From Saccharomycopsis phalli (lineage: Eukaryota > Ascomycota > Saccharomycetes > Ascoideales > Saccharomycopsidaceae): a stretch of 64,000 nt of DNA. Positions within the stretch are counted from its first letter, which is position 1. The number at the start of each line of letters is the position of its first letter. Shown here in pieces: positions 1 through 64,000 of this stretch. A program made the translations under genes and the position numbers. The stretch is from the NCBI GenBank assembly GCA_020342235.1, contig CP073216.1, positions 620,001 to 684,000 on the forward strand, given 5' to 3'. Below the pieces are notes generated by a model, which worked only from the letters and a program-made list of their open reading frames with translations, searched no databases and was not told the DNA's origin.

Positions 1-400
1 GGTTACCCAGGAACAATCTGCACTCATTCGGCCGTGATTCGTCCCATAAAATATTTTTTTTTTTCTAGTGTTTCACCTGTACAAAGCTTCCTATTCGCTG
101 GCTCACCAACAAGCCAAACACAATTTGAAACATACATTACCCGGGGTTAGTGTTATGAGCCCGCGTCATTTTTCCAGCGGCTCGGGCCACCAAATTGTTC
201 CCACTGGGCTGGTTCATTTAAAATTTACTTATTTCTGTTTTTGTGTGTCTTGTTTATATGGCAAATGCATGGTCCTGTACTAAGTGGCTACAAATAGAGA
301 CTTAAATACTGGGTGCTCTCCTAACAATATTCAAACCCTTATAATATTGCATTTCGTTTGATTTTGTCTGCCCTCACCCCCACTGCTCAATAGATACATT
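1..400. other. Upstream region of UBC11, no gene seen
   Basis: No credible coding frame is present: the only long frame (68-283) starts on GTG and resembles nothing known. A T-run at about 54-64 and an AT-rich stretch at 290-370 are compatible with a promoter and 5' leader for the E2 gene that begins at 401. The window edge cuts whatever lies to the left. Confidence 0.5.
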
Positions 401-922
401 ATGGATCCTGTGTTGTTGTCCCACCAATCATCAGTTGCTAAACCTTCCAAGTCATCCACTGCCAGCGATGGCCACTCAGTAGCCAAGCGCCTCCAGTCTG
501 AACTTGTTCAGTTGATGTTCTCTAATACACCAGGGATCTCGGCATTTCCTGAGTCGGATGCAAATATATTACGATGGTATGGTACTATTGAGGGCCCAAT
601 CGACACGCCGTACCAGGGGTTGAAGTTTAAAATCAGCTTAGAATTCCCGGCGGACTATCCATACACTGCCCCGCACATCAAGTTTGTGAGTCCAATGTGG
701 CACCCAAACGTTGACATGAGCGGGAACATTTGCTTGGACATCTTAAAGGAGAAGTGGTCGGCAATATACAATGTGCAGACTATCTTGCTCTCCTTGCAGT
801 CGTTGCTAGGCGAGCCAAATAACAAGTCTCCCTTGAATGCACAGGCCGCCCAGTTATGGGACACTGACCCAAAGGAGTACAGCCGGTTGTTGATGTTAAG
901 ATACGAGGCTATTGACGAGTAA
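401..922 (+). CDS. UBC11: Ubiquitin-conjugating enzyme E2, UBC11/UBE2C type
   Basis: The 173-residue product is a complete class III E2: an N-terminal extension of about 28 residues and then the UBC fold. Seen directly are the HPN motif (residues 101-103), the catalytic cysteine Cys111 in [13 protein letters not shown], and the downstream stretch [14 protein letters not shown]. The extension plus the core pattern match the E2 that serves the anaphase-promoting complex (human UBE2C/UbcH10, yeast Ubc11), so the inferred role is passing ubiquitin to mitotic substrates. The ATG at 401 is the first in frame and follows an AT-rich leader. It is followed on the same strand by TTI2 after about 200 bp. 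The E2 class is certain; assignment to UBC11 rather than another E2 is very likely. Confidence 0.9.
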
Positions 923-1122
923 TGATGGTTATTTTTATCACGGTGCTGGTGTGCGCGGACGTTCTCACATTGGCATTTCTGCTTCTTGGAGAAGAGGCTT
1001 TCTGCATGGTTCTGGTTTAAGTTTTACCATAGATTTCTGCTGTTGAAACATATTAATGTATAGAATCACTGAGTAATCCATGGTTCTCATGTTCCTGTAG
1101 ATGCCCTCCTGCCTAATTGGGC

Positions 1123-2349
1123 ATGAGTTTTTCCGCAGTTTTCCTCATGGCCCAGCAGAGATTGGGCAATATTTGCCAGGAGGTCTTGGCCTGTAACGAT
1201 ACACAGGGGTTTGTTGCTGCCAAGCAGGATGAAATCAGGTTCTTGACGTATTTTTGGATGCCAAAAACCCCATGGAGCAATCTGGAGTGTCACCGGATGG
1301 CGACCGAGGCACTTAAGAAGCTATTTCCTGGTCAGATAACCGACACAGAAGCCGAGCGGGGTATAATTGAGTGGGTCGAGGCGTCGTTCCGAGGGCTTGA
1401 GTCTTCCAATGGCCGTCGGCGGACGATTGGCGGATTAAGGCCGCAGCTAGGCTATAACAACAAGGCATACGAGTCACGGATCAGCTGGAAGGCCCAACGG
1501 GAAAATGTCATGGGGATTTCGAGCTTGGCGTTTTTCTTGGATAAATGTATTGCTGACGAGTCTGGCTTGAGAAGACACTGGGCTGTGTTGGTGCCGGTTA
1601 TCTTGAAGATTGTCGACGATTCCGACGGGCTAATCAAGGCCTTGGGCTGCGATGTTCTTTGTCGGGTGCTAGGCAAGTTGCCGGGCGGGCAGAGGCCGAA
1701 TTATTTGACCAAATCTGGGTTAGACCTTGTGTTTGCTGAGAACGTGGAGGTGTGCTTGTCGTACATTCCCACGCTCACCAAGATCGAGGACTCGCTCGTG
1801 ATTGTAAAGAGTGGCTACGACGCGCTCGTTCAGTTGCTGGTTAAATGTAGTGAGAGCGAGGCCCAGCGGGACGAGAAATTGATCCGCCTCATGGACGAGA
1901 CTGTGTTCCGGCGAATGGCACTTGTGCAGTCGCTTGCGGGCGACGAGAAGGCGCCGCTTGTGTCGTTGTACTGCCGCGAGATTGCGGCGATGGTGCGGGT
2001 TTTGCGGTTCAAGACGGTGGTGGTGCTCCAAAGGATGTTGACGAGGGTGATTCTCCCGACGTTGACGGACCCGTTTCTAGATCCGGGTTCGGAGACCATT
2101 GGCACGGTGTTGGAGTTGCTTGCGTTGGCGATGGAACAGGCCCGGCCGCGGGTGGAATCGCACAAGTACGATATCTTGGGGGGACTAGTTGTGTATATTG
2201 AGCGGTGTGAAGATGAGGATGTGAAGGTGCCTGAGAGGCTACGGCAGGTGTTTGAAGTTTTCTTTGGTTGTTGTCTTGACAAGGGGGAGTTGGATGAGGA
2301 TCGACGGGAGTTGGTTGTGGCCAAGCCGTTTATGGAGAAGTATTTTTAG
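1123..2349 (+). CDS. TTI2: Tti2-like subunit of the Tel2-Tti1-Tti2 (TTT) complex
   Basis: An all-helical protein of about 408 residues. The stretch around RRHWAVLVPVILKIVDDSDG followed by a GCDVLCRVL segment is the typical core of the Tti2 family, and the length agrees with yeast Tti2 (about 420). Tti2 works with Tel2 and Tti1 and Hsp90 to mature PIKK kinases such as TOR, Mec1 and Tel1; that role is known for the family and inferred here. The longest frame opens on TTG at 1117, so the first ATG at 1123 is taken; an ATG at 1147 (MAQQRL) is a possible alternative. Its 3' end runs straight into a minisatellite. Family recognition is from pattern only. Confidence 0.7.
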   Translation: MSFSAVFLMAQQRLGNICQEVLACNDTQGFVAAKQDEIRFLTYFWMPKTPWSNLECHRMATEALKKLFPGQITDTEAERGIIEWVEASFRGLESSNGRRRTIGGLRPQLGYNNKAYESRISWKAQRENVMGISSLAFFLDKCIADESGLRRHWAVLVPVILKIVDDSDGLIKALGCDVLCRVLGKLPGGQRPNYLTKSGLDLVFAENVEVCLSYIPTLTKIEDSLVIVKSGYDALVQLLVKCSESEAQRDEKLIRLMDETVFRRMALVQSLAGDEKAPLVSLYCREIAAMVRVLRFKTVVVLQRMLTRVILPTLTDPFLDPGSETIGTVLELLALAMEQARPRVESHKYDILGGLVVYIERCEDEDVKVPERLRQVFEVFFGCCLDKGELDEDRRELVVAKPFMEKYF

Positions 2350-2712
2350 TGGTGGAGGAGGGTTTTATAGAGTATTTTACTTTGGTAGTTAACAGTATTT
2401 TACTTTGGTAGTTTACAGGGAGTATTTTGTCTTGATGGAGTAGTTTACATGGTAGTTGTTTACAGTATTTTACTTGGTGACTGTTTATAGAAAGTATTTT
2501 GCCTTGGCTAGAGTAGTTTACTTTGGTAGTTGTTTATAGAGTTTTACTATGGTAGTTGTTTACAGGGCCTTTGGTATCTGTTTACAATGTTTTACTTTGG
2601 TATCTGTTTATAGTGTTTTACTATGGTAGATATTACAGTGTTTTACCTTGGTAGCCGTTTATAGTGTTTTACTATGGTGGCTATTACAGTGTTTTACTAT
2701 GGTTAGCTGCTT
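2350..2712. repeat. Degenerate minisatellite behind TTI2
   Basis: About a dozen imperfect units of roughly 27-32 nt built around TTTTACTTTGGTAG and TGTTTACAG/TGTTTATAG, starting within a few bases of the TTI2 stop codon. Units drift in length and sequence, so the array looks old. No coding frame. Confidence 0.8.
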
Positions 2713-2871
2713 GGTACCTATCTTGACTAACATACATCAACTAACTACCATCATTGATATCATGGTGTCATTCGACAAAGACATTACCTTATCATCCAGC
2801 CCGCCTCTTTCTTGTTACCAAGCGTAAAACACTTTGATTCTACTCGTCAGCACTAACTGTAGTTTTCTCTA

Positions 2872-3141
2872 GTTAGAGGGCTACTGAGTCATGTACCTGG
2901 ATTGGAGTGACTCAGTCAATGATCTAGGCCAAAGCTCCTTGCCAATTCTCCTTGTATCACGCTTGAACATCACCTTGGATGTATTTATTTCTACAGTCTT
3001 TACAACACTAGATGGTTTCCTTCCACAACTACATTGCGACACCACCTCGGTCGTACACCACCTTAGTCAGACGGCACAGTACAAATCTCCTCAGCAATCC
3101 CACTATAACTATATCCTTAAATAAATAATAATATTATTACA
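2872..3141 (+). mobile_element. SINE-like element, copy D (oldest looking)
   Basis: Starts GTTAGAGGGCTAC and ends with an ATAAATAATAATATTATTA tail, the same ends as the copy at 14672 and, inverted, at 49288. Inside, the ACAAATCTCC block, an AACTACATTGCGAC block and TATAACTATATCC near the tail align with the other copies, with more mismatches. No open frame. Target-site repeats are unclear, fitting an older insertion. It fills most of the gap between the minisatellite and the glycosidase gene. Confidence 0.6.
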
Positions 3142-3233
3142 TTGTCTTAGTATACAATCTACCATGGCCATCCTGCTTACGCACCGCTTACCTAATCCAC
3201 CGTAGTTGGGGCTGACGGAGCATTGTCCCGTCA

Positions 3234-4508
3234 ATGATCCGGCCAAACATAGCAAGCCGTTTGTTCTTGTGGGATCAGTCGGCTAGGCTTGGCCGACGGT
3301 ACTTGACGGACGTTCTTCGGGTCTCTGAAGAAATAAAGCACGCGGTGCATAGCCACCAGCCTGTAGTTGCCCTTGAGTCGACGATCATCACCCATGGGTT
3401 GCCGTACCCCCAGAACTTGGAGATGGCGCTCAGTGTGGAGGAAACCATCCGGCAAAACGGGGCGATTCCTGCGACGATTGCGTTTTTGAACGGCCGGCCG
3501 TGCGTAGGGCTTTCTGTGGAGGAGATTTCGCGGTTGGCGGAGCTGCGGGTCGCCAAGGTTTCGCGACGGGACGTTGCCCACGTCATGGCAAGGAGGTTGC
3601 ATGGGGGCACGACCATCTCCGGGACGATGATTGTGGCGGAAAAGGCTGGGATCAAGGTGTTTGGAACCGGGGGTCTTGGAGGATGCCACCGGGGCTCTGA
3701 GAGCACGTTTGATGTGAGTGCGGACTTGACGGAGTTGGGCCGGACAAAAGTCGCGGTTGTGTGTGCGGGGCCGAAGTCGATACTCGATATCGACAAGACC
3801 ATGGAGGTCTTGGAGACGCAGGGCTGCTATGTGGCCACGTATGGAGAGCCAGGTACCAACGTGCCTGGTTTTTTCTCGGTTGATTCTGGGGTGCCGTCGC
3901 CATACAATTTCCAGGACTGTGCACAGGCGGCGGCGGTGATTCACCAGGGGATCAACAAGATGGGACTTGGCTCGGGGTACTTGTTCTGTGTTCCTCCTGG
4001 ACGCGAGTATGCGATGGACTCTGACTATGTGCGGGGGATTATTGCGGAGGCTGAGGCGGAGGCTGCTGGTTTGGGGATTCGAGGCAAGCGATTGACTCCG
4101 TTTTTGTTGGGGCGGATTGCGGAGATTACTGGAGGGGCGAGTGTGGCTACGAATGTTGAGACTGTGCATAACAATGTGAGGGTTGCTAGTCAGATTGCGG
4201 TGGAGTTGTCTCGGATGGAGAAGGGGGAGGGGGGTGGACCAAAAGAGGTAAGCGAGATAAGAGGGCCAAGCGAGCTAGGAGGGGAGCTAGGAGGGGAGCT
4301 AGGAGGGGAGCTAGGAGGCGAGGTAAGCGAGCTAAGAGAATCAAGAGGCGAGGTAGGCGGAACAAATTACAGGGCAAGTGAAAATGACAAGATACGTGGA
4401 AATGACAAGATAAGTGAACATGACACGACAATTGAACATGACAAGGTAAGTAAACATGACAAGGTAAGTGAACATGACAAGGTAAGTGTACATCCAAGGG
4501 TATTGTAA
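3234..4508 (+). CDS. Pseudouridine-5'-phosphate glycosidase (PsuG-like), probably 5' part of a bifunctional gene
   Basis: The enzyme splits pseudouridine 5'-phosphate into uracil and ribose 5-phosphate. Residues 1 to about 330 carry the family hallmarks: VALESTIITHGLPYPQN (the glutamate equivalent to E. coli Glu31), KVSRRD, GGTTISGTM, TGGLGGCHRG, and CAGPKSILDIDKTME (catalytic lysine). The N-terminus (ASRLFLW...ARLGRRYL) is basic and could be a mitochondrial presequence. After residue 335 the sequence turns into in-frame tandem repeats (GELGGELGG, then EHDKVS units) and stops at 4506, unlike the family, which ends near residue 310. The kinase that phosphorylates pseudouridine lies just downstream in another frame. 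In Schizosaccharomyces pombe the two activities are on one chain in the same order. I think the repeat-encoded tail is partly or wholly intron. Confidence 0.9.
   Translation: MIRPNIASRLFLWDQSARLGRRYLTDVLRVSEEIKHAVHSHQPVVALESTIITHGLPYPQNLEMALSVEETIRQNGAIPATIAFLNGRPCVGLSVEEISRLAELRVAKVSRRDVAHVMARRLHGGTTISGTMIVAEKAGIKVFGTGGLGGCHRGSESTFDVSADLTELGRTKVAVVCAGPKSILDIDKTMEVLETQGCYVATYGEPGTNVPGFFSVDSGVPSPYNFQDCAQAAAVIHQGINKMGLGSGYLFCVPPGREYAMDSDYVRGIIAEAEAEAAGLGIRGKRLTPFLLGRIAEITGGASVATNVETVHNNVRVASQIAVELSRMEKGEGGGPKEVSEIRGPSELGGELGGELGGELGGEVSELRESRGEVGGTNYRASENDKIRGNDKISEHDTTIEHDKVSKHDKVSEHDKVSVHPRVL
4259..4490 (+). repeat. In-frame tandem repeats at the end of the glycosidase frame
   Basis: Two arrays. 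First, a 12-nt unit GGGGAGCTAGGA repeated about four times (ELGG in protein). Second, an 18-nt unit, GAACATGACAAGGTAAGT in its best form, repeated about six times (EHDKVS). The second array carries three perfect GTAAGT hexamers at 4446, 4464 and 4482, all starting on a codon boundary of the glycosidase frame; weaker GTAAGC donors lie at 4248 and 4323, also on codon boundaries. Confidence 0.85.
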
Positions 4509-4848
4509 TTGATAGGCAATTGTACTCAGGCAATTGTACTCAGGCAATTGTACTTGATAGGCAATTATACTTGATAGGCAATTATACTTGACAGACAATT
4601 GTACTTGACAGGCAATTGCACTCAGTAATTGCACTCAGTCATTGCACTCAGTCATTGCACTCAGTCATTGCACTCAGTCATTGCACTCAGTCATTGCACT
4701 CAGTCATTGCACTCAGTCATTGCACTCAGTCATTGCACTCAGTCATTGCACTCAGTCATTGCACTCAGACAATTGTACTTGATAGACAATCGTACTCAGT
4801 CATTGCACTAGTCATTGCACCCAGAAATTGACATTCACTAACACCAAG
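4446..4848 (+). other. Putative repeat-filled intron joining glycosidase and kinase
   Basis: Donors: GTAAGT at 4446, 4464 or 4482, each in phase 0 of the glycosidase frame. Acceptors: ACCAAG ending at 4848, eight bases after an ACTAAC branch-point match (4838-4843 region), or CCCAG ending at 4824; both continue in the kinase frame in phase 0. Splicing would give a fusion of about 810-820 residues, close to the S. pombe bifunctional enzyme. It would be about ten times longer than the other introns of this window, and the AAG acceptor is not the favoured CAG. Inference only. Confidence 0.45.
4509..4815. repeat. Minisatellite with perfect 13-nt array
   Basis: From 4509 to 4638, degenerate units around CAATTGTACTTGATAGG. 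From 4639 to 4768, ten perfect head-to-tail copies of the 13-nt unit TCATTGCACTCAG. Then degenerate units to about 4815. Perfect identity of ten copies points to recent expansion or active homogenisation. The short frames that cross it are products of the repeat and not genes. Confidence 0.95.
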
Positions 4849-6066
4849 CCATCCCAATCCATCACATCCCATACCAACCAACATAACCCAGTCCAAGTGG
4901 CAGTCGTCGGTGCAGTCGCCGTCGACTTAATGTGCAAGTTGACGCCCCAGGAGTTCCTTCTTGGCGACTCCAACCCAGGCACCAGCACCACTGCCGTTGG
5001 CGGCGTCGGGTACAACGTTGCGCTTGCTGCGTCGTACTCTGGTGCCACAGTGCGGCTCTTTTCGCAAGTCGGCTGCGACGCGTTTGGCGAGTCCATCTTG
5101 GCGGAGTTGCGCCGCCGGTCAATCAGCGGAGTGACAGTCAACCCCCAGCACAGCACTGCGAAATACGTCTCTGTGCACGAAAGCTCGGGCGACTTGGTTG
5201 TGGCGTGTGCCGAGATGCACATTGCCGAGCATCTTGACCGTCGGGTGCTTGACGACGTGGATGCCGCACAGCCGGCATTGGTTGTCGCCGACGCCAACAT
5301 ATCACCTGCCACGTTGCTGGAGCTCGTCCACCGGGCAGTCGAGCGGCAGACCCCGCTCATATACGAGCCGACGTCGGCGGCCAAAGCTCCAAGAATCGCC
5401 GAGGCCATCCGCCGCGACCCGTACAAATACACACACCATTTGAGCCGGATCGCCGCCAACGACCCGCCCTCAGGACTCGTGCTTGCGACGCCCACGGTCC
5501 GCGAGCTTGGCTCGATCTACGCCGCGTTGGACTCACACGGCTTGTTTGACGTGGACGTGTGGTTCCCCGTGATTGATGTGCTAGGCATCAACGGCGAGTT
5601 CAGAAACCGCTTGGAGTCGTCGCACATCCAGATATTCCGCGACGCCATCCACCAGGGCGTGCTCCAACAAGCGTTCAAGGTGTTACCGTACATCCCGTCG
5701 TTGGTGGTCAAGTTGGGTCCCCGAGGCTTGCTCATGGTCAACATCACCGCCATCACCGCCGAATTGCTCCACTACGCCCGGGGATCGCCCCACGTGCACG
5801 TGTGCCGTGGCTCCGCCATCGGAGGCACCCAGTTTGGCGTCTGTGTCGAGTATCACGACGTACCAAGCCCAGTCGACGTCACCAACGTCACCGGCGCAGG
5901 CGACTCGCTCTTGGGCATGATCGCCCTGGAAACCGCGGCCAACGGACCTGCGTGGTTGCTTAGCTCGGGCGACGTGCGGCGCCGGATCTTGGAGCGGGCC
6001 CAAAAGGCCGCAGGGCAGAGTCTACAGGCACAAGAGCCGGTGAGCGTGGGAATAAAGAATATATAG
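4849..6066 (+). CDS. Pseudouridine kinase (PfkB family, PsuK-like), probably 3' exon
   Basis: A PfkB carbohydrate kinase that phosphorylates pseudouridine at O5'. Seen are VAVVGAVAVDL (first strand), GGVGYNVALAASYSGATV and FSQVGCDAFGE (substrate lid region), VVADANI, and the anion-hole motif VTGAGDSLLG near the C-terminus. The frame is open from 4786, but the first in-frame ATG is at 4930, inside the first beta strand; starting there would remove VAVVGAVAVDL. No upstream ATG exists in this frame after the TAG at 4783. The gene therefore needs an upstream exon, a non-AUG start, or is broken at its 5' end. I favour splicing from the glycosidase exon, with this exon starting at 4849 (or 4825). 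It ends 12 bp from the convergent AIM18-like gene. Confidence 0.85.
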   Translation, partial: PSQSITSHTNQHNPVQVAVVGAVAVDLMCKLTPQEFLLGDSNPGTSTTAVGGVGYNVALAASYSGATVRLFSQVGCDAFGESILAELRRRSISGVTVNPQHSTAKYVSVHESSGDLVVACAEMHIAEHLDRRVLDDVDAAQPALVVADANISPATLLELVHRAVERQTPLIYEPTSAAKAPRIAEAIRRDPYKYTHHLSRIAANDPPSGLVLATPTVRELGSIYAALDSHGLFDVDVWFPVIDVLGINGEFRNRLESSHIQIFRDAIHQGVLQQAFKVLPYIPSLVVKLGPRGLLMVNITAITAELLHYARGSPHVHVCRGSAIGGTQFGVCVEYHDVPSPVDVTNVTGAGDSLLGMIALETAANGPAWLLSSGDVRRRILERAQKAAGQSLQAQEPVSVGIKNI

Positions 6067-6078
6067 TGTATAGCCGAG

Positions 6079-6972
6079 CTACGCCAACCTCGAGATCTCC
6101 TCAATGCACGCCTGTCTCGTCTGCTTGTCAATCGGACTGTTCCCGGTAAAGTAGTTGAGCAAGATCGCCTTGGACACCAAACTCTCGCCCACAGTGCCTA
6201 GATCAACCACCTCCTGGATCCTGCCCTGCTCGGGATGCTTGCCGTAGTTTTCATACACAAACGAGACCCGTCCATCGGCGTCAGTCTCCACAAGCAACAC
6301 ATGGTTTTTGGGACACTTGGCCCGGTACTTCTTGAACACCTCGCGGATCTCGTCCACACCGTCGGTGAGCTTGTCAGGGAACTGCTCCTTGATGTGCTTG
6401 TTCCGCACACACGACTTGATGAACCCGTCCCGCAAGTGGTTGAAGTCCGTGTCCCGCAACGGCACAATCCGCACCATGAACCGGATGTTCGCGTCCAACA
6501 AGTTGCTCACCAAAACCTCAGACACATCCGGGTCGTTCAACGCCAGCAACAAGTTCTCCTGGTGCGACTTCTCAGGGTGCTGCTTGTCGATAAACGTCTT
6601 GGAAAGAAACTCCGAGTTCAACACCTCCGCAATCTTGCCAATGTCCTGGTTCGCAACATATATCCCCATGCCATATACCTTGAACTGGAGAAACGTCACC
6701 TTCCGCACCCCAAATCCAAGCAATGAGTACTTCACCGACGCGTCGCGTGCCGAGCTCATGCTCGTGGGGAACGGATTGATGCTCTTGTCCACCGAGACAC
6801 TCTGGTCAAGAGCCACATGGCTAGTGTCCAACAAGATCGGGCGAGTATCCAACAAGATCGGGCTGCTGGTCACAAGTGCCGCCAACGAAAACGCACCAAG
6901 GGCCCCGACCTTAAATACCCTGCGCGAAGAAGCTGTCCGGATTGCCCGGAATAGTCTTGGTGATTTGAACAT
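6079..6972 (-). CDS. AIM18: AIM18/AIM46-like mitochondrial chalcone-isomerase-fold protein
   Basis: About 297 residues. The start MFKSPRLFRAIRTASSRR is a basic amphipathic presequence, followed by a hydrophobic stretch (GALGAFSLAALVTS), as in the yeast inner-membrane Aim18 and Aim46. The core LLGFGVRKVTFLQFKVYGMGIYV and the region FMVRIVPLRDTDFNHLRDGF are characteristic of the chalcone-isomerase-like fold of this family, which lacks known isomerase activity in yeast and binds haem. The longer frame starts on GTG at 6996; the ATG at 6972 is chosen. Two near-identical short repeats (SPILLDT/RPILLDT) lie at residues 45-58. AIM18 and AIM46 cannot be told apart here. It shares a 116-bp promoter with the divergent REEP-like gene. 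Confidence 0.8.
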   Translation of the reverse strand: MFKSPRLFRAIRTASSRRVFKVGALGAFSLAALVTSSPILLDTRPILLDTSHVALDQSVSVDKSINPFPTSMSSARDASVKYSLLGFGVRKVTFLQFKVYGMGIYVANQDIGKIAEVLNSEFLSKTFIDKQHPEKSHQENLLLALNDPDVSEVLVSNLLDANIRFMVRIVPLRDTDFNHLRDGFIKSCVRNKHIKEQFPDKLTDGVDEIREVFKKYRAKCPKNHVLLVETDADGRVSFVYENYGKHPEQGRIQEVVDLGTVGESLVSKAILLNYFTGNSPIDKQTRQACIEEISRLA

Positions 6973-7088
6973 GCCACTGGGAAAAACAGAAACCACTCAA
7001 ATGCACTTTTGCTACACGTTAGCAGCCCTGTTAGACACCAGCCCATCTTCTGCAACTTCGCATAAACAACAGTTATCCGAGTGATGCA

Positions 7089-9020
7089 ATGGACTCGGTG
7101 GTATCGTATATCAAGTACGTTGTCTCTTTTTCACAAGCGTGCTTACTAACCGACAGCATGGGTTTGACAGTGGTGACCCCCACACTAATCACAATCAAGG
7201 TCCTCGACAGCCATGACAGGGGCCTCTTGAGGTCCTGGATAAAGTTGTTGCTAGTTCTTCTCGTGGCTACAAACATAGAAAGGTCTATACATTCCTCTGT
7301 GTCGGTCAGAATTCTCCTGCTGGCGCTCCCGCTCCGCAACCTGTTGGTGCTTCTCTTCAACGCTTGGCTCATGAACCCGTACACCCAGGGCTATATTATC
7401 CTATTCAACCAGTTTATCGCTCCCGCATTGTCCACCAGCGAGGCCGCTCCCTCCCGGATATCCCGGAAAAACGCGGAAGATCGCGTGTCCATGGTGGTGT
7501 TTGAAAACATCATCAACACAGCATTGCGCCACGGCCTCGCGGCGTCCAGATCCTTGCTTGTATTTGCGTTTGGCTTCGGCCAGGACACGTTGCACTACCA
7601 TCAGATGGTGCTCTCGGCGATATTCATGCCCTTGTACTCCACTTGCGCTTCATACAACCAGGTACTCGTGTCCATCGACTCGGGTATAAAACACTTGGAA
7701 AAACGCCTGCGCAAGAAACTCAAGGAACAGCTCCACGACAACCCCATGAATGACTTCTTCTCCAACTTGAACTCCTACGAAAACCCCAAGGAGGAGGTCC
7801 CAGACACCAGAAACTACTACATTGACTACTTGGTGCACCAGTACAAGGAAAAGCCAAACCTCAGCCTGACCTTCAACCACGTGCTCTTTGTGCTCACATA
7901 TGCCATTGGGTTTGTCACCAACGTCGTGCTTCTCGTGCTTTACAGCATCACAGGAACCCAGTTGGAGGACCTGAACTTGGAAAAGGCCCGCAAGCGGGTC
8001 TCGTTTGTGGACAAAGTACGGGCAATCTCAGTGTCCCTTCGCCTGTTTTCAGAGTCCCCAGAAGTCGCCCTCAGTCTGCCCGGCACTCCTGCCAAGGGCC
8101 CAATCAAGGGCCTGCTGACTCTCCCAGTGATCCAGCTCAGCCCAGTAGCATCGGACACGCCCACTTTCAACCGGCCGGCCAGCAAATCCGTTGGTGAGTA
8201 CCTGGAAAAGTCCCTGGATCCTAGTAGAAAGGGCAGGGCCAGAGGAAACTCGTTCAAGGAATTTTTCAAAAACCCAAAGACATTCAGCCGGTCCCGATCG
8301 CTGGTCCGGCAAAAGGATACCGACACTGACAAGATCGATGGCTTGAGTGGTGGATATATCCATAGTCACGGCCTACTGGACAGCTACATCCCGCGGCCAC
8401 ATAACGAGGAATTTGCGTCTGCTTCTCAGAATAGTTTGGCGCCAGCACTGGATCTAGACGTGGACCGTGTTAAAGTATGTGGATTTCCGCTGCTCAACAA
8501 TTCCGAGGTGTTTCTGGGCGACCTGAAGGACTCTTCTGGACGCAGCCAGAGTCCTGATAGCCAGGAATTGGCGAATATCAAGTGCTCGCGGAAAAACATA
8601 CGGAGCTTGCGGATATTCCATAAAGCCGATCCGTTTGAGCGGAAGTCACTAGACTGCAAGGCTCCCGATCAGAAATTGGCACCAGCGTCGGACGAGGAAG
8701 ACCCGGTACCTCGAGACATGAACCGGGATGCGTACGACCTGTTGGTGGGCAAGAAGCGCGTCAGGATGGGCGAATTTGAAGGCACGCATTACGAGCCACG
8801 GTTGAGCAAGATTGAGTCTATCGACTACTTGACGTACCAGCATCCTATTTTGGACGAGGACTTGAAGGGACCATATCTGAAGTCGCCATTGTACCGGAAA
8901 AACGAGGATACGACCACGAGTGTTGAGCTGAGCAGCCGGGAGAGCAAGCTGCGACAAGTGGTTAAGAAGAGTGATTCCATCAAGCGCAAGTTTAAACGGA
9001 TTTCGGTGGGCCACAAGTGA
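7089..9020 (+). CDS. REEP/HVA22 (TB2/DP1) family ER-shaping protein with long C-terminal tail
   Basis: Two exons (7089-7114 and 7157-9020) give about 629 residues. After splicing the N-terminus reads MDSVVSYIN then MGLTVVTPTLITIKVLD; with the following hydrophobic hairpins, FNAWLMNPYTQGYIILFN and QFIAPAL it fits the HVA22 pattern (Pxx...K-AL, W-vf, lP, k-lf-vWL-P-t-Ga, fi-P). A second pair of hydrophobic segments lies near residues 145-185 and 260-285. The remaining 340 residues are polar, serine-rich and probably cytosolic. REEP/Yop1 proteins bend ER tubules. S. cerevisiae has only the short Yop1, so this long form is not its orthologue. In-frame CTG codons are frequent here, unlike in neighbouring genes. 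Family call by pattern only. Confidence 0.6.
   Translation: MDSVVSYIKYVVSFSQACLLTDSMGLTVVTPTLITIKVLDSHDRGLLRSWIKLLLVLLVATNIERSIHSSVSVRILLLALPLRNLLVLLFNAWLMNPYTQGYIILFNQFIAPALSTSEAAPSRISRKNAEDRVSMVVFENIINTALRHGLAASRSLLVFAFGFGQDTLHYHQMVLSAIFMPLYSTCASYNQVLVSIDSGIKHLEKRLRKKLKEQLHDNPMNDFFSNLNSYENPKEEVPDTRNYYIDYLVHQYKEKPNLSLTFNHVLFVLTYAIGFVTNVVLLVLYSITGTQLEDLNLEKARKRVSFVDKVRAISVSLRLFSESPEVALSLPGTPAKGPIKGLLTLPVIQLSPVASDTPTFNRPASKSVGEYLEKSLDPSRKGRARGNSFKEFFKNPKTFSRSRSLVRQKDTDTDKIDGLSGGYIHSHGLLDSYIPRPHNEEFASASQNSLAPALDLDVDRVKVCGFPLLNNSEVFLGDLKDSSGRSQSPDSQELANIKCSRKNIRSLRIFHKADPFERKSLDCKAPDQKLAPASDEEDPVPRDMNRDAYDLLVGKKRVRMGEFEGTHYEPRLSKIESIDYLTYQHPILDEDLKGPYLKSPLYRKNEDTTTSVELSSRESKLRQVVKKSDSIKRKFKRISVGHK
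7115..7156 (+). other. 42-nt intron in the REEP-like gene
   Basis: Begins GTACGT and ends TTACTAACCGACAG, a perfect TACTAAC branch point four bases before the AG. It is 42 nt, contains no in-frame stop and would add 14 residues if retained. Removal restores the family-like N-terminus. Confidence 0.8.
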
Positions 9021-9300
9021 GGAGTGAGTGCTCAGGTTTAATGGATTTTGGCTACAAGTGAGGAGTGAGTGCTCAAGTTTAATGGATTTCGGCCACAAGT
9101 GATGGGTGAGTGAGTACAGGTTAACGATTCTGGTGGGACAAATGATGATTAACGATTACCCAGCAAGTTTAATGGACTTTGATGGCTACAAATGATGAGC
9201 AAGAGAATACTTGGCAAGTTTAATGGATTTCAATCTCGTTGCAATGGCCAAATGATTACTTGACATGTTTAATGGATTTCAATCTCGACGCAATGACTAA
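9013..9300. repeat. Minisatellite overlapping the REEP-like stop codon
   Basis: A 41-nt unit starts at 9013, inside the last codons, and recurs at 9054 and 9095; each copy contains ACAAGTGA, whose TGA is the stop codon (9018-9020) in the first copy. Later units (to about 9300) degrade to TTTAATGGATTTC cores. Fills the gap up to the tropomyosin gene. Confidence 0.85.
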
Positions 9301-9358
9301 GCAATGACTCAGCATGTTTATAATGTGTCAAGAAAAAGACGTGTACTGGCACACAGCA

Positions 9359-9730
9359 ATGGACAAGTTAAAGGAAAAGATACACAATTTAAAAGTCACT
9401 GCGGACGAGTGGCAAGAGAAGCACGACGAATTGAAGGAGCAGAACAAGGAGTTGGAGCAGGAATTGTTGGAGAAGGAGAACTTGATCAAGAGCTTGACGA
9501 CCAAGAACGAGCGGTTGGATGCGGAGTTGGAGAAGATCGAGGCGGTGCATGGGGAAGGCAAGGAGCGGTTGAGCGAGCTCGACATGAAGACGGAGACGTT
9601 GCAGAAGAAGGTGACGAGTCTTGAGCGGGAGAACCAGGAGTTGGAAGCCAAGAACGAGGAGTTGAATGCCAAGTACGTCAAGGCCAAGAACGAGTTGGAC
9701 GAGATCACGGACCAGTTGAATGCGTTATAG
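9359..9730 (+). CDS. TPM1: Tropomyosin, unusually short (123 residues)
   Basis: A continuous parallel coiled coil that stabilises actin filaments. The start MDKLKEKIHNLK and WQEKHDELKEQNKELEQE match yeast tropomyosins almost residue for residue, and the end (KYVKAKNELDEITDQLNAL) matches their C-terminus. S. cerevisiae Tpm1 has 199 residues (five actin periods) and Tpm2 161 (four). This one has 123, about three periods of 40, with the missing block in the middle. The frame extends upstream to an ATG at 9314, but that adds a non-heptad sequence, so 9359 is chosen. No stop or splice signal suggests a damaged gene. Symbol TPM1 versus TPM2 is arbitrary here. Confidence 0.88.
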   Translation: MDKLKEKIHNLKVTADEWQEKHDELKEQNKELEQELLEKENLIKSLTTKNERLDAELEKIEAVHGEGKERLSELDMKTETLQKKVTSLERENQELEAKNEELNAKYVKAKNELDEITDQLNAL

Positions 9731-9772
9731 GTGTATAGCAATGTAACTACGAGTAACGGTGTGTATTGTACA

Positions 9773-10507
9773 TTAATCGGACTCCTCTTCGCTGGAGTTG
9801 GCCTCCACCACGATCTTCTCATCGTGAAGATGGTCCTTGGCCGGCTCGGGGATCTCGGTCAAGGTTGTATCCTGCTCGAACTTTTTGCTCTTGGACTGGC
9901 TGCCTTCGAGTAGCGTGCCCTCCAAGCTGACCAAGCGGCCGGTCGTGTGGATTGCCTTGACGGTGAATCGCAACTCGGCCTCGATCTTGATGCCGTTTTC
10001 GTCGACCCAGTGGCCCATGGAGCGGATGTTTCCTTCGGTCTCGAGCTCGTCGACCGCGTTCGGCACAAACTGCCAGCTGCTGGGTATGTTGTGTTTCTTG
10101 ATGCTGGCGTTGAACCCGTCCAAGACCAACAAGCCAATGTGTGACGGCGTTTGCATATAGCTGTAGCCCTCGATGACGTCGCCGACCGCAGGTCTCCATA
10201 TGAGAAAGTCGACGGAGATCCAGACAAACACGTATGGGGTGTCGAATTTGACGGTGCCGACGAGAGCATTGCCGTCGGCCGAGTAGTCTTTGTTCAAGAA
10301 CTTGATGTTGGAGTAGCCCAAGACCACGCCCTGGGCCTGAGGCAAGAACGTCATCAAGAGCGGGTTCAAATGCTGCTGCTCGATGCCGCTGAGCGGCTCG
10401 TTGAAGTAGACCGGTGCCAAAGACACGTACAACCGAGTCGTCGCCCGGTGGAACGTGCTGGAAAGCCCCGTGTCGGCGTCGATGTGGTTTGTCATTGGCA
10501 TCTCCAT
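9773..10507 (-). CDS. RPA43: RNA polymerase I subunit A43
   Basis: 244 residues. LYVSLAPVYF near the N-terminus, then PLLMTFLPQAQGVVLGYSNI, is the Rpb7-like N-terminal domain of A43; FVWISVDFLIWRPAVGDVIEG starts the OB-fold domain, followed by GLLVLDGFNASI and SWQFV. The C-terminal tail is acidic (SSEEESD). A43 pairs with A14 in the Pol I stalk and contacts Rrn3 for initiation. The protein is shorter than the S. cerevisiae form (326), mainly because of a short tail. An A/T palindrome resembling the RRPE ribosome-biogenesis element (GAAAATTTTT) lies at 10520-10529 just upstream. Converges with tropomyosin, 42 bp apart. Confidence 0.9.
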   Translation of the reverse strand: MEMPMTNHIDADTGLSSTFHRATTRLYVSLAPVYFNEPLSGIEQQHLNPLLMTFLPQAQGVVLGYSNIKFLNKDYSADGNALVGTVKFDTPYVFVWISVDFLIWRPAVGDVIEGYSYMQTPSHIGLLVLDGFNASIKKHNIPSSWQFVPNAVDELETEGNIRSMGHWVDENGIKIEAELRFTVKAIHTTGRLVSLEGTLLEGSQSKSKKFEQDTTLTEIPEPAKDHLHDEKIVVEANSSEEESD

Positions 10508-10518
10508 GTGCGTATTTT

Positions 10519-10531
10519 AGAAAATTTTTTT
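10519..10531. promoter_or_regulatory. RRPE-like element between RPA43 and HIS2
   Basis: GAAAATTTTTT about 12-24 bp upstream of the RPA43 ATG. The RRPE consensus (AAAATTTT core) marks ribosome-biogenesis promoters in yeasts. Its closeness to the start codon is unusual, so the match may be chance. Confidence 0.35.
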
Positions 10532-10632
10532 ATACCCCTGCGGCCCGCTGCGCTGGGATGCAATGGCATTTTCTCCAGTGCGTGAAGCAGTTGCATTTTC
10601 TCCATGCGTGAAGCAATTGCATTTTTCACTCC

Positions 10633-11571
10633 ATGCGATCGCACCACTCCCACAGCGATTACATTTCCCATGGCTCCGACCCGCTCGAGGAAATGGCCCA
10701 GCGGGCCATGGCCATGGGGTTCCGCTCGTTCTGTTTCACCGAGCACCAGCCGCGCACCCGCGACGCATTCTTGTATCCGGAGGAGCACGCCCGCAATTAT
10801 ACCGTGGCCGACTTGGAACACGACTTTGAGCAGTACTACCGTCATGCGCGGGAAATCCAGGCCAGGGAGCTGAAGACACGGTTCCTAGTGGGGTTTGAGA
10901 TCGAGGCCATTGACGACGAGCACATTGAGTCGGCTGCGGGGCTTTTGCAACGGTACAAGTTCGACATGTGTGTGGGGAGCGTGCATTTTGTCCAGGCGAT
11001 TCCAATTGACTTTGACGAGCCACTGTGGGAAAGGGCGCGGGCCGCGTGTGGCGGGGTGCGGGGCTTGTTTGAGCAGTACTTTGAGCTCCAGTATAAGATG
11101 CTCACGCGGCTCCGGCCGTCGGTGGTGGGTCACTTTGACTTGATCCGGCTCATGTGCAACGACTCGGTGGTGGACGAGGCCACGGGCAAGAAGGCTGTGG
11201 ATGTGGATATTCGTGCGGACTGGCCGACGGTGTGGCAGAAGATTGTGCGCAACATCCGGTTCGTGGTGTCGTACGGGGGTCTTTTTGAGTTGAACGGTGC
11301 TGCCATTCGCAAGGGCTGGGCGACGCCGTATCCTGGCCGGGATATTGCGCAGGCGATTTGCGACTACGGGGGACGGTTCTGTCTTAGCGATGATAGTCAT
11401 TCTCTTGGGCAGGTGGGGTTGAACTATGGAGAGGTGGTTGCGTACGCGGAGTCATTGCTGGTTGAGAGGTTGTACTATATTGATTTGGTGGATGGGGATG
11501 CGGAGGTGTGTAGTGAGAGTGTACAAGAGGTGAGGAATCTTTGGAGAGGTGAGGAATCTTTGGAGAGGTGA
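10633..11571 (+). CDS. HIS2: Histidinol-phosphate phosphatase (PHP family)
   Basis: 312 residues; removes phosphate from L-histidinol phosphate, the eighth step of histidine synthesis. The PHP metal site opens with MRSHHSHSDYISHG (S. cerevisiae: MHSHHSHSGDYSAHG). FCFTEHQPR, LVGFEIEAID, CVGSVHFVQAIPIDFD, VVGHFDLIRL and CLSDDSHSLGQVG complete the metal ligands. The last residues are translated from a 19-nt minisatellite, and the stop codon lies in its third unit. It shares a 125-bp divergent promoter with RPA43; two near-identical short blocks (GCGTGAAGCA...TTGCATTTT) stand just upstream of the ATG at 10576-10625. Confidence 0.95.
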   Translation: MRSHHSHSDYISHGSDPLEEMAQRAMAMGFRSFCFTEHQPRTRDAFLYPEEHARNYTVADLEHDFEQYYRHAREIQARELKTRFLVGFEIEAIDDEHIESAAGLLQRYKFDMCVGSVHFVQAIPIDFDEPLWERARAACGGVRGLFEQYFELQYKMLTRLRPSVVGHFDLIRLMCNDSVVDEATGKKAVDVDIRADWPTVWQKIVRNIRFVVSYGGLFELNGAAIRKGWATPYPGRDIAQAICDYGGRFCLSDDSHSLGQVGLNYGEVVAYAESLLVERLYYIDLVDGDAEVCSESVQEVRNLWRGEESLER

Positions 11572-11603
11572 GGAATCTTTGGAGAGGCGAGGAATCTTTG
11601 GAG
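11528..11603. repeat. 19-nt minisatellite spanning the HIS2 stop codon
   Basis: Four head-to-tail copies of AGGTGAGGAATCTTTGGAG (11528, 11547, 11566, 11585; the last has one change). As 19 is not a multiple of three, the frame rotates, and the TGA of the third copy (11569-11571) is the stop of HIS2. Confidence 0.95.
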
Positions 11604-11679
11604 ATGCTGGACCTTTGGACTGCTCTGGGGGTGTAGGCGGCTCTGGACTGTTCTAGGCGACTCTCGGCGACTCTCGGCC

Positions 11680-13539
11680 TCATCGGCCAGCCTCAGCCTC
11701 CCTCTGAATACGCTTCTTATCTGGCGACCGAATCAAGGCCACCTTCCCAGCCAACTGCAAAAGCCCCGCATCCGTACCATTCACCGCCGTCACCGACTCA
11801 GTACTACTGTAGAGCGCGTGCAAAAGCTGCTTCACAAATATATCCTTCTCATACAACCCCAAACTGTAGTCACGGCTGCCCACCGCATCCAACACTTCAT
11901 CCACCAACGCCAAATCACCGCCCATGTCCAACACATACACCGTGGCGTCAGTCTGCTGGTGTAGTTGCGCGTGGGTCCCCTTTATGTGTAGGAGAAGCAA
12001 CGGCACCGCGCCATGCAACTTGGCCAGGGCCAACTCGTCAAACACCGCGTCGTTGCCCGTAGTGCTCGAAAGCGTAATCTCAGTGGCCTCCACCACCACA
12101 TCGGTGCGGCCAATCAAGATCCGTGCCTGCTCGTCGGGACAAAGCAAGTCGGCAAACTTGTTCTCACGCGGCGACACCCCAAGATACTGCACACTGAAAG
12201 TGTACTCCCAGCCCCGCGGCTTCAACTTGTCGACGTAGCGGCTCCGCACAAACTCCCAGTTGCACCGGGCCATCCGCACCGCCATTGTGCAGTCGGTTTC
12301 GCCCACAAGCACCACCGAGCTCTTGCGCGCAGCAAAACCAGCCTCAAACACATACTGGAACTCCGCAAGGTACTCCTCCTCGGAAATCCCGTTGAACACC
12401 TTGGTAACACGCACGTCGCCCACTTGGCTCTGTATGCCCTCATGGTCCGTCACCTCACACTGCTGCTTGACAGGGTACCACACAAAGCTGCGCAATCTCA
12501 GCACAAGCCGCTGGATCTCGTACTCGGTCTTGCGGTCCTGCGATCGCGCATGCCGCATCTTGGCCACTGCATCCTCGTACCGGAGCTGCTGCTCGCGTCG
12601 CTGCGTGGCCCAGTGTGCTTCCACTGGGGTCTCCTGGTGGATTTCCGCGCCGACAGCAGCAATTTCGCGGTTCAAGTCGTCGAGAGCCGTCGCTGCCACC
12701 TCCTTGCTGTCCTGGAACGCCTCCATCTGCCGCTGCAACCCGGCAATCTGCCCAAGACTCTGCTCATTCACCTCGGCAAGCTCCTCCCGCTTCCGGGCCA
12801 AATCCTCCAACTTGTGCTGCTGCTGCTCGCGGTCCCGCACCAATTTATCGTACTCCTGCGCTGCCTCGTCCTCGAGCCCCGCCATTGTCACCCGATGCTG
12901 CTCGCGAACCACGTCAAACTGCCGGCAGTTCTCCGCCTCTGCTGCCGCCAATTGCGCCTGGAGCCCACACAACTCGTCCTCAAGCAGCGAGATCTGCCCG
13001 CGCATCACCTCACGGTTGCTCCGTGCCATCTCTGCCGCCTGCACCTCGAGCTCCTGCTTGATTTCCTCGCTCTGCTGCCGCAACTTCGCGTCCTCCTTCT
13101 TCAAGTCCTGCTTCAAGCCGTCAAACCGCCGCTCCAACTTCCGGTTGAGCACCTCGCGGATGCCACTGAGCTCCCGGTCCAACGCCGCCTGCTTTCTCGC
13201 CAACTGCCGGATCTCCTGCTCCAACTTCGCCTTGCGGCTGTTGGCCTCGACCTTGTGGCCATACAACTCGTCGAGCTGCGCAGTGTACCGCCGGATCCCC
13301 TCAATGACACTCAACAACTCCGTCTCCAACCGTTGGGTCTCTCTAATGTACTTGTGGCTGCTCATGCTCTTGGACGGACTCCCGACCTTGGGCAGCCGGC
13401 CCTTGAGCCGGATGGGCGAGCCAATGTCTCTGGTCGGGGTGCGGTGCTCGATGTTTTCCTTTAAGCTCCGCATGCTGTTGGAGCTGTCGGACCGCTTGGC
13501 AAGCACGATCTGGGGCATTCTGAGCTCGGATTCACGCAT
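11680..13539 (-). CDS. VIK1: Non-catalytic kinesin-14 partner, VIK1/CIK1-like
   Basis: 619 residues in three parts: a basic, serine-rich N-terminus (1-60), a long coiled coil (about 65-350, rich in Q, E, K and R heptads) and a C-terminal domain (350-619) that looks like a kinesin motor fold without a working nucleotide site. Where kinesins have GQTGSGKT, this has VGETDCTMAV, with no P-loop lysine. Vik1 and Cik1 in S. cerevisiae (647 and 594 residues) have this architecture and pair with the motor Kar3 at spindle poles and microtubule ends. The position of the kinesin-like residues and length fit; individual identity (VIK1 or CIK1) cannot be decided. Converges with HIS2 about 100 bp away. Confidence 0.72.
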   Translation of the reverse strand: MRESELRMPQIVLAKRSDSSNSMRSLKENIEHRTPTRDIGSPIRLKGRLPKVGSPSKSMSSHKYIRETQRLETELLSVIEGIRRYTAQLDELYGHKVEANSRKAKLEQEIRQLARKQAALDRELSGIREVLNRKLERRFDGLKQDLKKEDAKLRQQSEEIKQELEVQAAEMARSNREVMRGQISLLEDELCGLQAQLAAAEAENCRQFDVVREQHRVTMAGLEDEAAQEYDKLVRDREQQQHKLEDLARKREELAEVNEQSLGQIAGLQRQMEAFQDSKEVAATALDDLNREIAAVGAEIHQETPVEAHWATQRREQQLRYEDAVAKMRHARSQDRKTEYEIQRLVLRLRSFVWYPVKQQCEVTDHEGIQSQVGDVRVTKVFNGISEEEYLAEFQYVFEAGFAARKSSVVLVGETDCTMAVRMARCNWEFVRSRYVDKLKPRGWEYTFSVQYLGVSPRENKFADLLCPDEQARILIGRTDVVVEATEITLSSTTGNDAVFDELALAKLHGAVPLLLLHIKGTHAQLHQQTDATVYVLDMGGDLALVDEVLDAVGSRDYSLGLYEKDIFVKQLLHALYSSTESVTAVNGTDAGLLQLAGKVALIRSPDKKRIQREAEAGR

Positions 13540-14290
13540 CGTGTTTACCTGGAATATTTTTCACGCCTCAGCCTACATGCCTGCACGGGACGATACCTGT
13601 CAGAGTGAGTGTGGAAGAGTGTGGAAGAGTGTGGAAGAGTGTGCAAAGAGTGTGGAAAGAGTAGTAGATAGAGTAGTAGATAGAGTAGTAGATAGAGTAG
13701 TAGATAGAGCAGTAGATACAAGTGAGAGCAGTAGATATAAACTATAGGGCTGTATGTATATTTATTTCTATATGTAATAAAGATGAAAGAGAAGGCTGGA
13801 ATTCATTTACCGTCAGTTTGGTGCTTGGGAATTGGTCTAGCCAGATCCATTTACACAACACTACGTCCTTCTCATGACTGATCATTGTAAAGATCTCAAT
13901 TGCTCTCCTTGAAACTTGACGTACATACTACACATGTGCCGAATAATCATGGTCCTTCAGCAAGCAACCATGACAAATAATCAGGAAGGATAAGGAAAAG
14001 GAAAATAAGCAATCTGTAATTAGTATACAAGGGACGGGAGGTCCATTAAGTCGAGGAGCAAATTTATATATTATACATCTATTACGGTTGTAATTCGTGC
14101 ACTGTAACCAACACAACGCGTTATCGACTGATACTTTTGCCAACCAACCACCAGCACCAAATTAATGTGGTCCCGTAAGTTCGAGGTCCGTCAAAACTGA
14201 TCTTGTTTTGTCTAAACTTGCTTTTTGACCAAATCTCACAAAGGCAATGGACTTGGCTAGTCCATTCCCTCCGACTGAAAATGTGTCTTG
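13540..14290. repeat. Repeat-rich spacer upstream of the VIK1-like gene
   Basis: 13606-13650 holds copies of GTGTGGAAGA; 13660-13745 holds about six copies of AGTAGATAGAGT. From 13746 to 14290 I see AT-rich sequence without a convincing gene, RNA or repeat. Part of it (the first 200 bp) must serve as promoter for the minus-strand gene that starts at 13539. Confidence 0.6.
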
Positions 14291-14299
14291 TTTTATATA

Positions 14300-14395
14300 A
14301 ATAGCCAGACTATTGAATAGTCAAGCGAATATATTTTTACTCAGAACACCCGAGGCAGCATTATAAAACCCTTGGCATCCCATGACTGTTTACGG
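14300..14395 (-). mobile_element. LINE 3'-UTR fragment
   Basis: On the minus strand it reads AATGCTGCCTCGGGTGTTC then GAGTAAAAATATAT, which aligns with the 3' untranslated part of the LINE at 56037-57611 (AATGCTGCCTCAGGATGTTC then GAGTGAAAATATAT). Preceded in both by AAGGGTTTT. No coding part remains. An old truncated copy. Confidence 0.55.
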
Positions 14396-14479
14396 GCAAG
14401 ACTTTATGGAAGCAGTACGTGGTTAATGTGGTTGGTTATTGGTACCCGATAAGTCTGGCTGTCTTGGATGCAATTTGGG

Positions 14480-15425
14480 ATAGTACAGTAGACGTAAATT
14501 ATAGGGCAGTGGATATAAGTGAGAGCAGTAGATATAAAATAGAGTAGATTGATATACTGAGCAAGTGGTTATAAATTGATAGAGCAGTGGAGAGCAGTAG
14601 ATACTGAGCAAGTGGATATAGATTGATAGTAGATATCAATTGATAGACAGTAGGTATCAATTGATAGAGCAGTTAGGAGGGCTACCGTGGTAGTACCTTG
14701 GAGGGGTGGCTCAAGTCACTTAGGACATAGGAAATGCACATTACCCACCAATGCCCATTATTTTACATATCCACCAACTCTAGTCGAACGTCCATCTCAG
14801 TAGCAGAGTTTTCTTTTGACGACTACATAGCAGCACCGTCCTTGGTCGTAGAGGTAAAGTATAAATCTCCTCTGGGAGGCTGGTATAGCTATAGTCTTGT
14901 ATAAATAGTATTGTTATAATTGATAGAGTAGTGGATATATTAAACAAGTGGGTACAAATTATAGAGTGGATAGAGCAGTAGGTACAGGTACTCGAGCAGT
15001 AGAGATGTGTTGATAGAGCACTGTATATAAGTGAAAGCACTGTATATAAATTATAGAGTAGTGAGAGTGGATATAAATTATAGGACAGTGGATAAAGCAG
15101 TGGATCGAGCAGTCGATACAGGTACTCGAGCAGTAGAGATAAATTGATAGAGCACTGGATACACTGAGCAAGTGGATATAAATTATAGAGTGGAGAGCAG
15201 TAAATACAATTGATAGAGCAGTAGATATACTGAGCAAGTGGATATAAATTATAGAGTGGAGAGCAGTAATACTAAGCAAATGGATACTAACAAGCCAATA
15301 CAAGCAACCCGCTAGAGTGCAACCCGCTAGAGTGCAACCTCCAGAGTGCAACCTCCAGAGTACAACCTCCAGACTGCAACCTCCAGACTGCAACCTCCAG
15401 AGACCGAAACTGGCCAATTGGCCCT
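14480..15425. repeat. Long mixed minisatellite block
   Basis: Units around TATAAATTATAGAGTAGTGG, AATTGATAGAGCAG, GCAAGTGGATA and TACTCGAGCAGTAGA recur dozens of times with drift from 14480 to 15290, interrupted by a SINE-like insertion at 14672-14917. From 15300 to 15405 the unit changes to CAGAGTGCAACCTC / CAGACTGCAACCTC. It ends at the DED81 stop codon. No coding potential apart from repeat frames. Confidence 0.85.
14672..14917 (+). mobile_element. SINE-like element, copy C (complete, with target duplication)
   Basis: 246 bp, starting GTTAGGAGGGCTACCGTGG and ending TATAGCTATAGTCTTG then ATAAATAGTATTGTTAT. It is flanked by AATTGATAGAGCA (14659-14671) and AATTGATAGAGTA (14918-14930), a 13-bp duplication of one unit of the surrounding minisatellite. 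A weak box-B-like GGCTCAAGTC lies about 37 bp from the start. No frame. The tail matches the LINE tail at 56037. Confidence 0.7.
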
Positions 15426-15432
15426 CACCCAT

Positions 15433-17076
15433 CTATGGCTTGCACCGGCCACTGAACCGTGGGTACAACGAACAGTCTCTCACGGTAAAACGGTTGCACA
15501 ACCACGCCAAGATCCGCTCAGTTCCTAAACCATACCCACCGTGTGGACAGGTACCATACTTCCGCTGGTCGCTGAACCAGTAGTACGGCTCTGGGTTGAT
15601 GCCCTCGCGCTTGAACCCCTCAACCAACTCGGTCAAGTCGTCGATTCTCATGGACCCACCAGTGATCTCGCCCACGGTCGGCATCAAGACGTCAACCGAC
15701 TCGGTGACACGCGGGTCGTCGGCACACTTTTTCATGTAGAACGACTTGATCAGCACCGGGAAGCGGGTGAGCAAGATTGGCACTCCGATGGCGTCGGTCA
15801 TCTTGCGCTCGGCAGCTTCGGCAATGTCGTCGCCAAAGACAAATGGCTCGTCGTTCTCGTTCTTCACCCCGTTCTCGTTCAACCATTCAAGGGCATGCAC
15901 ATACTCCATGCGCTTAAACGGCAATTGTGGCGGAACAAAGTCCGGGTGCAACTCGCGGAGCACTTTTCCGGCAACCGGATGGTCCAAGGTGTACTGCACG
16001 GTCTTGACAATGACCCGCTCAATGTGGCTCAACAAGTCGTCAAACGTCAAGAACGCCAACTCGGCCTCAATGTGCGTGAACTCAGACAAGTGCCGACGCG
16101 TGTGCGACTTCTCGGCCCGGAACGATTCCTGGATACAGTACACGTCCCCCAACGATGGGAGACACGTCTCCAAGTACAATTGCGACGACTGGGTCAAGTA
16201 TGCCTCCTCACCGTAGTACTTGAGGTTGAACAACGTCAGTCCGCCCTCGACCTGGGTCTGGACCATGCACGGCGGCGTGACTTCGAGCAATCGCTCCTCC
16301 TCATACACCCGGCGGATTGCGCCCAAAAACGCGGCCCGCACCTTCATTACACCGGAAATGGTGTCGCCACGCAACGTGAGGTGGCGCTGGTCAAGCAACA
16401 ACGATGGGTCTGCGTTTTCTTGCACCTTGTTGGAGAAGGCATCGTCGCCTGATGGAGCAAGCCCAACAACCTCGTAGTAGTCGGCAACCAACTCCACGCC
16501 TTGTGGCGCAGACTGACCCTCCGGCACCTTCTCGACGGTACCGTACACCGCCACGGTCGACTCGCGGGTCAAGCCAATGGTCTGCTGCGCGAGTGCCAAG
16601 TCGTCGCGCAACACCACCTGGCACTTTTCATAGCCGTCGCGCAACACCAAAAACACCCACTTCTTTTGGAACCGCGCGCGGTGGATCCACCCGTGCACAA
16701 GCACTCGCAGGCCAATGTGGTTTGTGACCTCTGAGAGCTTGATTTTCTTTGCCTCAGGCAACGACTCGTCCCGCGTGATACTGATGCTCAACGCCGCGGT
16801 CTTCTTGGCCAAGTCGGCCTCGGCCTTTGCCTTCTGCTGCTCCTGCAACACCTTCTCCTTCTCGGCCTTTTTCTTCAACGTGGCCGCACCCTTTTTCGCC
16901 TTTTTCAACGCACTGGCCGTGATGTCCACGTACTCGCCGTTTGTGTCCACCAACACTTTGGCGGACTCGTCCTGGAACACAGCATATGCGCTCGTCTTGA
17001 ACGGCTTCTCCTTGGTGCCGTCACGCGACCCGTCGTCAATCCCTTGCAATTCGCTCACGTAGTATGTAACTGACAT
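15433..17076 (-). CDS. DED81: Cytosolic asparaginyl-tRNA synthetase
   Basis: 547 residues; charges tRNA-Asn. A eukaryote-specific N-terminal region with a lysine-rich helix (residues 60-105) precedes the OB anticodon-binding domain (VLVHGWIHRARFQKKWVFLVLRDG) and the class II core: motif 2 around SFRAEKSHTRRHLSEFTHIEAE and motif 3 GGYGLGTERILAW near the C-terminus. The DPRVTESVDVLMP and GEITGGSMR segments are typical of AsnRS. The frame reaches 17112, but MSVTYYVSEL at 17076 is the conserved start. It is divergent from the prolyl enzyme, as YHR019C and YHR020W are in S. cerevisiae. Length is close to the yeast enzyme (554). Confidence 0.96.
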   Translation of the reverse strand: MSVTYYVSELQGIDDGSRDGTKEKPFKTSAYAVFQDESAKVLVDTNGEYVDITASALKKAKKGAATLKKKAEKEKVLQEQQKAKAEADLAKKTAALSISITRDESLPEAKKIKLSEVTNHIGLRVLVHGWIHRARFQKKWVFLVLRDGYEKCQVVLRDDLALAQQTIGLTRESTVAVYGTVEKVPEGQSAPQGVELVADYYEVVGLAPSGDDAFSNKVQENADPSLLLDQRHLTLRGDTISGVMKVRAAFLGAIRRVYEEERLLEVTPPCMVQTQVEGGLTLFNLKYYGEEAYLTQSSQLYLETCLPSLGDVYCIQESFRAEKSHTRRHLSEFTHIEAELAFLTFDDLLSHIERVIVKTVQYTLDHPVAGKVLRELHPDFVPPQLPFKRMEYVHALEWLNENGVKNENDEPFVFGDDIAEAAERKMTDAIGVPILLTRFPVLIKSFYMKKCADDPRVTESVDVLMPTVGEITGGSMRIDDLTELVEGFKREGINPEPYYWFSDQRKYGTCPHGGYGLGTERILAWLCNRFTVRDCSLYPRFSGRCKP

Positions 17077-17197
17077 GGTTGTGCAAAGTGTTGAGTCACT
17101 GGAAAATCTCAATAGTCGCCGGCGTTACCCGCACGCACCCTGGAAAATTTGCCTTGAAAAAATCCAGGCAATCCATCCCCAGTTTTGCAAAACAAAA
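17077..17197. promoter_or_regulatory. Bidirectional promoter of two aminoacyl-tRNA synthetase genes
   Basis: 121 bp separate the ATG codons of DED81 and the prolyl-tRNA synthetase gene. It contains GGAAAATTTGCC and TTGAAAAAAT A/T tracts but no Gcn4 TGACTC site. The same gene pair shares a promoter in S. cerevisiae, so co-regulation appears to be old. Confidence 0.7.
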
Positions 17198-19216
17198 ATG
17201 TCTGTTGAAGCTTCCCTAGCCTCGTTGTCGCTAGTGCAGTCTGTGCCAGACGGCGCATTGGCATCCAAGGCGCTAGTGTTCAAGGAGAAAAAATCAGCCG
17301 CGCCAGTCGTGCTCATCGCCTTGTCCTCCACCAAGACCGACTCCAAGGTCGTGGCAAAGTCCGTCGCCGGCAAGGAGGTGCGCTTGGCAACCTCCGAGTT
17401 TGTCGAGGAGCACTTTGGTGTCGGCGCCAAGCAGTTTTCCGTGGCTAACTTGCATGCCTCCCAGGCTGGCAAGGTCAAAATCGTGTTGGACTCCAACATC
17501 GCCGCGTCCAAGGACGCGCTCTTGCTCTTGTCCACTGAGAGCAGCAAGTTCACCATTACGGCCGGCAAGTTGTTGGAATTCCTTGCCAGCACCGGCATTG
17601 AGACCGTGCCTGTGGACTTCAGCGCACCAGCAGCCCCAGAGAAGAAGGAGCAAAAGCCAAAGAAACAAGCGACCAGCGCGAAGTTGGACGACGCCAAGCT
17701 CATTGGCATCACCGTGGACAAGTTCAAGGACTTCCCAGGGTGGTACTCACAAGTATTGACCAAGGGCGAGATGCTCGACTACTATGACGTGTCTGGATGC
17801 TACATCTTGCGGCCGGCGTCGTACGCGGTCTGGGAGCAGATCCAGCTGTTCTTTGACAAGAAAATCAAGTCGATTGGCGTGCAGAACTCGTACTTCCCGA
17901 TGTTTGTCTCGTCACGGGTGTTGGAGAAGGAGAAGGACCACATTGAGGGGTTTGCCCCAGAGGTCGCGTGGGTCACCCGTGCTGGCAGCTCGGAGTTGGA
18001 CCAGCCAATTGCCATCAGACCAACGTCTGAGACCGTGATGTACCCATACTTTGCCAAGTGGATCCGCTCGCACCGCGACTTGCCATTGAAGTTGAACCAG
18101 TGGAACTCCGTTGTCCGTTGGGAGTTCAAGCACCCGCAGCCATTTCTCAGAACCAGAGAGTTCTTGTGGCAGGAGGGCCATACGGCACACTTGACCTTTG
18201 AGGAATCTGAGGCCGAGGTCATGGAGATCTTGGACTACTACAGACAGGTCTACGAGGACTTGTTGGCCGTGCCAGTGGTCAAGGGCAAAAAGACCGAGAA
18301 GGAAAAGTTTGCGGGCGGATACTACACCACAACCTGCGAGGGATACATTCCGGCCACTGGTCGGGGTATCCAGGGAGCCACGTCGCACAACTTGGGCCAG
18401 AAGTTCTCGGAGATGTTTGAGATCATGGTCGAGAACCCGGCTGGGAAGGACTTGCCCCGCTTGAAAGTGTGGCAGAACTCCTGGGGATTGTCTACCCGAG
18501 TCATTGGTGTCATGGTCATGGTCCATTCGGACAACAAGGGCTTGGTGATCCCACCACGGGTGTCGCAGTTCCAGGCGGTGGTCATTCCCGTGGGAATCAC
18601 CAACAAGACCTCCAAAGAAGTGGAGCAGAAGGTGTATGATGGAGCCAAGGCCGTCGAATCCCGATTGCGCCAGGCTGATGTGCGAGTGACCTCTGACTTC
18701 CGGGACAATTACACGTCGGGATGGAAGTTTTCCGACTGGGAGTTGAAGGGGTTGCCTGTGCGGATCGAGGTTGGTCCAAAGGACTTGGACAAGAACTCGG
18801 TGACTGTGGTGCGGAGAAACGACAACAAGAAGTACACTGTGTCGTTGGACAGCTTGGAAACAGAGATCCCTGCGATCTTGGAGGAGATGCAAAAGGACTT
18901 GTTTTTGGCTGCCAAGCACAAGTTTGACACCCACCGCAAGGTCATTGAGAACTGGGACGACTTTGTGCCAGCGTTGAACGACAAGAACGTCATCTTGGCG
19001 CCATGGTGTGGGGTCATGGAGTGTGAGGACGACATCAAGGATGCCAGTGCGCAAAAGGCCGAGGAGCAAATGGGCGAGGTGGACGAAAAGGCTCCAAGTA
19101 TGGGGGCCAAGAGTTTGTGCATTCCGTTTGAGCAACCTACGTTGAAGGAGGGTACCAAGTGTATCAAGTGTGGCAAGGTGGCTATCAATTACACCATGTT
19201 TGGTAGAAGTTATTAG
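17198..19216 (+). CDS. Cytosolic prolyl-tRNA synthetase (YHR020W orthologue)
   Basis: 672 residues; charges tRNA-Pro. The first 175 residues form a YbaK/ProX-like inserted domain, then a KKQATSAK linker and the eukaryote-type ProRS core: FPGWYSQVLTKGEMLDYYDV, RPTSETVMYPYF (motif 2 region), WQEGHTAH, the anticodon-binding domain and the C-terminal zinc-type end KCIKCGKVAINYTMFGRSY. The frame opens at 17075, overlapping the DED81 start; MSVEASLAS at 17198 is chosen since the upstream part is not conserved and lies in the promoter. S. cerevisiae YHR020W has 688 residues. Confidence 0.95.
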   Translation: MSVEASLASLSLVQSVPDGALASKALVFKEKKSAAPVVLIALSSTKTDSKVVAKSVAGKEVRLATSEFVEEHFGVGAKQFSVANLHASQAGKVKIVLDSNIAASKDALLLLSTESSKFTITAGKLLEFLASTGIETVPVDFSAPAAPEKKEQKPKKQATSAKLDDAKLIGITVDKFKDFPGWYSQVLTKGEMLDYYDVSGCYILRPASYAVWEQIQLFFDKKIKSIGVQNSYFPMFVSSRVLEKEKDHIEGFAPEVAWVTRAGSSELDQPIAIRPTSETVMYPYFAKWIRSHRDLPLKLNQWNSVVRWEFKHPQPFLRTREFLWQEGHTAHLTFEESEAEVMEILDYYRQVYEDLLAVPVVKGKKTEKEKFAGGYYTTTCEGYIPATGRGIQGATSHNLGQKFSEMFEIMVENPAGKDLPRLKVWQNSWGLSTRVIGVMVMVHSDNKGLVIPPRVSQFQAVVIPVGITNKTSKEVEQKVYDGAKAVESRLRQADVRVTSDFRDNYTSGWKFSDWELKGLPVRIEVGPKDLDKNSVTVVRRNDNKKYTVSLDSLETEIPAILEEMQKDLFLAAKHKFDTHRKVIENWDDFVPALNDKNVILAPWCGVMECEDDIKDASAQKAEEQMGEVDEKAPSMGAKSLCIPFEQPTLKEGTKCIKCGKVAINYTMFGRSY

Positions 19217-19259
19217 GTGATGTTGCTAAATATAAGATATTAATTGTATGTGTATACAA

Positions 19260-19455
19260 ATGACGTGAGTCATTGGTGGAGCTAATTGAGGCGGTTGGCT
19301 GATGATTGATTGACAATTGAGTAGCTAATTGAGAAGGCAATTGAGTAGGTAATTGAGTAGCCAATTGAGAAGGCAATAGAGAATCAATTGATAGCCAATT
19401 GATTGCCAATTGATAGCCAATTGATAGCCAATTGATTCTCAATTGATTGCCAATT
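19260..19455. repeat. Minisatellite based on CAATTGA
   Basis: Roughly 15 short units of 10-14 nt with cores AATTGAGTAG, AATTGAGAAGGC and CCAATTGATAG between the prolyl-tRNA synthetase and ARG4 genes. 19456-19584 is left as the ARG4 promoter; it contains GTGACTAAT (19535-19543), one mismatch from a Gcn4 site, and GAAATTTTTCA just before the ATG. Confidence 0.8.
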
Positions 19456-19584
19456 GGAACATAGCCTTAGGTCTTAATCCCCTCACCATTTGAGTAGCTT
19501 ACCTTGTTTGTCATTTCGTCCTGCAAGATAATGCGTGACTAATCGCGTCTTGTATCTGAAATTTTTCAAAACTTTTCACAGGCA

Positions 19585-20985
19585 ATGAGCAACGAAAAAC
19601 CAGCAGAACAAAGACTTTGGGGCGGGAGATTCACCGGAGCCAGCGACCCATTGATGGACTTGTACAATGCCTCGCTTCCATACGATCAGAAGATGTACGA
19701 GGCCGACTTGGAAGGCACCAAGGTGTACACCCAAGGACTCAACAAGTTGTCACTCATCACTGACCACGAATTGGCAGAGATACACAGGGGATTGGAAGTG
19801 ATCAAGCAGGAGTGGGCAGAGGGCAAGTTCGTAGAGAAGCCTGGCGACGAGGATATTCATACTGCAAACGAAAGACGCTTGGGCGAGATTATTGGCAAGC
19901 AAATTTCCGGCAAGGTGCACACTGGGCGGAGCCGGAACGACCAAGTGGCGACCGACATGCGGATATACGTCCGGGACAACTTGCGGGTCTTGGTGAAGCA
20001 ATTGGCGCTGTTCATTGAGACCATTGTGTTGCGTGCCGAAAAGGAGATGGACGTGCTCATGCCAGGGTACACCCACCTCCAAAAGGCCCAGCCTATCCGC
20101 TGGTCGCACTGGCTCAGTCAGTATGCGACGTACTTCACCGAGGACTTGAAGCGGTTGCAGCAGATCATCGAGCGATTGAACTACTCGCCGTTGGGGGCCG
20201 GGGCCTTGGCAGGACATCCATATGGGATTGACCGAGAGTATTTGGCGGCGAATTTGGGGTTCAACGGGGTCATTGGCAACTCGTTGACCGCGGTGTCTGA
20301 CCGGGACTTTGTCGTCGAGACGTTGTTCTGGTGCACGTTGTTCATGAACCACATTTCGCGTTTCTCCGAGGACTTGATTGTATACTCCACTGGCGAGTTT
20401 GGATTTGTCCAATGTTCCGACGCATACTCCACGGGGTCGTCGTTGATGCCACAAAAGAAGAACCCCGACTCCCTCGAGTTGCTCCGTGGCAAGTCGGGCC
20501 GGGTGTTTGGATCATTGTCCGGATTTTTAATGTCCATCAAGTCCATTCCGTCCACCTACAACAAGGACATGCAGGAGGACAAGGAGCCGTTGTTTGATGC
20601 CTTGACCACGGTAGAGCACTCGGTGCTCATTGCAACCGGCGTGATTTCCACGCTCAAGGTCAACTCGCAGAAAATGCGCCAGGCCTTGACCATGGATATG
20701 TTAGCCACTGACTTGGCGGACTACTTGGTTAAGCGGGGCGTGCCTTTTAGAGAGACGCACCACATTTCAGGAGAATGCGTCCGCACTGCAGAGGAAATCG
20801 GTGTGCAGTTGAACGAATTATCGGTGGCCCAATTCCAGGCCATTGACTCTCGATTTGGTCTGGACGTGTTGGGCGTGTTTGACTTTGAGGCTTCTGTCGA
20901 GAGACGAGTCAGTACTGGCGGCACGGCCAAATCGGCTATTCTCAAGCAGTTGGAGAGCTTGAAGGCTACTGTGGGTAGTGTGTAG
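19585..20985 (+). CDS. ARG4: Argininosuccinate lyase
   Basis: 466 residues; cleaves argininosuccinate to arginine and fumarate, the last step of arginine synthesis. Seen: KLWGGRF-like start (RLWGGRFTG), [49 protein letters not shown], the fumarase/lyase signature [13 protein letters not shown] with the catalytic serine, and [13 protein letters not shown]. Almost collinear with S. cerevisiae Arg4 (463). In that yeast ARG4 (YHR018C) flanks DED81; here it follows the prolyl gene instead, so the trio has been locally rearranged. A 42-nt minisatellite begins eight bases before the end of the stop codon. Confidence 0.97.
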
Positions 20986-21130
20986 TGAATATATTATAGT
21001 GAGGTGAAGTAATATTATAGTGTGTAGTGAATATATTATAGTGAGGTGAAGTAATATTATAGTGTGTAGTGAATATTAGTGAGGTGAAGTAATATATAGT
21101 GTGTAGTGAATAATATAGTAGAGAATGTAG
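20977..21130. repeat. 42-nt minisatellite spanning the ARG4 stop codon
   Basis: Units begin AGTGTGTAGTGAATA. The first (20977-21018) contains the ARG4 stop TAG (20983-20985); the second (21019-21060) is a perfect copy; a third and fourth are shortened. The CDS end therefore seeded the array or was captured by it. Confidence 0.92.
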
Positions 21131-21776
21131 TGTGCGAGCTTTATTTGATAATTCTTAGGGTCAATTGATGATTTTTACCTATTGATGACATTTGTGACCT
21201 GGATTTCTACGACTTGGCGGATTTCTGCAACTAGGCGAATTTTCGCAACCAATTGGTGGATTCTGCAACTTGTGGATTTTCTCGTGCAAACTTTGCCGTG
21301 TGTATTTGCCGCTTAGATTTCCATACTTGCATCTTTCCGGAAACGTTTTAGTCCATTTTATGATAGCTTCATACCACGTTTACTGTAAACCATCTAGTCC
21401 TGTCGACTGTATCTGACTTTTACCCATCGGATGTTTCATCCACCCTTGACCTGTCTTCAGGCACCTTTCACCTGTCGTCGGACTTTCATCCAACCTGGCC
21501 CCTTTCGACCACCTGTTTATCCGAATTTCAACACCTTGTATTGTAAAACCGTCGGCTACCACTTCGCTACCACTTCGCTACCACTTTGCTACCTTTCCCC
21601 TTTGAATTTTCCATTTCTCGCTACAAATACAGCATTTTCTATTGTCATATTCTACTATACACGTACATCATATCTAGTGAATCACATCGCCTGCAACCGT
21701 CTATCGACAAAGAACTTTTCGTCCGACCTCTGCTTCTCAGCAACCTGCTTTCCACCTATTTCAAGCTATAATTTCC
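21131..21776. other. Spacer between ARG4 and the first secreted-protein gene
   Basis: Two 3' ends face each other here, yet 650 bp are left. It contains short direct repeats (CTACCACTTCG and CACCTTTCACCTGTC-like) and pyrimidine-rich sequence with TACAAATACA and CTATAATTTCC near 21620-21770, which look more like a plus-strand promoter or leader than a 3' end. The 130-codon frame at 21431 has no recognisable features. An unannotated non-coding transcript is possible; nothing firm. Confidence 0.3.
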
Positions 21777-22352
21777 TCAATCGTCGTCGTCATGCCTGTC
21801 ACTCTCGTGCACATGGTCGGTGACCATAACTATGCTAGTGACCATCGACGTCGGCACAAACACCGTTGTCATCGGTACTGACGGCGTAGCAGTAGCGGAA
21901 ACAAGCGACGTCGCAACCACCGGCGAAGCCACTGGTACGTAAGATGCCGCCGAAACTTGGGCGGCCGAAATTTGTGTGGCCGAAACTTGGGCGGCCGATA
22001 TTTGTGTGGTCGAGGCCTGCAGAGCGGCCGAAACTGGAGCGTAGGCAGCCAGGCACATTGAGCGGGCCTGGCTTAGCACATCGGCCGGAACACCGGTTGC
22101 AGTTTGTAGTACGCACGGGTCGGCTATTAGAGACGTGGAGTAAAACTGCATACTGGCGGTGGTGACCATATTTGTTCCGAATATTTTCTTTCTCTCGAGA
22201 AACACATAGACAGCCCCAAGATAAGCTCCCATTTTGATATAGTTGCGGACCAACTCGCCTACTTTGATCTCGCCTCGCTTATCAATGGCAGTCTCGTGAA
22301 GCGGAAGCGCAATTACTACAGACAATAGCACAAACATAAGCAAAAGCCTCAT
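21777..22352 (-). CDS. Small secreted protein with C-x19-C module (paralogue 1)
   Basis: 191 residues, not a family I recognise. A clear signal peptide (MRLLLMFVLLSVVIALP), a possible Kex2 site (AIDKR, residue 26), then RNYIKMGAYLGAVYVF, SLIADPCVLQTATGV and a second cysteine 19 residues after the first. The C-terminal half is a low-complexity S/T/A/V region with repeated TQISAAQVSA units and an acidic end (HDDDD). No GPI signal is visible. It is divergent from a shorter relative at 22575, with which residues 42-100 align without gaps once that gene is spliced. Likely a secreted or wall-associated protein; function unknown. Confidence 0.7.
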   Translation of the reverse strand: MRLLLMFVLLSVVIALPLHETAIDKRGEIKVGELVRNYIKMGAYLGAVYVFLERKKIFGTNMVTTASMQFYSTSLIADPCVLQTATGVPADVLSQARSMCLAAYAPVSAALQASTTQISAAQVSATQISAAQVSAASYVPVASPVVATSLVSATATPSVPMTTVFVPTSMVTSIVMVTDHVHESDRHDDDD

Positions 22353-22574
22353 TTTCCTATGGTGTCCTTCTAGCAGGATGTCAACTAATTAAATACATCT
22401 GTGGGCCCATGTTTTGCAAAAGGCTACACATTTTGCCCGTCCACTGCACGTTTTTACCCCCTGGCGTTTCTTTAGACAGCCCACGTTTCTCAAACGGCGT
22501 GCATCTCGACTGCATCGATCATGGAAATTGGCATTATATAGCCCTCGACGAGGACGCAATTTGTAATCCAAAAC
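22353..22574. promoter_or_regulatory. Shared promoter of the secreted paralogue pair
   Basis: 222 bp between the two divergent ATG codons, with an ATTATATAGCC TATA-like box at 22534-22544 facing the plus-strand gene and AATTAAATACA at 22386-22396 facing the minus-strand gene. A single promoter region would coordinate both. Confidence 0.5.
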
Positions 22575-22973
22575 ATGAAATCCGTCCTACTATCAAACAT
22601 GCTCTTTGCAATAGTCGTGGCCTCTCCAGTGCCCGAGCTTCCAGCCTTCCTCGACCCCAAGTCCAATCTCATGGCCAGCGCAATGAGATACGCTGAAATC
22701 GGTAACTACGCCGCCGCATTAGCCAGTAAGTATAAAGGTGTTGTTATATTCATCTGTCTAACTCCAGTCTTTGCTCAAAATCACGCCGACAAAAAGGCCA
22801 CGCAAACTGCAATCGCCGTGACCACACATACCACCCTATCCTTCATGACGGACCCGTGCGCAATCCAAACCGCTTCGGGAGTACAGCCCCAGGTGCAGCT
22901 GTATGCCTCACAGCTATGCTACTCGCAGGAAATGAGCAGGCACGCGACCATAACCCTCACACGAGCACAATAG
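22575..22973 (+). CDS. Small secreted protein with C-x19-C module (paralogue 2)
   Basis: Two exons (22575-22725, 22768-22973) give 118 residues. Signal peptide MKSVLLSNMLFAIVVASP, then MRYAEIGNYAAALAIF, LSFMTDPCAIQTASGV and a second cysteine exactly 19 residues after the first, as in the minus-strand neighbour (DPCVLQTATGV). From the glycine before NYAAA to the first cysteine both proteins have 39 residues, but only if the 42-nt intron is removed. It lacks the S/T-rich tail of the neighbour. Function unknown; the pair arose by an inverted duplication. Ends 12 bp from the convergent ABC transporter gene. Confidence 0.65.
   Translation: MKSVLLSNMLFAIVVASPVPELPAFLDPKSNLMASAMRYAEIGNYAAALASKYKGVVIFICLTPVFAQNHADKKATQTAIAVTTHTTLSFMTDPCAIQTASGVQPQVQLYASQLCYSQEMSRHATITLTRAQ
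22726..22767 (+). other. 42-nt intron in secreted paralogue 2
   Basis: Begins GTAAGTATAAAGG and ends GTCTAACTCCAG (branch CTAAC four bases before the AG). In-frame and stop-free if retained. Removal makes the protein align gap-free with its paralogue over 39 residues, independent support for splicing. Confidence 0.85.
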
Positions 22974-22985
22974 ACATTTTATAGA

Positions 22986-25238
22986 CTAGGCCCGCTGCAA
23001 CTGACTCTCCTTGACGATGGTCAACTCTTCCAAGCGCGACTTCAAGTTCGGCAAGTTATTCAACGACTTGTCAATTTCCAATTTCTCCTCGCTTAACTTC
23101 AACCGCTTCCGATAGTTAAACTTCTTAAAAATATAGTTGGTCTTTCCGTCAAACTGCAACAAGTACTTGTGGAACTTCCAAATCGACGTCCGGTGTGCAA
23201 CTGAGAGCACAGATATCTTCAAATTCTTCGTAGCATACGTGTACATTTTGCTCTCCATCTCCGGTGTCACCTGCGACGTGCACTCGTCCAACACCGCAAA
23301 TTTAGGCTTGTGGTAGTACAACCGCGCCATCGCCAACTTCTGCTGCGATCCCAACGACAATTCCTGGCCCCAGTCTTTGATCAAGTGCAACACCGCCACC
23401 ATCAGATCAAACGTGTTGCCTTCGTCGTCACTGTACTCAGAGTCAGACTCCTCGTCAGACTCCCCTTGGTTTATAAGCGAGGCAAACGTCAATGCCCCTG
23501 CATCCGTCGACAGATTGTCCTTCAATAAATAGTCCAACTCCAAGATCGTCAAGATCTTAATAAGCTCCTTGTATGTATTCTTGGACGTGCTCGACGACGC
23601 AACCTCCACTTCAAAATCATGGTATGCCTTTGGATAAATAATCTGTTCAATCAAATTCGTCTTCCCTTTGATCAAGTATGGCCGTTGTGGCAAATAAAAG
23701 ATCGAGTTGAACTCAGGAATCGTCAACTCACCAGACTGGATCTGCCATAAACCACTCAAGATTCGAAACAAGGATGACTTACCCGATCCATTTGGACCCA
23801 AAATCAACAAGTTCTCCCCATGGCGGATCGTGAAGTTCAATGGCTTGCACAACAACTGGCCCTGAGGTGTCACTAATGGGACATCTTGGAATCTGATAAG
23901 ATCGTTATTATGAATCACCACCGGAGACTCGCTAGCATCAACCAATGTCTTCTCATCGTCACTCCCCTCACTGCGATCTGATAATTCTGTCAATGCATTT
24001 TTGAATTCAATGACCCGCTTCGCAGTACCAACAAGTTGGTCCAAGTTTTTCTTGGAAGACAACAAATCACCCAAAGAATTGGAGGCGTTTAACAACAAAC
24101 TTCTATTCTGAATAAAATCCAGAGTGATTTTGCTTTGACTTATCGCCTGTGCACTGTGCAGAAGCTCATTCTTAAACACTGGGAACGCACACAAGAGTAG
24201 CCCAAAGGCACCCCATGTATACTTAATCAAAAACGTCTTGACAAAGTTATACACTGCAAATTGTCTGTAGCTTCTCCGCAAAAACCGTTCCATAATGAAA
24301 TAATAACAATCTGCGTCGTATTGCTCTCTTACCCAACTTCTAAGCAATGCAATCTGTTCAAAATGGTTGATAATGTTGGAATGGACAAGCCTGAAATCAG
24401 ACTCATGTTGTGCATAACTGTTGGAGATCTTGGAGAATTTGGGTGAGGCAAGTTTCACCAAAGCAGTAGAAACATTGATGATCAAACCAAAAAACAAAGT
24501 GGCTTCAGTCATTGATCCGTCGTCAAAACTGAAGAGCTTGAATGACGAAACTGCTAAATTTAAAAAGGGATTCAAGAGAAGTGATGGAATGGAAGATAAG
24601 TTATTTGCCAATTCAAAAATGTCAACGGTAATTCTTTGATGTGGATCACTAATGTCATTTGAAAAGTGGTTTATCTTATAGAATGTATTGGTATTGTCAG
24701 TCAGACTAGTTGTAGATGTAGACAAGTAGCTGTTGTTCAAATCCCTCGAGAGATTGAGCACCAAAACATTGGACAATGTGTTAGTGAAGTATGAAGACAA
24801 TGACGACAATATGGAGATCGGTACTCCGATGACCAACCATTGGGCGGTTAGCTTTGCAAACTTTTTGTAATTTTTCGAGAACAAGCTCGAGACCAATTTG
24901 GAATCAATGCTAATGACTCTCAAATCAAGATAAATCTTGGTGATGAGAACAGCAATCTGAAAAACAAGAATTTTAATAATCTTACCGTCTGAGACTCGGT
25001 AGAGCAAATCAATTAAACTTTTAACTCTCTTAGGATTTGTCTTCTGTGTTGGTGTTTCTTCAATGGTTGCTACTTGCTTGCTCAGTTTCCGCTTCTGGAA
25101 CAACTTCTTGAAGCGTCCTTTCAAGTTGAAATTAATAGACGATCCAAACATAGTAAGCAACAAATAAATATATACCATTTTAAGTAAATAGCTTCTATTC
25201 TTCGAATAGAACGTGCTAATTACCTCTAATGAGCCCAT
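22986..25238 (-). CDS. Peroxisomal-type ABC half-transporter (ABCD family, PXA1/PXA2-like)
   Basis: About 750 residues: a membrane domain (1-400, several hydrophobic segments; FRLVHSNIINHFEQIALLRS is the ABCD EAA-like region) and a nucleotide-binding domain with Walker A GPNGSGKSS, YLPQRPYLIKG, Walker B KFAVLDECTS and H-loop SVAHRTS. The signature loop reads LSLGSQQKL instead of LSGGE, a degenerate form. Pxa1 and Pxa2 pair in the peroxisomal membrane to import long-chain acyl-CoA for beta-oxidation, so this could be the subunit with the weaker ATP site. An acidic insert (EESDSEYSDDE) lies in the NBD. The frame opens on TTG at 25244; ATG 25238 is chosen. PXA1 versus PXA2 not decided. Confidence 0.8.
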   Translation of the reverse strand: MGSLEVISTFYSKNRSYLLKMVYIYLLLTMFGSSINFNLKGRFKKLFQKRKLSKQVATIEETPTQKTNPKRVKSLIDLLYRVSDGKIIKILVFQIAVLITKIYLDLRVISIDSKLVSSLFSKNYKKFAKLTAQWLVIGVPISILSSLSSYFTNTLSNVLVLNLSRDLNNSYLSTSTTSLTDNTNTFYKINHFSNDISDPHQRITVDIFELANNLSSIPSLLLNPFLNLAVSSFKLFSFDDGSMTEATLFFGLIINVSTALVKLASPKFSKISNSYAQHESDFRLVHSNIINHFEQIALLRSWVREQYDADCYYFIMERFLRRSYRQFAVYNFVKTFLIKYTWGAFGLLLCAFPVFKNELLHSAQAISQSKITLDFIQNRSLLLNASNSLGDLLSSKKNLDQLVGTAKRVIEFKNALTELSDRSEGSDDEKTLVDASESPVVIHNNDLIRFQDVPLVTPQGQLLCKPLNFTIRHGENLLILGPNGSGKSSLFRILSGLWQIQSGELTIPEFNSIFYLPQRPYLIKGKTNLIEQIIYPKAYHDFEVEVASSSTSKNTYKELIKILTILELDYLLKDNLSTDAGALTFASLINQGESDEESDSEYSDDEGNTFDLMVAVLHLIKDWGQELSLGSQQKLAMARLYYHKPKFAVLDECTSQVTPEMESKMYTYATKNLKISVLSVAHRTSIWKFHKYLLQFDGKTNYIFKKFNYRKRLKLSEEKLEIDKSLNNLPNLKSRLEELTIVKESQLQRA

Positions 25239-25617
25239 GTTCAATGTAGTGATGAATTTCCAAAGTGCAGATTCCCGCCTTTATATGCCGGGGATGCGGG
25301 CTTGTGGAGATGTCATATTCCGTACAGTTGCACATGCAAATCAATGGGCAATTTACCCTCCTCCGGATAAGAAGACTTACCCGACTGCATACTTTTGACC
25401 TTGATGATGATGTATGAAAAAGTATCACACGTGACTGAATTGAGTGTCTGGTCCTATACCTTCCAACAAAGTGCAGTTTATTTCTCAGCCACCAACCTGC
25501 AAGTTGGATACGATTAATAATTGGATAAACTTTTGAAGTGGTTCTTGTCTAGCTCAGTTCTGTGGTGTGCATAGTGATACGTAATTATTTCAGACCCAAG
25601 ACTGATAACTAGTCATA
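25239..25617. promoter_or_regulatory. Divergent promoter with CACGTGAC site
   Basis: Separates the ABC transporter and IML1 starts. CACGTGAC at 25428-25435 matches the binding site of the Cbf1 bHLH factor. The same eight-base form occurs in the HOM6 promoter (31761) and, inverted, upstream of HAM1 (33893). Confidence 0.45.
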
Positions 25618-28600
25618 ATGAGTCCGTTCCAGTCTCTTCTCTTTACTGATGAGACTGAATTACGCAATGTTACCTCGCAGAATCAAAATAATTCACAGTT
25701 TGAGTTGCCTTCGCTGGGTTTAGATGGGTCAATTATTGACGAACGTACAGATGGAGACAATGGTTCTAATGCTCGGGTATCTTTCCAGGAAACAGGGTGT
25801 AAGGTGCCCGGAAACAGTAAACATGATCTAGTAGTGACATTTCATGATTCTGCCACTTCCAAGGAAAATGTTTTAGTGGATATAACTTCCATTCCTGGAG
25901 CACAAGAGGGAAGCTATGCTATGCTATATAAGAAGCCTCTAGTGAATGGGGAGAGAAAACCGCAGGCAGGCAAGCAAAAGAAGTTTAAGGAGAAGCACAG
26001 ATTGATTTTTCAATTAAAGCCCATGAGTAGTAGCTATTGCAAGAAATTAAACCACAAATTTCAAGTATCGATTATGAATAATACCTTGCCCACCTACTTG
26101 GGGTTGAACCGCGCAAATCAGGTGAAGATCAAAATAGTTGAGAAGGAAAGGTACGAGCTTGACTTGATTGAGATTCTAATAAAGGATATTTACTTATCAA
26201 GAGGTGATATGTGGTTCCTTTCCAATTATATTGTGAAAAACTTCTCGTACTGTTATGTACAGCAGAACATCATGGCTTTCAATTTGATTAATTTGATGAT
26301 TTCCAAATTGTATATTGGGGGCTCAAATGTGTACTCTGGTGTGATTAGCAAAAATACAAAGATAATATTCCGGTCAAAATCAGCCAAGTTGACATTCTTG
26401 ATCCAGCTTTCAAGCGACATGTTTCATTTTGACTTCACTGGAGGGATCATATATAACAAGATTATCAATTCGTTGTTCCCAGCAATATTCCAGCACTGGT
26501 TGAACATGGGCAGCAACCATCTAATTACAATTATATTGTTCACATCTGTTGTCCCGGACGACGATAAGCAGCTAGTGGACTGTAAATTGGGTGAGCCATT
26601 TGAAAACGCTCAAGACTACTACCGTATTGTGGTCGATCAGATCAACATCAACCACTGGTCGAAAATCATGATTAACTTGCGGTATGAAATTCTCAAGTTC
26701 AAGGAAGACATTAACCTAGTTGACCTGCAAATGCTACCTGCGGTAAAGGGTAATTTATTACAGGCATTGAACTTATCAACGGTATTGATGCTCAACAATA
26801 TCAACAACGTGACTTCGTTGCGCCATACGCAGAACCATTTCATCATGATCACGCCCAACTCAGGGCTCTTTGACATAGATTTTAGTTTATTAGACAAGAT
26901 CACCAGCAAGATTTTGAAGCAGGATATCTCAGTGGATTTAATCTGTCTAGGTCCAAAACCTATCCATCATTCCCCGATGTTCCGCTACCGGACCTTGAGC
27001 AATAAGCTAACATATCGGTTTCCCACATGGTTTAATTGCTTCTTTTGGATAAACAACAAGTTTGTTAATAGCTTTGTCAACTTAATTAAAAACCCAGAAG
27101 CTGTTCCTGCTGCAGATCTGAGAGTCTATATGCCGGATTTTGATGATCTCAAGGGCTTGAGATACGCGCTTCTTCCCAAAAGTAAAATATACCTGTTGCA
27201 AATGATGGGGGTAATGGAATATGAAATGAGTGGCTTGCAGATCCCGTACTTATCGAAGGACCTTGACTACAACAAAAACCACAACTTTAAAGTAGCAAAG
27301 CAGTATTTCTATGATTATGACGAAGGTGCGTTTACAACCTCGTACATTAATGTTACGGAAGAGCAAATCGACAACCCAGATGACGGCCAATTTTCTATTT
27401 CACAGGAGGAAGAACCAGTAAAGAAGCCTAGAGCTGTTTCATTGGGAGAAAAGCCTACCAATGAGAACCCATTGGGCATCACTATTCCTGAGGCAAATTA
27501 CAGCAGAAGATCTCTCCAGCCGAAGCAGAGTTTAGTATTTGGAAACGACTCGGGGCTTGTGAAGCTTGAAAGGCCAGATGAAACTTTGGGTCATTTACGG
27601 ACCCCAGCACAGTCTGTGGTACTTATAGATGACGTGAGTGGAGTGACCAATAAGGAAAAAGGATCAGCATATACCTCCTTGAGGGAGAACCAAAAGTCTT
27701 ATACGAATGGCGATACTTCTTCAGTTGCCTCGAATGAAAATGGGCGCAAGTCTGTATCCGATTCAAGCAGCAAGCATACTGCTCACTCAGATGCAAAGAC
27801 AGACATTAGTAGGTTGTCAGTTAGGAACGCCACTTTTAGAAGCATATCTGAAAAGATCATGGGTGTTCTTCATCACCCTGATAACCGGGGATTTGATGGT
27901 AATCCTGTAATATCTAGAGAATCCTCTATTTATTCTCGGAAAGCAAGGACAAAGGACACAGCAACTACAGGCCATGGTAAAATGACACGGACCAACTCAC
28001 TGGAAAGCAGCATAAACAGAGTAAATGGAACTGGTCTGGGGAGATCTTACTTGGATTCAAGATCGGGAAATGTCACTAGATTCGAGCTAAAAAACGTAAT
28101 ACATAAGAACAAGGCAGGCCCATTCAGTTTACAACAAAAGCCTGCAGTGTTAGGGAAGCTAGCTCCAAAGGATGAAAAGGAATACTTGGGTATTTTACTC
28201 AAGAACCCGATGAAATTATCTGAGATTGATCTCGACTTCACCAAGATCAATTTTGGTAAGTGGGGTAATATATATCCCCATGATGAAAACGGTAAATCAG
28301 TGAAGAATTTTATCAGTTGGAAATCTTTGATATCACCTGCTTCTTTACCTATATCTGTTCAAAATGACCTCTTGGCTCTGAATATCATAAAGACACCAAT
28401 CGATCAACCAAAGGGAAAGGTGGCTAAATACACAGATAATACCTATGATGTGTTCCCCAACAGTCAGTTTAAGTCCTTGATTGATAGCAAGGATCTATTC
28501 AAGGAGATGGTGTATGTGAGATTGATGATGGGGTTTCAGATTGTCGATGCCTCTAACAGGTTGGCGAAACGGGATTCCGAGCAGAATGGTACGTACCAGA

Positions 28601-30231
28601 AGAGTATGGTATTAATTGACAGCTACTTGCCTTTGGAGTTTGACTGGAAGGAATTGCCATCTGATAAGTTTAATCCAGTGATATACATGATGGTAAAGGG
28701 CGAGCTACACCGTATCTTCTTGGACTTTTACGGTAATATCCGAGTGAGAATTTATAAAGATGAATCTCTTGAGCAGAGCAACTTTGTGGTTGAAAGAAAG
28801 ACGATAAACATAGACAAGAACACATTGAACCTCGTAGTCGAGGAGCATCAGAAGGTCAGCTACAAACCATTTGTGCGAACACGGTACGATTCTAGTTATA
28901 GACAAGTGGAGATTGACTCGGTCAGTCTAGAGCTGGTGAAGTACAACTGGAGTAAGATCGACTATTATTTATCTGGCAATTTTGATGAAAGCCACTCGCA
29001 GTTTGGGTATCATGAAACTGACAAGATAAATGTTTTCCGCATCAGGTTGGTGATTATGGGTCGCAAAACCGACAACGAAATCCATGAAAGTGAGGGCGAA
29101 CGAAACAGAAATGCGTCGCGTAAATTGACTGATGATAAGGAGCGGCATTTTGAAAATATAAAGAGCTTTCTAAGTCTTATTTTGAGAGGGGAGTTTACTG
29201 GGTTTGAGACCAAGGATGAGGATAGCAAAGATACTTTGGGCAAGGCGGGTGTTAACAATGCTGTCAAGTCGATGCTACTTGATATAGATCCAAACAAAAA
29301 GTCACACAAGCAAGAGGTGTTGAAGATATATTACGATGATCCATCTAGCAATGTGTACAATCGAACTGGGCAACTGTTTGACGCAAACTGCTATCATATT
29401 CAATTGCAATGGTTGACCAATACCCCCAAGTTGATTGATGATCTCATAACGAAATGGAGTCATGCTTGTGAGAGATACTCCTTGAAAATTGTCGAAACCC
29501 CGATTTATGAGATTTATAAGACGCCTACCATGAATCCGTTCCATTCTTTTATCAGCATTAAAATGTGTTACTCTCCATGGGACCATGAGCTGCTTTACTT
29601 TGAGGATAGTTCCATGTGCCGGTACTACTATCACACGTATCTTTTACAGAATAGCGATTTCATCTTGGATGATGCCAACAGAAAGTTTTTCTCTGCTGAT
29701 GAGATTACTGATGAAGAAGACCCTCTGAACAATCAGCCAGAGTTTAAGTACGCGCAATATGTACATACCTCTGGAGCATATATGGCCGAGTTGAGGGATG
29801 ACGGCCAGTTTTTCTTGGTACCAAACAATATCTATATTGCCCGTATGAATTTGCGGTACCATGCCTTGAAGAAGAACCAATCACACATTACGACACGAAG
29901 CGGCCACAATGACTTGTACAATACCGATACTAATCTTTATACGTTGGAAAAGGATTACTTTGCTGATTATTTGGCCTATCAGACTGTCGCTGATGATAAC
30001 GATGATGGGGACTACTTTTTTGACTCGCAAACGATTATGATCAAGTTCCTTGACAAGTGTGACAACGAGGACTATTTGAAGTTTTTGTTTAACAAGGCTA
30101 AATCGGAGTGGGAACCAAGGCCTGAGATTAGTAGGGCAAGTACGGACTTGGAGACTAAAGCTGAGGACTGCAGCTCGTCTGTATTGAAGTCTAATTTGCA
30201 TGAACTTAATGTTAAATATGGTAAAAAGTAA
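25618..30231 (+). CDS. IML1: Iml1/Sea1 (DEPDC5 orthologue), GAP subunit of SEACIT/GATOR1
   Basis: 1537 residues, near the S. cerevisiae length (1584). The N-terminal longin-like part contains VVTFHDSATSKENVLVDI; RLIFQLKPMSSSYCKKLNHKFQVSI and RYELDLIEILIKDIYLSRGDMW lead into the SABA region FRSKSAKLTFLIQLSSDMFHFD. A low-complexity linker (residues 590-800) precedes the C-terminal region with the DEP domain (VRLMMGFQIVDASNRLAKRD) and an end domain. Iml1 with Npr2 and Npr3 stimulates GTP hydrolysis by Gtr1 to switch off TORC1 under amino-acid limitation at the vacuole. Single exon; start at the first ATG. It is the second TORC1 negative regulator in the window, with TSC1 at 50656. Confidence 0.88.
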   Translation: MSPFQSLLFTDETELRNVTSQNQNNSQFELPSLGLDGSIIDERTDGDNGSNARVSFQETGCKVPGNSKHDLVVTFHDSATSKENVLVDITSIPGAQEGSYAMLYKKPLVNGERKPQAGKQKKFKEKHRLIFQLKPMSSSYCKKLNHKFQVSIMNNTLPTYLGLNRANQVKIKIVEKERYELDLIEILIKDIYLSRGDMWFLSNYIVKNFSYCYVQQNIMAFNLINLMISKLYIGGSNVYSGVISKNTKIIFRSKSAKLTFLIQLSSDMFHFDFTGGIIYNKIINSLFPAIFQHWLNMGSNHLITIILFTSVVPDDDKQLVDCKLGEPFENAQDYYRIVVDQININHWSKIMINLRYEILKFKEDINLVDLQMLPAVKGNLLQALNLSTVLMLNNINNVTSLRHTQNHFIMITPNSGLFDIDFSLLDKITSKILKQDISVDLICLGPKPIHHSPMFRYRTLSNKLTYRFPTWFNCFFWINNKFVNSFVNLIKNPEAVPAADLRVYMPDFDDLKGLRYALLPKSKIYLLQMMGVMEYEMSGLQIPYLSKDLDYNKNHNFKVAKQYFYDYDEGAFTTSYINVTEEQIDNPDDGQFSISQEEEPVKKPRAVSLGEKPTNENPLGITIPEANYSRRSLQPKQSLVFGNDSGLVKLERPDETLGHLRTPAQSVVLIDDVSGVTNKEKGSAYTSLRENQKSYTNGDTSSVASNENGRKSVSDSSSKHTAHSDAKTDISRLSVRNATFRSISEKIMGVLHHPDNRGFDGNPVISRESSIYSRKARTKDTATTGHGKMTRTNSLESSINRVNGTGLGRSYLDSRSGNVTRFELKNVIHKNKAGPFSLQQKPAVLGKLAPKDEKEYLGILLKNPMKLSEIDLDFTKINFGKWGNIYPHDENGKSVKNFISWKSLISPASLPISVQNDLLALNIIKTPIDQPKGKVAKYTDNTYDVFPNSQFKSLIDSKDLFKEMVYVRLMMGFQIVDASNRLAKRDSEQNGTYQKSMVLIDSYLPLEFDWKELPSDKFNPVIYMMVKGELHRIFLDFYGNIRVRIYKDESLEQSNFVVERKTINIDKNTLNLVVEEHQKVSYKPFVRTRYDSSYRQVEIDSVSLELVKYNWSKIDYYLSGNFDESHSQFGYHETDKINVFRIRLVIMGRKTDNEIHESEGERNRNASRKLTDDKERHFENIKSFLSLILRGEFTGFETKDEDSKDTLGKAGVNNAVKSMLLDIDPNKKSHKQEVLKIYYDDPSSNVYNRTGQLFDANCYHIQLQWLTNTPKLIDDLITKWSHACERYSLKIVETPIYEIYKTPTMNPFHSFISIKMCYSPWDHELLYFEDSSMCRYYYHTYLLQNSDFILDDANRKFFSADEITDEEDPLNNQPEFKYAQYVHTSGAYMAELRDDGQFFLVPNNIYIARMNLRYHALKKNQSHITTRSGHNDLYNTDTNLYTLEKDYFADYLAYQTVADDNDDGDYFFDSQTIMIKFLDKCDNEDYLKFLFNKAKSEWEPRPEISRASTDLETKAEDCSSSVLKSNLHELNVKYGKK

Positions 30232-30600
30232 TGTGGAAATGGGATGTTATGTGGATGAAGTAGAGATGAGTTATGTAAGTAGATCATGAGCATGGAAGTA
30301 CGAATGAGGCATGAAAGTACGGTAGGTTATGGAAGTAGTACGGTAGGTTATGGAAGTAGTATGGTAAATTATGGAAGTAGCACAGTAAGTTATGGAAGGA
30401 ATACAGTAAGTTAACGAAGGAATACAGTAAGTAAAGGAAGTGATACAGTAAGTTAAGGAAGTGATACAGTAAGTTAAGGAAGTGATACAGTAAATTATGG
30501 AAGTAATACAGTAACTTATGGAAGTAATACAATAAATAATGGAAGTAATACAATAAATAATGGAAGTAATACAGTAAATTACGCCATGTACATTAAAACT
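30232..30600. repeat. Minisatellite between IML1 and HOM6
   Basis: About 14 units of roughly 21 nt based on GGAAGTAATACAGTAAGTTA from 30290 to 30580, between the convergent 3' ends. No gene. Confidence 0.88.
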
Positions 30601-30601
30601 A

Positions 30602-31711
30602 CTATAATCTTTGAGCAATTTTGATAGTGTCAGCCAACACACCGGCAGCAGTAACTGCGGCACCGGCACCGGCACCTTGAATAATCAATGGGTTTGTGTA
30701 GCGTTTAGTCTTGAGGGAAATGACGTTATCGGACCCAGACAAGTTGGCAAATGGATGAGACTTGTCATACTTTTGCAAGCCGACCTTGACCGACTTGTTA
30801 ATGATGTCGATTTTTCCCGTGAATTTAACCACTTTGCCTTCCTTTGCGGCCTCCTCCTTCAAGGATTCCAAGTTTTGGTCGTAGTTTGGCAAGCGTACCA
30901 AAAACTCGTTTCCAGATTTAGCGTCAGCCAAGTCAGCTGGAATCAAGGTGTCGACAGTCAAATCGCCCAAGTTCTTGACCTTGTACCCAGACAATCTAGC
31001 CAAGATCAAGACCTTTCTGGCAAAGTCCTGTCCATTCAAGTCATCACGTGGATCTGGTTCGGTGTAGCCCAAAGACTTGGCAATGGTGACAATCTCGCTA
31101 AACTTTTTGCCTGAGGAGTACAATTCATTGAAAATGTACGACAAGGATCCCGAGAAAATGCCCTCGATCACCTCGATTTCATCTCCGGTGGCGACCAAAT
31201 CTTTGATGGTGCTAATAACCGGAAGACCAGCTCCAACTGTGGCCTCGTGGTACACCAAGCTACCGTTTTTTGTAGCATCGAAGATGGCATTCCACAAGGA
31301 AATGTCACCCGAAAAGGCCTTTTTGTTTGGGGTTGCCACGGAAATACCAGCCTCCAAGAATTTAGGATAATTGTTTGAGAAATCCTCGCTGGAAGTGGCA
31401 TCGACGATAATCGCTGGGTTTGGCGAATTTTTCAAAAACGCCAACAATTCTTGAGGAGACAATGCTGGTTTTCCAGAGGCTTCAAGGTCCTTCTTCCATG
31501 ACTTGAGGTCCAAAGCACGATAGTCTTGTGCGACTAAAGCTCGTTTCGAGGTAGAAATCAAAATCGCATGATACGCAATCTCGCTATCCTTTATGGCAGC
31601 AAGCTGGTTGATGAATTCGCTTCCAACCAAGCCAGGTCCTGAAGTTAGCACACTAAGAGTACCTGCCAAATCCTACTCACCAATAATCGCAATGTCAACG
31701 TTTTTAACCAT
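30602..31711 (-). CDS. HOM6: Homoserine dehydrogenase, two exons
   Basis: Exons 31711-31681 and 31638-30602 give 355 residues (S. cerevisiae 359). It reduces aspartate semialdehyde to homoserine, the branch point to threonine and methionine. The spliced N-terminus MVKNVDIAIIGPGLVGSEF restores the NAD-binding GxGxxG, which the intron interrupts. Also seen: ISVATPNKKAFSGD, YHEATVGAGLPVIS, IEGIFSGSLSYIFNE, GYTEPDPRDDLNG and the C-terminal TKRYTNPLIIQGAGAGAAVTA, nearly identical to the yeast enzyme. The open frame from 31669 (MAGTLSVLTSG) is an artefact of reading the intron. A CACGTGAC site 50 bp upstream fits Cbf1-linked sulfur-amino-acid control. Divergent from an aldo-keto reductase gene 99 bp away. 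Confidence 0.97.
31639..31680 (-). other. 42-nt intron in HOM6
   Basis: On the minus strand it begins GTGAGTAGGATT and ends TGCTAACTTCAG, branch CTAAC four bases before AG. It splits the glycine-rich NAD loop after IIG. Retention would give an early TAG stop, so splicing is essential for HOM6. Confidence 0.95.
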
Positions 31712-31760
31712 ACTGTAGTGATGAACAATCCAAATGACTGATGTAGCTATGTAGTCAGTG

Positions 31761-31768
31761 CACGTGAC
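31761..31768. promoter_or_regulatory. CACGTGAC site between HOM6 and the reductase gene
   Basis: CACGTGAC, a Cbf1-type E box, sits midway in the 99-bp divergent promoter. Family knowledge links Cbf1 to sulfur metabolism; its action here is inference. Confidence 0.45.
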
Positions 31769-31810
31769 ACGGGCTAGCCAGGAGGTCCATCGGCCCAATG
31801 GTTTATCATC

Positions 31811-32653
31811 ATGGTGTCCAAGTACGTGAAATTGAATTCGGGCAACACAATTCCTTCGGTGGCCTTGGGAACGTATTTATTACAAGGCGAGCAGGCCACC
31901 GATATTGTTTACCAAGCCTTGAAGGTGGGCTATCGGCAGTTTGACAGTGCTACTTGGTACCACAACGAGAGACAAGTGGGTTTGGGGATTGCAAAGTGGT
32001 TGAAGGAGGATCCAAAGAACAAGCGGGAAGACGTGTTCTACACCACCAAGTTATGGAACAATGAGTGTGGGTATAACAATGCCAAGGCGACAATTGCCCA
32101 GTGTCTCGAGCGTGTGCCTGAGTTGCAGTACATTGACATGATTTTGATTCATTCGCCGCTAGCTGGTCCCAGAAAGAGACTTGAGACGTGGGCAGCATTG
32201 CAGGAGGCAGTGGACCTGGGATTGGTGAGAAATATTGGGGTTTCCTCGTTTGGAAAACATCACATTGACCAACTCTTTTCCTGGGACGGATTCAAGTACC
32301 CACCAGCTGTCAACCAGATTGAGCTCTCGCCCTGGCTAATGAGACAGGAGTTGGTCGACTACTGCCGGGAAAAGGGAATTGCTACCCAAGCTTATTCTCC
32401 ATTGAGCCGGGGGAAATTTCATGACGCTACTCTTGTAAAAGTGGCCAAGACCCATGGAGTCACTGTGGCCCAGGTGTTGATTCGCTGGAGTTTGCAAAAG
32501 GGACACATTCCGCTTCCAAAAACCGCCACCAAGTCGCGATTGGCGTCGAATTTGGATGTGTTTAGTTTTGAGCTCAGTGAGTCGGAGATGAAGGAGATTG
32601 ATCATCCTGATGCCTATGAGTATTATGACTGGGAATGTACTGATGCGCCATGA
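31811..32653 (+). CDS. Aldo-keto reductase, YJR096W-like
   Basis: 280 residues, a typical AKR3/AKR5-like TIM barrel using NADPH. The catalytic tetrad is visible: Asp and Tyr in RQFDSATWYHNE, Lys in FYTTKLWNNE, His in MILIHSPLAGP. NADPH-binding features at the C-terminus include IPLPKTATKSRLASNLD. VNQIELSPWLMRQ and AYSPLSRG are family signatures. Substrate not predictable; S. cerevisiae YJR096W reduces arabinose, xylose and various aldehydes. Starts 99 bp from the divergent HOM6. Confidence 0.9.
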   Translation: MVSKYVKLNSGNTIPSVALGTYLLQGEQATDIVYQALKVGYRQFDSATWYHNERQVGLGIAKWLKEDPKNKREDVFYTTKLWNNECGYNNAKATIAQCLERVPELQYIDMILIHSPLAGPRKRLETWAALQEAVDLGLVRNIGVSSFGKHHIDQLFSWDGFKYPPAVNQIELSPWLMRQELVDYCREKGIATQAYSPLSRGKFHDATLVKVAKTHGVTVAQVLIRWSLQKGHIPLPKTATKSRLASNLDVFSFELSESEMKEIDHPDAYEYYDWECTDAP

Positions 32654-33239
32654 TGGAATTACAGGGTATGGGTCGTGTTATGGGAGTATATTATTATATG
32701 GAATATAGTGGATTGTAAGGGATATATTAAGTTATATTGAGTATATTAGACTGTATGGAAATATTAGACTGTATGGAAATATTAGACTGTATGGAAATAT
32801 TAGACTGTATGGAAATATTAGACTGTATGGAAATATTAGATTATAGTGTAAAAAGTGAGATTTCATTTACTCATTCATCTTCCTCGGATCCTATTACCAG
32901 AATTTTTCATCCTACAACTTCATTCTGACCCAATCCCTTGTCACAGAGGTCATGGCCACGTACCTTTCTACAGAGAAATCACCAAGTATAAATATTCGGA
33001 TTTTGGATAGTCAAGCCAGTATATTTCAACTTCACCTACCCGCATCCTAGTAATACTACAGTATGTATAATAAAAGACAGATGCTATATCCATGTAAAGC
33101 TATCAGACATTATAATCTTAACTACACTAGAAATTTACAAAATGTACAGTCAACATAATCTGTAACTTGAATATTTGATTAAATACCTCTCCACATCACC
33201 TAACGATACTCACAAGGATAAACATATCCCAATATCAAC
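32654..33239. repeat. 3' region of the reductase: 18-nt minisatellite and degenerate spacer
   Basis: 32741-32838 has five copies of an 18-nt unit TATTAGACTGTATGGAAA. The rest (32850-33239) is AT-rich. A stretch at 32930-32985 (CATGGCCACGTACC ... AGTATAAAT) is weakly similar to the middle of the SINE-like family and may be a decayed copy. No gene seen. Confidence 0.7.
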
Positions 33240-33848
33240 TCATGTAGACTCTGACAACAACTTTCGCACCTTATCAAGCGCAATATATCTATGGCTAATA
33301 CTGTTCTTCACCGACTTCTCCATCTCCGCATACGTCTGTTCAAATCCCTTTGGCTCAAAGATGGCATCCCATCCAAAAGTAGTAGGTCCTCTAGCCAGAT
33401 CTACAATTCGGCCATCAGTCACCCCCTGGCACAATTGAACCGGCTTCCCCGGTCCTTCGCAGTAACCAAACGTGCATATAGCTTTCGCCGACTTGTCCTC
33501 GAACTTGTACAACATGTTTACCACACCTTGCAACCCAAGGTTCTTCACAAACCATTTTATATATGGTCCTGGCAAGCCATTGAACGCATTGAACACTAGA
33601 CAAGTGTCTTCCACCAAAACTGGCCCTTTCAAAATCTCAGCAGCACTCTTTGCCTTGGCTATAGTCACTTCTTCAACTGTGCCTTGCACCTCTTGGAGAT
33701 CCAAGCCTTGGCTGACAATTTTGAAATTTCCAACTATCGAACCTTCCTTCGAAGGCTCCGTAGTCTGGCCATTTGTCAAGATATAAATGACTTCTTTCAA
33801 TTTGTTGGCATTTCCAGTAACAAATACAACTTTCTTTGGAGCACTCAT
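33240..33848 (-). CDS. HAM1: Inosine/xanthosine triphosphate pyrophosphatase
   Basis: 202 residues (S. cerevisiae Ham1 197). It hydrolyses ITP, dITP and XTP to monophosphates to keep non-canonical purines out of DNA and RNA. The N-terminus [14 protein letters not shown] is the family nucleotide-binding motif; [24 protein letters not shown], the [10 protein letters not shown] segment, [11 protein letters not shown] and the C-terminal SHR ([17 protein letters not shown]) complete the site. A GTCACGTG site lies 45-52 bp upstream. Confidence 0.96.
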
Positions 33849-35579
33849 TGTATAATGCCTTTTGGTGATATCAGGTTGAAAGATACGGTACAGTCACGTG
33901 GGATTATCTTGGGTATCTGTATGTTTGGATGTCATTGTAGATTGGATGTTTAGTACTAGGCATCAGTGAAGGAGATTGATATTTCGCCGTCTTATAAGAA
34001 CAGCGCCGCTAGAAGGAGCCTCAGGATCTCAAAAATGTTTGACTTATTTAAACATTGGTTTCAGAAATGATTCTAAAGCCACGGGTCTCGCCATGATGAT
34101 CACCTGTTTGGTTGCACATGGTGCTTGTATATTATAACGAAAATGTATCTGGCCTTTTACCGTTATATATTAAGTAAGCTGCCATTGAGAAGATTACTAT
34201 TTGACAATGTTTGCCTCGAGCTGAAAAATATCTTTGGTGCATCTTGATAATGGAAAAGTTACGACATAATAAAATAATATCATATCCAACAAGTGGACGT
34301 CGCTACTAATTGTCATTCTGAAAATAGCTATGCACACTGTCAATTGAATCTAGTTACAGGAAAAGTGGATTGCTAGTGACAGTCTTTAGAGTCTTGACCC
34401 TGGTACGTAATATGCATTAAATAAATGCCTGCACCACTATATCGACACACATGTCCCATTGAGTCTCCAAAAATTCTCATAATATATTACAATGGTAAAT
34501 ACCTATGCATACATTATTATAATACACATTGAGGTTGATCTATTGTCCAGTCAACGTCTGTGATATTACAATTGCATTGACAGTTATTATTAGAAGACAC
34601 TAGTCACGCTACAACTTGACGGTTAATAATATTTTCGGTGAGACACAGTATTGGTTCTTTACATTATTATATGCGATTCAATAAGCGACCCTCTTCGCCA
34701 TAGTGCTTATTACCAGAATTAATATTTGTGATTGAGTATAATTTTAAAAGATCTTCATTGCCTTGTCACCGCCCGTGAAATTTTCAACTCTAGGCTTTTA
34801 TAGAGCCCATCTATAACCATCAATAATAAATAAACGGGGAGCCAGTCTCTGTAATTTAAATCTGGGCAATTGGACGTCAAATATCCAGTCTGTATGGGGA
34901 TTAATGTACCAGGTAGAAAGGGCCAATTTGCCGAGGAAGCGTAATCAAAATAAAGCTTCATTTGAGCAATCCATGGGTACTGGTGGGTTAGATTCTTGAA
35001 ATTGCATCTGAGACCTTCATAATGTCCCGACCTGCACTAGCCCTGCCGTTTTGGTAGTCTTGTGCAATAAGAGAATTTAATAATAATATTCTGAGACAAG
35101 GAAGCGCAATCTTTTATGAAACAATTCGTGATAGTGCCATGACGAATTTACATGGTATGTTACACATATTAGATTTAACAAAAGCAATCCTACAGCGCCA
35201 GCAAAAAGCTTAAGCTAGTCGCTAGTATACCTTAAACTAGCCAAATGTTAGTTACAAATTACCGAAACAAATATACACTGCATGGGGACCTTGGCTTAGA
35301 CTCTCCAAACTCTGAAATAATGCAAGTACCTGGGAGGTACATTAAGTACCTGAAAGCTACATCACGTACCTGAGAACAACACCAAGTATTTCTGTTTCCA
35401 TAAGTATGCCATGACTGAGCTGGTTGGAGATTGAATTACTACGGTTGTTACAAGGGTCTCTCAACAAGGAAACTTGCAACACATGCTATGCGCTGGAACA
35501 AATGTGTAGTTGTACAAAAAACATTCTAAAATTCCTATTCTTGCAACATTTAGCCACAAACCAAAATTTGGTCACAACA
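33849..35579. other. Long gene-poor AT-rich region left of the tRNA gene
   Basis: 1.7 kb without a credible gene. 33893-33900 holds GTCACGTG for HAM1. 33970-34020 (GAGATTGATATTTCGCCGTC then CGCCGCTAGAAGG) aligns with part of the SINE-like family in minus orientation, a fragment. 35318-35395 has three 22-nt degenerate copies around AGTACCTGAAAGCTAC. The rest shows nothing I can name. Confidence 0.5.
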
Positions 35580-35663
35580 GGAGGGTTGGCCGAGTGGTCT
35601 AAGGCGGCAGACTTAAGATCTGTTGGGAATACTCCCGCGCGAGTTCGAACCTCGCATCCTTCA
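35580..35663 (+). tRNA. tRNA-Leu (anticodon UAA)
   Basis: 84 nt folding as a class II tRNA. The acceptor GGAGGGT pairs with ATCCTTC, the D arm is TGGCCGAGTGGTCTAAGG (also the A box), the anticodon stem-loop GCAGACTTAAGATCTGT has TAA at 35614-35616, a long variable arm TGGGAATACTCCC follows, and the T arm GAGTTCGAACCTC contains the B box. There is no intron. Six T residues just downstream (35669-35674) serve as Pol III terminator. The sequence is almost that of S. cerevisiae tL(UAA). Confidence 0.98.
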
Positions 35664-36472
35664 GTATATTTTTTCTTTTTTTATTTACCGGCTGCACTGA
35701 AATAGCAAGGTTTGCATGTTGACGTTATAAATAAAATGTGAATATTTTAAAGTGACATTCCATGTGAAAACGTGTACGAGGGGTATTATTCGGTATATGG
35801 CAAGGTACCGACAGGGAGCAATGTCAGCGAAAGTCACTGCAATCTCCTGTAATTCGGAGTAAACACGACTCGGACGAGTCTGAAGTACACAATAGCATAT
35901 AACAATCAATCGGACGACTGTTTGCGGTTGGGGAATTTAAGGTGAAAGTAGATGTAGTCTTATGTAGGACACTGTTGTGCCATGAAATTGGGTATAACCA
36001 TGGGGCTATGAGACAATAAGGAGCATACAAGAGAGGTAAAGATAAATTTCGGGAAAATAAGGAGGTGAATGGAAGACGCGTGTGATGCAGTTGATCATCT
36101 GTAAGGGAGGGTGGTGGAAGGCCAAGAAGTACGCTTATACATTGGGACAGTTTGGAAGAGATAAATTTCTGAAATAGGCAAAGTCAAGGGATTGGATGGA
36201 TGAAATGTTGTTATACCACAAGGGTGGATAGAGTTACGGAATTGCAGTATTTATATTTTACCCAAAGCGGCTATTCACTGCAGCCATCTGTATCGGTATG
36301 CGGTTATGATAATTAATAAAATGGTAAACATAAATATGATGTCAGTTACTCTGAACATTTCTAGAACGGTTTTTTTTTGTTTGGGGTAATTTTTTGAAGA
36401 AACAAGTGCTTGTGTTGTCCGACAAGACTTGACGAGAAACCACGATATATTGCCCTTTGAGCCTCGAGAATA
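35664..36472. promoter_or_regulatory. Presumed long regulatory region or leader of the zinc-cluster gene
   Basis: About 800 bp between the tRNA terminator and the zinc-cluster ATG, with no gene. Purine-rich stretches (36010-36200) and a T tract at 36370-36377 close to the start. Developmental regulators of this type in yeasts often have very long upstream regions; that reading is inference. Confidence 0.4.
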
Positions 36473-37975
36473 ATGAGTGCAATTGAACGGTATTCCATAA
36501 AGGAGGAAAGCCCAGACATTGGTGATGACTTGAACGACTTGATGAATGTGAACTATTATATGATGAGCGGAGGCTATGGGAAGACGGCTGCGGTGTTACC
36601 TCAGAGCTCTGGGTCGGAGTATTCTGGAAACGGGACGTCAAGTTCGGTGAATACGCCCATGGTCTCCAGCAGCAACATGTTTCTCAACAGCAACAGCAGT
36701 CTCCAGGATCAGCGGGTTTTGAGCGAGACGCCGAACTTGACGTACCAGTCGCAGTTTGCAATGGGAGGCATGACAAATAACCCGGAAATGGGTCGGCGAA
36801 AGGGCCACCAGCGGAACCAGAGCGAGATGTCGGAGTTGGCGAGTCCAGGGATGATTGGAGCGGCACAGTTTTACTACGAGATCACATCGCCGGCGCGGCT
36901 GATGAACATTGAGGGGAACTTTGAGGACTATGCGTTGTCGCCGTACTTGGAGATGGAGGACTTGGAGAATTTTGACGGGATGACGACGCTCAAGCCGAAG
37001 AAGCAGCTGGGGGACACGAGCTTCAATATCAACGACAGTCTAATCAACGAGATCTTCAGCAGCGAGGGGCGGAGCGATTTTCTCGACGCGTTCAATGACG
37101 AGGAGTTGTTGCTTCCTGCGTTTGACGACAAGAGCAGGCAGATGTTCATGCCCAAGAAGGAGAAGGATCTCGACGAGGGCGACACCACGATTGTGAACAA
37201 CACCTCGGTGATTGATCCGTTGCCAGATACCGAGAACCTCATTGGCGAGTTGGCAGAGCAGCTGGAGGTGTACACCCCCTGCCACTCGCGCAACAGCTCG
37301 GTGGGCAAGTTTGAATTGCCAAAGCTCAAACCTTTCAAGAGCCCGAAGCTCGGGTCCCCGGGGAAAGTAAGCAAGTTCACCAACCTGGGGTCGTTCAAGA
37401 CGATTCCTGCACTCAATGAGAAATTGGCCTTCACGGACCTCCAAACAGACTTGTCGGTCTCGCAGTCGAGCTCGCCGACTCGGAGTATGTACTTTACCCG
37501 AGGCTCAGACAACTCGTTCATTGTGCGGCCGCAGGACTACTACCAGCATTTTCCCGAACAGACTCCACCTGCGTCTCCAACCAAGGCGATGTCCGGGTTG
37601 TCGCTCACGTCGCCGTTGCGGATGTACTCGCCGACGAAGAAAACCGGGCTTGGCCGCAGCGACTTCTCGCTCAAGCCGACGACAAACGCAAGAAAGCGTG
37701 TGGCGACGACGCCGCGCTCCAAGACTGGATGCTGGACATGCAGAGTGAGACACAAGAAGTGCGATGAGGAGCGGCCAGTGTGCCGCAACTGTGCGAAGAT
37801 CAACTTGAAGTGCGACCAGTACTCGATGCCCAAGCCGTCGTATATGACGGACGAAAACGAGCGCAAGGCAAAGCTCGCGGAGATTGCGCACATGTGGAAG
37901 AACCGCGGCTCAAAGAGCCAGAAACAGGATTCGGACGACAAGGAGAATATGCTTGCGAGCCAAAATGTATGCTAG
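36473..37975 (+). CDS. Zn(II)2Cys6 transcription factor with C-terminal DNA-binding domain, UME6-like
   Basis: 500 residues. The zinc cluster is at the far C-terminus (residues 420-447): cysteines spaced C-x2-C-x6-C-x6-C-x2-C-x6-C in GCWTCRVRHKKCDEERPVC then RNCAKINLKC. After it comes KPSYMTDENERKAKLAEI, resembling the KP-F-V-SD-KK-KLEEI tail that follows the cluster in Ume6. Ume6 also carries its cluster at the C-terminus. The remaining 400 residues are disordered, rich in S, N and P, with LGSPGKV and SSPTRS type phospho-sites. Ume6 represses early meiotic genes in S. cerevisiae and drives filamentation in Candida albicans. Family certain, orthology uncertain. Confidence 0.75.
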   Translation: MSAIERYSIKEESPDIGDDLNDLMNVNYYMMSGGYGKTAAVLPQSSGSEYSGNGTSSSVNTPMVSSSNMFLNSNSSLQDQRVLSETPNLTYQSQFAMGGMTNNPEMGRRKGHQRNQSEMSELASPGMIGAAQFYYEITSPARLMNIEGNFEDYALSPYLEMEDLENFDGMTTLKPKKQLGDTSFNINDSLINEIFSSEGRSDFLDAFNDEELLLPAFDDKSRQMFMPKKEKDLDEGDTTIVNNTSVIDPLPDTENLIGELAEQLEVYTPCHSRNSSVGKFELPKLKPFKSPKLGSPGKVSKFTNLGSFKTIPALNEKLAFTDLQTDLSVSQSSSPTRSMYFTRGSDNSFIVRPQDYYQHFPEQTPPASPTKAMSGLSLTSPLRMYSPTKKTGLGRSDFSLKPTTNARKRVATTPRSKTGCWTCRVRHKKCDEERPVCRNCAKINLKCDQYSMPKPSYMTDENERKAKLAEIAHMWKNRGSKSQKQDSDDKENMLASQNVC

Positions 37976-38691
37976 GGAGGTTTTTGTTTTTATACTTTAT
38001 GTTAGATTACCCATTTTGTAGGATGCAAGGCAGGTGTGATCTTTTGGATGGGAGTTGAGTTGTGATGTAGGTTGAGTTGCGATGTAGCTTGTATGGTGTT
38101 GCTTTGGCTAAGATGAAGTGAATGAAGAAATAAAGTAAGACGATAGACGATGAAAAGACAGTGAACAGACAATGAAAAGACAACGAAAAGACAATTGTGT
38201 GGGAATGGGTGGGAATGGTGTCTGGTAATGGTATCTGGTAATGGTGTCTGGTAATGGTGTCTGGTAATAGTTTGTCTATTAATTATTGTTTGCTATGACT
38301 GACTGCTAATAGTTTGTCTATTGATTACTTTCTACAAAAGATTGTCTGCTATGATTGTCTGCTATGATTGTCTGCTATGATTGTCTGCTATGATTGTCTG
38401 CTATGATTGTCTGCTATGATTGTCTGCTATGATTGTCTGCTATGATTGTCTGCTATGATTGTCTATTAGGTTGCCTACTATGGCTGTCTATTAATTATCG
38501 TCTGCTACAATTGTCTATTAGGTTGCCTACTTGGTTACCCACCAATCATATAAACCATCATCCAATACATCACCACACTATATTTCTTACGGTAGCCAAT
38601 TCCCCCATCCCACATCAATTCTCCCACCTCATGCATCTTCAGCCATAGTTTCACATGATACATTCCACGCACTCTTCTACTCCCACACCAC
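37976..38691. repeat. Minisatellites behind the zinc-cluster gene
   Basis: 38140-38180 AGACAATGAAA units; 38210-38270 four copies of GGTGTCTGGTAAT; 38339-38465 ten nearly perfect copies of a 13-nt unit GATTGTCTGCTAT. The unit length equals that of the array at 4639-4768, but the sequence differs. 38530-38691 is left as the CSC1 promoter. Confidence 0.9.
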
Positions 38692-41202
38692 ATGGACGAA
38701 AACGACCCTCTTCCAGGCTTGGACCCCAGCAAAATCCCCCAGAGATTGTTTCTCTCCCAGCTCCTCTTCTCCGTCATTCTTGGAGGCTTTGGTTTCTTGT
38801 GTTTCTGCTACCTCCGCCCGCGCTATCCGCAAATTTACTCGCTCCGCTCGTTGCGAAGAAACGACATTGACCCGTTGAGCAAGTCCTGGTTCCGCTGGAT
38901 ATGGACATTGTACTCCATCAAGGATGAGGACGTCTTGGCCTTGTCCGGATTGGACGCCTACGTGTTTCTCTGCTTCTTCAAGGTCTCCATCAAGATATTT
39001 GGCTGGCTCACTCTCATTAGCGTGATAATCATCGGACCCATCCGCTACTACGGAACAGGATACTATGATCACCAGCAGACTCTCGACCCGGAAAAACCGG
39101 TCTACGAAGTGTTCCCCTCATACCTCTGGGTGTATACGGTGTTCACCTACGTGTTTGCCAGCTTGAGTCTCCACTATCTCCTCAAGCAGACGAAAAACAT
39201 CATTGCCATTCGGCAAAACTACTTGGGCTCGCAAAACTCCGTCACCGACAAGACAATAAAGCTCAATGGCATTCCGGCAAACCTCAGGTCCGAATCGGCA
39301 CTCAAAAGCCATATCGAGCACTTGGGGCTTGGCAAAGTCGCCGAAATCAACTTCAACAAGGACTGGAGCGTCTTGGACCACTTTATCAGAGAAAGAAACG
39401 CCATTGTCCGCGAGTTGGAGCACGACTACATCAACTACTTGCAACTAGACCTCAACATTCACTCGGGGAAAGTCCCAGAGACAACCATCAAACACACCCC
39501 CAGAGACAGCCCAGGCCCGCGACCCACCAAGAAATTGGGATTCTTGGGATTGTTTGGCACCAAGGTCGACGCAATAAACTACAATCTCATCCAGTTGAAG
39601 AACATCGACAATGACATCTCCAAGCTCAAACTCCAGGACAACTTCCGCCCGTCAAACTCCGCCTTTGTCACCATGGACTCCGTGGCATCGGCTCAAATGA
39701 TTGCCCAGGCAGTTCTCGACCCCAAGGTCCACCATTTGCTTGCTTCGCTTGCGCCTTCTCCGTCGGACGTCATTTGGGAAAATTTCGCGGTATCCAGCGT
39801 CACAACTTTTTTGCAAAACTACAGCATCACCATCTTGTTTGTGATCACCTCGGTGGCATTGATCTTCCCGGTATCATCGCTAGCAGCGATAATCAACGTC
39901 GAGACCATCACAAAGCTATGGCCGCGGCTCGGTGACTTTATTGGAAAATCCAAGTGGCTCACCACATTGGTTACGGGAATCTTACCTCCAACGTTGTTCA
40001 CGTTGCTCAATGTATGCGTGCCGTACTTTTATAGCTACTTATCCAGGAAACAGTACTTCTACTCCAACGGCGACGTCGAGCTCGCGTCAGTGTCCAAGAA
40101 CTTCTTTTATACATTCTTCAACTTGTTCTTGGTGTTCACCATTGCCGGATCGGCAGCCAATTACTGGTCCTACTTTACAGATACCACCAAGATCGCTTAT
40201 CAATTGGCAAACTCGATCAAAAAGTTGTCCTTGTTCTACAACAACTTGATTCTTTTACAGGGCATCGGGATCTTCCCCTACAAGCTCATGCAGTTTGGCG
40301 ACGTCTTCATCATTGGCTACTACAAGTTCATCCAGGTTTGCGGCTTGGCCACAGTGGGGGTTCGAAAGTTGCGCTACTTATACTACAGCCCAAAAGTGTT
40401 TGACTTTGGCTTGATCTTGCCGCAGCACATTTTGATCTTTGTCATCACCATTATATATTCTGTCATGTCTACCAAGCTTCTTGGTTCCGGGTTGATCTAC
40501 TTTGTCTTGGGGTATTTTGTCTACAAGTACCAGTTGATATACTCCATGATCCACCCACAGCACTCCACTGGAAGAGTCTGGGCAATTATCATCAACAGAT
40601 TGCTTATTGGGTTGGTGTTATTTGAGTTGACCATGATAGGAACCTTGGCTTTGGAGAATGCCGTGATGTTGGCGATTTCACTTGTGCCTTTGATTGCTGC
40701 CACAGTATGGTTCTACTACAGATTTGAAAAGTACTACAGTCCGCTACTCTACTTTATTGCCCTTCGGGCCATCAAACCGACAACGCAGGTTGAAGGACGG
40801 CCGGTGATTGCAGATGTAGACTTTCTGGCGGATATCAGCACCAGTACCGATGTGATTGAGGATGCCGCCTCGGTTGAGTCTGAGGAAACCACTGAAGTGT
40901 TGCGGCGGGTTCTGCTTTCGCTTCGGAAGAAGCGGAGCACCTTTGATGAGTTGAAGGACGAGAACCAAAGCTACCAATACCCGCATCTTAGCAACGAGCT
41001 AGTTGGGCCGTGGGTGGGGTTCAAAGGCAACTTGATTGAGATTATAGATTACAAACAGTGTGAGTTGCTCAAGGATGTGAATGAAGATGTCACGATTGAT
41101 GTGTCGCAGGTTGATGTGAGTAAGATCTTGGATAAGATATCGGATACATATGGTGGGGAGACGGTGGTGAATAAGCGGCTTAGTTTTGGCGAGTGGCAGT
41201 GA
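38692..41202 (+). CDS. CSC1: CSC1/OSCA/TMEM63-like membrane channel
   Basis: 836 residues with about eleven membrane segments. The first helix FLSQLLFSVILGGFGFLCFCYLRPR style region, the following RYPQIYSLRSL and DLDAYVFLCFFK-like segment (ALSGLDAYVFLCF), the cytosolic loop with KLNGIPANLRSESALK and PSDVIWENFAVSS before the channel-forming helices are typical of the DUF4463/DUF221 (RSN1_7TM) family. S. cerevisiae Csc1 (YLR241W, 782 residues) is a calcium-permeable hyperosmolality-gated channel; other paralogues (RSN1, PHM7, SPO75) are possible, though the compact length fits Csc1 best. Single exon. The start follows a pyrimidine-rich leader. Confidence 0.75.
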   Translation: MDENDPLPGLDPSKIPQRLFLSQLLFSVILGGFGFLCFCYLRPRYPQIYSLRSLRRNDIDPLSKSWFRWIWTLYSIKDEDVLALSGLDAYVFLCFFKVSIKIFGWLTLISVIIIGPIRYYGTGYYDHQQTLDPEKPVYEVFPSYLWVYTVFTYVFASLSLHYLLKQTKNIIAIRQNYLGSQNSVTDKTIKLNGIPANLRSESALKSHIEHLGLGKVAEINFNKDWSVLDHFIRERNAIVRELEHDYINYLQLDLNIHSGKVPETTIKHTPRDSPGPRPTKKLGFLGLFGTKVDAINYNLIQLKNIDNDISKLKLQDNFRPSNSAFVTMDSVASAQMIAQAVLDPKVHHLLASLAPSPSDVIWENFAVSSVTTFLQNYSITILFVITSVALIFPVSSLAAIINVETITKLWPRLGDFIGKSKWLTTLVTGILPPTLFTLLNVCVPYFYSYLSRKQYFYSNGDVELASVSKNFFYTFFNLFLVFTIAGSAANYWSYFTDTTKIAYQLANSIKKLSLFYNNLILLQGIGIFPYKLMQFGDVFIIGYYKFIQVCGLATVGVRKLRYLYYSPKVFDFGLILPQHILIFVITIIYSVMSTKLLGSGLIYFVLGYFVYKYQLIYSMIHPQHSTGRVWAIIINRLLIGLVLFELTMIGTLALENAVMLAISLVPLIAATVWFYYRFEKYYSPLLYFIALRAIKPTTQVEGRPVIADVDFLADISTSTDVIEDAASVESEETTEVLRRVLLSLRKKRSTFDELKDENQSYQYPHLSNELVGPWVGFKGNLIEIIDYKQCELLKDVNEDVTIDVSQVDVSKILDKISDTYGGETVVNKRLSFGEWQ

Positions 41203-42011
41203 TGGACGGTGCATAAGGTGATAATATATTATGAGTATGAATCTGGGTGTAAGGCCAATGGTTGTAAGTTGATGTATGGCATTGCCAAGTTTATGTGTTG
41301 TAGCTGGGTGATGATCCCCAAAGTCATTGAGAGTTTAGTATGTGTTGTGATTAAGTGTATGGTATAGAGGTGTGTATGGTATAGAGGTGTGTATGGGTGG
41401 TTGGTGATTTAGGGTTAAAGACTTGGCGTTTGGTTTGTACTGAGTTGGTGAGTGTAGATGGATGAATCAGGGTGTGAGTGTAGATGATTCAGAGTGTAAT
41501 TGTACATGATTCAGAGTGTGATTGTACATGATTCAGAGTGTGAGTGTACATGACTTAGAGTGTGATTCATTCCTGACAAGTACAAGTACTAGCCGAAGCT
41601 GCCTGCTACAGATATTCTACCACCACATGGCGGTGCGCCTTTGTCGTAAATAACAAAGGATTAATCGCCTTGGTATCATAGTATATACAAATCCGCAAAT
41701 AAATAATATCATCAATATACATGATAAATGTACAACTGCCATGAGTATTGTTTGACCAAGACTTGGGTGTGTACCACCTGAGTGGTTCCGACTCCACAAA
41801 TTTTTTCGTGGGAAATATTTTTCAAATCTACAGCATACGCCAGGTAGCAAGACATCTTAACGAAATATACCAGCGAGCCGCGAAAGTGGATCCACATATA
41901 TATTTCAAGGGTATCTTACAGCCTGATTTTTTTCCAGGGGCGACGTGAATCTCGGGTGAGAGCGACGCATTTTTGTCAACTTTTTTATTTTTTCAGCATT
42001 TGATTTGGGCA
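41203..42011. repeat. Spacer with tandem units and promoter of NRP1
   Basis: 41355-41395 has GTGTATGGTATAGAG twice; 41462-41570 has about six copies of GATTCAGAGTGTGATTGTACAT-type units. A SINE-like fragment covers 41590-41725. 41730-42011 is the presumed NRP1 promoter, with GCGAAA near 41880 and a T-rich tract ending TTTTTTCAG at 41997. Confidence 0.7.
41590..41725 (+). mobile_element. SINE-like element, 5'-truncated copy I
   Basis: CACATGGCGGTGCGCC in the first third aligns with CTACATGGCCGTGCTTC of copy A (minus strand), and the end AGTATATACAAATCC followed by AAATAAATAATATCATCA aligns with the family tail AGTATAGCTGTAGTC then ATAAATATTATTATTA. The 5' half is missing. Confidence 0.45.
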
Positions 42012-43802
42012 ATGGAGCAGGTGGATGTGTACGTGATATTCCATATACTAACGACGTGCGACGACCATGGGGTGTCTGTAAACAAGGACCAGTCGGAGGT
42101 GATTGAGATAGCGTGGATGTTTGTGGACGGAAAGTCGTACGAGGTTCTCTGCGAGGACCTGGGATTGATCAAGCCGACCAACACTCCAATTACCCCGTTG
42201 TGCACCTCGCTCACCAACTTGTCGTGGGACCATGTGCGAGACGCAGGGACGTTTAAGGAGACTGTGGGCCGGCTAGAGAGCGAGATCCAGGCCCGGTTGA
42301 TTAGCAAGGGGCGGACATATGTGTTTGTCACCTTCAACTCGTGGGACATAAAGGTGCACGTGCCGCGCGAGTCGCGCGACAAGAACGTGGTGTTGCCCAA
42401 GTATTTGCAGTATCCCAAGGTCTATGACTTGAAGATGGAGTTCCAGAAGTGGCAGGCGCACGTAGGAGAGGCAAATGCCGGGTACAATGCCACGAACATC
42501 TTGAACATTTGCTCGAGTCTTGACGTTGACATTGCGGCTGTCCGGGAAAAGGTCCAGGCGCTGCCGTTTGGCAGCGTGGTCGATGCTGCTGCGGGATACT
42601 ACTTGCCAAAACGGTGCATCGAGCATGTGTACGTGGTGCGCGAGATGTTTGTGCGGCTTGTGGGGTGTGCACGGGACCATCCCGACATGTTCAGCCGGCC
42701 GTTTGACTTGGGACATGACCTCGACACGTTCTTGGGCGAGAAGTCGCGGGTCCTCTACATGAGCAACTTGCCCTACGACACAACCCAGTCGGAATTGGAG
42801 TCGTGGTTCACCCGATTTGGTGGCCGGCCAATTGCGTTCCGCACGCTCCAGACTCCAGACCCACACAAGCTCTTGGGCTCGGGGTTTGCCATCTTCGCCA
42901 CACACCAGTCTGCTGCTGAGTCGCTAGCAATGAACGGCCGCTCGTTGAACGACCGCTCGATCGAGGTGCAGCCGTCCAGCTTCAAGTTGCTTGATCTCGC
43001 CCAGGAGATCTTGATACCCTTCCCGTTGAGCAAGAACAGGTCGCGTCCCGGCGACTGGACCTGTCCCTCGTGCGGGTTTTCCAACTTCCAGCGCAGAACC
43101 GCGTGCTTCCGCTGCTCGTTTCCTGCAGCCAGTGCTGCTGCCATCCAGGAGTCGTTGTACGACCTGAAACTGCCGGGACCGGCCTTCAGCCGCACCAGCG
43201 CCAAGCCGTTCTCGGGAACGTGCTCCTACAACAACAGCAACTCCATCCCGTTCCGTGCCGGCGACTGGAACTGCGACAACTGCACGTACCACAACTTTGC
43301 GAAAAACGTCTACTGCTTGCGCTGCGGATTGACCCGTGTCGCCCAGTTCCAGCCAAAGGAGTACCAGAAATACAGCTTTGGCTACGGTAGCGTCAACTAC
43401 GGCATGGTCAACCTGACCTTGGCTGGCTCGTCGTCGGGCACTCCTGTCAGCAGCCAATTCCAGGCACCAATGCTTCTCCACGGGAATAACACAGGTAGCA
43501 GTGCTCACAGCAGCAACGGCATGCTCATGGGCTACGATGGATTGAACCAGAACCTCACGGGGAACTCCTTCAACTACGCAAACCCCGTGCATCAGCCCCA
43601 GCCGCATCTTTATGAGACCCCGGACTTGAGCAAGTTGGGCAAGTCCATGGGCGGACTCAACATCTCGGGTGACAGTTCGGGCAGCAGAAGCAGCAGCAGC
43701 AGTGTGTTGACGAGCGACAAGCCGTTGCAAGGCGTGAGCCAGGTCAATTCCACACTCAGTAACGCCATAAACAGCTTGAATGCTAATTTACACACCTGTT
43801 AA
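42012..43802 (+). CDS. NRP1: NRP1-like RNA-binding protein (exonuclease-fold, RRM, two RanBP2 zinc fingers)
   Basis: 596 residues. The N-terminal DEDD exonuclease-like domain contains IKPTNTPITPLCTSLTNLSW (S. cerevisiae Nrp1: VKPVNTPITPLCTSLTTLTW) and FVTFNSWDIKVHVPRESRDK; then an RRM (VLYMSNLPYDTTQSELESWF, SGFAIFATHQSA), two zinc fingers (GDWTCPSCGFSNFQRRTACF-RC and GDWNCDNCTYHNFAKNVYC-RC) and an N/S/Q-rich tail. Nrp1 is found in stress granules. The frame starts on TTG at 41973, so the ATG at 42012 is used, which gives the family-like start MEQVDVYVIFHIL. Confidence 0.9.
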   Translation: MEQVDVYVIFHILTTCDDHGVSVNKDQSEVIEIAWMFVDGKSYEVLCEDLGLIKPTNTPITPLCTSLTNLSWDHVRDAGTFKETVGRLESEIQARLISKGRTYVFVTFNSWDIKVHVPRESRDKNVVLPKYLQYPKVYDLKMEFQKWQAHVGEANAGYNATNILNICSSLDVDIAAVREKVQALPFGSVVDAAAGYYLPKRCIEHVYVVREMFVRLVGCARDHPDMFSRPFDLGHDLDTFLGEKSRVLYMSNLPYDTTQSELESWFTRFGGRPIAFRTLQTPDPHKLLGSGFAIFATHQSAAESLAMNGRSLNDRSIEVQPSSFKLLDLAQEILIPFPLSKNRSRPGDWTCPSCGFSNFQRRTACFRCSFPAASAAAIQESLYDLKLPGPAFSRTSAKPFSGTCSYNNSNSIPFRAGDWNCDNCTYHNFAKNVYCLRCGLTRVAQFQPKEYQKYSFGYGSVNYGMVNLTLAGSSSGTPVSSQFQAPMLLHGNNTGSSAHSSNGMLMGYDGLNQNLTGNSFNYANPVHQPQPHLYETPDLSKLGKSMGGLNISGDSSGSRSSSSSVLTSDKPLQGVSQVNSTLSNAINSLNANLHTC

Positions 43803-44629
43803 ATGAGGGGATATATGGTCAAGGGTAACAAGGAAGAGTTTAATATAAATAGTTGTCTTGTGGGTCTATTACATGTTGTGATTTTTGTAGTCGGTAGTGG
43901 CAGTATATGCATTGGTAATCGGCTTCTTGGCCAGTGGTTTGAATGCTACCTGTCCAGTGGTTTGAATGCTACCTGTCCAGTGGTTTGAATGTTATTTGAT
44001 CAATGGTTTTGAAATAATAAGGTTTGAAATACTAGTAGGACTTAAAACTACTTGAATAGGTCTAGAAATACTAGTCAGATTCAGCCAAAACTACCACACT
44101 GTTTAGCTCACTTGTATTAATACAACCAATGGTAAGAAACTGGGCTATATATGAAATACAGAGCCGCAATTTATACATCTGAATTTTAAAATAATCATCG
44201 GGTAATAAACAGAAGGTACAAAATCAAGAATGGATTCAAAAAGCCGACATACCCCATTCATTACGAATATTGCACATTTACTCACTCAAACCTGGTACTA
44301 ATAAATTTCCACTATCCATCTGCTACATTGACAAACTTGTCAACCCAGTATAGACCATCAGATTGACTGGCTGGTACATTCCAATAACTTACTACCTACT
44401 TCCCCAGTCATTATACCAATGACTGAAACGGATCAACAGTATGTCATTGTATACCCATCTCACCGTCAGAGGAAATCTAGTGAACCATGTATTCTTCCAT
44501 AATCGCCTACTTTTGCAATCAAAATAAACTACGACAATCCACCAAATTCACAGCTAGATATATAGCCAAGTCACAACCTGGAACCAGGCTAGACATACCC
44601 CACTGTATCTCCGGGTAACACTACATAAG
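43803..44629. other. Spacer between NRP1 and the phosphoesterase gene
   Basis: 827 bp. 43928-43990 has three copies of a 21-nt unit (TGGTTTGAATGCTACCTGTCC type). The rest is AT-rich, with no gene or clear repeat. The last 200 bp should hold the promoter of the gene at 44630. Confidence 0.6.
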
Positions 44630-46465
44630 ATGAGCATCGCACAAGTTACAGTCATCATGACCTTTACACTTGTACTCCTCCTACTATTTTCTCTTTGCGA
44701 GGGTTTTCTTCAGTCGGTCGGAACACTACAACAACCTGCTGCACTAAACCCAAAGACAAATGTCCATCTTAGGCACTTGGTTTGGGGAAAAGTCAACTTT
44801 CTCCACACCACCGATACTCACGCGTGGTATGCTGGCCATTTGAACCAGAAGAATTACGGAGCAGACTGGGGCGACTATTTATCGTTCGTGAAGCATTTGC
44901 GCGATTATGCCGATTCCATCGGCGTGGATTTGCTAGTCATTGACAGTGGCGATAAGCATGATGGAAATGGCTTGAGTGACGCCAGTGCTATCAACGGAGA
45001 GGTATCGACGCCGTTTTTCGCCGAACAGGACTTTGATCTATTGAGTATCGGAAACCACGAGCTATACTTATCCAGTGGATCTTTTCAGGAGTATGATCTA
45101 GTGGTGAGCAAATTTGGGGAAAAATACTTGGCAGGCAATGTGCAGATTTTGCAAGACCAGAAATGGGTTGACTTTGGGTCGAAGTACAGAGTGTTCCAGA
45201 CAAAGAATCAGAACTTGACTGTGCTTGCGTTTGGGTTCCTCTTCAACTTCCAGCGATTCAACGAGCATACCCGGGTCATTGACGTGCAAAAATCAGTGAG
45301 GGAGCAGTGGTTTCAAAATGCATTGAGAGAAAATGTCGGGAATATCGACTTGATTGTCGTGGTTGGCCATTTACCGATGCAAAGATTCGACGAGTTCCCC
45401 GAGGCGTTGATAATAAAGAACGCAATCAGGGAATATTTCCCAGACACTATCATCCAGTTCTTTGGAGGACACAGCCATATTCGTGATTATGCACGGTTGG
45501 ACGCGAGATCTTCTGGATTGCAAAGTGGTAGGTACTGTGAAACTGTGGGGTTTGTCAGTATAGATTTTGAGCATGGGTACGACTCTGATGCATCGCAGAC
45601 GGTGCATTTCAATCGGAAGTATATTGACTTCAACCTCTATTCATTTCACACGCACAGCAACAAGACATATGCTACCTTCCCGACTAAAAAAGGCACGGAA
45701 GTCACCCGACGATTGAATGACCTGCGGCATATGTTGAACATCACCGAAGTATATGGGTATGTTCCTCAAAACTACTTGGTGATTGACAACTCGTATCCCG
45801 GCAACCGGTCATTGTATACGTTTCTTGAAAACTCGGTTTTGACAAGATTGCAAAGCGACAGTGCCAAGTTTCGGGAAAAGAAGTCCCGAGCCGTGTTGAT
45901 CAACTCAGGGTCGATCCGGTATGATCTATACAAGGGTCCATTTACCAAGGATACCATGTACATTGTGTCGCCGTTCCAGAATAAGTGGCTTGTATTACCC
46001 AACATGCCACTTTACGTGGTGGAGAAGGTGATTGCGATATTGAATGGCTTGGACTATATTGTGGCAGACACGCAGGCTGATTGCGAGAAACAGGCTAATC
46101 TTGAGCAACTACTCCCACTAGAGGTGGTTGCAGGCCGGTATAAAAGAAAGCCAGAGGTAGTTGCGTCGAGGCTTTCTCGAGGGTATGTCACATGTGACGA
46201 TGCTGGATGTGATGGGGACGACACGCCGCACGTTCCATATAGTTATGGGATGGACAATTCGCCAAACATTGTCTGGAGTTTGGAGATTGTGGATGGTAAC
46301 AAGACGAGTGTGGACTTGGTGTTTTACGATTTTCTCAAGCCGCACTTGGTGTGGGCACTAGACCAGGCCTACGGCGAAGCGGAAAGAGGCGGCTATGTAT
46401 TTGAGCATTATGGCGGCGATACTGTGGGCGAGATGCTCAAGTCGTATGTGGAGGAGCACTGGTGA
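44630..46465 (+). CDS. YHR202W-like vacuolar metallophosphoesterase / 5'-nucleotidase family
   Basis: 611 residues (YHR202W 602). Signal sequence or anchor VIMTFTLVLLLLFSLCEGF, then a calcineurin-like phosphoesterase domain: NFLHTTDTHAWYAGH (metal ligands), VIDSGDKHDGNG, LSIGNHELY, VVVGHLPMQ and FFGGHSHIRDY; the C-terminal 5'-nucleotidase domain holds NSGSIRYDLYKGPFTKDTMY. Several N-glycosylation sequons fit a secretory or vacuolar-lumen protein. The S. cerevisiae relative is a vacuolar enzyme that acts on mononucleotides. Single exon, first ATG. Confidence 0.85.
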   Translation: MSIAQVTVIMTFTLVLLLLFSLCEGFLQSVGTLQQPAALNPKTNVHLRHLVWGKVNFLHTTDTHAWYAGHLNQKNYGADWGDYLSFVKHLRDYADSIGVDLLVIDSGDKHDGNGLSDASAINGEVSTPFFAEQDFDLLSIGNHELYLSSGSFQEYDLVVSKFGEKYLAGNVQILQDQKWVDFGSKYRVFQTKNQNLTVLAFGFLFNFQRFNEHTRVIDVQKSVREQWFQNALRENVGNIDLIVVVGHLPMQRFDEFPEALIIKNAIREYFPDTIIQFFGGHSHIRDYARLDARSSGLQSGRYCETVGFVSIDFEHGYDSDASQTVHFNRKYIDFNLYSFHTHSNKTYATFPTKKGTEVTRRLNDLRHMLNITEVYGYVPQNYLVIDNSYPGNRSLYTFLENSVLTRLQSDSAKFREKKSRAVLINSGSIRYDLYKGPFTKDTMYIVSPFQNKWLVLPNMPLYVVEKVIAILNGLDYIVADTQADCEKQANLEQLLPLEVVAGRYKRKPEVVASRLSRGYVTCDDAGCDGDDTPHVPYSYGMDNSPNIVWSLEIVDGNKTSVDLVFYDFLKPHLVWALDQAYGEAERGGYVFEHYGGDTVGEMLKSYVEEHW

Positions 46466-46535
46466 GTAGGATTACATAAGCACACGTGCGCATGGGATAT
46501 ATGACACGTTGAAATTTCACCCTTGTAATCGACCA

Positions 46536-48812
46536 ATGGCTGGAAACCAGGTGACGAAAAAGCGAACCAAGGAGAAGCCTGTCAAGGGACAGGATGAGCA
46601 TGAGATCAAGGTGCATTCTTCCCCGAAGCGGGTGTCGAAATTGCCCGACGCGGAGTACAAGTACACGATTGCCATGTACTTTCTCATTGCCGTGGCCGCA
46701 TGTACGCGATTTTACAGCATCAACTATCCGAACGAGGTTGTGTTTGACGAGGTGCACTTTGGGAAGTTTGCGTCGTACTACCTACAGCGGACGTATTTCT
46801 TCGATCTCCACCCCCCATTTGCAAAGTTGTTGATTGCCGCAGTTGGCTGGGTCATTGGGTACAATGGCGACTTTAAATTTGACAGCATTGGCGACAACTA
46901 CATTGACAACAACGTGCCTTACATTTCGTACCGTGCTCTTTCGGCAATTCAGGGTACCTTGACGATCCCCCTCATCTTTCTCACAATGAAGGAGTCCGGG
47001 TACCGAGTGGTGTCCTGTATATTTGCGTCGTTGCTTGTGATGCTTGACACGGCCCATGTCGCCGAGACTCGGTTGATTCTATTGGACGCCACATTGAACA
47101 TCACCGTGGCCTTGTCGATTTATTGCTACGTGCGCTTCTCCAAGCAGCGCCACGCGCCCTTCTCCTGTGGCTGGTGGAAGTGGCTCGTGTTTACCGGAGT
47201 GTCGCTCTCGTTGGTGATTCTGACAAAGTATGTGGGCGTGTTTACATTCCTCATGGTCGGAACCGCAGTGGCTGTTGACTTGTGGGGAGTGTTGGACTAT
47301 CGCAGCGGGCACACTTTGGAGTACTTCTTCTACCACTTCATCTCTCGTGTATTCTCGTTGATTGTGCTTCCGTTCATTTTATACTTGAGTTGGTTCTGGA
47401 TCCATTTCGCCGTGCTCACGCGGTCTGGTCCGGGTGACGCGTTCATGTCGTCGGAGTTTCAAGAGACCCTTGCCGATTCGCCATTGGCAAAAGAGGCCAA
47501 GGGTATCAACTACTATGATACTCTAACGTTGAAGCACAAGGATACCAGCGCATGGTTGCATTCCCATGAGGCAAAGTACCCGTTGCGATACGACGACGGA
47601 CGCATTTCCTCCGAGGGTTGGCAGGTCACGGGATTCTCTGGTGAGGAACTCGACGACAACAACTACTGGCAAGTTCTTCCGGCAAAGGATTTCAAAGAAG
47701 GCCACACCACGGGTAAGCGGGTCAAGTTGGGAGACACCGTGCGGTTGTACCACCCAAACACCAAACGGTTCTTGTTGACCCACGACGTGGCCTCGCCGTT
47801 CTACCCTACAAACGAGGAGTTTACCACCGTGGAACAGGAAAAGGCCTTTGGTGACAAGTACAACTTCACATTGTTCCGCTTGGAGTCCTTTGACAAGAAG
47901 TCGGGCGATCTCAAGACAAAGGCGTCGGTGCTCCGTGTGTTGCACGTGCCAACCGTGGTGGCCATGTGGACCCACAACGACAAGCTTTTGCCTGATTGGG
48001 GTTTTGGCCAGCAGGAAGTCAACGGAAATAAGAAATTGGCCGAGGCTTCGAACTTGTGGGTGTTCAACACCATTGTCGACTTGAAGCAAGACGACCCTCG
48101 TGCCACATATGTCCCTAAGAAGCTCCGTGAGATGCTGTTCCTCACCAAATGGGCCGAGTTGCAACGCTTGATGTTTTACCACAACAATAAACTCTCCTCC
48201 GACCATCCTTTTGCGTCTCAGCCCCAGACCTGGCCGTTTTCCATTAGCGGTGTCTCGTTCTGGACCAAGGACGCAGACAGAAAACAAATCTACTTCATTG
48301 GTAACATCATTGGCTACTGGATCCAGGTCTCCTTCATTGCCATCTTTGTCGGCTTGGTGGCCGCCGACCAGGTCACCCGCCAGAGAAACTACCACGCATT
48401 AAACCGCCAGGCCCGGAGCAGATTGTACAACAGCTTGGGTTTTTTCTTTATTGGCTGGTGCACACACTACTTTCCGTTCTTCCTCATGGGCAGACAAAAG
48501 TTCTTGCACCACTACTTGCCAGCGCAACTTATCGCAGCACTTCTTGCCGGCGCAGCCTTGGAATTCCTTTTTACCGACAACCGAGGCGACGATCTCTTGA
48601 CCCCAGAGCAAGTTGCGGAAAACAAGAGCAAGCCACGGGAGCATGCGATCAACCGGGTGGCTTTTTCTGCTGCTTTCTTGGTCTTGTCTGCCGGGGTGGT
48701 GTGGTTCTTTTTCTATTTCGCGCCGCTCACCTACGGCAATGTTTCGTTGACTCCGGAGGAGGTGAATAGCCGTAAGTGGCTTGGTATTTCGTTGCATTTT
48801 GCCAACAAGTGA
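46536..48812 (+). CDS. PMT4: Protein O-mannosyltransferase 4
   Basis: 758 residues (S. cerevisiae Pmt4 762). It transfers mannose from dolichyl-phosphate mannose to Ser/Thr of membrane-bound proteins in the ER. VVFDEVHFGKFASYYLQRTYFFD has the acidic catalytic residues; the MIR domains in the luminal loop show SSEFQETLADSPLAKEAK, HDVASPFYPTNEE and THNDKLLPDWGFGQQEVNG, close to Pmt4; the C-terminal helices have WCTHYFPFFLMGRQKFLHHYLPA. The frame opens on TTG at 46509; ATG 46536 is chosen. Only a handful of CTG codons occur; one falls in ILTKYVG, where PMT relatives commonly have a small polar residue. Confidence 0.97.
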   Translation: MAGNQVTKKRTKEKPVKGQDEHEIKVHSSPKRVSKLPDAEYKYTIAMYFLIAVAACTRFYSINYPNEVVFDEVHFGKFASYYLQRTYFFDLHPPFAKLLIAAVGWVIGYNGDFKFDSIGDNYIDNNVPYISYRALSAIQGTLTIPLIFLTMKESGYRVVSCIFASLLVMLDTAHVAETRLILLDATLNITVALSIYCYVRFSKQRHAPFSCGWWKWLVFTGVSLSLVILTKYVGVFTFLMVGTAVAVDLWGVLDYRSGHTLEYFFYHFISRVFSLIVLPFILYLSWFWIHFAVLTRSGPGDAFMSSEFQETLADSPLAKEAKGINYYDTLTLKHKDTSAWLHSHEAKYPLRYDDGRISSEGWQVTGFSGEELDDNNYWQVLPAKDFKEGHTTGKRVKLGDTVRLYHPNTKRFLLTHDVASPFYPTNEEFTTVEQEKAFGDKYNFTLFRLESFDKKSGDLKTKASVLRVLHVPTVVAMWTHNDKLLPDWGFGQQEVNGNKKLAEASNLWVFNTIVDLKQDDPRATYVPKKLREMLFLTKWAELQRLMFYHNNKLSSDHPFASQPQTWPFSISGVSFWTKDADRKQIYFIGNIIGYWIQVSFIAIFVGLVAADQVTRQRNYHALNRQARSRLYNSLGFFFIGWCTHYFPFFLMGRQKFLHHYLPAQLIAALLAGAALEFLFTDNRGDDLLTPEQVAENKSKPREHAINRVAFSAAFLVLSAGVVWFFFYFAPLTYGNVSLTPEEVNSRKWLGISLHFANK

Positions 48813-49048
48813 GCATGTGTATAGAATATGGATACATGGAATGAGAAGGATGTGGATGTAGAAATGTGGATGTAGAGGAAATATGAATGAGAATATGTGT
48901 GAGTTATGTAGAGGAAATATGGATGTAGAGGAATGAAATTTGCAGAGAAATTGTAGAAATGAATATTCTACAATGAATGTCTCATGCAGCCTTGAGACTC
49001 TCAGTACCAGTGGTCATGTGACAAACTACGACCTTAATAACCTCAACT
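48813..49048. repeat. Minisatellite behind PMT4
   Basis: 48835-48965 carries about eight units of 12-20 nt around GTGGATGTAGAGGAAATATG. The rest up to the SINE-like copy is AT-rich. No gene. Confidence 0.75.
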
Positions 49049-49288
49049 ATAATAATAATATTTATCCAAGACTACAGCTATACTAGGCTCCCAGAGGAGA
49101 TTTATACTTTACCGTCTACAACGAAGCACGGCCATGTAGTCGTCGAAAGAAAACCCTCCAACAGAGATACAAACTTTCCACTAGAGCTTTTAAATATACA
49201 AGGCAATGGGCATTGGAGGGCAATGAACTTTTACCTAAATTAATGGTAACTTGAACCACCCCCAGGGTACTAGCACGGTAGTCCTAAC
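49049..49288 (-). mobile_element. SINE-like element, copy A (near full length)
   Basis: On the minus strand: GTTAGGACTACCGTGC at the 5' end, GGTTCAAGTTACC (box-B-like), GCCCTCCAATGCCCATTG, GGGTTTTCTTTCGACGACTAC, GTAAAGTATAAATCTCC, AGTATAGCTGTAGTC and the tail ATAAATATTATTATTAT. Close to copy C throughout. No coding frame. Flanking target repeats are not evident. Confidence 0.65.
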
Positions 49289-49466
49289 GTGCTGTAACGA
49301 AAAGGGAAGCTACCAGTCCAGCACCGACGAATAGAATCCTATACGATTTTTAAGCTTCGCCTTATTTGAAGACGCGGGCTTGATTAGCAGTGGTATTCCT
49401 TCCTGTACAATCTACATTACTCAAACTATACATCCATGACATTATCATATGGCCTACACCAAACCA

Positions 49467-50441
49467 CTACTTCGTAGGATATGGCATTCTTCGATGGAGC
49501 CGCTGCACTATTCTAGCATAGTCAGGCTCATTTTCCGCCGTCACCAAGTTGCGGCGAATCAAAAAATCAATAATCACCGCCGAGCAGTTTGGCTTAAACT
49601 CCCCGTTTCTCAATGCTGCCAATACCTTGTCTACTGGCATTAGCTCAAACCCACTCACTTCGTCATCGTTAATCTTCGGACGGTCGCCCCGCGAAAACTT
49701 CAAATCATATATATATTCCGTCTCCGGGGTAATGAGGTACTCCTCCCCATGACTAGTAGTGTAAGTACCGTCCAACGGCCGATTGGCGGCGAACATGTAA
49801 GAAATACAACCCACAGACTCAATGTTGGCCCTTATATACTCAGCATCAAGTCCCGCTTCTTCCTCCGACTCCTTGACCACGGTCTCATAAATCGTGTATG
49901 GATAGGCCAATCCTCCTGCAATTGTGTTGTCAAGGTACCCAGGCCAGGTTGGCTTGGTGAGTGATCTCCGGGCAATCCACAATTCCAAGGTCCCTGTTGC
50001 CGATTCCTCCGGAGGCACATATCCATTGATGTGGATTCCATATAATACCATGCCAAAAATCGCACAGGACCGCTCAACCGTAAAGTACGGCACCTTGTCT
50101 GGGTAGTAGCACACGTACAACTCATCACGCCAGCCCTTTAACAACTCAAAGACGTTGTTCTTGCGTAAATAATCGGTCAAGGATTTCATGGCCGCGTTTC
50201 TCTTTTCAAACGTATCTAGTTCAGGCCGGATCTGGACCGTGTTTTGGGTCATGTCAAGGTACTGGCCCACAAATGAAGCGTGACGCTTGAGTGCTTCAAC
50301 GGTGGACGGAAGAAGTCTTCCAATGGCCTGCTGGCCATCATGAGCAAGAAACTCGTACGTGGAATCTATGTAGTTGGCATAATTCTTTTCATGTGGATAT
50401 GGTACCACATCAACCGCATTCACCAAGTCTATATAGTCCAT
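49467..50441 (-). CDS. Nudix hydrolase, YJR142W-like (DUF4743 plus Nudix)
   Basis: About 324 residues. The N-terminal half is the DUF4743 domain found before Nudix domains in thiamine-pyrophosphokinase fusions; the second half has GTLELWIARRSLTKPTWPGYLDNTIAGG and the Nudix box VVKESEEEAGL (REUxEE variant with Lys for Arg). Relatives hydrolyse oxidised forms of thiamine diphosphate. The 19-residue stretch after the Nudix box (AANRPLDGTY, EYIYDL) is standard for the family. The frame continues up to an ATG at 50513 (hydrophobic MHGICLVFWPG start); MDYIDLVNAV at 50441 looks the better start, but the longer form is possible. Confidence 0.85.
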   Translation of the reverse strand: MDYIDLVNAVDVVPYPHEKNYANYIDSTYEFLAHDGQQAIGRLLPSTVEALKRHASFVGQYLDMTQNTVQIRPELDTFEKRNAAMKSLTDYLRKNNVFELLKGWRDELYVCYYPDKVPYFTVERSCAIFGMVLYGIHINGYVPPEESATGTLELWIARRSLTKPTWPGYLDNTIAGGLAYPYTIYETVVKESEEEAGLDAEYIRANIESVGCISYMFAANRPLDGTYTTSHGEEYLITPETEYIYDLKFSRGDRPKINDDEVSGFELMPVDKVLAALRNGEFKPNCSAVIIDFLIRRNLVTAENEPDYARIVQRLHRRMPYPTK

Positions 50442-50655
50442 GAGAAAACCAAGCAAGATTGGTAAGTTGACCGCAATGTCACCCGGCCAGAAGACCAGGC
50501 AAATCCCATGCATCGGGCTATCATTTTAAAAGAGCAGGGTTTGCGATTCGTTTGTGTTGTAGACTGAAGAATATTCACGGGTACCCGGCAAGCTGTGGGG
50601 AAGAGAAAATCATCATTTTTCACAGGATAGGGGACTTTTCATTCCGCCCATTATA

Positions 50656-53600
50656 ATGGTGGATTCCAAAAAATTATTGTACAAGTCGATCGAGCAAGAA
50701 TTTAATGACCGGCTTCCAAATGCCCTTCATTTGCCGCTTAGTGGCAAGCTCATTAACCAGATTGACCTGTTCAAGCGAGAGTACAACAACGATGAGCAGA
50801 TAGGCAGTCTAATGGACGAGAGCTTTGGCCAGGAACTCTTGGACTTGTTTTCAAAATACGTAAAGAAAAATCAGGACAACCAGGTAGTTCTGATTTATTT
50901 GGTCTCGCACCTCAGCCCGTTCCTACTAAACTTTGACAGCTTACTCATTTGGGTGAACCAGGTGATTTCCTCGGCACTAAATTCCCCAGGAATCCTGATC
51001 GACCTCGTGGTGGTCTCACGATATTTCTTGCAGTCTGTCTTGTTAAACAACCACTATGCCACATGGGGCGCTCTGGAGTCGTCGTACCAAAAGCTTACCG
51101 AATTGCGGAGTAAAAACGGAGTAGCCCTCTTAAAAATCTTGCTAAATATATACTTGGACGACACAAACAGCTACTACCAAAAGGGTCAGCGAGTGCTCAT
51201 CAAGGCAAAAAACGACTTGTCGTTCTCGACCGAAACTGTGCTGATCTCAGGCGTTGAAAATGTCAATGGAAGAGACGTCCTAGAGGCACACGAAGCCAAA
51301 CGGTTTATAAACATGAACATCCGTGCTTTGGTTTTTAAGTTTTTGGTGGCCAACGGCACCGTTGGGATGGAAACATTGAATGAGTACTTGAAGGTCCCAC
51401 AGCATAGAACGAAGATTCTTATGCTCATCATCAACCTACTTAACCAGAACACCGACTTGCTCAACTTTGAGATTCTCAAGCGGGACTTGGGCGACTCAAA
51501 TCTTGAAGAGTCGTACTTCCAGCAGTTACTCATTGCAGTCACAAACGACAGTCCCATGAAATTTAAACCCGAGACCCACAAAATCAAAATCCAGGACATT
51601 GTTTCAACGGGGCTATTTAGATCGTTGTGCTGTATCTTGTTGTACGATACCAGTATTATGTGCATACAGTACAGTTTGCTAATCTTCATTTACATAGTGC
51701 CTGGCTACTTGGAAAACCTCAGTAAGACGATTCCATTCCAGTTGTTGATATTCACAAGGCTTCTCTCTTGGAACAGAAGTTTGAAGTTGATTATAAGCTA
51801 TAAACAGGAGTTCTTGGATTCACAGTTAGAGCCTCTCTTCCAAGCATTGCTGCAGCCAAACTCTACCAAGTGGGTGCCCTTGAAGGTCAACAGCCTGAAC
51901 TTCTCCACAGAAAACAGCTCCAAACTATACAGCATTTTGTACGGTCTCTTCCCCAATTGCACTCTCGAGTACTTGAAGAGTCCCAGCCAGTTTTTCTCTG
52001 AACATTTTGGCATCGACGTGGAGCAGGCCATTGAGAACTTGTCGTTCTTTAGCGAAAAGGAGCTACTCAACAACGCACGCAAAATCGCAGACAAACATTT
52101 GTTCAATAAAGATCTTTTAAGCTGTACCGTTAACGATGAACTCAACCGGTACGGCAAGTTGTCGTGGCAGGGTGACCATCTTTCCCCCTCAAGCTTGTTG
52201 TGGAATTGCCTCAAGTACGACTCGAGAATCAAAATGGATTTTGCGTACCCGCCTCCTGAGGTGGTGAATGAGAATATCTTGAAGCTCTTTGTCAAGGACA
52301 AGGAAACGTGGCAGTCCAAACAGGAGTCTATCAACCAATTTTTTGTACTCTTGAATATGTACAAGGTTGAACAATATGGCGATGAATTGAGCCTGTCTTA
52401 TAGTCCCTTGTCGGGGATAATCACGCCCAGCTTTTCCAATGATGTTTCTCCTCGACTCCAACCGATTGATAAGGCACACAGTATGATCACTAGGAATTTG
52501 TCAATGAGCAGGGCTAGAAAACAAAGCGTGACATCTTTGGCAGACTCTATTAAGGACTCCCTCGAAGTCCCAGGGACTAACATTATGACCATGCTTGAAA
52601 GGCAGGAGCATTTGTTCTCAAAGGATGGTCACAGGGACTCAAGATCGCCTAGTCTCTTGCCTGTTGTTGACTCAAATATAGGCGACTATCATCCTTATGT
52701 TGATGCTTTTGAGCTCAACAGTAGTGCTAGTGCGGAGAAGTTGCAACGACAAGTGATGGAGTTACGAGACATGGTACTGTACTACAAACGGGAGTTGATG
52801 ATTATGGGCAGCGACTTTGAATTCCAGAACATGATTCGGTTGCTCAACAACAGTGAATTGGTACGAATAAAAGGCGAAAAGGTAGACGAGCACCTCGAGC
52901 AGACAAAATCTAACCAGTTGGAAATCCTAAAGTACGAAGATTTGAAGTTCCAGCGTGGTCACGTGCAGGAATCCTACCAGAAAGTATCACGTGAATATGC
53001 CATTACGTTTGCGAGAAAGAAGAAGAACGATGCAACGCACATAGAGAAGATCCGGAAATTGAGAGATGAGAATGCTGAGTTGGAGACAAAGATCAAGAAA
53101 CTAAATTTGGATCTTGAGGAAACGATGGCGGCCAACAAAAACCACATCAAGTCATTGGGCGAGAAGGACACTACGATTATTCAATTAAAAACCAAGTATC
53201 AATATTCTCAGAACCAGCTCAGCAAGAGCCAATATCGACCTCCAGTGAGCTTGGATTCTCAGTTGCTAGACCTCCACAAGACCGTGAAAAGTTTGCATGA
53301 GAAGATCAATACTTTGAATGAAAAGAAGGAATTCTACAAGACATCTGACCGAAAGCTTAAGAAGGAGTTGAAGAACTTGAAAAAGCAGCACAATGCGAAA
53401 ATTGAGGAATTGACAGCAAAGCACAATGAACTCTTAAGCGAGTTGCAAGAGAAGTGCCTCGAGCAGGTGGATAGACAGTCCACGGAAATCAAGACATTGA
53501 GGAATGACGCAAAGGTATTGAGCAAGACTATTCAGGCAAAGAACGAGGAAATAATCAGATTAGCCAAGGAAAGTACGCCTGCAAAGCCAATCACCTTGAG

Positions 53601-53991
53601 GGACGAGACGTATGCGGATGTGTTTTACGACGATATGCAGAGTATAAACACGGGTAAAAACGTTGACTTGTACAGTCCAAAGAGTGGAAATTTTGGTTTA
53701 TTTAGAAAAGGCTCTATTGTCCAGCAGTTAAACGTGCCAGAAGACCCCATGTCTATAGGACAACAATCGGACGGCAGTGTGGTGAAGAGTGGAGCAAACA
53801 AATTATACTTTAGCAAGCAAAACTCAGAGTCGCTGGCAATCAATCACGATCTTGCTTTGAGCACCACCGCAATAGACACAACCTCGCATATAACTCCGAT
53901 TAATAGTCGTTCTAGTGATCGGCAATACTTGGCACTGCCGTTTGCTGAAAGTTCCTACAAGCCCACGAAAAAAGCAAAATCAAGGAAGTAG
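50656..53991 (+). CDS. TSC1: TSC1 (hamartin) homologue
   Basis: 1111 residues. Residues 1-500 are a helical-repeat solenoid; the block STENSSKLYSILYGLFPNC followed by TLEYLKSPSQFF, NDELNRYGKLSW and SPSSLLWNCLKYD aligns with the conserved hamartin core (human: [45 protein letters not shown]). Residues 500-690 are serine-rich and disordered; 690-1000 form a long coiled coil; the C-terminus is basic. Hamartin stabilises Tsc2, the GAP for Rheb, upstream of TORC1. S. cerevisiae lacks Tsc1, while fission yeast and some other yeasts have the pathway. TSC2 is not in this window. Ends 18 bp from the convergent CUE3. Confidence 0.7.
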   Translation: MVDSKKLLYKSIEQEFNDRLPNALHLPLSGKLINQIDLFKREYNNDEQIGSLMDESFGQELLDLFSKYVKKNQDNQVVLIYLVSHLSPFLLNFDSLLIWVNQVISSALNSPGILIDLVVVSRYFLQSVLLNNHYATWGALESSYQKLTELRSKNGVALLKILLNIYLDDTNSYYQKGQRVLIKAKNDLSFSTETVLISGVENVNGRDVLEAHEAKRFINMNIRALVFKFLVANGTVGMETLNEYLKVPQHRTKILMLIINLLNQNTDLLNFEILKRDLGDSNLEESYFQQLLIAVTNDSPMKFKPETHKIKIQDIVSTGLFRSLCCILLYDTSIMCIQYSLLIFIYIVPGYLENLSKTIPFQLLIFTRLLSWNRSLKLIISYKQEFLDSQLEPLFQALLQPNSTKWVPLKVNSLNFSTENSSKLYSILYGLFPNCTLEYLKSPSQFFSEHFGIDVEQAIENLSFFSEKELLNNARKIADKHLFNKDLLSCTVNDELNRYGKLSWQGDHLSPSSLLWNCLKYDSRIKMDFAYPPPEVVNENILKLFVKDKETWQSKQESINQFFVLLNMYKVEQYGDELSLSYSPLSGIITPSFSNDVSPRLQPIDKAHSMITRNLSMSRARKQSVTSLADSIKDSLEVPGTNIMTMLERQEHLFSKDGHRDSRSPSLLPVVDSNIGDYHPYVDAFELNSSASAEKLQRQVMELRDMVLYYKRELMIMGSDFEFQNMIRLLNNSELVRIKGEKVDEHLEQTKSNQLEILKYEDLKFQRGHVQESYQKVSREYAITFARKKKNDATHIEKIRKLRDENAELETKIKKLNLDLEETMAANKNHIKSLGEKDTTIIQLKTKYQYSQNQLSKSQYRPPVSLDSQLLDLHKTVKSLHEKINTLNEKKEFYKTSDRKLKKELKNLKKQHNAKIEELTAKHNELLSELQEKCLEQVDRQSTEIKTLRNDAKVLSKTIQAKNEEIIRLAKESTPAKPITLRDETYADVFYDDMQSINTGKNVDLYSPKSGNFGLFRKGSIVQQLNVPEDPMSIGQQSDGSVVKSGANKLYFSKQNSESLAINHDLALSTTAIDTTSHITPINSRSSDRQYLALPFAESSYKPTKKAKSRK

Positions 53992-54009
53992 TTAATGATA
54001 ATGTGACGA

Positions 54010-55824
54010 TCAGACTGTAGTCTTCTTACTGTGCGCAGCCTTTCTGTTGTGGTTTGCCTTTTTCGATTTGTTTTGCTCTTTTCGCTTCTTTTGTAGCTTG
54101 TCAGAAGCCGGTGGTTTGCCTGGTTTGGAACTCTGATTTTGGCCCTTTTTAGATGGTCCCTGGGCTTCAGAACGTCCCTTTTGCGCACCAGTCTGTTCCT
54201 TTTGCGCATCAGAGTGTCCCTGAGTCTTTTCAGGCTCCTGTGTATCCTTATCATTAGACTCCTCTTGATACTTGTGCCTGAATGAAGTTCTTGGAATTAC
54301 TACTGCTGAGTTGGAATTGTTCAAAAATACCTTTTCCTCGAGCATCTTCAATCTTTTAGGCGACTTTTCCAACATTCTAAAAAACCCTTCAATCTGCTCG
54401 TGGGACCACCCGGTCTGAGCCAATAGCTTTTTGCGACCCTCTGACCGTCGATTGGCGGCAGATCTGTCGGCAATCTTTGGGTCCTTGAGATAGCTCAAAG
54501 CCAAGGATAACTCTATTTTCTCGGAAGCCGATTCCGAGTCCTCGGTGATGTCATAAGTATCATCTGGTTCGTCTTCATCGGACTCGTACATCATGGATAA
54601 TGCTCTTTGGAGGGACTTCTGGCGCAACTCGTGGTCGGTCGAATCGTCCAAGCTCTGAATGGTGGACTTCTCCTTTTTACCAAAGATGACGTTGTCGGAG
54701 TTGAACTGGAGCTTGGCAAACTCGTCATTGTCAAACTTTGAGCGGCTTGATTCGGCCGGCTGTGTTGGAACAGAGTCGGCAAGGGCAGGGTCTTCTAGAA
54801 GCTTGTTTGTGACCACAGACGCATCGTTATTGTACTGTTTCAAGAGGTGTTTAGCTTGGTAGAGACTTAATTGAGGGAACAAGTCGATGATCTGGTTGAC
54901 GGAGTCCTGCAGCTTGAAGAGAAAGTCCAACGCCGAATCTATAGAGATTAAATCTGATTTCAAGACAGAGTACAAGAGCGGAAACTGGCTAATGAAATTG
55001 TATAGATTCTGGGGCACAAGGCTGGAGTAGATTCTGTCCTTTACTAGGGCCGTGATCCTTTTGGAGCTGCAACTAAGAAGCGACAACGACATGAGCAACT
55101 TACAGTTGTCTTTATGGATTCCGTCAAAGTACCGTTCGAGGATTTTGATCAACTTGACGTCGACAATGGCATTCACAAGTGCATTTGTAGGCCCATCCGG
55201 CTTGGTCTTTTTCCCCTTTTTTGGCTTTTCCAACTTGTCAAAGATCCCTATGAGAAGAGCAAAATACGTCTGCTCGTCGCCATTGAACTGCTTGGTGACG
55301 ATCAAGTCTTGGAAATGGCCAATGAGTGCGTGTGCCGATTTACTGGACACAAGCAATTGCCTCACCAGAGTGGGATCGCTCTTTATGTAGACGCGGACAA
55401 AATGCCACAAGTGCCTTGAATTGAGCTGGAAAAACTGCAAGCCCTGTTTCTCTATCAAAGCAAGCACCAACCTCTTCATGGTTTGGTTGTGGCTGGCGAT
55501 CTGGGGATTCACCAGGCCCAATGCCAACACTTGGTTCTGCTCTGTGCTGGTTTCATGGAGGTACTTCTGGACCAACAAGCGGAACTCTGCGACGGTTTCT
55601 TTGGCGACGACCTTGGATATGTCGTCCAATGAGAGAAAGTACTGCAACAAGTGTAGGTACGTTTCGAGAAGGTGGACCCAAATTACGGGATCTTTTTCGT
55701 ACATGGACGACCGTAGTTTGAATGGGGGATAGAGGACTATCGGGATTTCGATCAAGTCATTTTCGCTGATTTCCAATACTTTTTTGTTGTAGTCGAAGGA
55801 ATGTTTGTTCATGAAAAATTGCAT
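54010..55824 (-). CDS. CUE3: Cue3 (ASCC2-like), ribosome quality-control trigger complex subunit
   Basis: 604 residues (S. cerevisiae Cue3 624). The N-terminal 300 residues are a helical domain shared with ASCC2; a CUE domain follows at about 307-346 (SVNQIIDLFPQLSLYQAKHL with the FP and LL features that bind ubiquitin). Then acidic stretches, the conserved GWSHEQIEGFFRMLEKSP segment and a K/Q-rich basic tail. Cue3 (Rqt3) works with the helicase Slh1 and Rqt4 to split collided ribosomes marked with ubiquitin. Start is the first ATG (MQFFMNKHSF). Confidence 0.85.
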   Translation of the reverse strand: MQFFMNKHSFDYNKKVLEISENDLIEIPIVLYPPFKLRSSMYEKDPVIWVHLLETYLHLLQYFLSLDDISKVVAKETVAEFRLLVQKYLHETSTEQNQVLALGLVNPQIASHNQTMKRLVLALIEKQGLQFFQLNSRHLWHFVRVYIKSDPTLVRQLLVSSKSAHALIGHFQDLIVTKQFNGDEQTYFALLIGIFDKLEKPKKGKKTKPDGPTNALVNAIVDVKLIKILERYFDGIHKDNCKLLMSLSLLSCSSKRITALVKDRIYSSLVPQNLYNFISQFPLLYSVLKSDLISIDSALDFLFKLQDSVNQIIDLFPQLSLYQAKHLLKQYNNDASVVTNKLLEDPALADSVPTQPAESSRSKFDNDEFAKLQFNSDNVIFGKKEKSTIQSLDDSTDHELRQKSLQRALSMMYESDEDEPDDTYDITEDSESASEKIELSLALSYLKDPKIADRSAANRRSEGRKKLLAQTGWSHEQIEGFFRMLEKSPKRLKMLEEKVFLNNSNSAVVIPRTSFRHKYQEESNDKDTQEPEKTQGHSDAQKEQTGAQKGRSEAQGPSKKGQNQSSKPGKPPASDKLQKKRKEQNKSKKANHNRKAAHSKKTTV

Positions 55825-55929
55825 GAAAAGTAATCAGATGTGAGATGGGAAGTATGGTGCGGAGGAGTGGAGCGGAGGGTTGAAGATGCAGTGATTAGTC
55901 AAGTGTCTCTGGGTATATGGAGAATGGAG

Positions 55930-56036
55930 AAAATTGGGTAATAGTTAGTAGTGAGTATTGAGTAGTGGATAGTGGATAGTGAGTAGTGAGTAGTGAGTAG
56001 TGAGTAGTGAGTAGTGAGTAGTGAATAGCGTATAGT
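55930..56036. repeat. AGTAGTG microsatellite, left side of the LINE insertion
   Basis: About ten heptamer units (AGTAGTG / AGTGGAT variants), ending GTGAATAGCGTATAGT. The last 13 bases (56024-56036, AATAGCGTATAGT) recur exactly at 57612-57624 on the other side of the LINE, and the same type of array continues there to about 57680. Confidence 0.85.
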
Positions 56037-57611
56037 ATAATAATAATAATATTTATTTTTGTATTTAGCTATATATTGTCTCCGGCAATACGGTGATTCG
56101 ACAGATATATTTTCACTCAGGAACATCCTGAGGCAGCATTGCTGTTGAAGAAAACCCTTTGTCAACCCTCATTTGGTTGCTTGGGATTAAAAACTTCAGT
56201 GGGGGCAGTTATATTGTTGGTGCTTGGTGCTTGTATGGATTGTGTAAGAAGCCTGGTCACTCTTGTTGTCGAATGTGACCGCTGAATCTCATCATGTGTT
56301 GGAGGAATCATATTCCAACACGTTCTGGTAGAACTCAAGGAGTTTGTGGACTGATTTTTGGTCGGCAAACACTTTTCCAAGCGTATTGCGTATGCCATGA
56401 GTGGAATCTAGTATGTCATCAATGCGCGATAGAATTCGAGCTTCTAGGAGCTCTGGGCATCGTAGGTCATGTATGATGGAGGGGGAGTGAGTCCCACATC
56501 GTTTGCACTTTGGGTCATCATTGCCAAATAATTTGAGCAACGATCCGTCTGTGAGGCTCTTTCCGCTGAGTAGTTGTGATGCCAAACTGAGGATTGCCTT
56601 GGGGCCTGCAAGTGCTTCCGTGAGGAGGAGCTTGGTTTTGTCTCGGTGCACTTTGAAAGGAGTGGTGCTGATTTTGCGTGCGTTCCTATAGTGGTTTGGG
56701 AATGATTCGCTGGTTGAGGTGATCATTGCTTGCCACTCTTTGGTTGCTGCGTCTGAGGCTATTTTCTTGAGCATCTGGATGCGGGTCCGTCTTGGATCTT
56801 GCATCGGTGGCGGGTCGTCCTCGAGTCGTTGTTCCTCTAGTGCATAATCCGCGCGTTGTTCAAGTAATCGAGCGGCTGCGTCAAACGTTCTGATATCTGG
56901 ATTGTGGGGGGCTGTTGCCTGTAACATGTCCTGGATAAGAGGGCGCTTTGGAATTATGATTCTCGTGCTTCCATTGATCGTGGTAGTTTGGAACAAACTT
57001 GAGCGGACTGGGTTTTGGCGTGATGTATTCATGAACCATCTCATAGATTTCATTATTGCCAAGGACTTGAGTAGGATCGTTGGTGGTGGAATACCACTTT
57101 CGATATAGATGATCGGGGTGGACGTGGGTCTGAGGAGGCCTAGCGCCAGTCGTAGGATTGAGTTGAATATCACACTGACCTGACCCCATTGGGTTTTTGT
57201 CATGCTGTTATAGAACACCTCGAGTCCATACGATATGATGGGGACTGCGCACGTTTTGAACAATATTATCGTGGTACGTCCCGTGGTTCCTCGTGTCATT
57301 CGGCTTAAGTACCTTATTTGTTCAGCAGTACGGCGCATCTTGGACAATGTTTGTTTTAGATGGCTCCTGAAGCTGAGTCTTGAATCAAGGGTAATGCCTA
57401 ATAACTTGACCTCGTTTGTTTCCTCCTTTCGTCCTCCGTTCGGAAGTTGGAGGCTAGATTCACAGTTCGGTAACCGTCTTCGATTCGGGAAGAATCGTAT
57501 GTATTGTAGTTTCGGGCCATAGTCAAAGCTTGTGAAATTCTCTTGACCCCATTGATGGCATTCCTGTAAGCATCGTTGAAGTGTATGCTCAATGTCGCCT
57601 CGGGATCCCGT
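56037..57611 (-). mobile_element. 5'-truncated LINE (non-LTR retrotransposon)
   Basis: 1575 bp flanked by the 13-bp duplication AATAGCGTATAGT (56024-56036, 57612-57624). On the minus strand the order is: reverse-transcriptase 3' coding part (57611-56292), a 250-bp untranslated region, and a TATTATTATTATTAT tail (56051-56037). The UTR contains a perfect hairpin CTCAGGATGTTCCTGAG (about 56126-56110) and ends TATAGCTA then ATAAATATTATTA, the same as the SINE-like family. The 5' break at the duplication is typical of abortive target-primed reverse transcription. Clade not resolved; no LTRs. Confidence 0.8.
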
Positions 57612-57614
57612 AAT
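56292..57614 (-). pseudogene. C-terminal part of a LINE reverse transcriptase
   Basis: An uninterrupted frame of 440 codons runs from the truncation point to the stop at 56292. It reads through ECHQWGQENFTSFDYGPK, EVKLLGITLDSRLSFRSHLK and ILFKTCAVPIISYGLEVFY, which are the last RT blocks and thumb of LINE proteins, then NSILRLALGLLRPTSTPI and a zinc-finger-like C-x2-C-x8-H-x3-C (CKRCG ... H-DLRC). The catalytic YADD part is missing because the element is 5'-truncated. The intact frame suggests a recent insertion. No ATG is needed, as this is a fragment. Confidence 0.8.
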
Positions 57615-58321
57615 AGCGTATAGTGAGTAGTGAATAGCGTATAGTGATGTATAGTAAATAGTGAATAGTGGATTAGTATAGAGTGATATGGTGATACTTA
57701 AGCGTTTTATAGACCATTGGCAATATTTGGGATTGACCAGATCTAAAATGTAGCAAATACGGCATTTGAATGTTGCAAGTGGTTTGTAGTGTCATGGACT
57801 TCTGCTTAGAGCACTGTGAAGGCTATTATCTATATTTACAACTGATGTAGTTAGCCTAGTACACCAAGGCCAATGGTGGCAATTCTATTTGGAATTGTCA
57901 ATTCTAGTATGGATTTGATGGTAAATCACCATACAACCTCCAATACAGTATAATACCATGGCTACTTCCAATGCCAGTAGTCAACTATACACTCCAATAC
58001 AATATAATACCATGGCTACTTCCATACAATATAATATCATGGCTACTTCCATACAATATAATACCATGGCTACGTCAATACAATATAATTCCATATGGTC
58101 AACTATACTCTCAGTACGTATATGATACTATGTGGTCAACTATACTTCCAATGCCAGTGGTCAACTATACTTCAATGCCAGTGGTCAACTATACTTCAAT
58201 GCCAGTGGTCAACTATACCCTTGGTATGTATATAATACCATTGGCTACTTTCAATGCCAGTGATCAACTATACCCAGTACATATATAATACCATGGCTAC
58301 TTCAGTGCATTGACTATACCA
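57612..58321. repeat. Microsatellite and 27-nt minisatellite between LINE and SET5
   Basis: 57612-57680 continues the AGTAGTGAATAGCGTATAG array. 57700-57930 has no recognisable content. 57935-58320 carries about twelve units with ATAATACCATGGCTACTTCC and CCAGTGGTCAACTATACTTC cores, ending at the SET5 stop codon. Confidence 0.85.
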
Positions 58322-59842
58322 TCACTCCTCCTTCACAGCAACCACCTTCTCGTCAAACCGCACCGACTTCCTGCGGCCTGGAAGAAGCTCTGTCGAAGCA
58401 ATTTCAAACTCGCCGTCGCTCTTGGCACCCGCTAGCAACTCCTGCACTGCGTTTCTGGAATTGAGTCCGTCAGTAGAGCGAATAGAACTCTTTCGCCTAG
58501 GCCGTGGCTCCTCCTTTGACTCCTCCTTTGGCTCCTCAGAGGCTGCTGCTGCACCAACACTGGACTGGAGCCTGTGGGTCTGCTTCTCGTCGGATTTGCA
58601 GCGGGCACAGCCACAGTTGAACCCCCAGTTCACTCTGAGCTCGCGCTTGCGGAGATTGACATTGTGGTTTGGGTTGACGTAGGACGTGACCAACTCCTCG
58701 TTGGCCTTCAAGTCCTTATCGGCATACACCTTGATGCCGTCGCACAAACGCTTGCTGTTGTCGACACGGACGTCGACGTTCTTGTCGCAGTTGTGGTTCA
58801 AGTGCGCCTGGAGCAAGTACAACGAGTCGATGTTGTTGATGTTGTAAGTGCCGAGATACGACATGTAGTCCTCATAAGAGAGCGGGTTCTTGACAAACAC
58901 TGCGTTAAACAATGTATGACCTTGCTGCCACAACAATTCCTGCTGCTCCTTGACAAACAACGCACCATTTCCGCCGCCGTCAAAGGCCCCTGCCGATGAG
59001 TCCAGCGCCTGGTACCGTATATCTTGGCGGATCTTGGCAAAAGCGTCCCACTGGCGAGCGACATTGCCCGACTTGTCGGCACACTCGGTGGCCCGGATCA
59101 AGGCAACGGCAAACGCAGCATTCCAGTGGTTCTCAAGGCAAAATTCCTTGTAGGCAGCCCAAGCCTTGCTGTCGACGGTCAAGGCTGAGCGGGACTGCAG
59201 GTTGTGGTTCAAGGCCACGTGCAAAGTATCGGCCTGCTTACAGTGCTTGGAGCACCACAATTCCTCGCAGTGGTTGCAATCGAGCCCGTTCAAGAAGCTC
59301 TGGGAGTCAAATGTGCGCGAGTTCAACAACTTGCCACAGTACGAACACGCACGGCCAATCTTCATCAAGTAGACGTGGTCCAACGGAGGAACAAACACAA
59401 ACGGCTTCTCCTCCCAAAGAAGCGTGCCCCGTGCAATCGGCCGCGCAGCATACAACCCTTTGCCCCGGTTCTTGGTCGTCTGCAACCGGATCTTGTCTGG
59501 TACGTCCAAGTGCGGCGTAGGCTTGGACGTGATCTGGCTCACGTAGTAGAACTTCGGCTGGTTTGCCAGCAAGTTGTACTTCTTCAACAACGTCTTGAGC
59601 CGCTTCTCAGACAACGACCAGTTCTTCTGTCGGTCCTTTACCATGCCATGGAGCTTGCCAATGCCAAGCGACTCTGTTGCTGGATCCTGCTTCCAGATCT
59701 GGATCACCTCGTTCACCACCATCCGCTCATTGGGCACCAATTGCACACAGTCCTCATCTGGGTCCCTGTCATTAATTGAGAGTATCTCGATCTTGCCGTT
59801 TAAACTCGCCAGGTCCATTGCGCTGCGTCTGTGAAAATTCAT
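58322..59842 (-). CDS. SET5: Set5 histone methyltransferase
   Basis: 506 residues (S. cerevisiae 526). It monomethylates lysines 5, 8 and 12 of histone H4. The SET domain is split by a MYND-like zinc region (ACSYCGKLL ... LDCNHCEELWCSKHCKQ); AHLNHNCDKNVDVR is the SET active-site block, then VTSYVNPNHNVNLRKRELRVN and the post-SET WGFNCGCARC. The C-terminus RRKSVRFDEKVVAV matches the yeast end (RKTSVRFDSNVSVAV). In S. cerevisiae SET5 (YHR207C) is next to BAT1 (YHR208W), which here lies 2.2 kb away across an inserted FMP10-FAU1 pair. Start at 59842, or 59818 (MDLASLNGK), is open. Confidence 0.95.
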   Translation of the reverse strand: MNFHRRSAMDLASLNGKIEILSINDRDPDEDCVQLVPNERMVVNEVIQIWKQDPATESLGIGKLHGMVKDRQKNWSLSEKRLKTLLKKYNLLANQPKFYYVSQITSKPTPHLDVPDKIRLQTTKNRGKGLYAARPIARGTLLWEEKPFVFVPPLDHVYLMKIGRACSYCGKLLNSRTFDSQSFLNGLDCNHCEELWCSKHCKQADTLHVALNHNLQSRSALTVDSKAWAAYKEFCLENHWNAAFAVALIRATECADKSGNVARQWDAFAKIRQDIRYQALDSSAGAFDGGGNGALFVKEQQELLWQQGHTLFNAVFVKNPLSYEDYMSYLGTYNINNIDSLYLLQAHLNHNCDKNVDVRVDNSKRLCDGIKVYADKDLKANEELVTSYVNPNHNVNLRKRELRVNWGFNCGCARCKSDEKQTHRLQSSVGAAAASEEPKEESKEEPRPRRKSSIRSTDGLNSRNAVQELLAGAKSDGEFEIASTELLPGRRKSVRFDEKVVAVKEE

Positions 59843-59857
59843 TTTTCAAATCCCAAA

Positions 59858-60835
59858 ATGCACCACACCCGCATATTACTAATGTTCCCCCCGCTTCGCA
59901 CCTCCATCTCTCATTTTGGCCGTGGCTCCCGCCTCTATTTCTCCTTCGCCCGTGGATCTCGCCTCTATTCCTCCAGTGCCGCCGCTAAAAAGTCCCACTG
60001 GCGCTTCTACATCGCCGCTTTTCTCGTCGGCAGCGTCGCAAGCCGCTTTCTAAACGTCGAGTCCATCCTCGAACACTGCTTGAACTCCAGCTTGCCAAAC
60101 AATGACAGTCCATCTGAGGTGCAAGACTACCTCGACAAGTTGGAAAAGCGCTTGCACGGCCTCGAGATTGTCCAGAAATTGTCAAAGGACCCGGACTTTT
60201 GTCTGTATCGCGACTGGAGCTTGATCCAGGAGTCAAAGGCCATGAGCGAACTCCAGCTGGAAATTGTAATGAATGAGAAGACCGAGACAAATGAGAAGAC
60301 CGAGATAAATGAAAAGTCCAAGGCAAGTGAAAAGACCAAGGCAAGTGAAAAGACCAAGGCAAATGAAAAGTCCAAGGCAAATGACAAATCCACACCAAAC
60401 GAAAATAAAACCATGACAAACGACATTCTCGCAGTGCCAGGCGGCTTCTCCATTGAGCCCCTCATCTTCAACAACCCAAAAACCAGCGAGTCCGTCTCAA
60501 TCATCTTCCTTGGCCCAAAACTATGCGGGTACCCGTTTCTAGTCCATGGCGGAATCCTAGCCACCATACTCGACGAGACGTTCCGCAAAACCGTGGCGTT
60601 GGAGTCAAACGCTTCCTCAATCACTACAAAGGACTTGGAGTTGAGCTACCGCTTCCCCACCCTTGCAAACAACTTTGTGATTATCCGTTCCAAAGTGGCC
60701 CAGCAGCCTGACAACCAGTACCTTGTCACGGGGACAATCTCCTCGTCCAAAGACAGGTTGCTAGTCAAGGGAAAGGCCCACTTTGAGACACCAGGGTCTT
60801 TGACCAAGTACTTGCCTACGTTTCGCTTTTTCTGA
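59858..60835 (+). CDS. FMP10: FMP10-like mitochondrial hotdog (thioesterase superfamily) protein
   Basis: 325 residues. The start (MHHTRILLMFPPLRTSISHF) and following RGSRLY repeats form a mitochondrial presequence; a membrane segment WRFYIAAFLVGSVASRF follows. The C-terminal third is a hotdog domain: KLCGYPFLVHGGILATILDE (HGG motif with an acidic catalytic residue), DLELSYRFPTL and YLVTGTISSSKDRLLVKGKA. Between them, residues about 135-185 are an in-frame repeat of NEKTE/SEKTKA/NEKSKA units. Synteny with FAU1 (YER182W-YER183C in S. cerevisiae) supports FMP10 over MRX3. The frame starts at a GTG, so ATG 59858 is used; only 15 bp lie between it and the SET5 ATG. Confidence 0.85.
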   Translation: MHHTRILLMFPPLRTSISHFGRGSRLYFSFARGSRLYSSSAAAKKSHWRFYIAAFLVGSVASRFLNVESILEHCLNSSLPNNDSPSEVQDYLDKLEKRLHGLEIVQKLSKDPDFCLYRDWSLIQESKAMSELQLEIVMNEKTETNEKTEINEKSKASEKTKASEKTKANEKSKANDKSTPNENKTMTNDILAVPGGFSIEPLIFNNPKTSESVSIIFLGPKLCGYPFLVHGGILATILDETFRKTVALESNASSITTKDLELSYRFPTLANNFVIIRSKVAQQPDNQYLVTGTISSSKDRLLVKGKAHFETPGSLTKYLPTFRFF

Positions 60836-61047
60836 GGTTTCTCTTTTCTGAGGTTTCTCTTTCTGAGGTTTCTCTTTCTGAGGCTACGGTTCGCTTATCT
60901 AGAGAATCTACCATGCCTCTATACAATGTGTTTCTCGCTTTGATTTCCTTCCTACTTATTTTTCTACTTCCCTTCCCCTACCTTCCCTCCCCTACCTTCC
61001 CTTCCCTTTTAAATTTCCCTCCTTCCCTCCTTACCTTCCCTTCCCTT
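60836..61047. repeat. Pyrimidine-rich repeats between FMP10 and FAU1
   Basis: 60834-60890 holds four copies of a TGAGGTTTCTCTTTC unit starting at the FMP10 stop codon (TGA is the first bases of unit one). 60945-61075 is a C/T-rich tract of CTTCCCTCCCCTACC units that runs into the FAU1 3' end. Confidence 0.88.
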
Positions 61048-61783
61048 TTAAATTTCCCTCCTTCCCTCCCCTACCTTCTTATCTAGGTAATATTCGTCGT
61101 TGATAATCACCCCATGTAGGTTCTGATCACGTGACGTTACAGGCACGAAGGGCACGAGCTGCTGTTGCAAGCCAACACCAAGCAAAAACACATCTTCCCT
61201 CTGGTGATACTGACAGTACTGCCTGTGCCGCTCAATAAACTCGTCATAGAACCCTGCCCCATGGCCCAATCGGGTAATGCTGTCGCCAACTGCATATGCC
61301 ACTGCAGGAAGTACCAACACATCCAACCCACCAGCTTCAAATACTTCTCTGGAGTTAGCAGGCTCTCTTAGTCCATACTTTCCCTGTGGAATTAGACCGT
61401 TGACGGCCTGCATGTCACTCACCTGGAGAAATTCAAGGTGGTTTTTCTTGCTGCTGCGTGAAAAGTCGTCCTCCTGACTGCCCACGAGATTGCTCTGGAA
61501 AATACACCGAGGCAAAAACACCAGTTTCCCGTCGTCAAAGGCATTTTTAATAATCTCCTCCGTGTGGATTTCGCCGTGGTCCATGTTAAGATATACTCCA
61601 ATGACATGGGCCCGTTGGTACTCGGGCAACTGTCGTAGCCTGTAGGCAACATTAGCAGCTGATTGTTAATATACGCGTACTACGGTGAGAATAAAACATA
61701 CACTGGGTGGCAATATCGCCTCGGGAGACTGCCTGTAACACCTGGGCCAATGACCTTCTCAAGCTGGTCTTGAGACGTGACAT
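61048..61783 (-). CDS. FAU1: 5-formyltetrahydrofolate cyclo-ligase, two exons
   Basis: Exons 61783-61702 and 61658-61048 give 230 residues (S. cerevisiae 211). It converts 5-formyl-THF to 5,10-methenyl-THF in folate recycling. Exon 1 encodes MSRLKTSLRRSLAQVLQAVS, the family LR-R--- start; exon 2 continues QSANVAYRLRQLPEY, AHVIGVYLNMDHGEIHTEEII, LVFLPRC, and the metal/substrate motif RLGHGAGFYDEF. Unspliced, the frame would start on TTG and lack the first 35 residues. S. cerevisiae FAU1 (YER183C) lies next to FMP10. A Gcn4-type site 42-50 bp upstream is shared with BAT1. Confidence 0.92.
61659..61701 (-). other. 43-nt intron in FAU1
   Basis: Minus strand GTATGTTTTATTC at the start and TATTAACAATCAG at the end. 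It contains in-frame stops. Joining CAGT to CTGCT gives TQSANVAYRL, matching the QS found at this point in relatives. The 5' site GTATGT is canonical for yeast; the branch is TTAAC instead of CTAAC. Confidence 0.85.
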
Positions 61784-61824
61784 GAAAAATGGTAACCGAG
61801 CATTCTCGGCAATCCCAGATCCCG

Positions 61825-61833
61825 ATGAGTCAT
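61825..61833. promoter_or_regulatory. Gcn4-type site ATGAGTCAT
   Basis: A perfect palindromic match to the Gcn4 site RTGASTCAY in the divergent FAU1-BAT1 promoter, 167 bp upstream of the BAT1 ATG. BAT genes are Gcn4 targets in S. cerevisiae, so amino-acid starvation control of BAT1 is likely. Confidence 0.7.
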
Positions 61834-61999
61834 CCGGATTAATATATATATCTGGTGAGTCCCGGACCCTTTGCTACTGTGTATACACCGGATAATTGTC
61901 TTACCCTGACCAACTAGATAAATATCGCCCTCACCAGATTTACACTACGCTCAGGTAAGTATATATGCATTTTAAAATAGCGCGGCAAACTTTGCATCC

Positions 62000-63259
62000 A
62001 TGAATTTTCCCAAGAGCCTCTGCGCCCACCAGTTGAAGCGTGTTTCTCCTGTGTTTTCCACGGCTAAATCGCCAAGCCCCAGCTGGTTTTTTTTCCCGCA
62101 AGCAAAGTCCGGCCGTTTTCATCGCTTTTCGTCCACTAATTCCAGAATGACCGCCCCAATGGACTCCACCAAGCTCAAAATCACAAAGACATCCTCGCCA
62201 ATGGCAAAATTGCCAAAGGAGAAGTTGCGCTTTGGCCACACCTTCACCGACCACATGCTTACCATCGAGTGGGACGCAGCCTCCGGCTGGGCCTCTCCGG
62301 AGATCAAGCCGTTTGAGAACTTGTCGCTTAGCCCAGCAGCAGTGGTGTTCCACTATGGCTTTGAGCTCTTTGAGGGCTTGAAGGCGTACCGTGACGTGAA
62401 CGGCAAATTGCGCATGTTCCGTCCAGACATGAACATGAAGCGCATGAACAAGTCCGCCGAGCGGATCGTGCTCCCAAAGTTTGACGGCGACGAATTGATC
62501 AAGTTGATTGCCAAGTTGGTCGAGTTGGACCAGGACTTTGTTCCCGAGGGCCAGGGCTATGCGCTCTACCTCCGGCCAACTCTTATTGGTACCGACGCAC
62601 ACTTGGGCGTAGGTTCGCCTACCAAGGCGTTGCTCTATGTCATCTGCTCTCCTGTCGGACCTTACTACGGTACTGGCTTCAAGGCCGTCAGCTTGGAAGC
62701 CACAGACTATGCCACCAGAGCCTGGCCAGGTGGTTGTGGTGACAAAAAGTTGGGTGCCAACTATGCGCCATGTGTCTTGCCGCAGAAGCAGGCGGAATCG
62801 CGGGGATACCAGCAGAACCTCTGGTTGTTTGGGCCGGAGAAGAACATCACCGAGGTCGGAGCCATGAACGCGTTCTTTGTCTTTCAAGACTCAACCGGCA
62901 AGAAAGAGCTTGTCACGGCTCCATTGGACGGCACCATCTTGGAGGGCGTCACCCGGGACTCGATCTTGGAGCTCACCCGAACCAAATTGGACTCGTCCAA
63001 GTGGGACATCAACGAGAGATATGTCTCCATTTTGGAGGTCGAGGAGCGTGCCAGCAAGGGCGAGTTGGTCGAGGCTTTTGGCTGTGGAACTGCGGCCATT
63101 GTGTCTCCAATCAAGACCATTGGCTGGAAGGGCAACGATATCAACGTGCCATTGCTCGAGGGCAAGCAGTATGGCGAGTTGACTGCGCAGATCCAGTCCT
63201 GGATTGGCGACTTGCAGTACGGCAAGACCGAGTACAAGAACTGGTCGTATGTCATTTAA
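62000..63259 (+). CDS. BAT1: Branched-chain amino-acid aminotransferase, mitochondrial with internal cytosolic start
   Basis: 419 residues; a PLP enzyme of fold type IV that interconverts Leu, Ile and Val with their 2-oxo acids. The N-terminal 49 residues are a basic, serine-rich presequence; an internal MTAPMDSTKLKITKT begins the mature-like protein. Seen: VFHYGFELFEGLKAYR, YLRPTLIGTD, the PLP lysine (Lys250) in GDKKLGANYAP, and EVGAMNAFFVF, DGTILEGVTRDSILEL and FGCGTAAIVSPI. S. cerevisiae has separate mitochondrial BAT1 and cytosolic BAT2; a single gene with two starts could serve both sites here. No CTG codons noticed for leucine. Neighbouring SET5 is conserved synteny. Confidence 0.96.
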   Translation: MNFPKSLCAHQLKRVSPVFSTAKSPSPSWFFFPQAKSGRFHRFSSTNSRMTAPMDSTKLKITKTSSPMAKLPKEKLRFGHTFTDHMLTIEWDAASGWASPEIKPFENLSLSPAAVVFHYGFELFEGLKAYRDVNGKLRMFRPDMNMKRMNKSAERIVLPKFDGDELIKLIAKLVELDQDFVPEGQGYALYLRPTLIGTDAHLGVGSPTKALLYVICSPVGPYYGTGFKAVSLEATDYATRAWPGGCGDKKLGANYAPCVLPQKQAESRGYQQNLWLFGPEKNITEVGAMNAFFVFQDSTGKKELVTAPLDGTILEGVTRDSILELTRTKLDSSKWDINERYVSILEVEERASKGELVEAFGCGTAAIVSPIKTIGWKGNDINVPLLEGKQYGELTAQIQSWIGDLQYGKTEYKNWSYVI

Positions 63260-63553
63260 GTCGGGAGAATATCTTGCAGAGACGAGTGAAGTATTTGTAG
63301 TAGTAAATCATGTATGACTATGGAAATATTGACTGATTTAGTGTGGTGTAGGATGAAATGATGAGGTGCGGTACGGTGTAATTGGGATAACAAAGTGTAG
63401 GTAAAACTAGGTACCAGCTCTAGGTACAGCTTTAGGTACTTTAAGTTAAACTCTAGGTACAACTTTAAGTAAAACTCTAGGTAACTTTAAGTAAAACTCT
63501 AGGTACAACTTTAAGTAAAACAACTTTAAAGTAGAATAGAAAATCAACAATTC
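63260..63553. repeat. Minisatellite behind BAT1
   Basis: 63405-63535 carries about six units of 17-22 nt based on AACTCTAGGTACAACTTTAAGTA. The first 140 bp hold the presumed 3' UTR. Confidence 0.8.
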
Positions 63554-63790
63554 AATAATAATATATATTCATCTAAATCTATACTGGGCTCCCAGAGAGA
63601 TTTCTACTTTGCCGTCTACGACTCAGGATCGCGCCGCTACGTAGTCAGAAGAAAACTCTCCAGCAGAAATGAAAAGCTTCCCATTAGTGTTGGAAATGTG
63701 GAGAAATGTGCATTAGAGGAGCATTTAGCTTTCGCCTAGGTCATGGTGAGAACCAACCCCGACCCGGGTACACCAGCAACTCAATAGTCA
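63554..63790 (-). mobile_element. SINE-like element, copy B (near full length)
   Basis: On the minus strand the 5' part has GTACCCGGGTCGGGGTTGG and CTCCTCTAATGCACATT, aligned to copy A; then GAGAGTTTTCTTCTGACTACG, GTAGAAATCTCTCTGGGAGC, AGTATAGATTTAGATG and the tail AATATATATTATTATTG. Differences from copies A and C are spread along the length. 63791-64000 shows nothing further. Confidence 0.6.
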
Positions 63791-64000
63791 CATGTACATT
63801 TGGTGAAAAATCCGCTCTAAATGGCGATTCATACAATGGCTATAAACACGTCCATATTAATTCACATGGTTCGTTTATACAGTTGTGTGATTGGTATCCT
63901 TCCAGTATCAGTATAGTGTCTATGTATGGCTAAAGACGCAAGCTGCATCCAGTAAAAGAGTATCCAGTGGATATAGTACAGGTAGAGTATTGTAATGAAG

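Follow-up and report, generated by a model that had tools for sequence, protein, structure and literature searches.

Short dispersed repeats sharing their 3' end with a LINE-like element in a budding yeast, probably of the CUG-Ser clade

The repeat at 14672-14917 raises the question of how it was copied: is it a SINE that relies on a 3' end taken from a partner LINE, a 5'-truncated copy of a longer element, or a sequence spread by other means? We analyzed the window, by which we mean the whole stretch of DNA of 64,000 nt, in which a first-pass annotation had proposed a SINE-like family mobilized by a LINE. The features that we recognized are collected in Table 1.

Table 1. Repeat copies, candidate target-site duplications, and LINE-like sequences in the window
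Feature	Position	Strand	Basis	Remarks
c1, long form	2770..3141	+	pairwise alignment, blastn, profile	core 2872-3141; upstream part common to c3
c2	14672..14917	+	alignment, blastn, profile	begins at GTTAG; within tandem array region
c3, long form	49046..49411	-	alignment, blastn, profile	core 49049-49288; upstream part common to c1
c4	63551..63792	-	alignment, blastn, profile, extension	5' end uncertain by ~15-20 nt
c5, 3' part only	41576..41716	+	profile search	~141 nt; adjoins tandem array
c6, doubtful fragment	33970..34011	-	profile search	chance level
c2 candidate target-site duplication, 5' side	14659..14673	+		AATTGATAGAGCAGT; array sequence, ambiguous
c2 candidate target-site duplication, 3' side	14918..14932	+		AATTGATAGAGTAGT, one mismatch; array sequence, ambiguous
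LINE-like element	56037..57611	-	ORF list, sequence, tail-word match	5'-truncated at 57611; (TAT)n tail; 3' end at 56037
LINE-like element open frame	56292..57611	-	ORF list	439 residues within longer stop-to-stop frame
Second, decayed piece of LINE 3' UTR	14288..14441	-	profile (E = 5.8e-5); shuffle comparison (0/1000)	without (TAT)n tail

Copies of the repeat in the window

At least four homologous copies of about 240 to 270 bp had been annotated, and blastn within the window bore this out. c2 (14672) aligned with c3 (49049) at 77% identity over 246 columns (E = 4.6e-46), c3 with c4 (63554) at 72% over 217 columns (E = 1.5e-20), and c1 (2872) with c3 at 75% over 69 columns (E = 5e-8). These four copies of ~240 to 270 nt are found two per strand. 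The four-copy alignment described earlier, for which strands were left unstated, holds when c3 and c4 are read from the minus strand and falls apart when all copies are read on the plus strand. Pairwise identities among the four ranged from 60 to 77%, and judged by these values the copies are old or fast-changing. The repeats are apparently non-coding.

A profile of the four copies, searched against the 64-kb window before c5 joined the model, matched 41615-41713 (E = 1e-7), so that the fragment noted near 41590 is a real fifth copy. The fragment noted at 33970 fared differently. It scored 8.2 bits (E = 0.027) in the four-copy search, and with c5 added to the model it scored 5.4 bits against a best score of 5.2 bits in 10 shuffled windows, which is chance level. 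We dropped 32904-32949 as a further copy, its profile match being weak (E = 3.3). The analysis below is based on five usable copies from one 64-kb window.

A LINE-like element and the shared 3' end

The annotation had also placed a LINE at 56037-57611, ending in the tail of the copies. Both the stretch, which lies on the minus strand, and its tail are there. Its identity as a LINE is based on protein motifs, LLGITLDSRLSFRSH and CX2CX8HX4C, which we take to be the thumb and C terminus of I/Tad/jockey-type LINEs and not of L1; we call it LINE-like, as no library returned a match. A Pfam search of the frame at E values up to 1 gave no reverse transcriptase and only zf-FPG_IleRS (E = 0.08) on a Cys-rich stretch. 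A search against the PDB gave only repeat-protein and chance matches, and one against a viral contig collection gave one pattern match and no confirmed relative. An AlphaFold model of the frame alone (pLDDT 36) was not used. By eye, the element is flanked on both sides by ACTATACGCTATT, which is array sequence, and the longest repeat that our script found at its flanks did not abut the junctions. Because the window holds a second piece of LINE 3' UTR, short LINE 3' ends do occur in it. The end of this piece differs from that of the LINE-like element in having GACTATTCAATAGTC, a possible hairpin.

The last ~37 nt of the copies read TATAGCTA, nine bases, and ATAAATATTATTATTAT, in register with the 3' end of the LINE-like element. 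With up to three mismatches, the tail word ATAAATATTATTATTAT has six matches in the window against 0.09 expected; the four copies account for four of them, and two overlapping ones fall on the LINE. When we aligned the last 60 nt of each copy with the last 60 nt of the LINE, the score was reached by 0, 0, 0, 10, and 20 of 2,000 shuffles for c1 to c5, and the tails of c1 and c2 run alongside the LINE tail ungapped across 36 to 37 nt. The claim that the copies end as the LINE ends was thus upheld. The 45 nt that precede the AT-rich tail matched the LINE above shuffle level in none of the copies (907, 172, 174, 525, and 96 of 2,000 shuffles for c1 to c5), so the shared 3' end rests mainly on the AT-rich tail and its register. 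The motif TATAGCTNTAG, which had been pointed out near the 3' end, proved weak when taken alone. With up to one mismatch it has eight matches in the window against 1.9 expected; three of these lie outside every copy, and another two fall within a copy but on its other strand.

Could the copies simply be the 3' UTR of the window LINE, cut to varying lengths? This had been named as the outcome that would overturn the SINE proposal. Their 5' length does vary, but without their last 45 nt the bodies of all five copies matched the LINE 3' UTR no better than shuffles (126 to 544 of 1,000), and we rejected this origin. A hint to the contrary comes from c3, which with its tail aligned with the LINE over 125 columns at 62% identity (score 38.0; best of 60 shuffles, 32.0), and from the score of c2 against the second LINE piece at 14288-14441, which was reached by 27 of 1,000 shuffles (112 to 966 for the other four copies). 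A shared, in-register 3' end on dissimilar bodies fits insertion by LINE-type, target-primed reverse transcription.

Two observations concern the same region. (A/G)TTG stands within a few bases after the tail in c1, c2, c3, and c4, at offsets of 17 to 20 from the tail word, and is absent from c5 and the LINE; it may mark where the element truly ends on its 3' side, or else reflect a preference for certain targets. A conserved 3' stem-loop looked plausible by eye, and we set it aside since six 3' pieces of 80 to 84 nt folded no better than shuffles (z from -1.43 to +1.26).

5' ends and the origin of the copies

The copies had been proposed to start together at GTTAG. This start did not stand as the end of the element. 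Similarity between c1 and c3 continues for ~100 to 120 nt upstream of GTTAG with a score of 41.5, which 0 of 1,500 shuffles reached with flanks of 150 or 300 nt and 1 of 1,500 with flanks of 520 nt. When the 150 nt upstream of c1 were compared with 426 window pieces (213 per strand), c3 was the best match outside c1's own neighborhood; the next, an unrelated 300-nt piece of the window, scored 36.0. Because they are alike upstream of GTTAG, c1 is at least 372 nt long and c3 at least 366 nt.

We also extended the alignments upstream from an anchor at core position ~13; the shuffles used 120 nt and the real flanks were 190 to 230 nt, both including ~13 nt of core. The c1-c3 extension peaked at -115/-135 and scored 33.0, where the best of 60 shuffles scored 12.5. 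Between c1 and c2 the extension stopped at GTTAG (-14/-15); for each of the three pairings of c4 it ended within 7 nt and did not exceed shuffles. The c2-c3 extension, with the same unequal lengths of 120 nt shuffled and 190 to 230 nt real, peaked at -45/-47 with a score of 14.5, the best of 60 shuffles having scored 10.0; c2, too, may thus reach beyond GTTAG. A profile that includes c5 aligned c4 from 63808, 16 nt past its assigned boundary. Relative to GTTAG, c3 therefore starts at about -123, c1 at about -102, c2 at about 0, c4 between +9 and -16, and c5 at about +94. Judged from these alignments, the spread is the pattern of 5' truncation, and five copies would also allow two size classes.

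We lean, if only modestly, toward a longer source element from which the copies derive by 5' truncation, and not toward a SINE with a fixed ~245-nt body. That source would be a second LINE lineage not seen in the window or a non-autonomous element that depends on a LINE. The copies would be old insertions made by LINE-type machinery through target-primed reverse transcription. The source element would have measured at least ~370 nt, and its last ~40 nt would have been recognized by the same reverse transcriptase as that of the LINE-like element or by a sister enzyme. If the source were a second LINE, the copies would carry its own 3' UTR, of which the window would show only 5'-truncated ends. 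The RNA would have been copied from its 3' tail at the nicked target, and the copying would often have halted early, leaving 5'-truncated copies that later decayed.

This reading starts from what the five copies have in common, which is a 3' end with an AT-rich tail in register with the LINE, and from homology that ends at differing 5' points, the combination that marks 5'-truncated LINE ends. The uneven 5' ends argue against a true SINE, and LINE-type machinery probably copied the family. Against truncation stands a tblastn search of the window LINE frame (E up to 10) against the five copies, which gave no match: no coding remnant of a second LINE was seen in them, and no longer copy was found running into LINE reverse transcriptase coding sequence. 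The one shuffle that equaled the c1-c3 upstream score at 520 nt and the 36.0 scored by an unrelated piece also weigh against it. Moreover, the starts of c2 and c4 lie no more than roughly 20 nt apart, a closeness that random truncation would be unlikely to give.

A start near the same point is what a true SINE would give, namely a family derived from an RNA gene, transcribed by Pol III, ~245 or ~370 nt long, and borrowing a LINE 3' end. We regard such an origin as unlikely, though several features fit it: the shared 3' end on unrelated bodies, the close starts of c2 and c4, the end of c1-c2 similarity at GTTAG, and a recognizable length of no more than 372 nt in every copy. The long c1 and c3, which run past the proposed start, would have to be a second form or to carry an upstream piece that was copied along.

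The SINE reading also asks for an RNA-gene head, and a search for a tRNA, 5S, or 7SL origin of the 5' part found no match in Rfam. At gathering scores across the window, no tRNA, 5S, 7SL/SRP, or other family fell in c1 to c5, and searches of c1, c2, and c3 at E values up to 10 returned nothing except snoZ101, antisense to c2 (E = 3.1). ARAGORN found one tRNA in the window, away from the copies. The combined Pol III A and B box scores of c1 to c4 were reached by 173, 88, 115, and 173 of 200 shuffles, in a weak test where the real tRNA-Leu of the window scored barely better than the copies (19 against 17 to 18). By eye, c3 has GGTTCAAGTTA, which agrees at 9 of 11 positions with what we take to be the B-box word; for the B box alone, the tRNA-Leu reaches 8 of 11 and the copies up to 9.

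Target-site duplications provided one good case among the five copies, the 15-nt duplication of c2, which has one mismatch, abuts both ends of the copy, and lies in array sequence (P = 0.037 against nearby pieces). By gapped score, the same duplication gave P = 0.002 against intergenic sequence and P = 0.098 against nearby pieces. A weak duplication accompanied c3 when its long start was used (P = 0.03 to 0.06, gapped score), and none was found at c1 with either start, at c4, or at c5 (P ≥ 0.09). Of the original proposal of a LINE-mobilized SINE, the dispersed family and the shared 3' end are supported; the fixed 5' start, the RNA-gene head, and duplications beyond one good case are not.

The copies might instead have spread without transposition, if a functional non-coding RNA or a regulatory repeat was duplicated long ago and its AT-rich end came to look like a LINE tail by convergence. 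The 3' half of the copies aligns better than the 5' half, c1 and c3 have upstream DNA in common as duplicated segments would, and the agreement with the LINE is concentrated in an AT-rich tail, the preceding 45 nt being at shuffle level. We nevertheless consider such duplication quite improbable, because no Rfam family was matched, the 3' pieces lacked excess folding, and the copies use both strands in no fixed relation to the neighboring frames of the ORF lists.

An origin as solo LTRs, or as short elements of the DNA or Helitron type, is very improbable; these, and MITEs, were dismissed by eye for want of matching ends. A length of 240 to 370 nt would suit an LTR, and by eye TATAAAT and AATAAA stand ~50 nt apart as in some LTRs. 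Against this, the 5' ends vary, the 3' end is that of the LINE-like element, and inspection of the flanks by eye showed neither TG...CA nor inverted termini and no duplications of a fixed short length.

Surroundings, host, and known elements

The window has many intergenic minisatellite arrays, with 66 TRF rows in all, including 2371-2709, 14501-14673, 41462-41565, 55942-56028, and 63407-63521. In a comparison with random intergenic placements that was devised after seeing the data, used hand-made gene and array tables, and counted eight elements including the doubtful c6, four of the eight lay within 30 nt of an array (0.07 at random) and seven within 120 nt (0.25 at random). A preference of the machinery for such targets could explain this closeness.

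The host had been taken for a budding yeast, and its codon usage fits. In eight host genes, TTG dominates the leucine-box codons and CTG is rare, with 0 to 11 per gene. The genes for ProRS and Pmt4 together have four CTG codons, one of them outside the aligned part. One CTG of Pmt4 faces serine in both displayed homologues, one CTG faces proline in both displayed homologues, and the CTG at position 262 of ProRS faces R, N, and D in three displayed homologues. These sites lie within 46470-48812 and 17063-19216. Because no CTG site faces a hydrophobic residue, CTG is probably read as serine, and from these three informative sites, which are few, the host is probably a CUG-Ser yeast.

In trypanosomes, RIME/ingi exemplifies non-autonomous elements derived from a LINE, which are short and non-coding and are mobilized through an end in common with it. 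The repeats of the window are likewise short and non-coding and have an end in common with a LINE. Such elements also keep the 5' end of their LINE, and the LINE of the window has no 5' end to compare.

Among fungi, AfuSINE2-1a of Aspergillus fumigatus has a 3' end resembling that of the LINE I-1_AF (Tad clade), a tRNA-related 5' region, and a repeated ACT triplet (PMC5063351). The window repeats are similar in being short fungal repeats with a 3' end like that of a LINE in the same genome and in having a repeated triplet, TAT in place of ACT; they differ in that no RNA-gene head was found and their 5' end is not fixed.

The budding-yeast LINEs in the literature that we compared are the Zorro elements and Ylli, as far as the accessible portions of the papers describe them. 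Zorro3 of Candida albicans is an L1-superfamily element located in poly(A) (PMC7175516, PMC1965478). Ylli of Yarrowia lipolytica is represented in strain CLIB89 by 104 fragments, each 30 bp to 1 kb long, and is associated with poly(A) tracts (PMC5014426). The LINE of the window resembles the Zorro LINEs in being a LINE of a CUG-Ser yeast, since its host is probably of that clade, and Ylli in belonging to a budding-yeast LINE family, Ylli having many 5'-truncated copies. Unlike Zorro3, with its L1 affinity and poly(A), and Ylli, with its association with poly(A) tracts, it ends in (TAT)n. Its protein motifs, as we take them, differ from those of L1.

The passages of the open-access literature that we consulted describe no SINE family from a budding yeast. 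PMC8677757 does count LINE and SINE labels, assigned automatically, in Candida genomes, and it reports from such labels that LINE, SINE, and LTR repeats generally occur only rarely in Candida lncRNAs. The available text of PMC5014426 only speculates on a SINE-like spread of tDNAs in Yarrowia. PMC7175516 uses neither "SINE" nor "SINEs", and PMC5499181 does not use "SINE" as a separate word.

A (TAT)n LINE accompanied by short elements that end as it does would provide a yeast system for studying template choice by a LINE reverse transcriptase, and a true SINE would, by the open-access literature, be unusual for the subphylum. It is doubtful that the window holds the strongest form of this, a SINE or other LINE parasite with its partner LINE in a CUG-Ser yeast, moved by (TAT)n machinery that is not L1/Zorro and that prefers insertion beside minisatellites.

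The base composition of the window is uneven. The G+C content is 0.40 to 0.42 in the 4-kb blocks at 24001-36000 and 0.45 to 0.54 elsewhere in the window, and third-position G+C is 0.49 to 0.55 in three genes wholly or partly within 24001-36000 against 0.69 to 0.77 in the other genes counted. Exact-match searches with repeat segments of 23 and 20 nt gave nothing in bacterial, archaeal, and viral contig collections, a result that says little.
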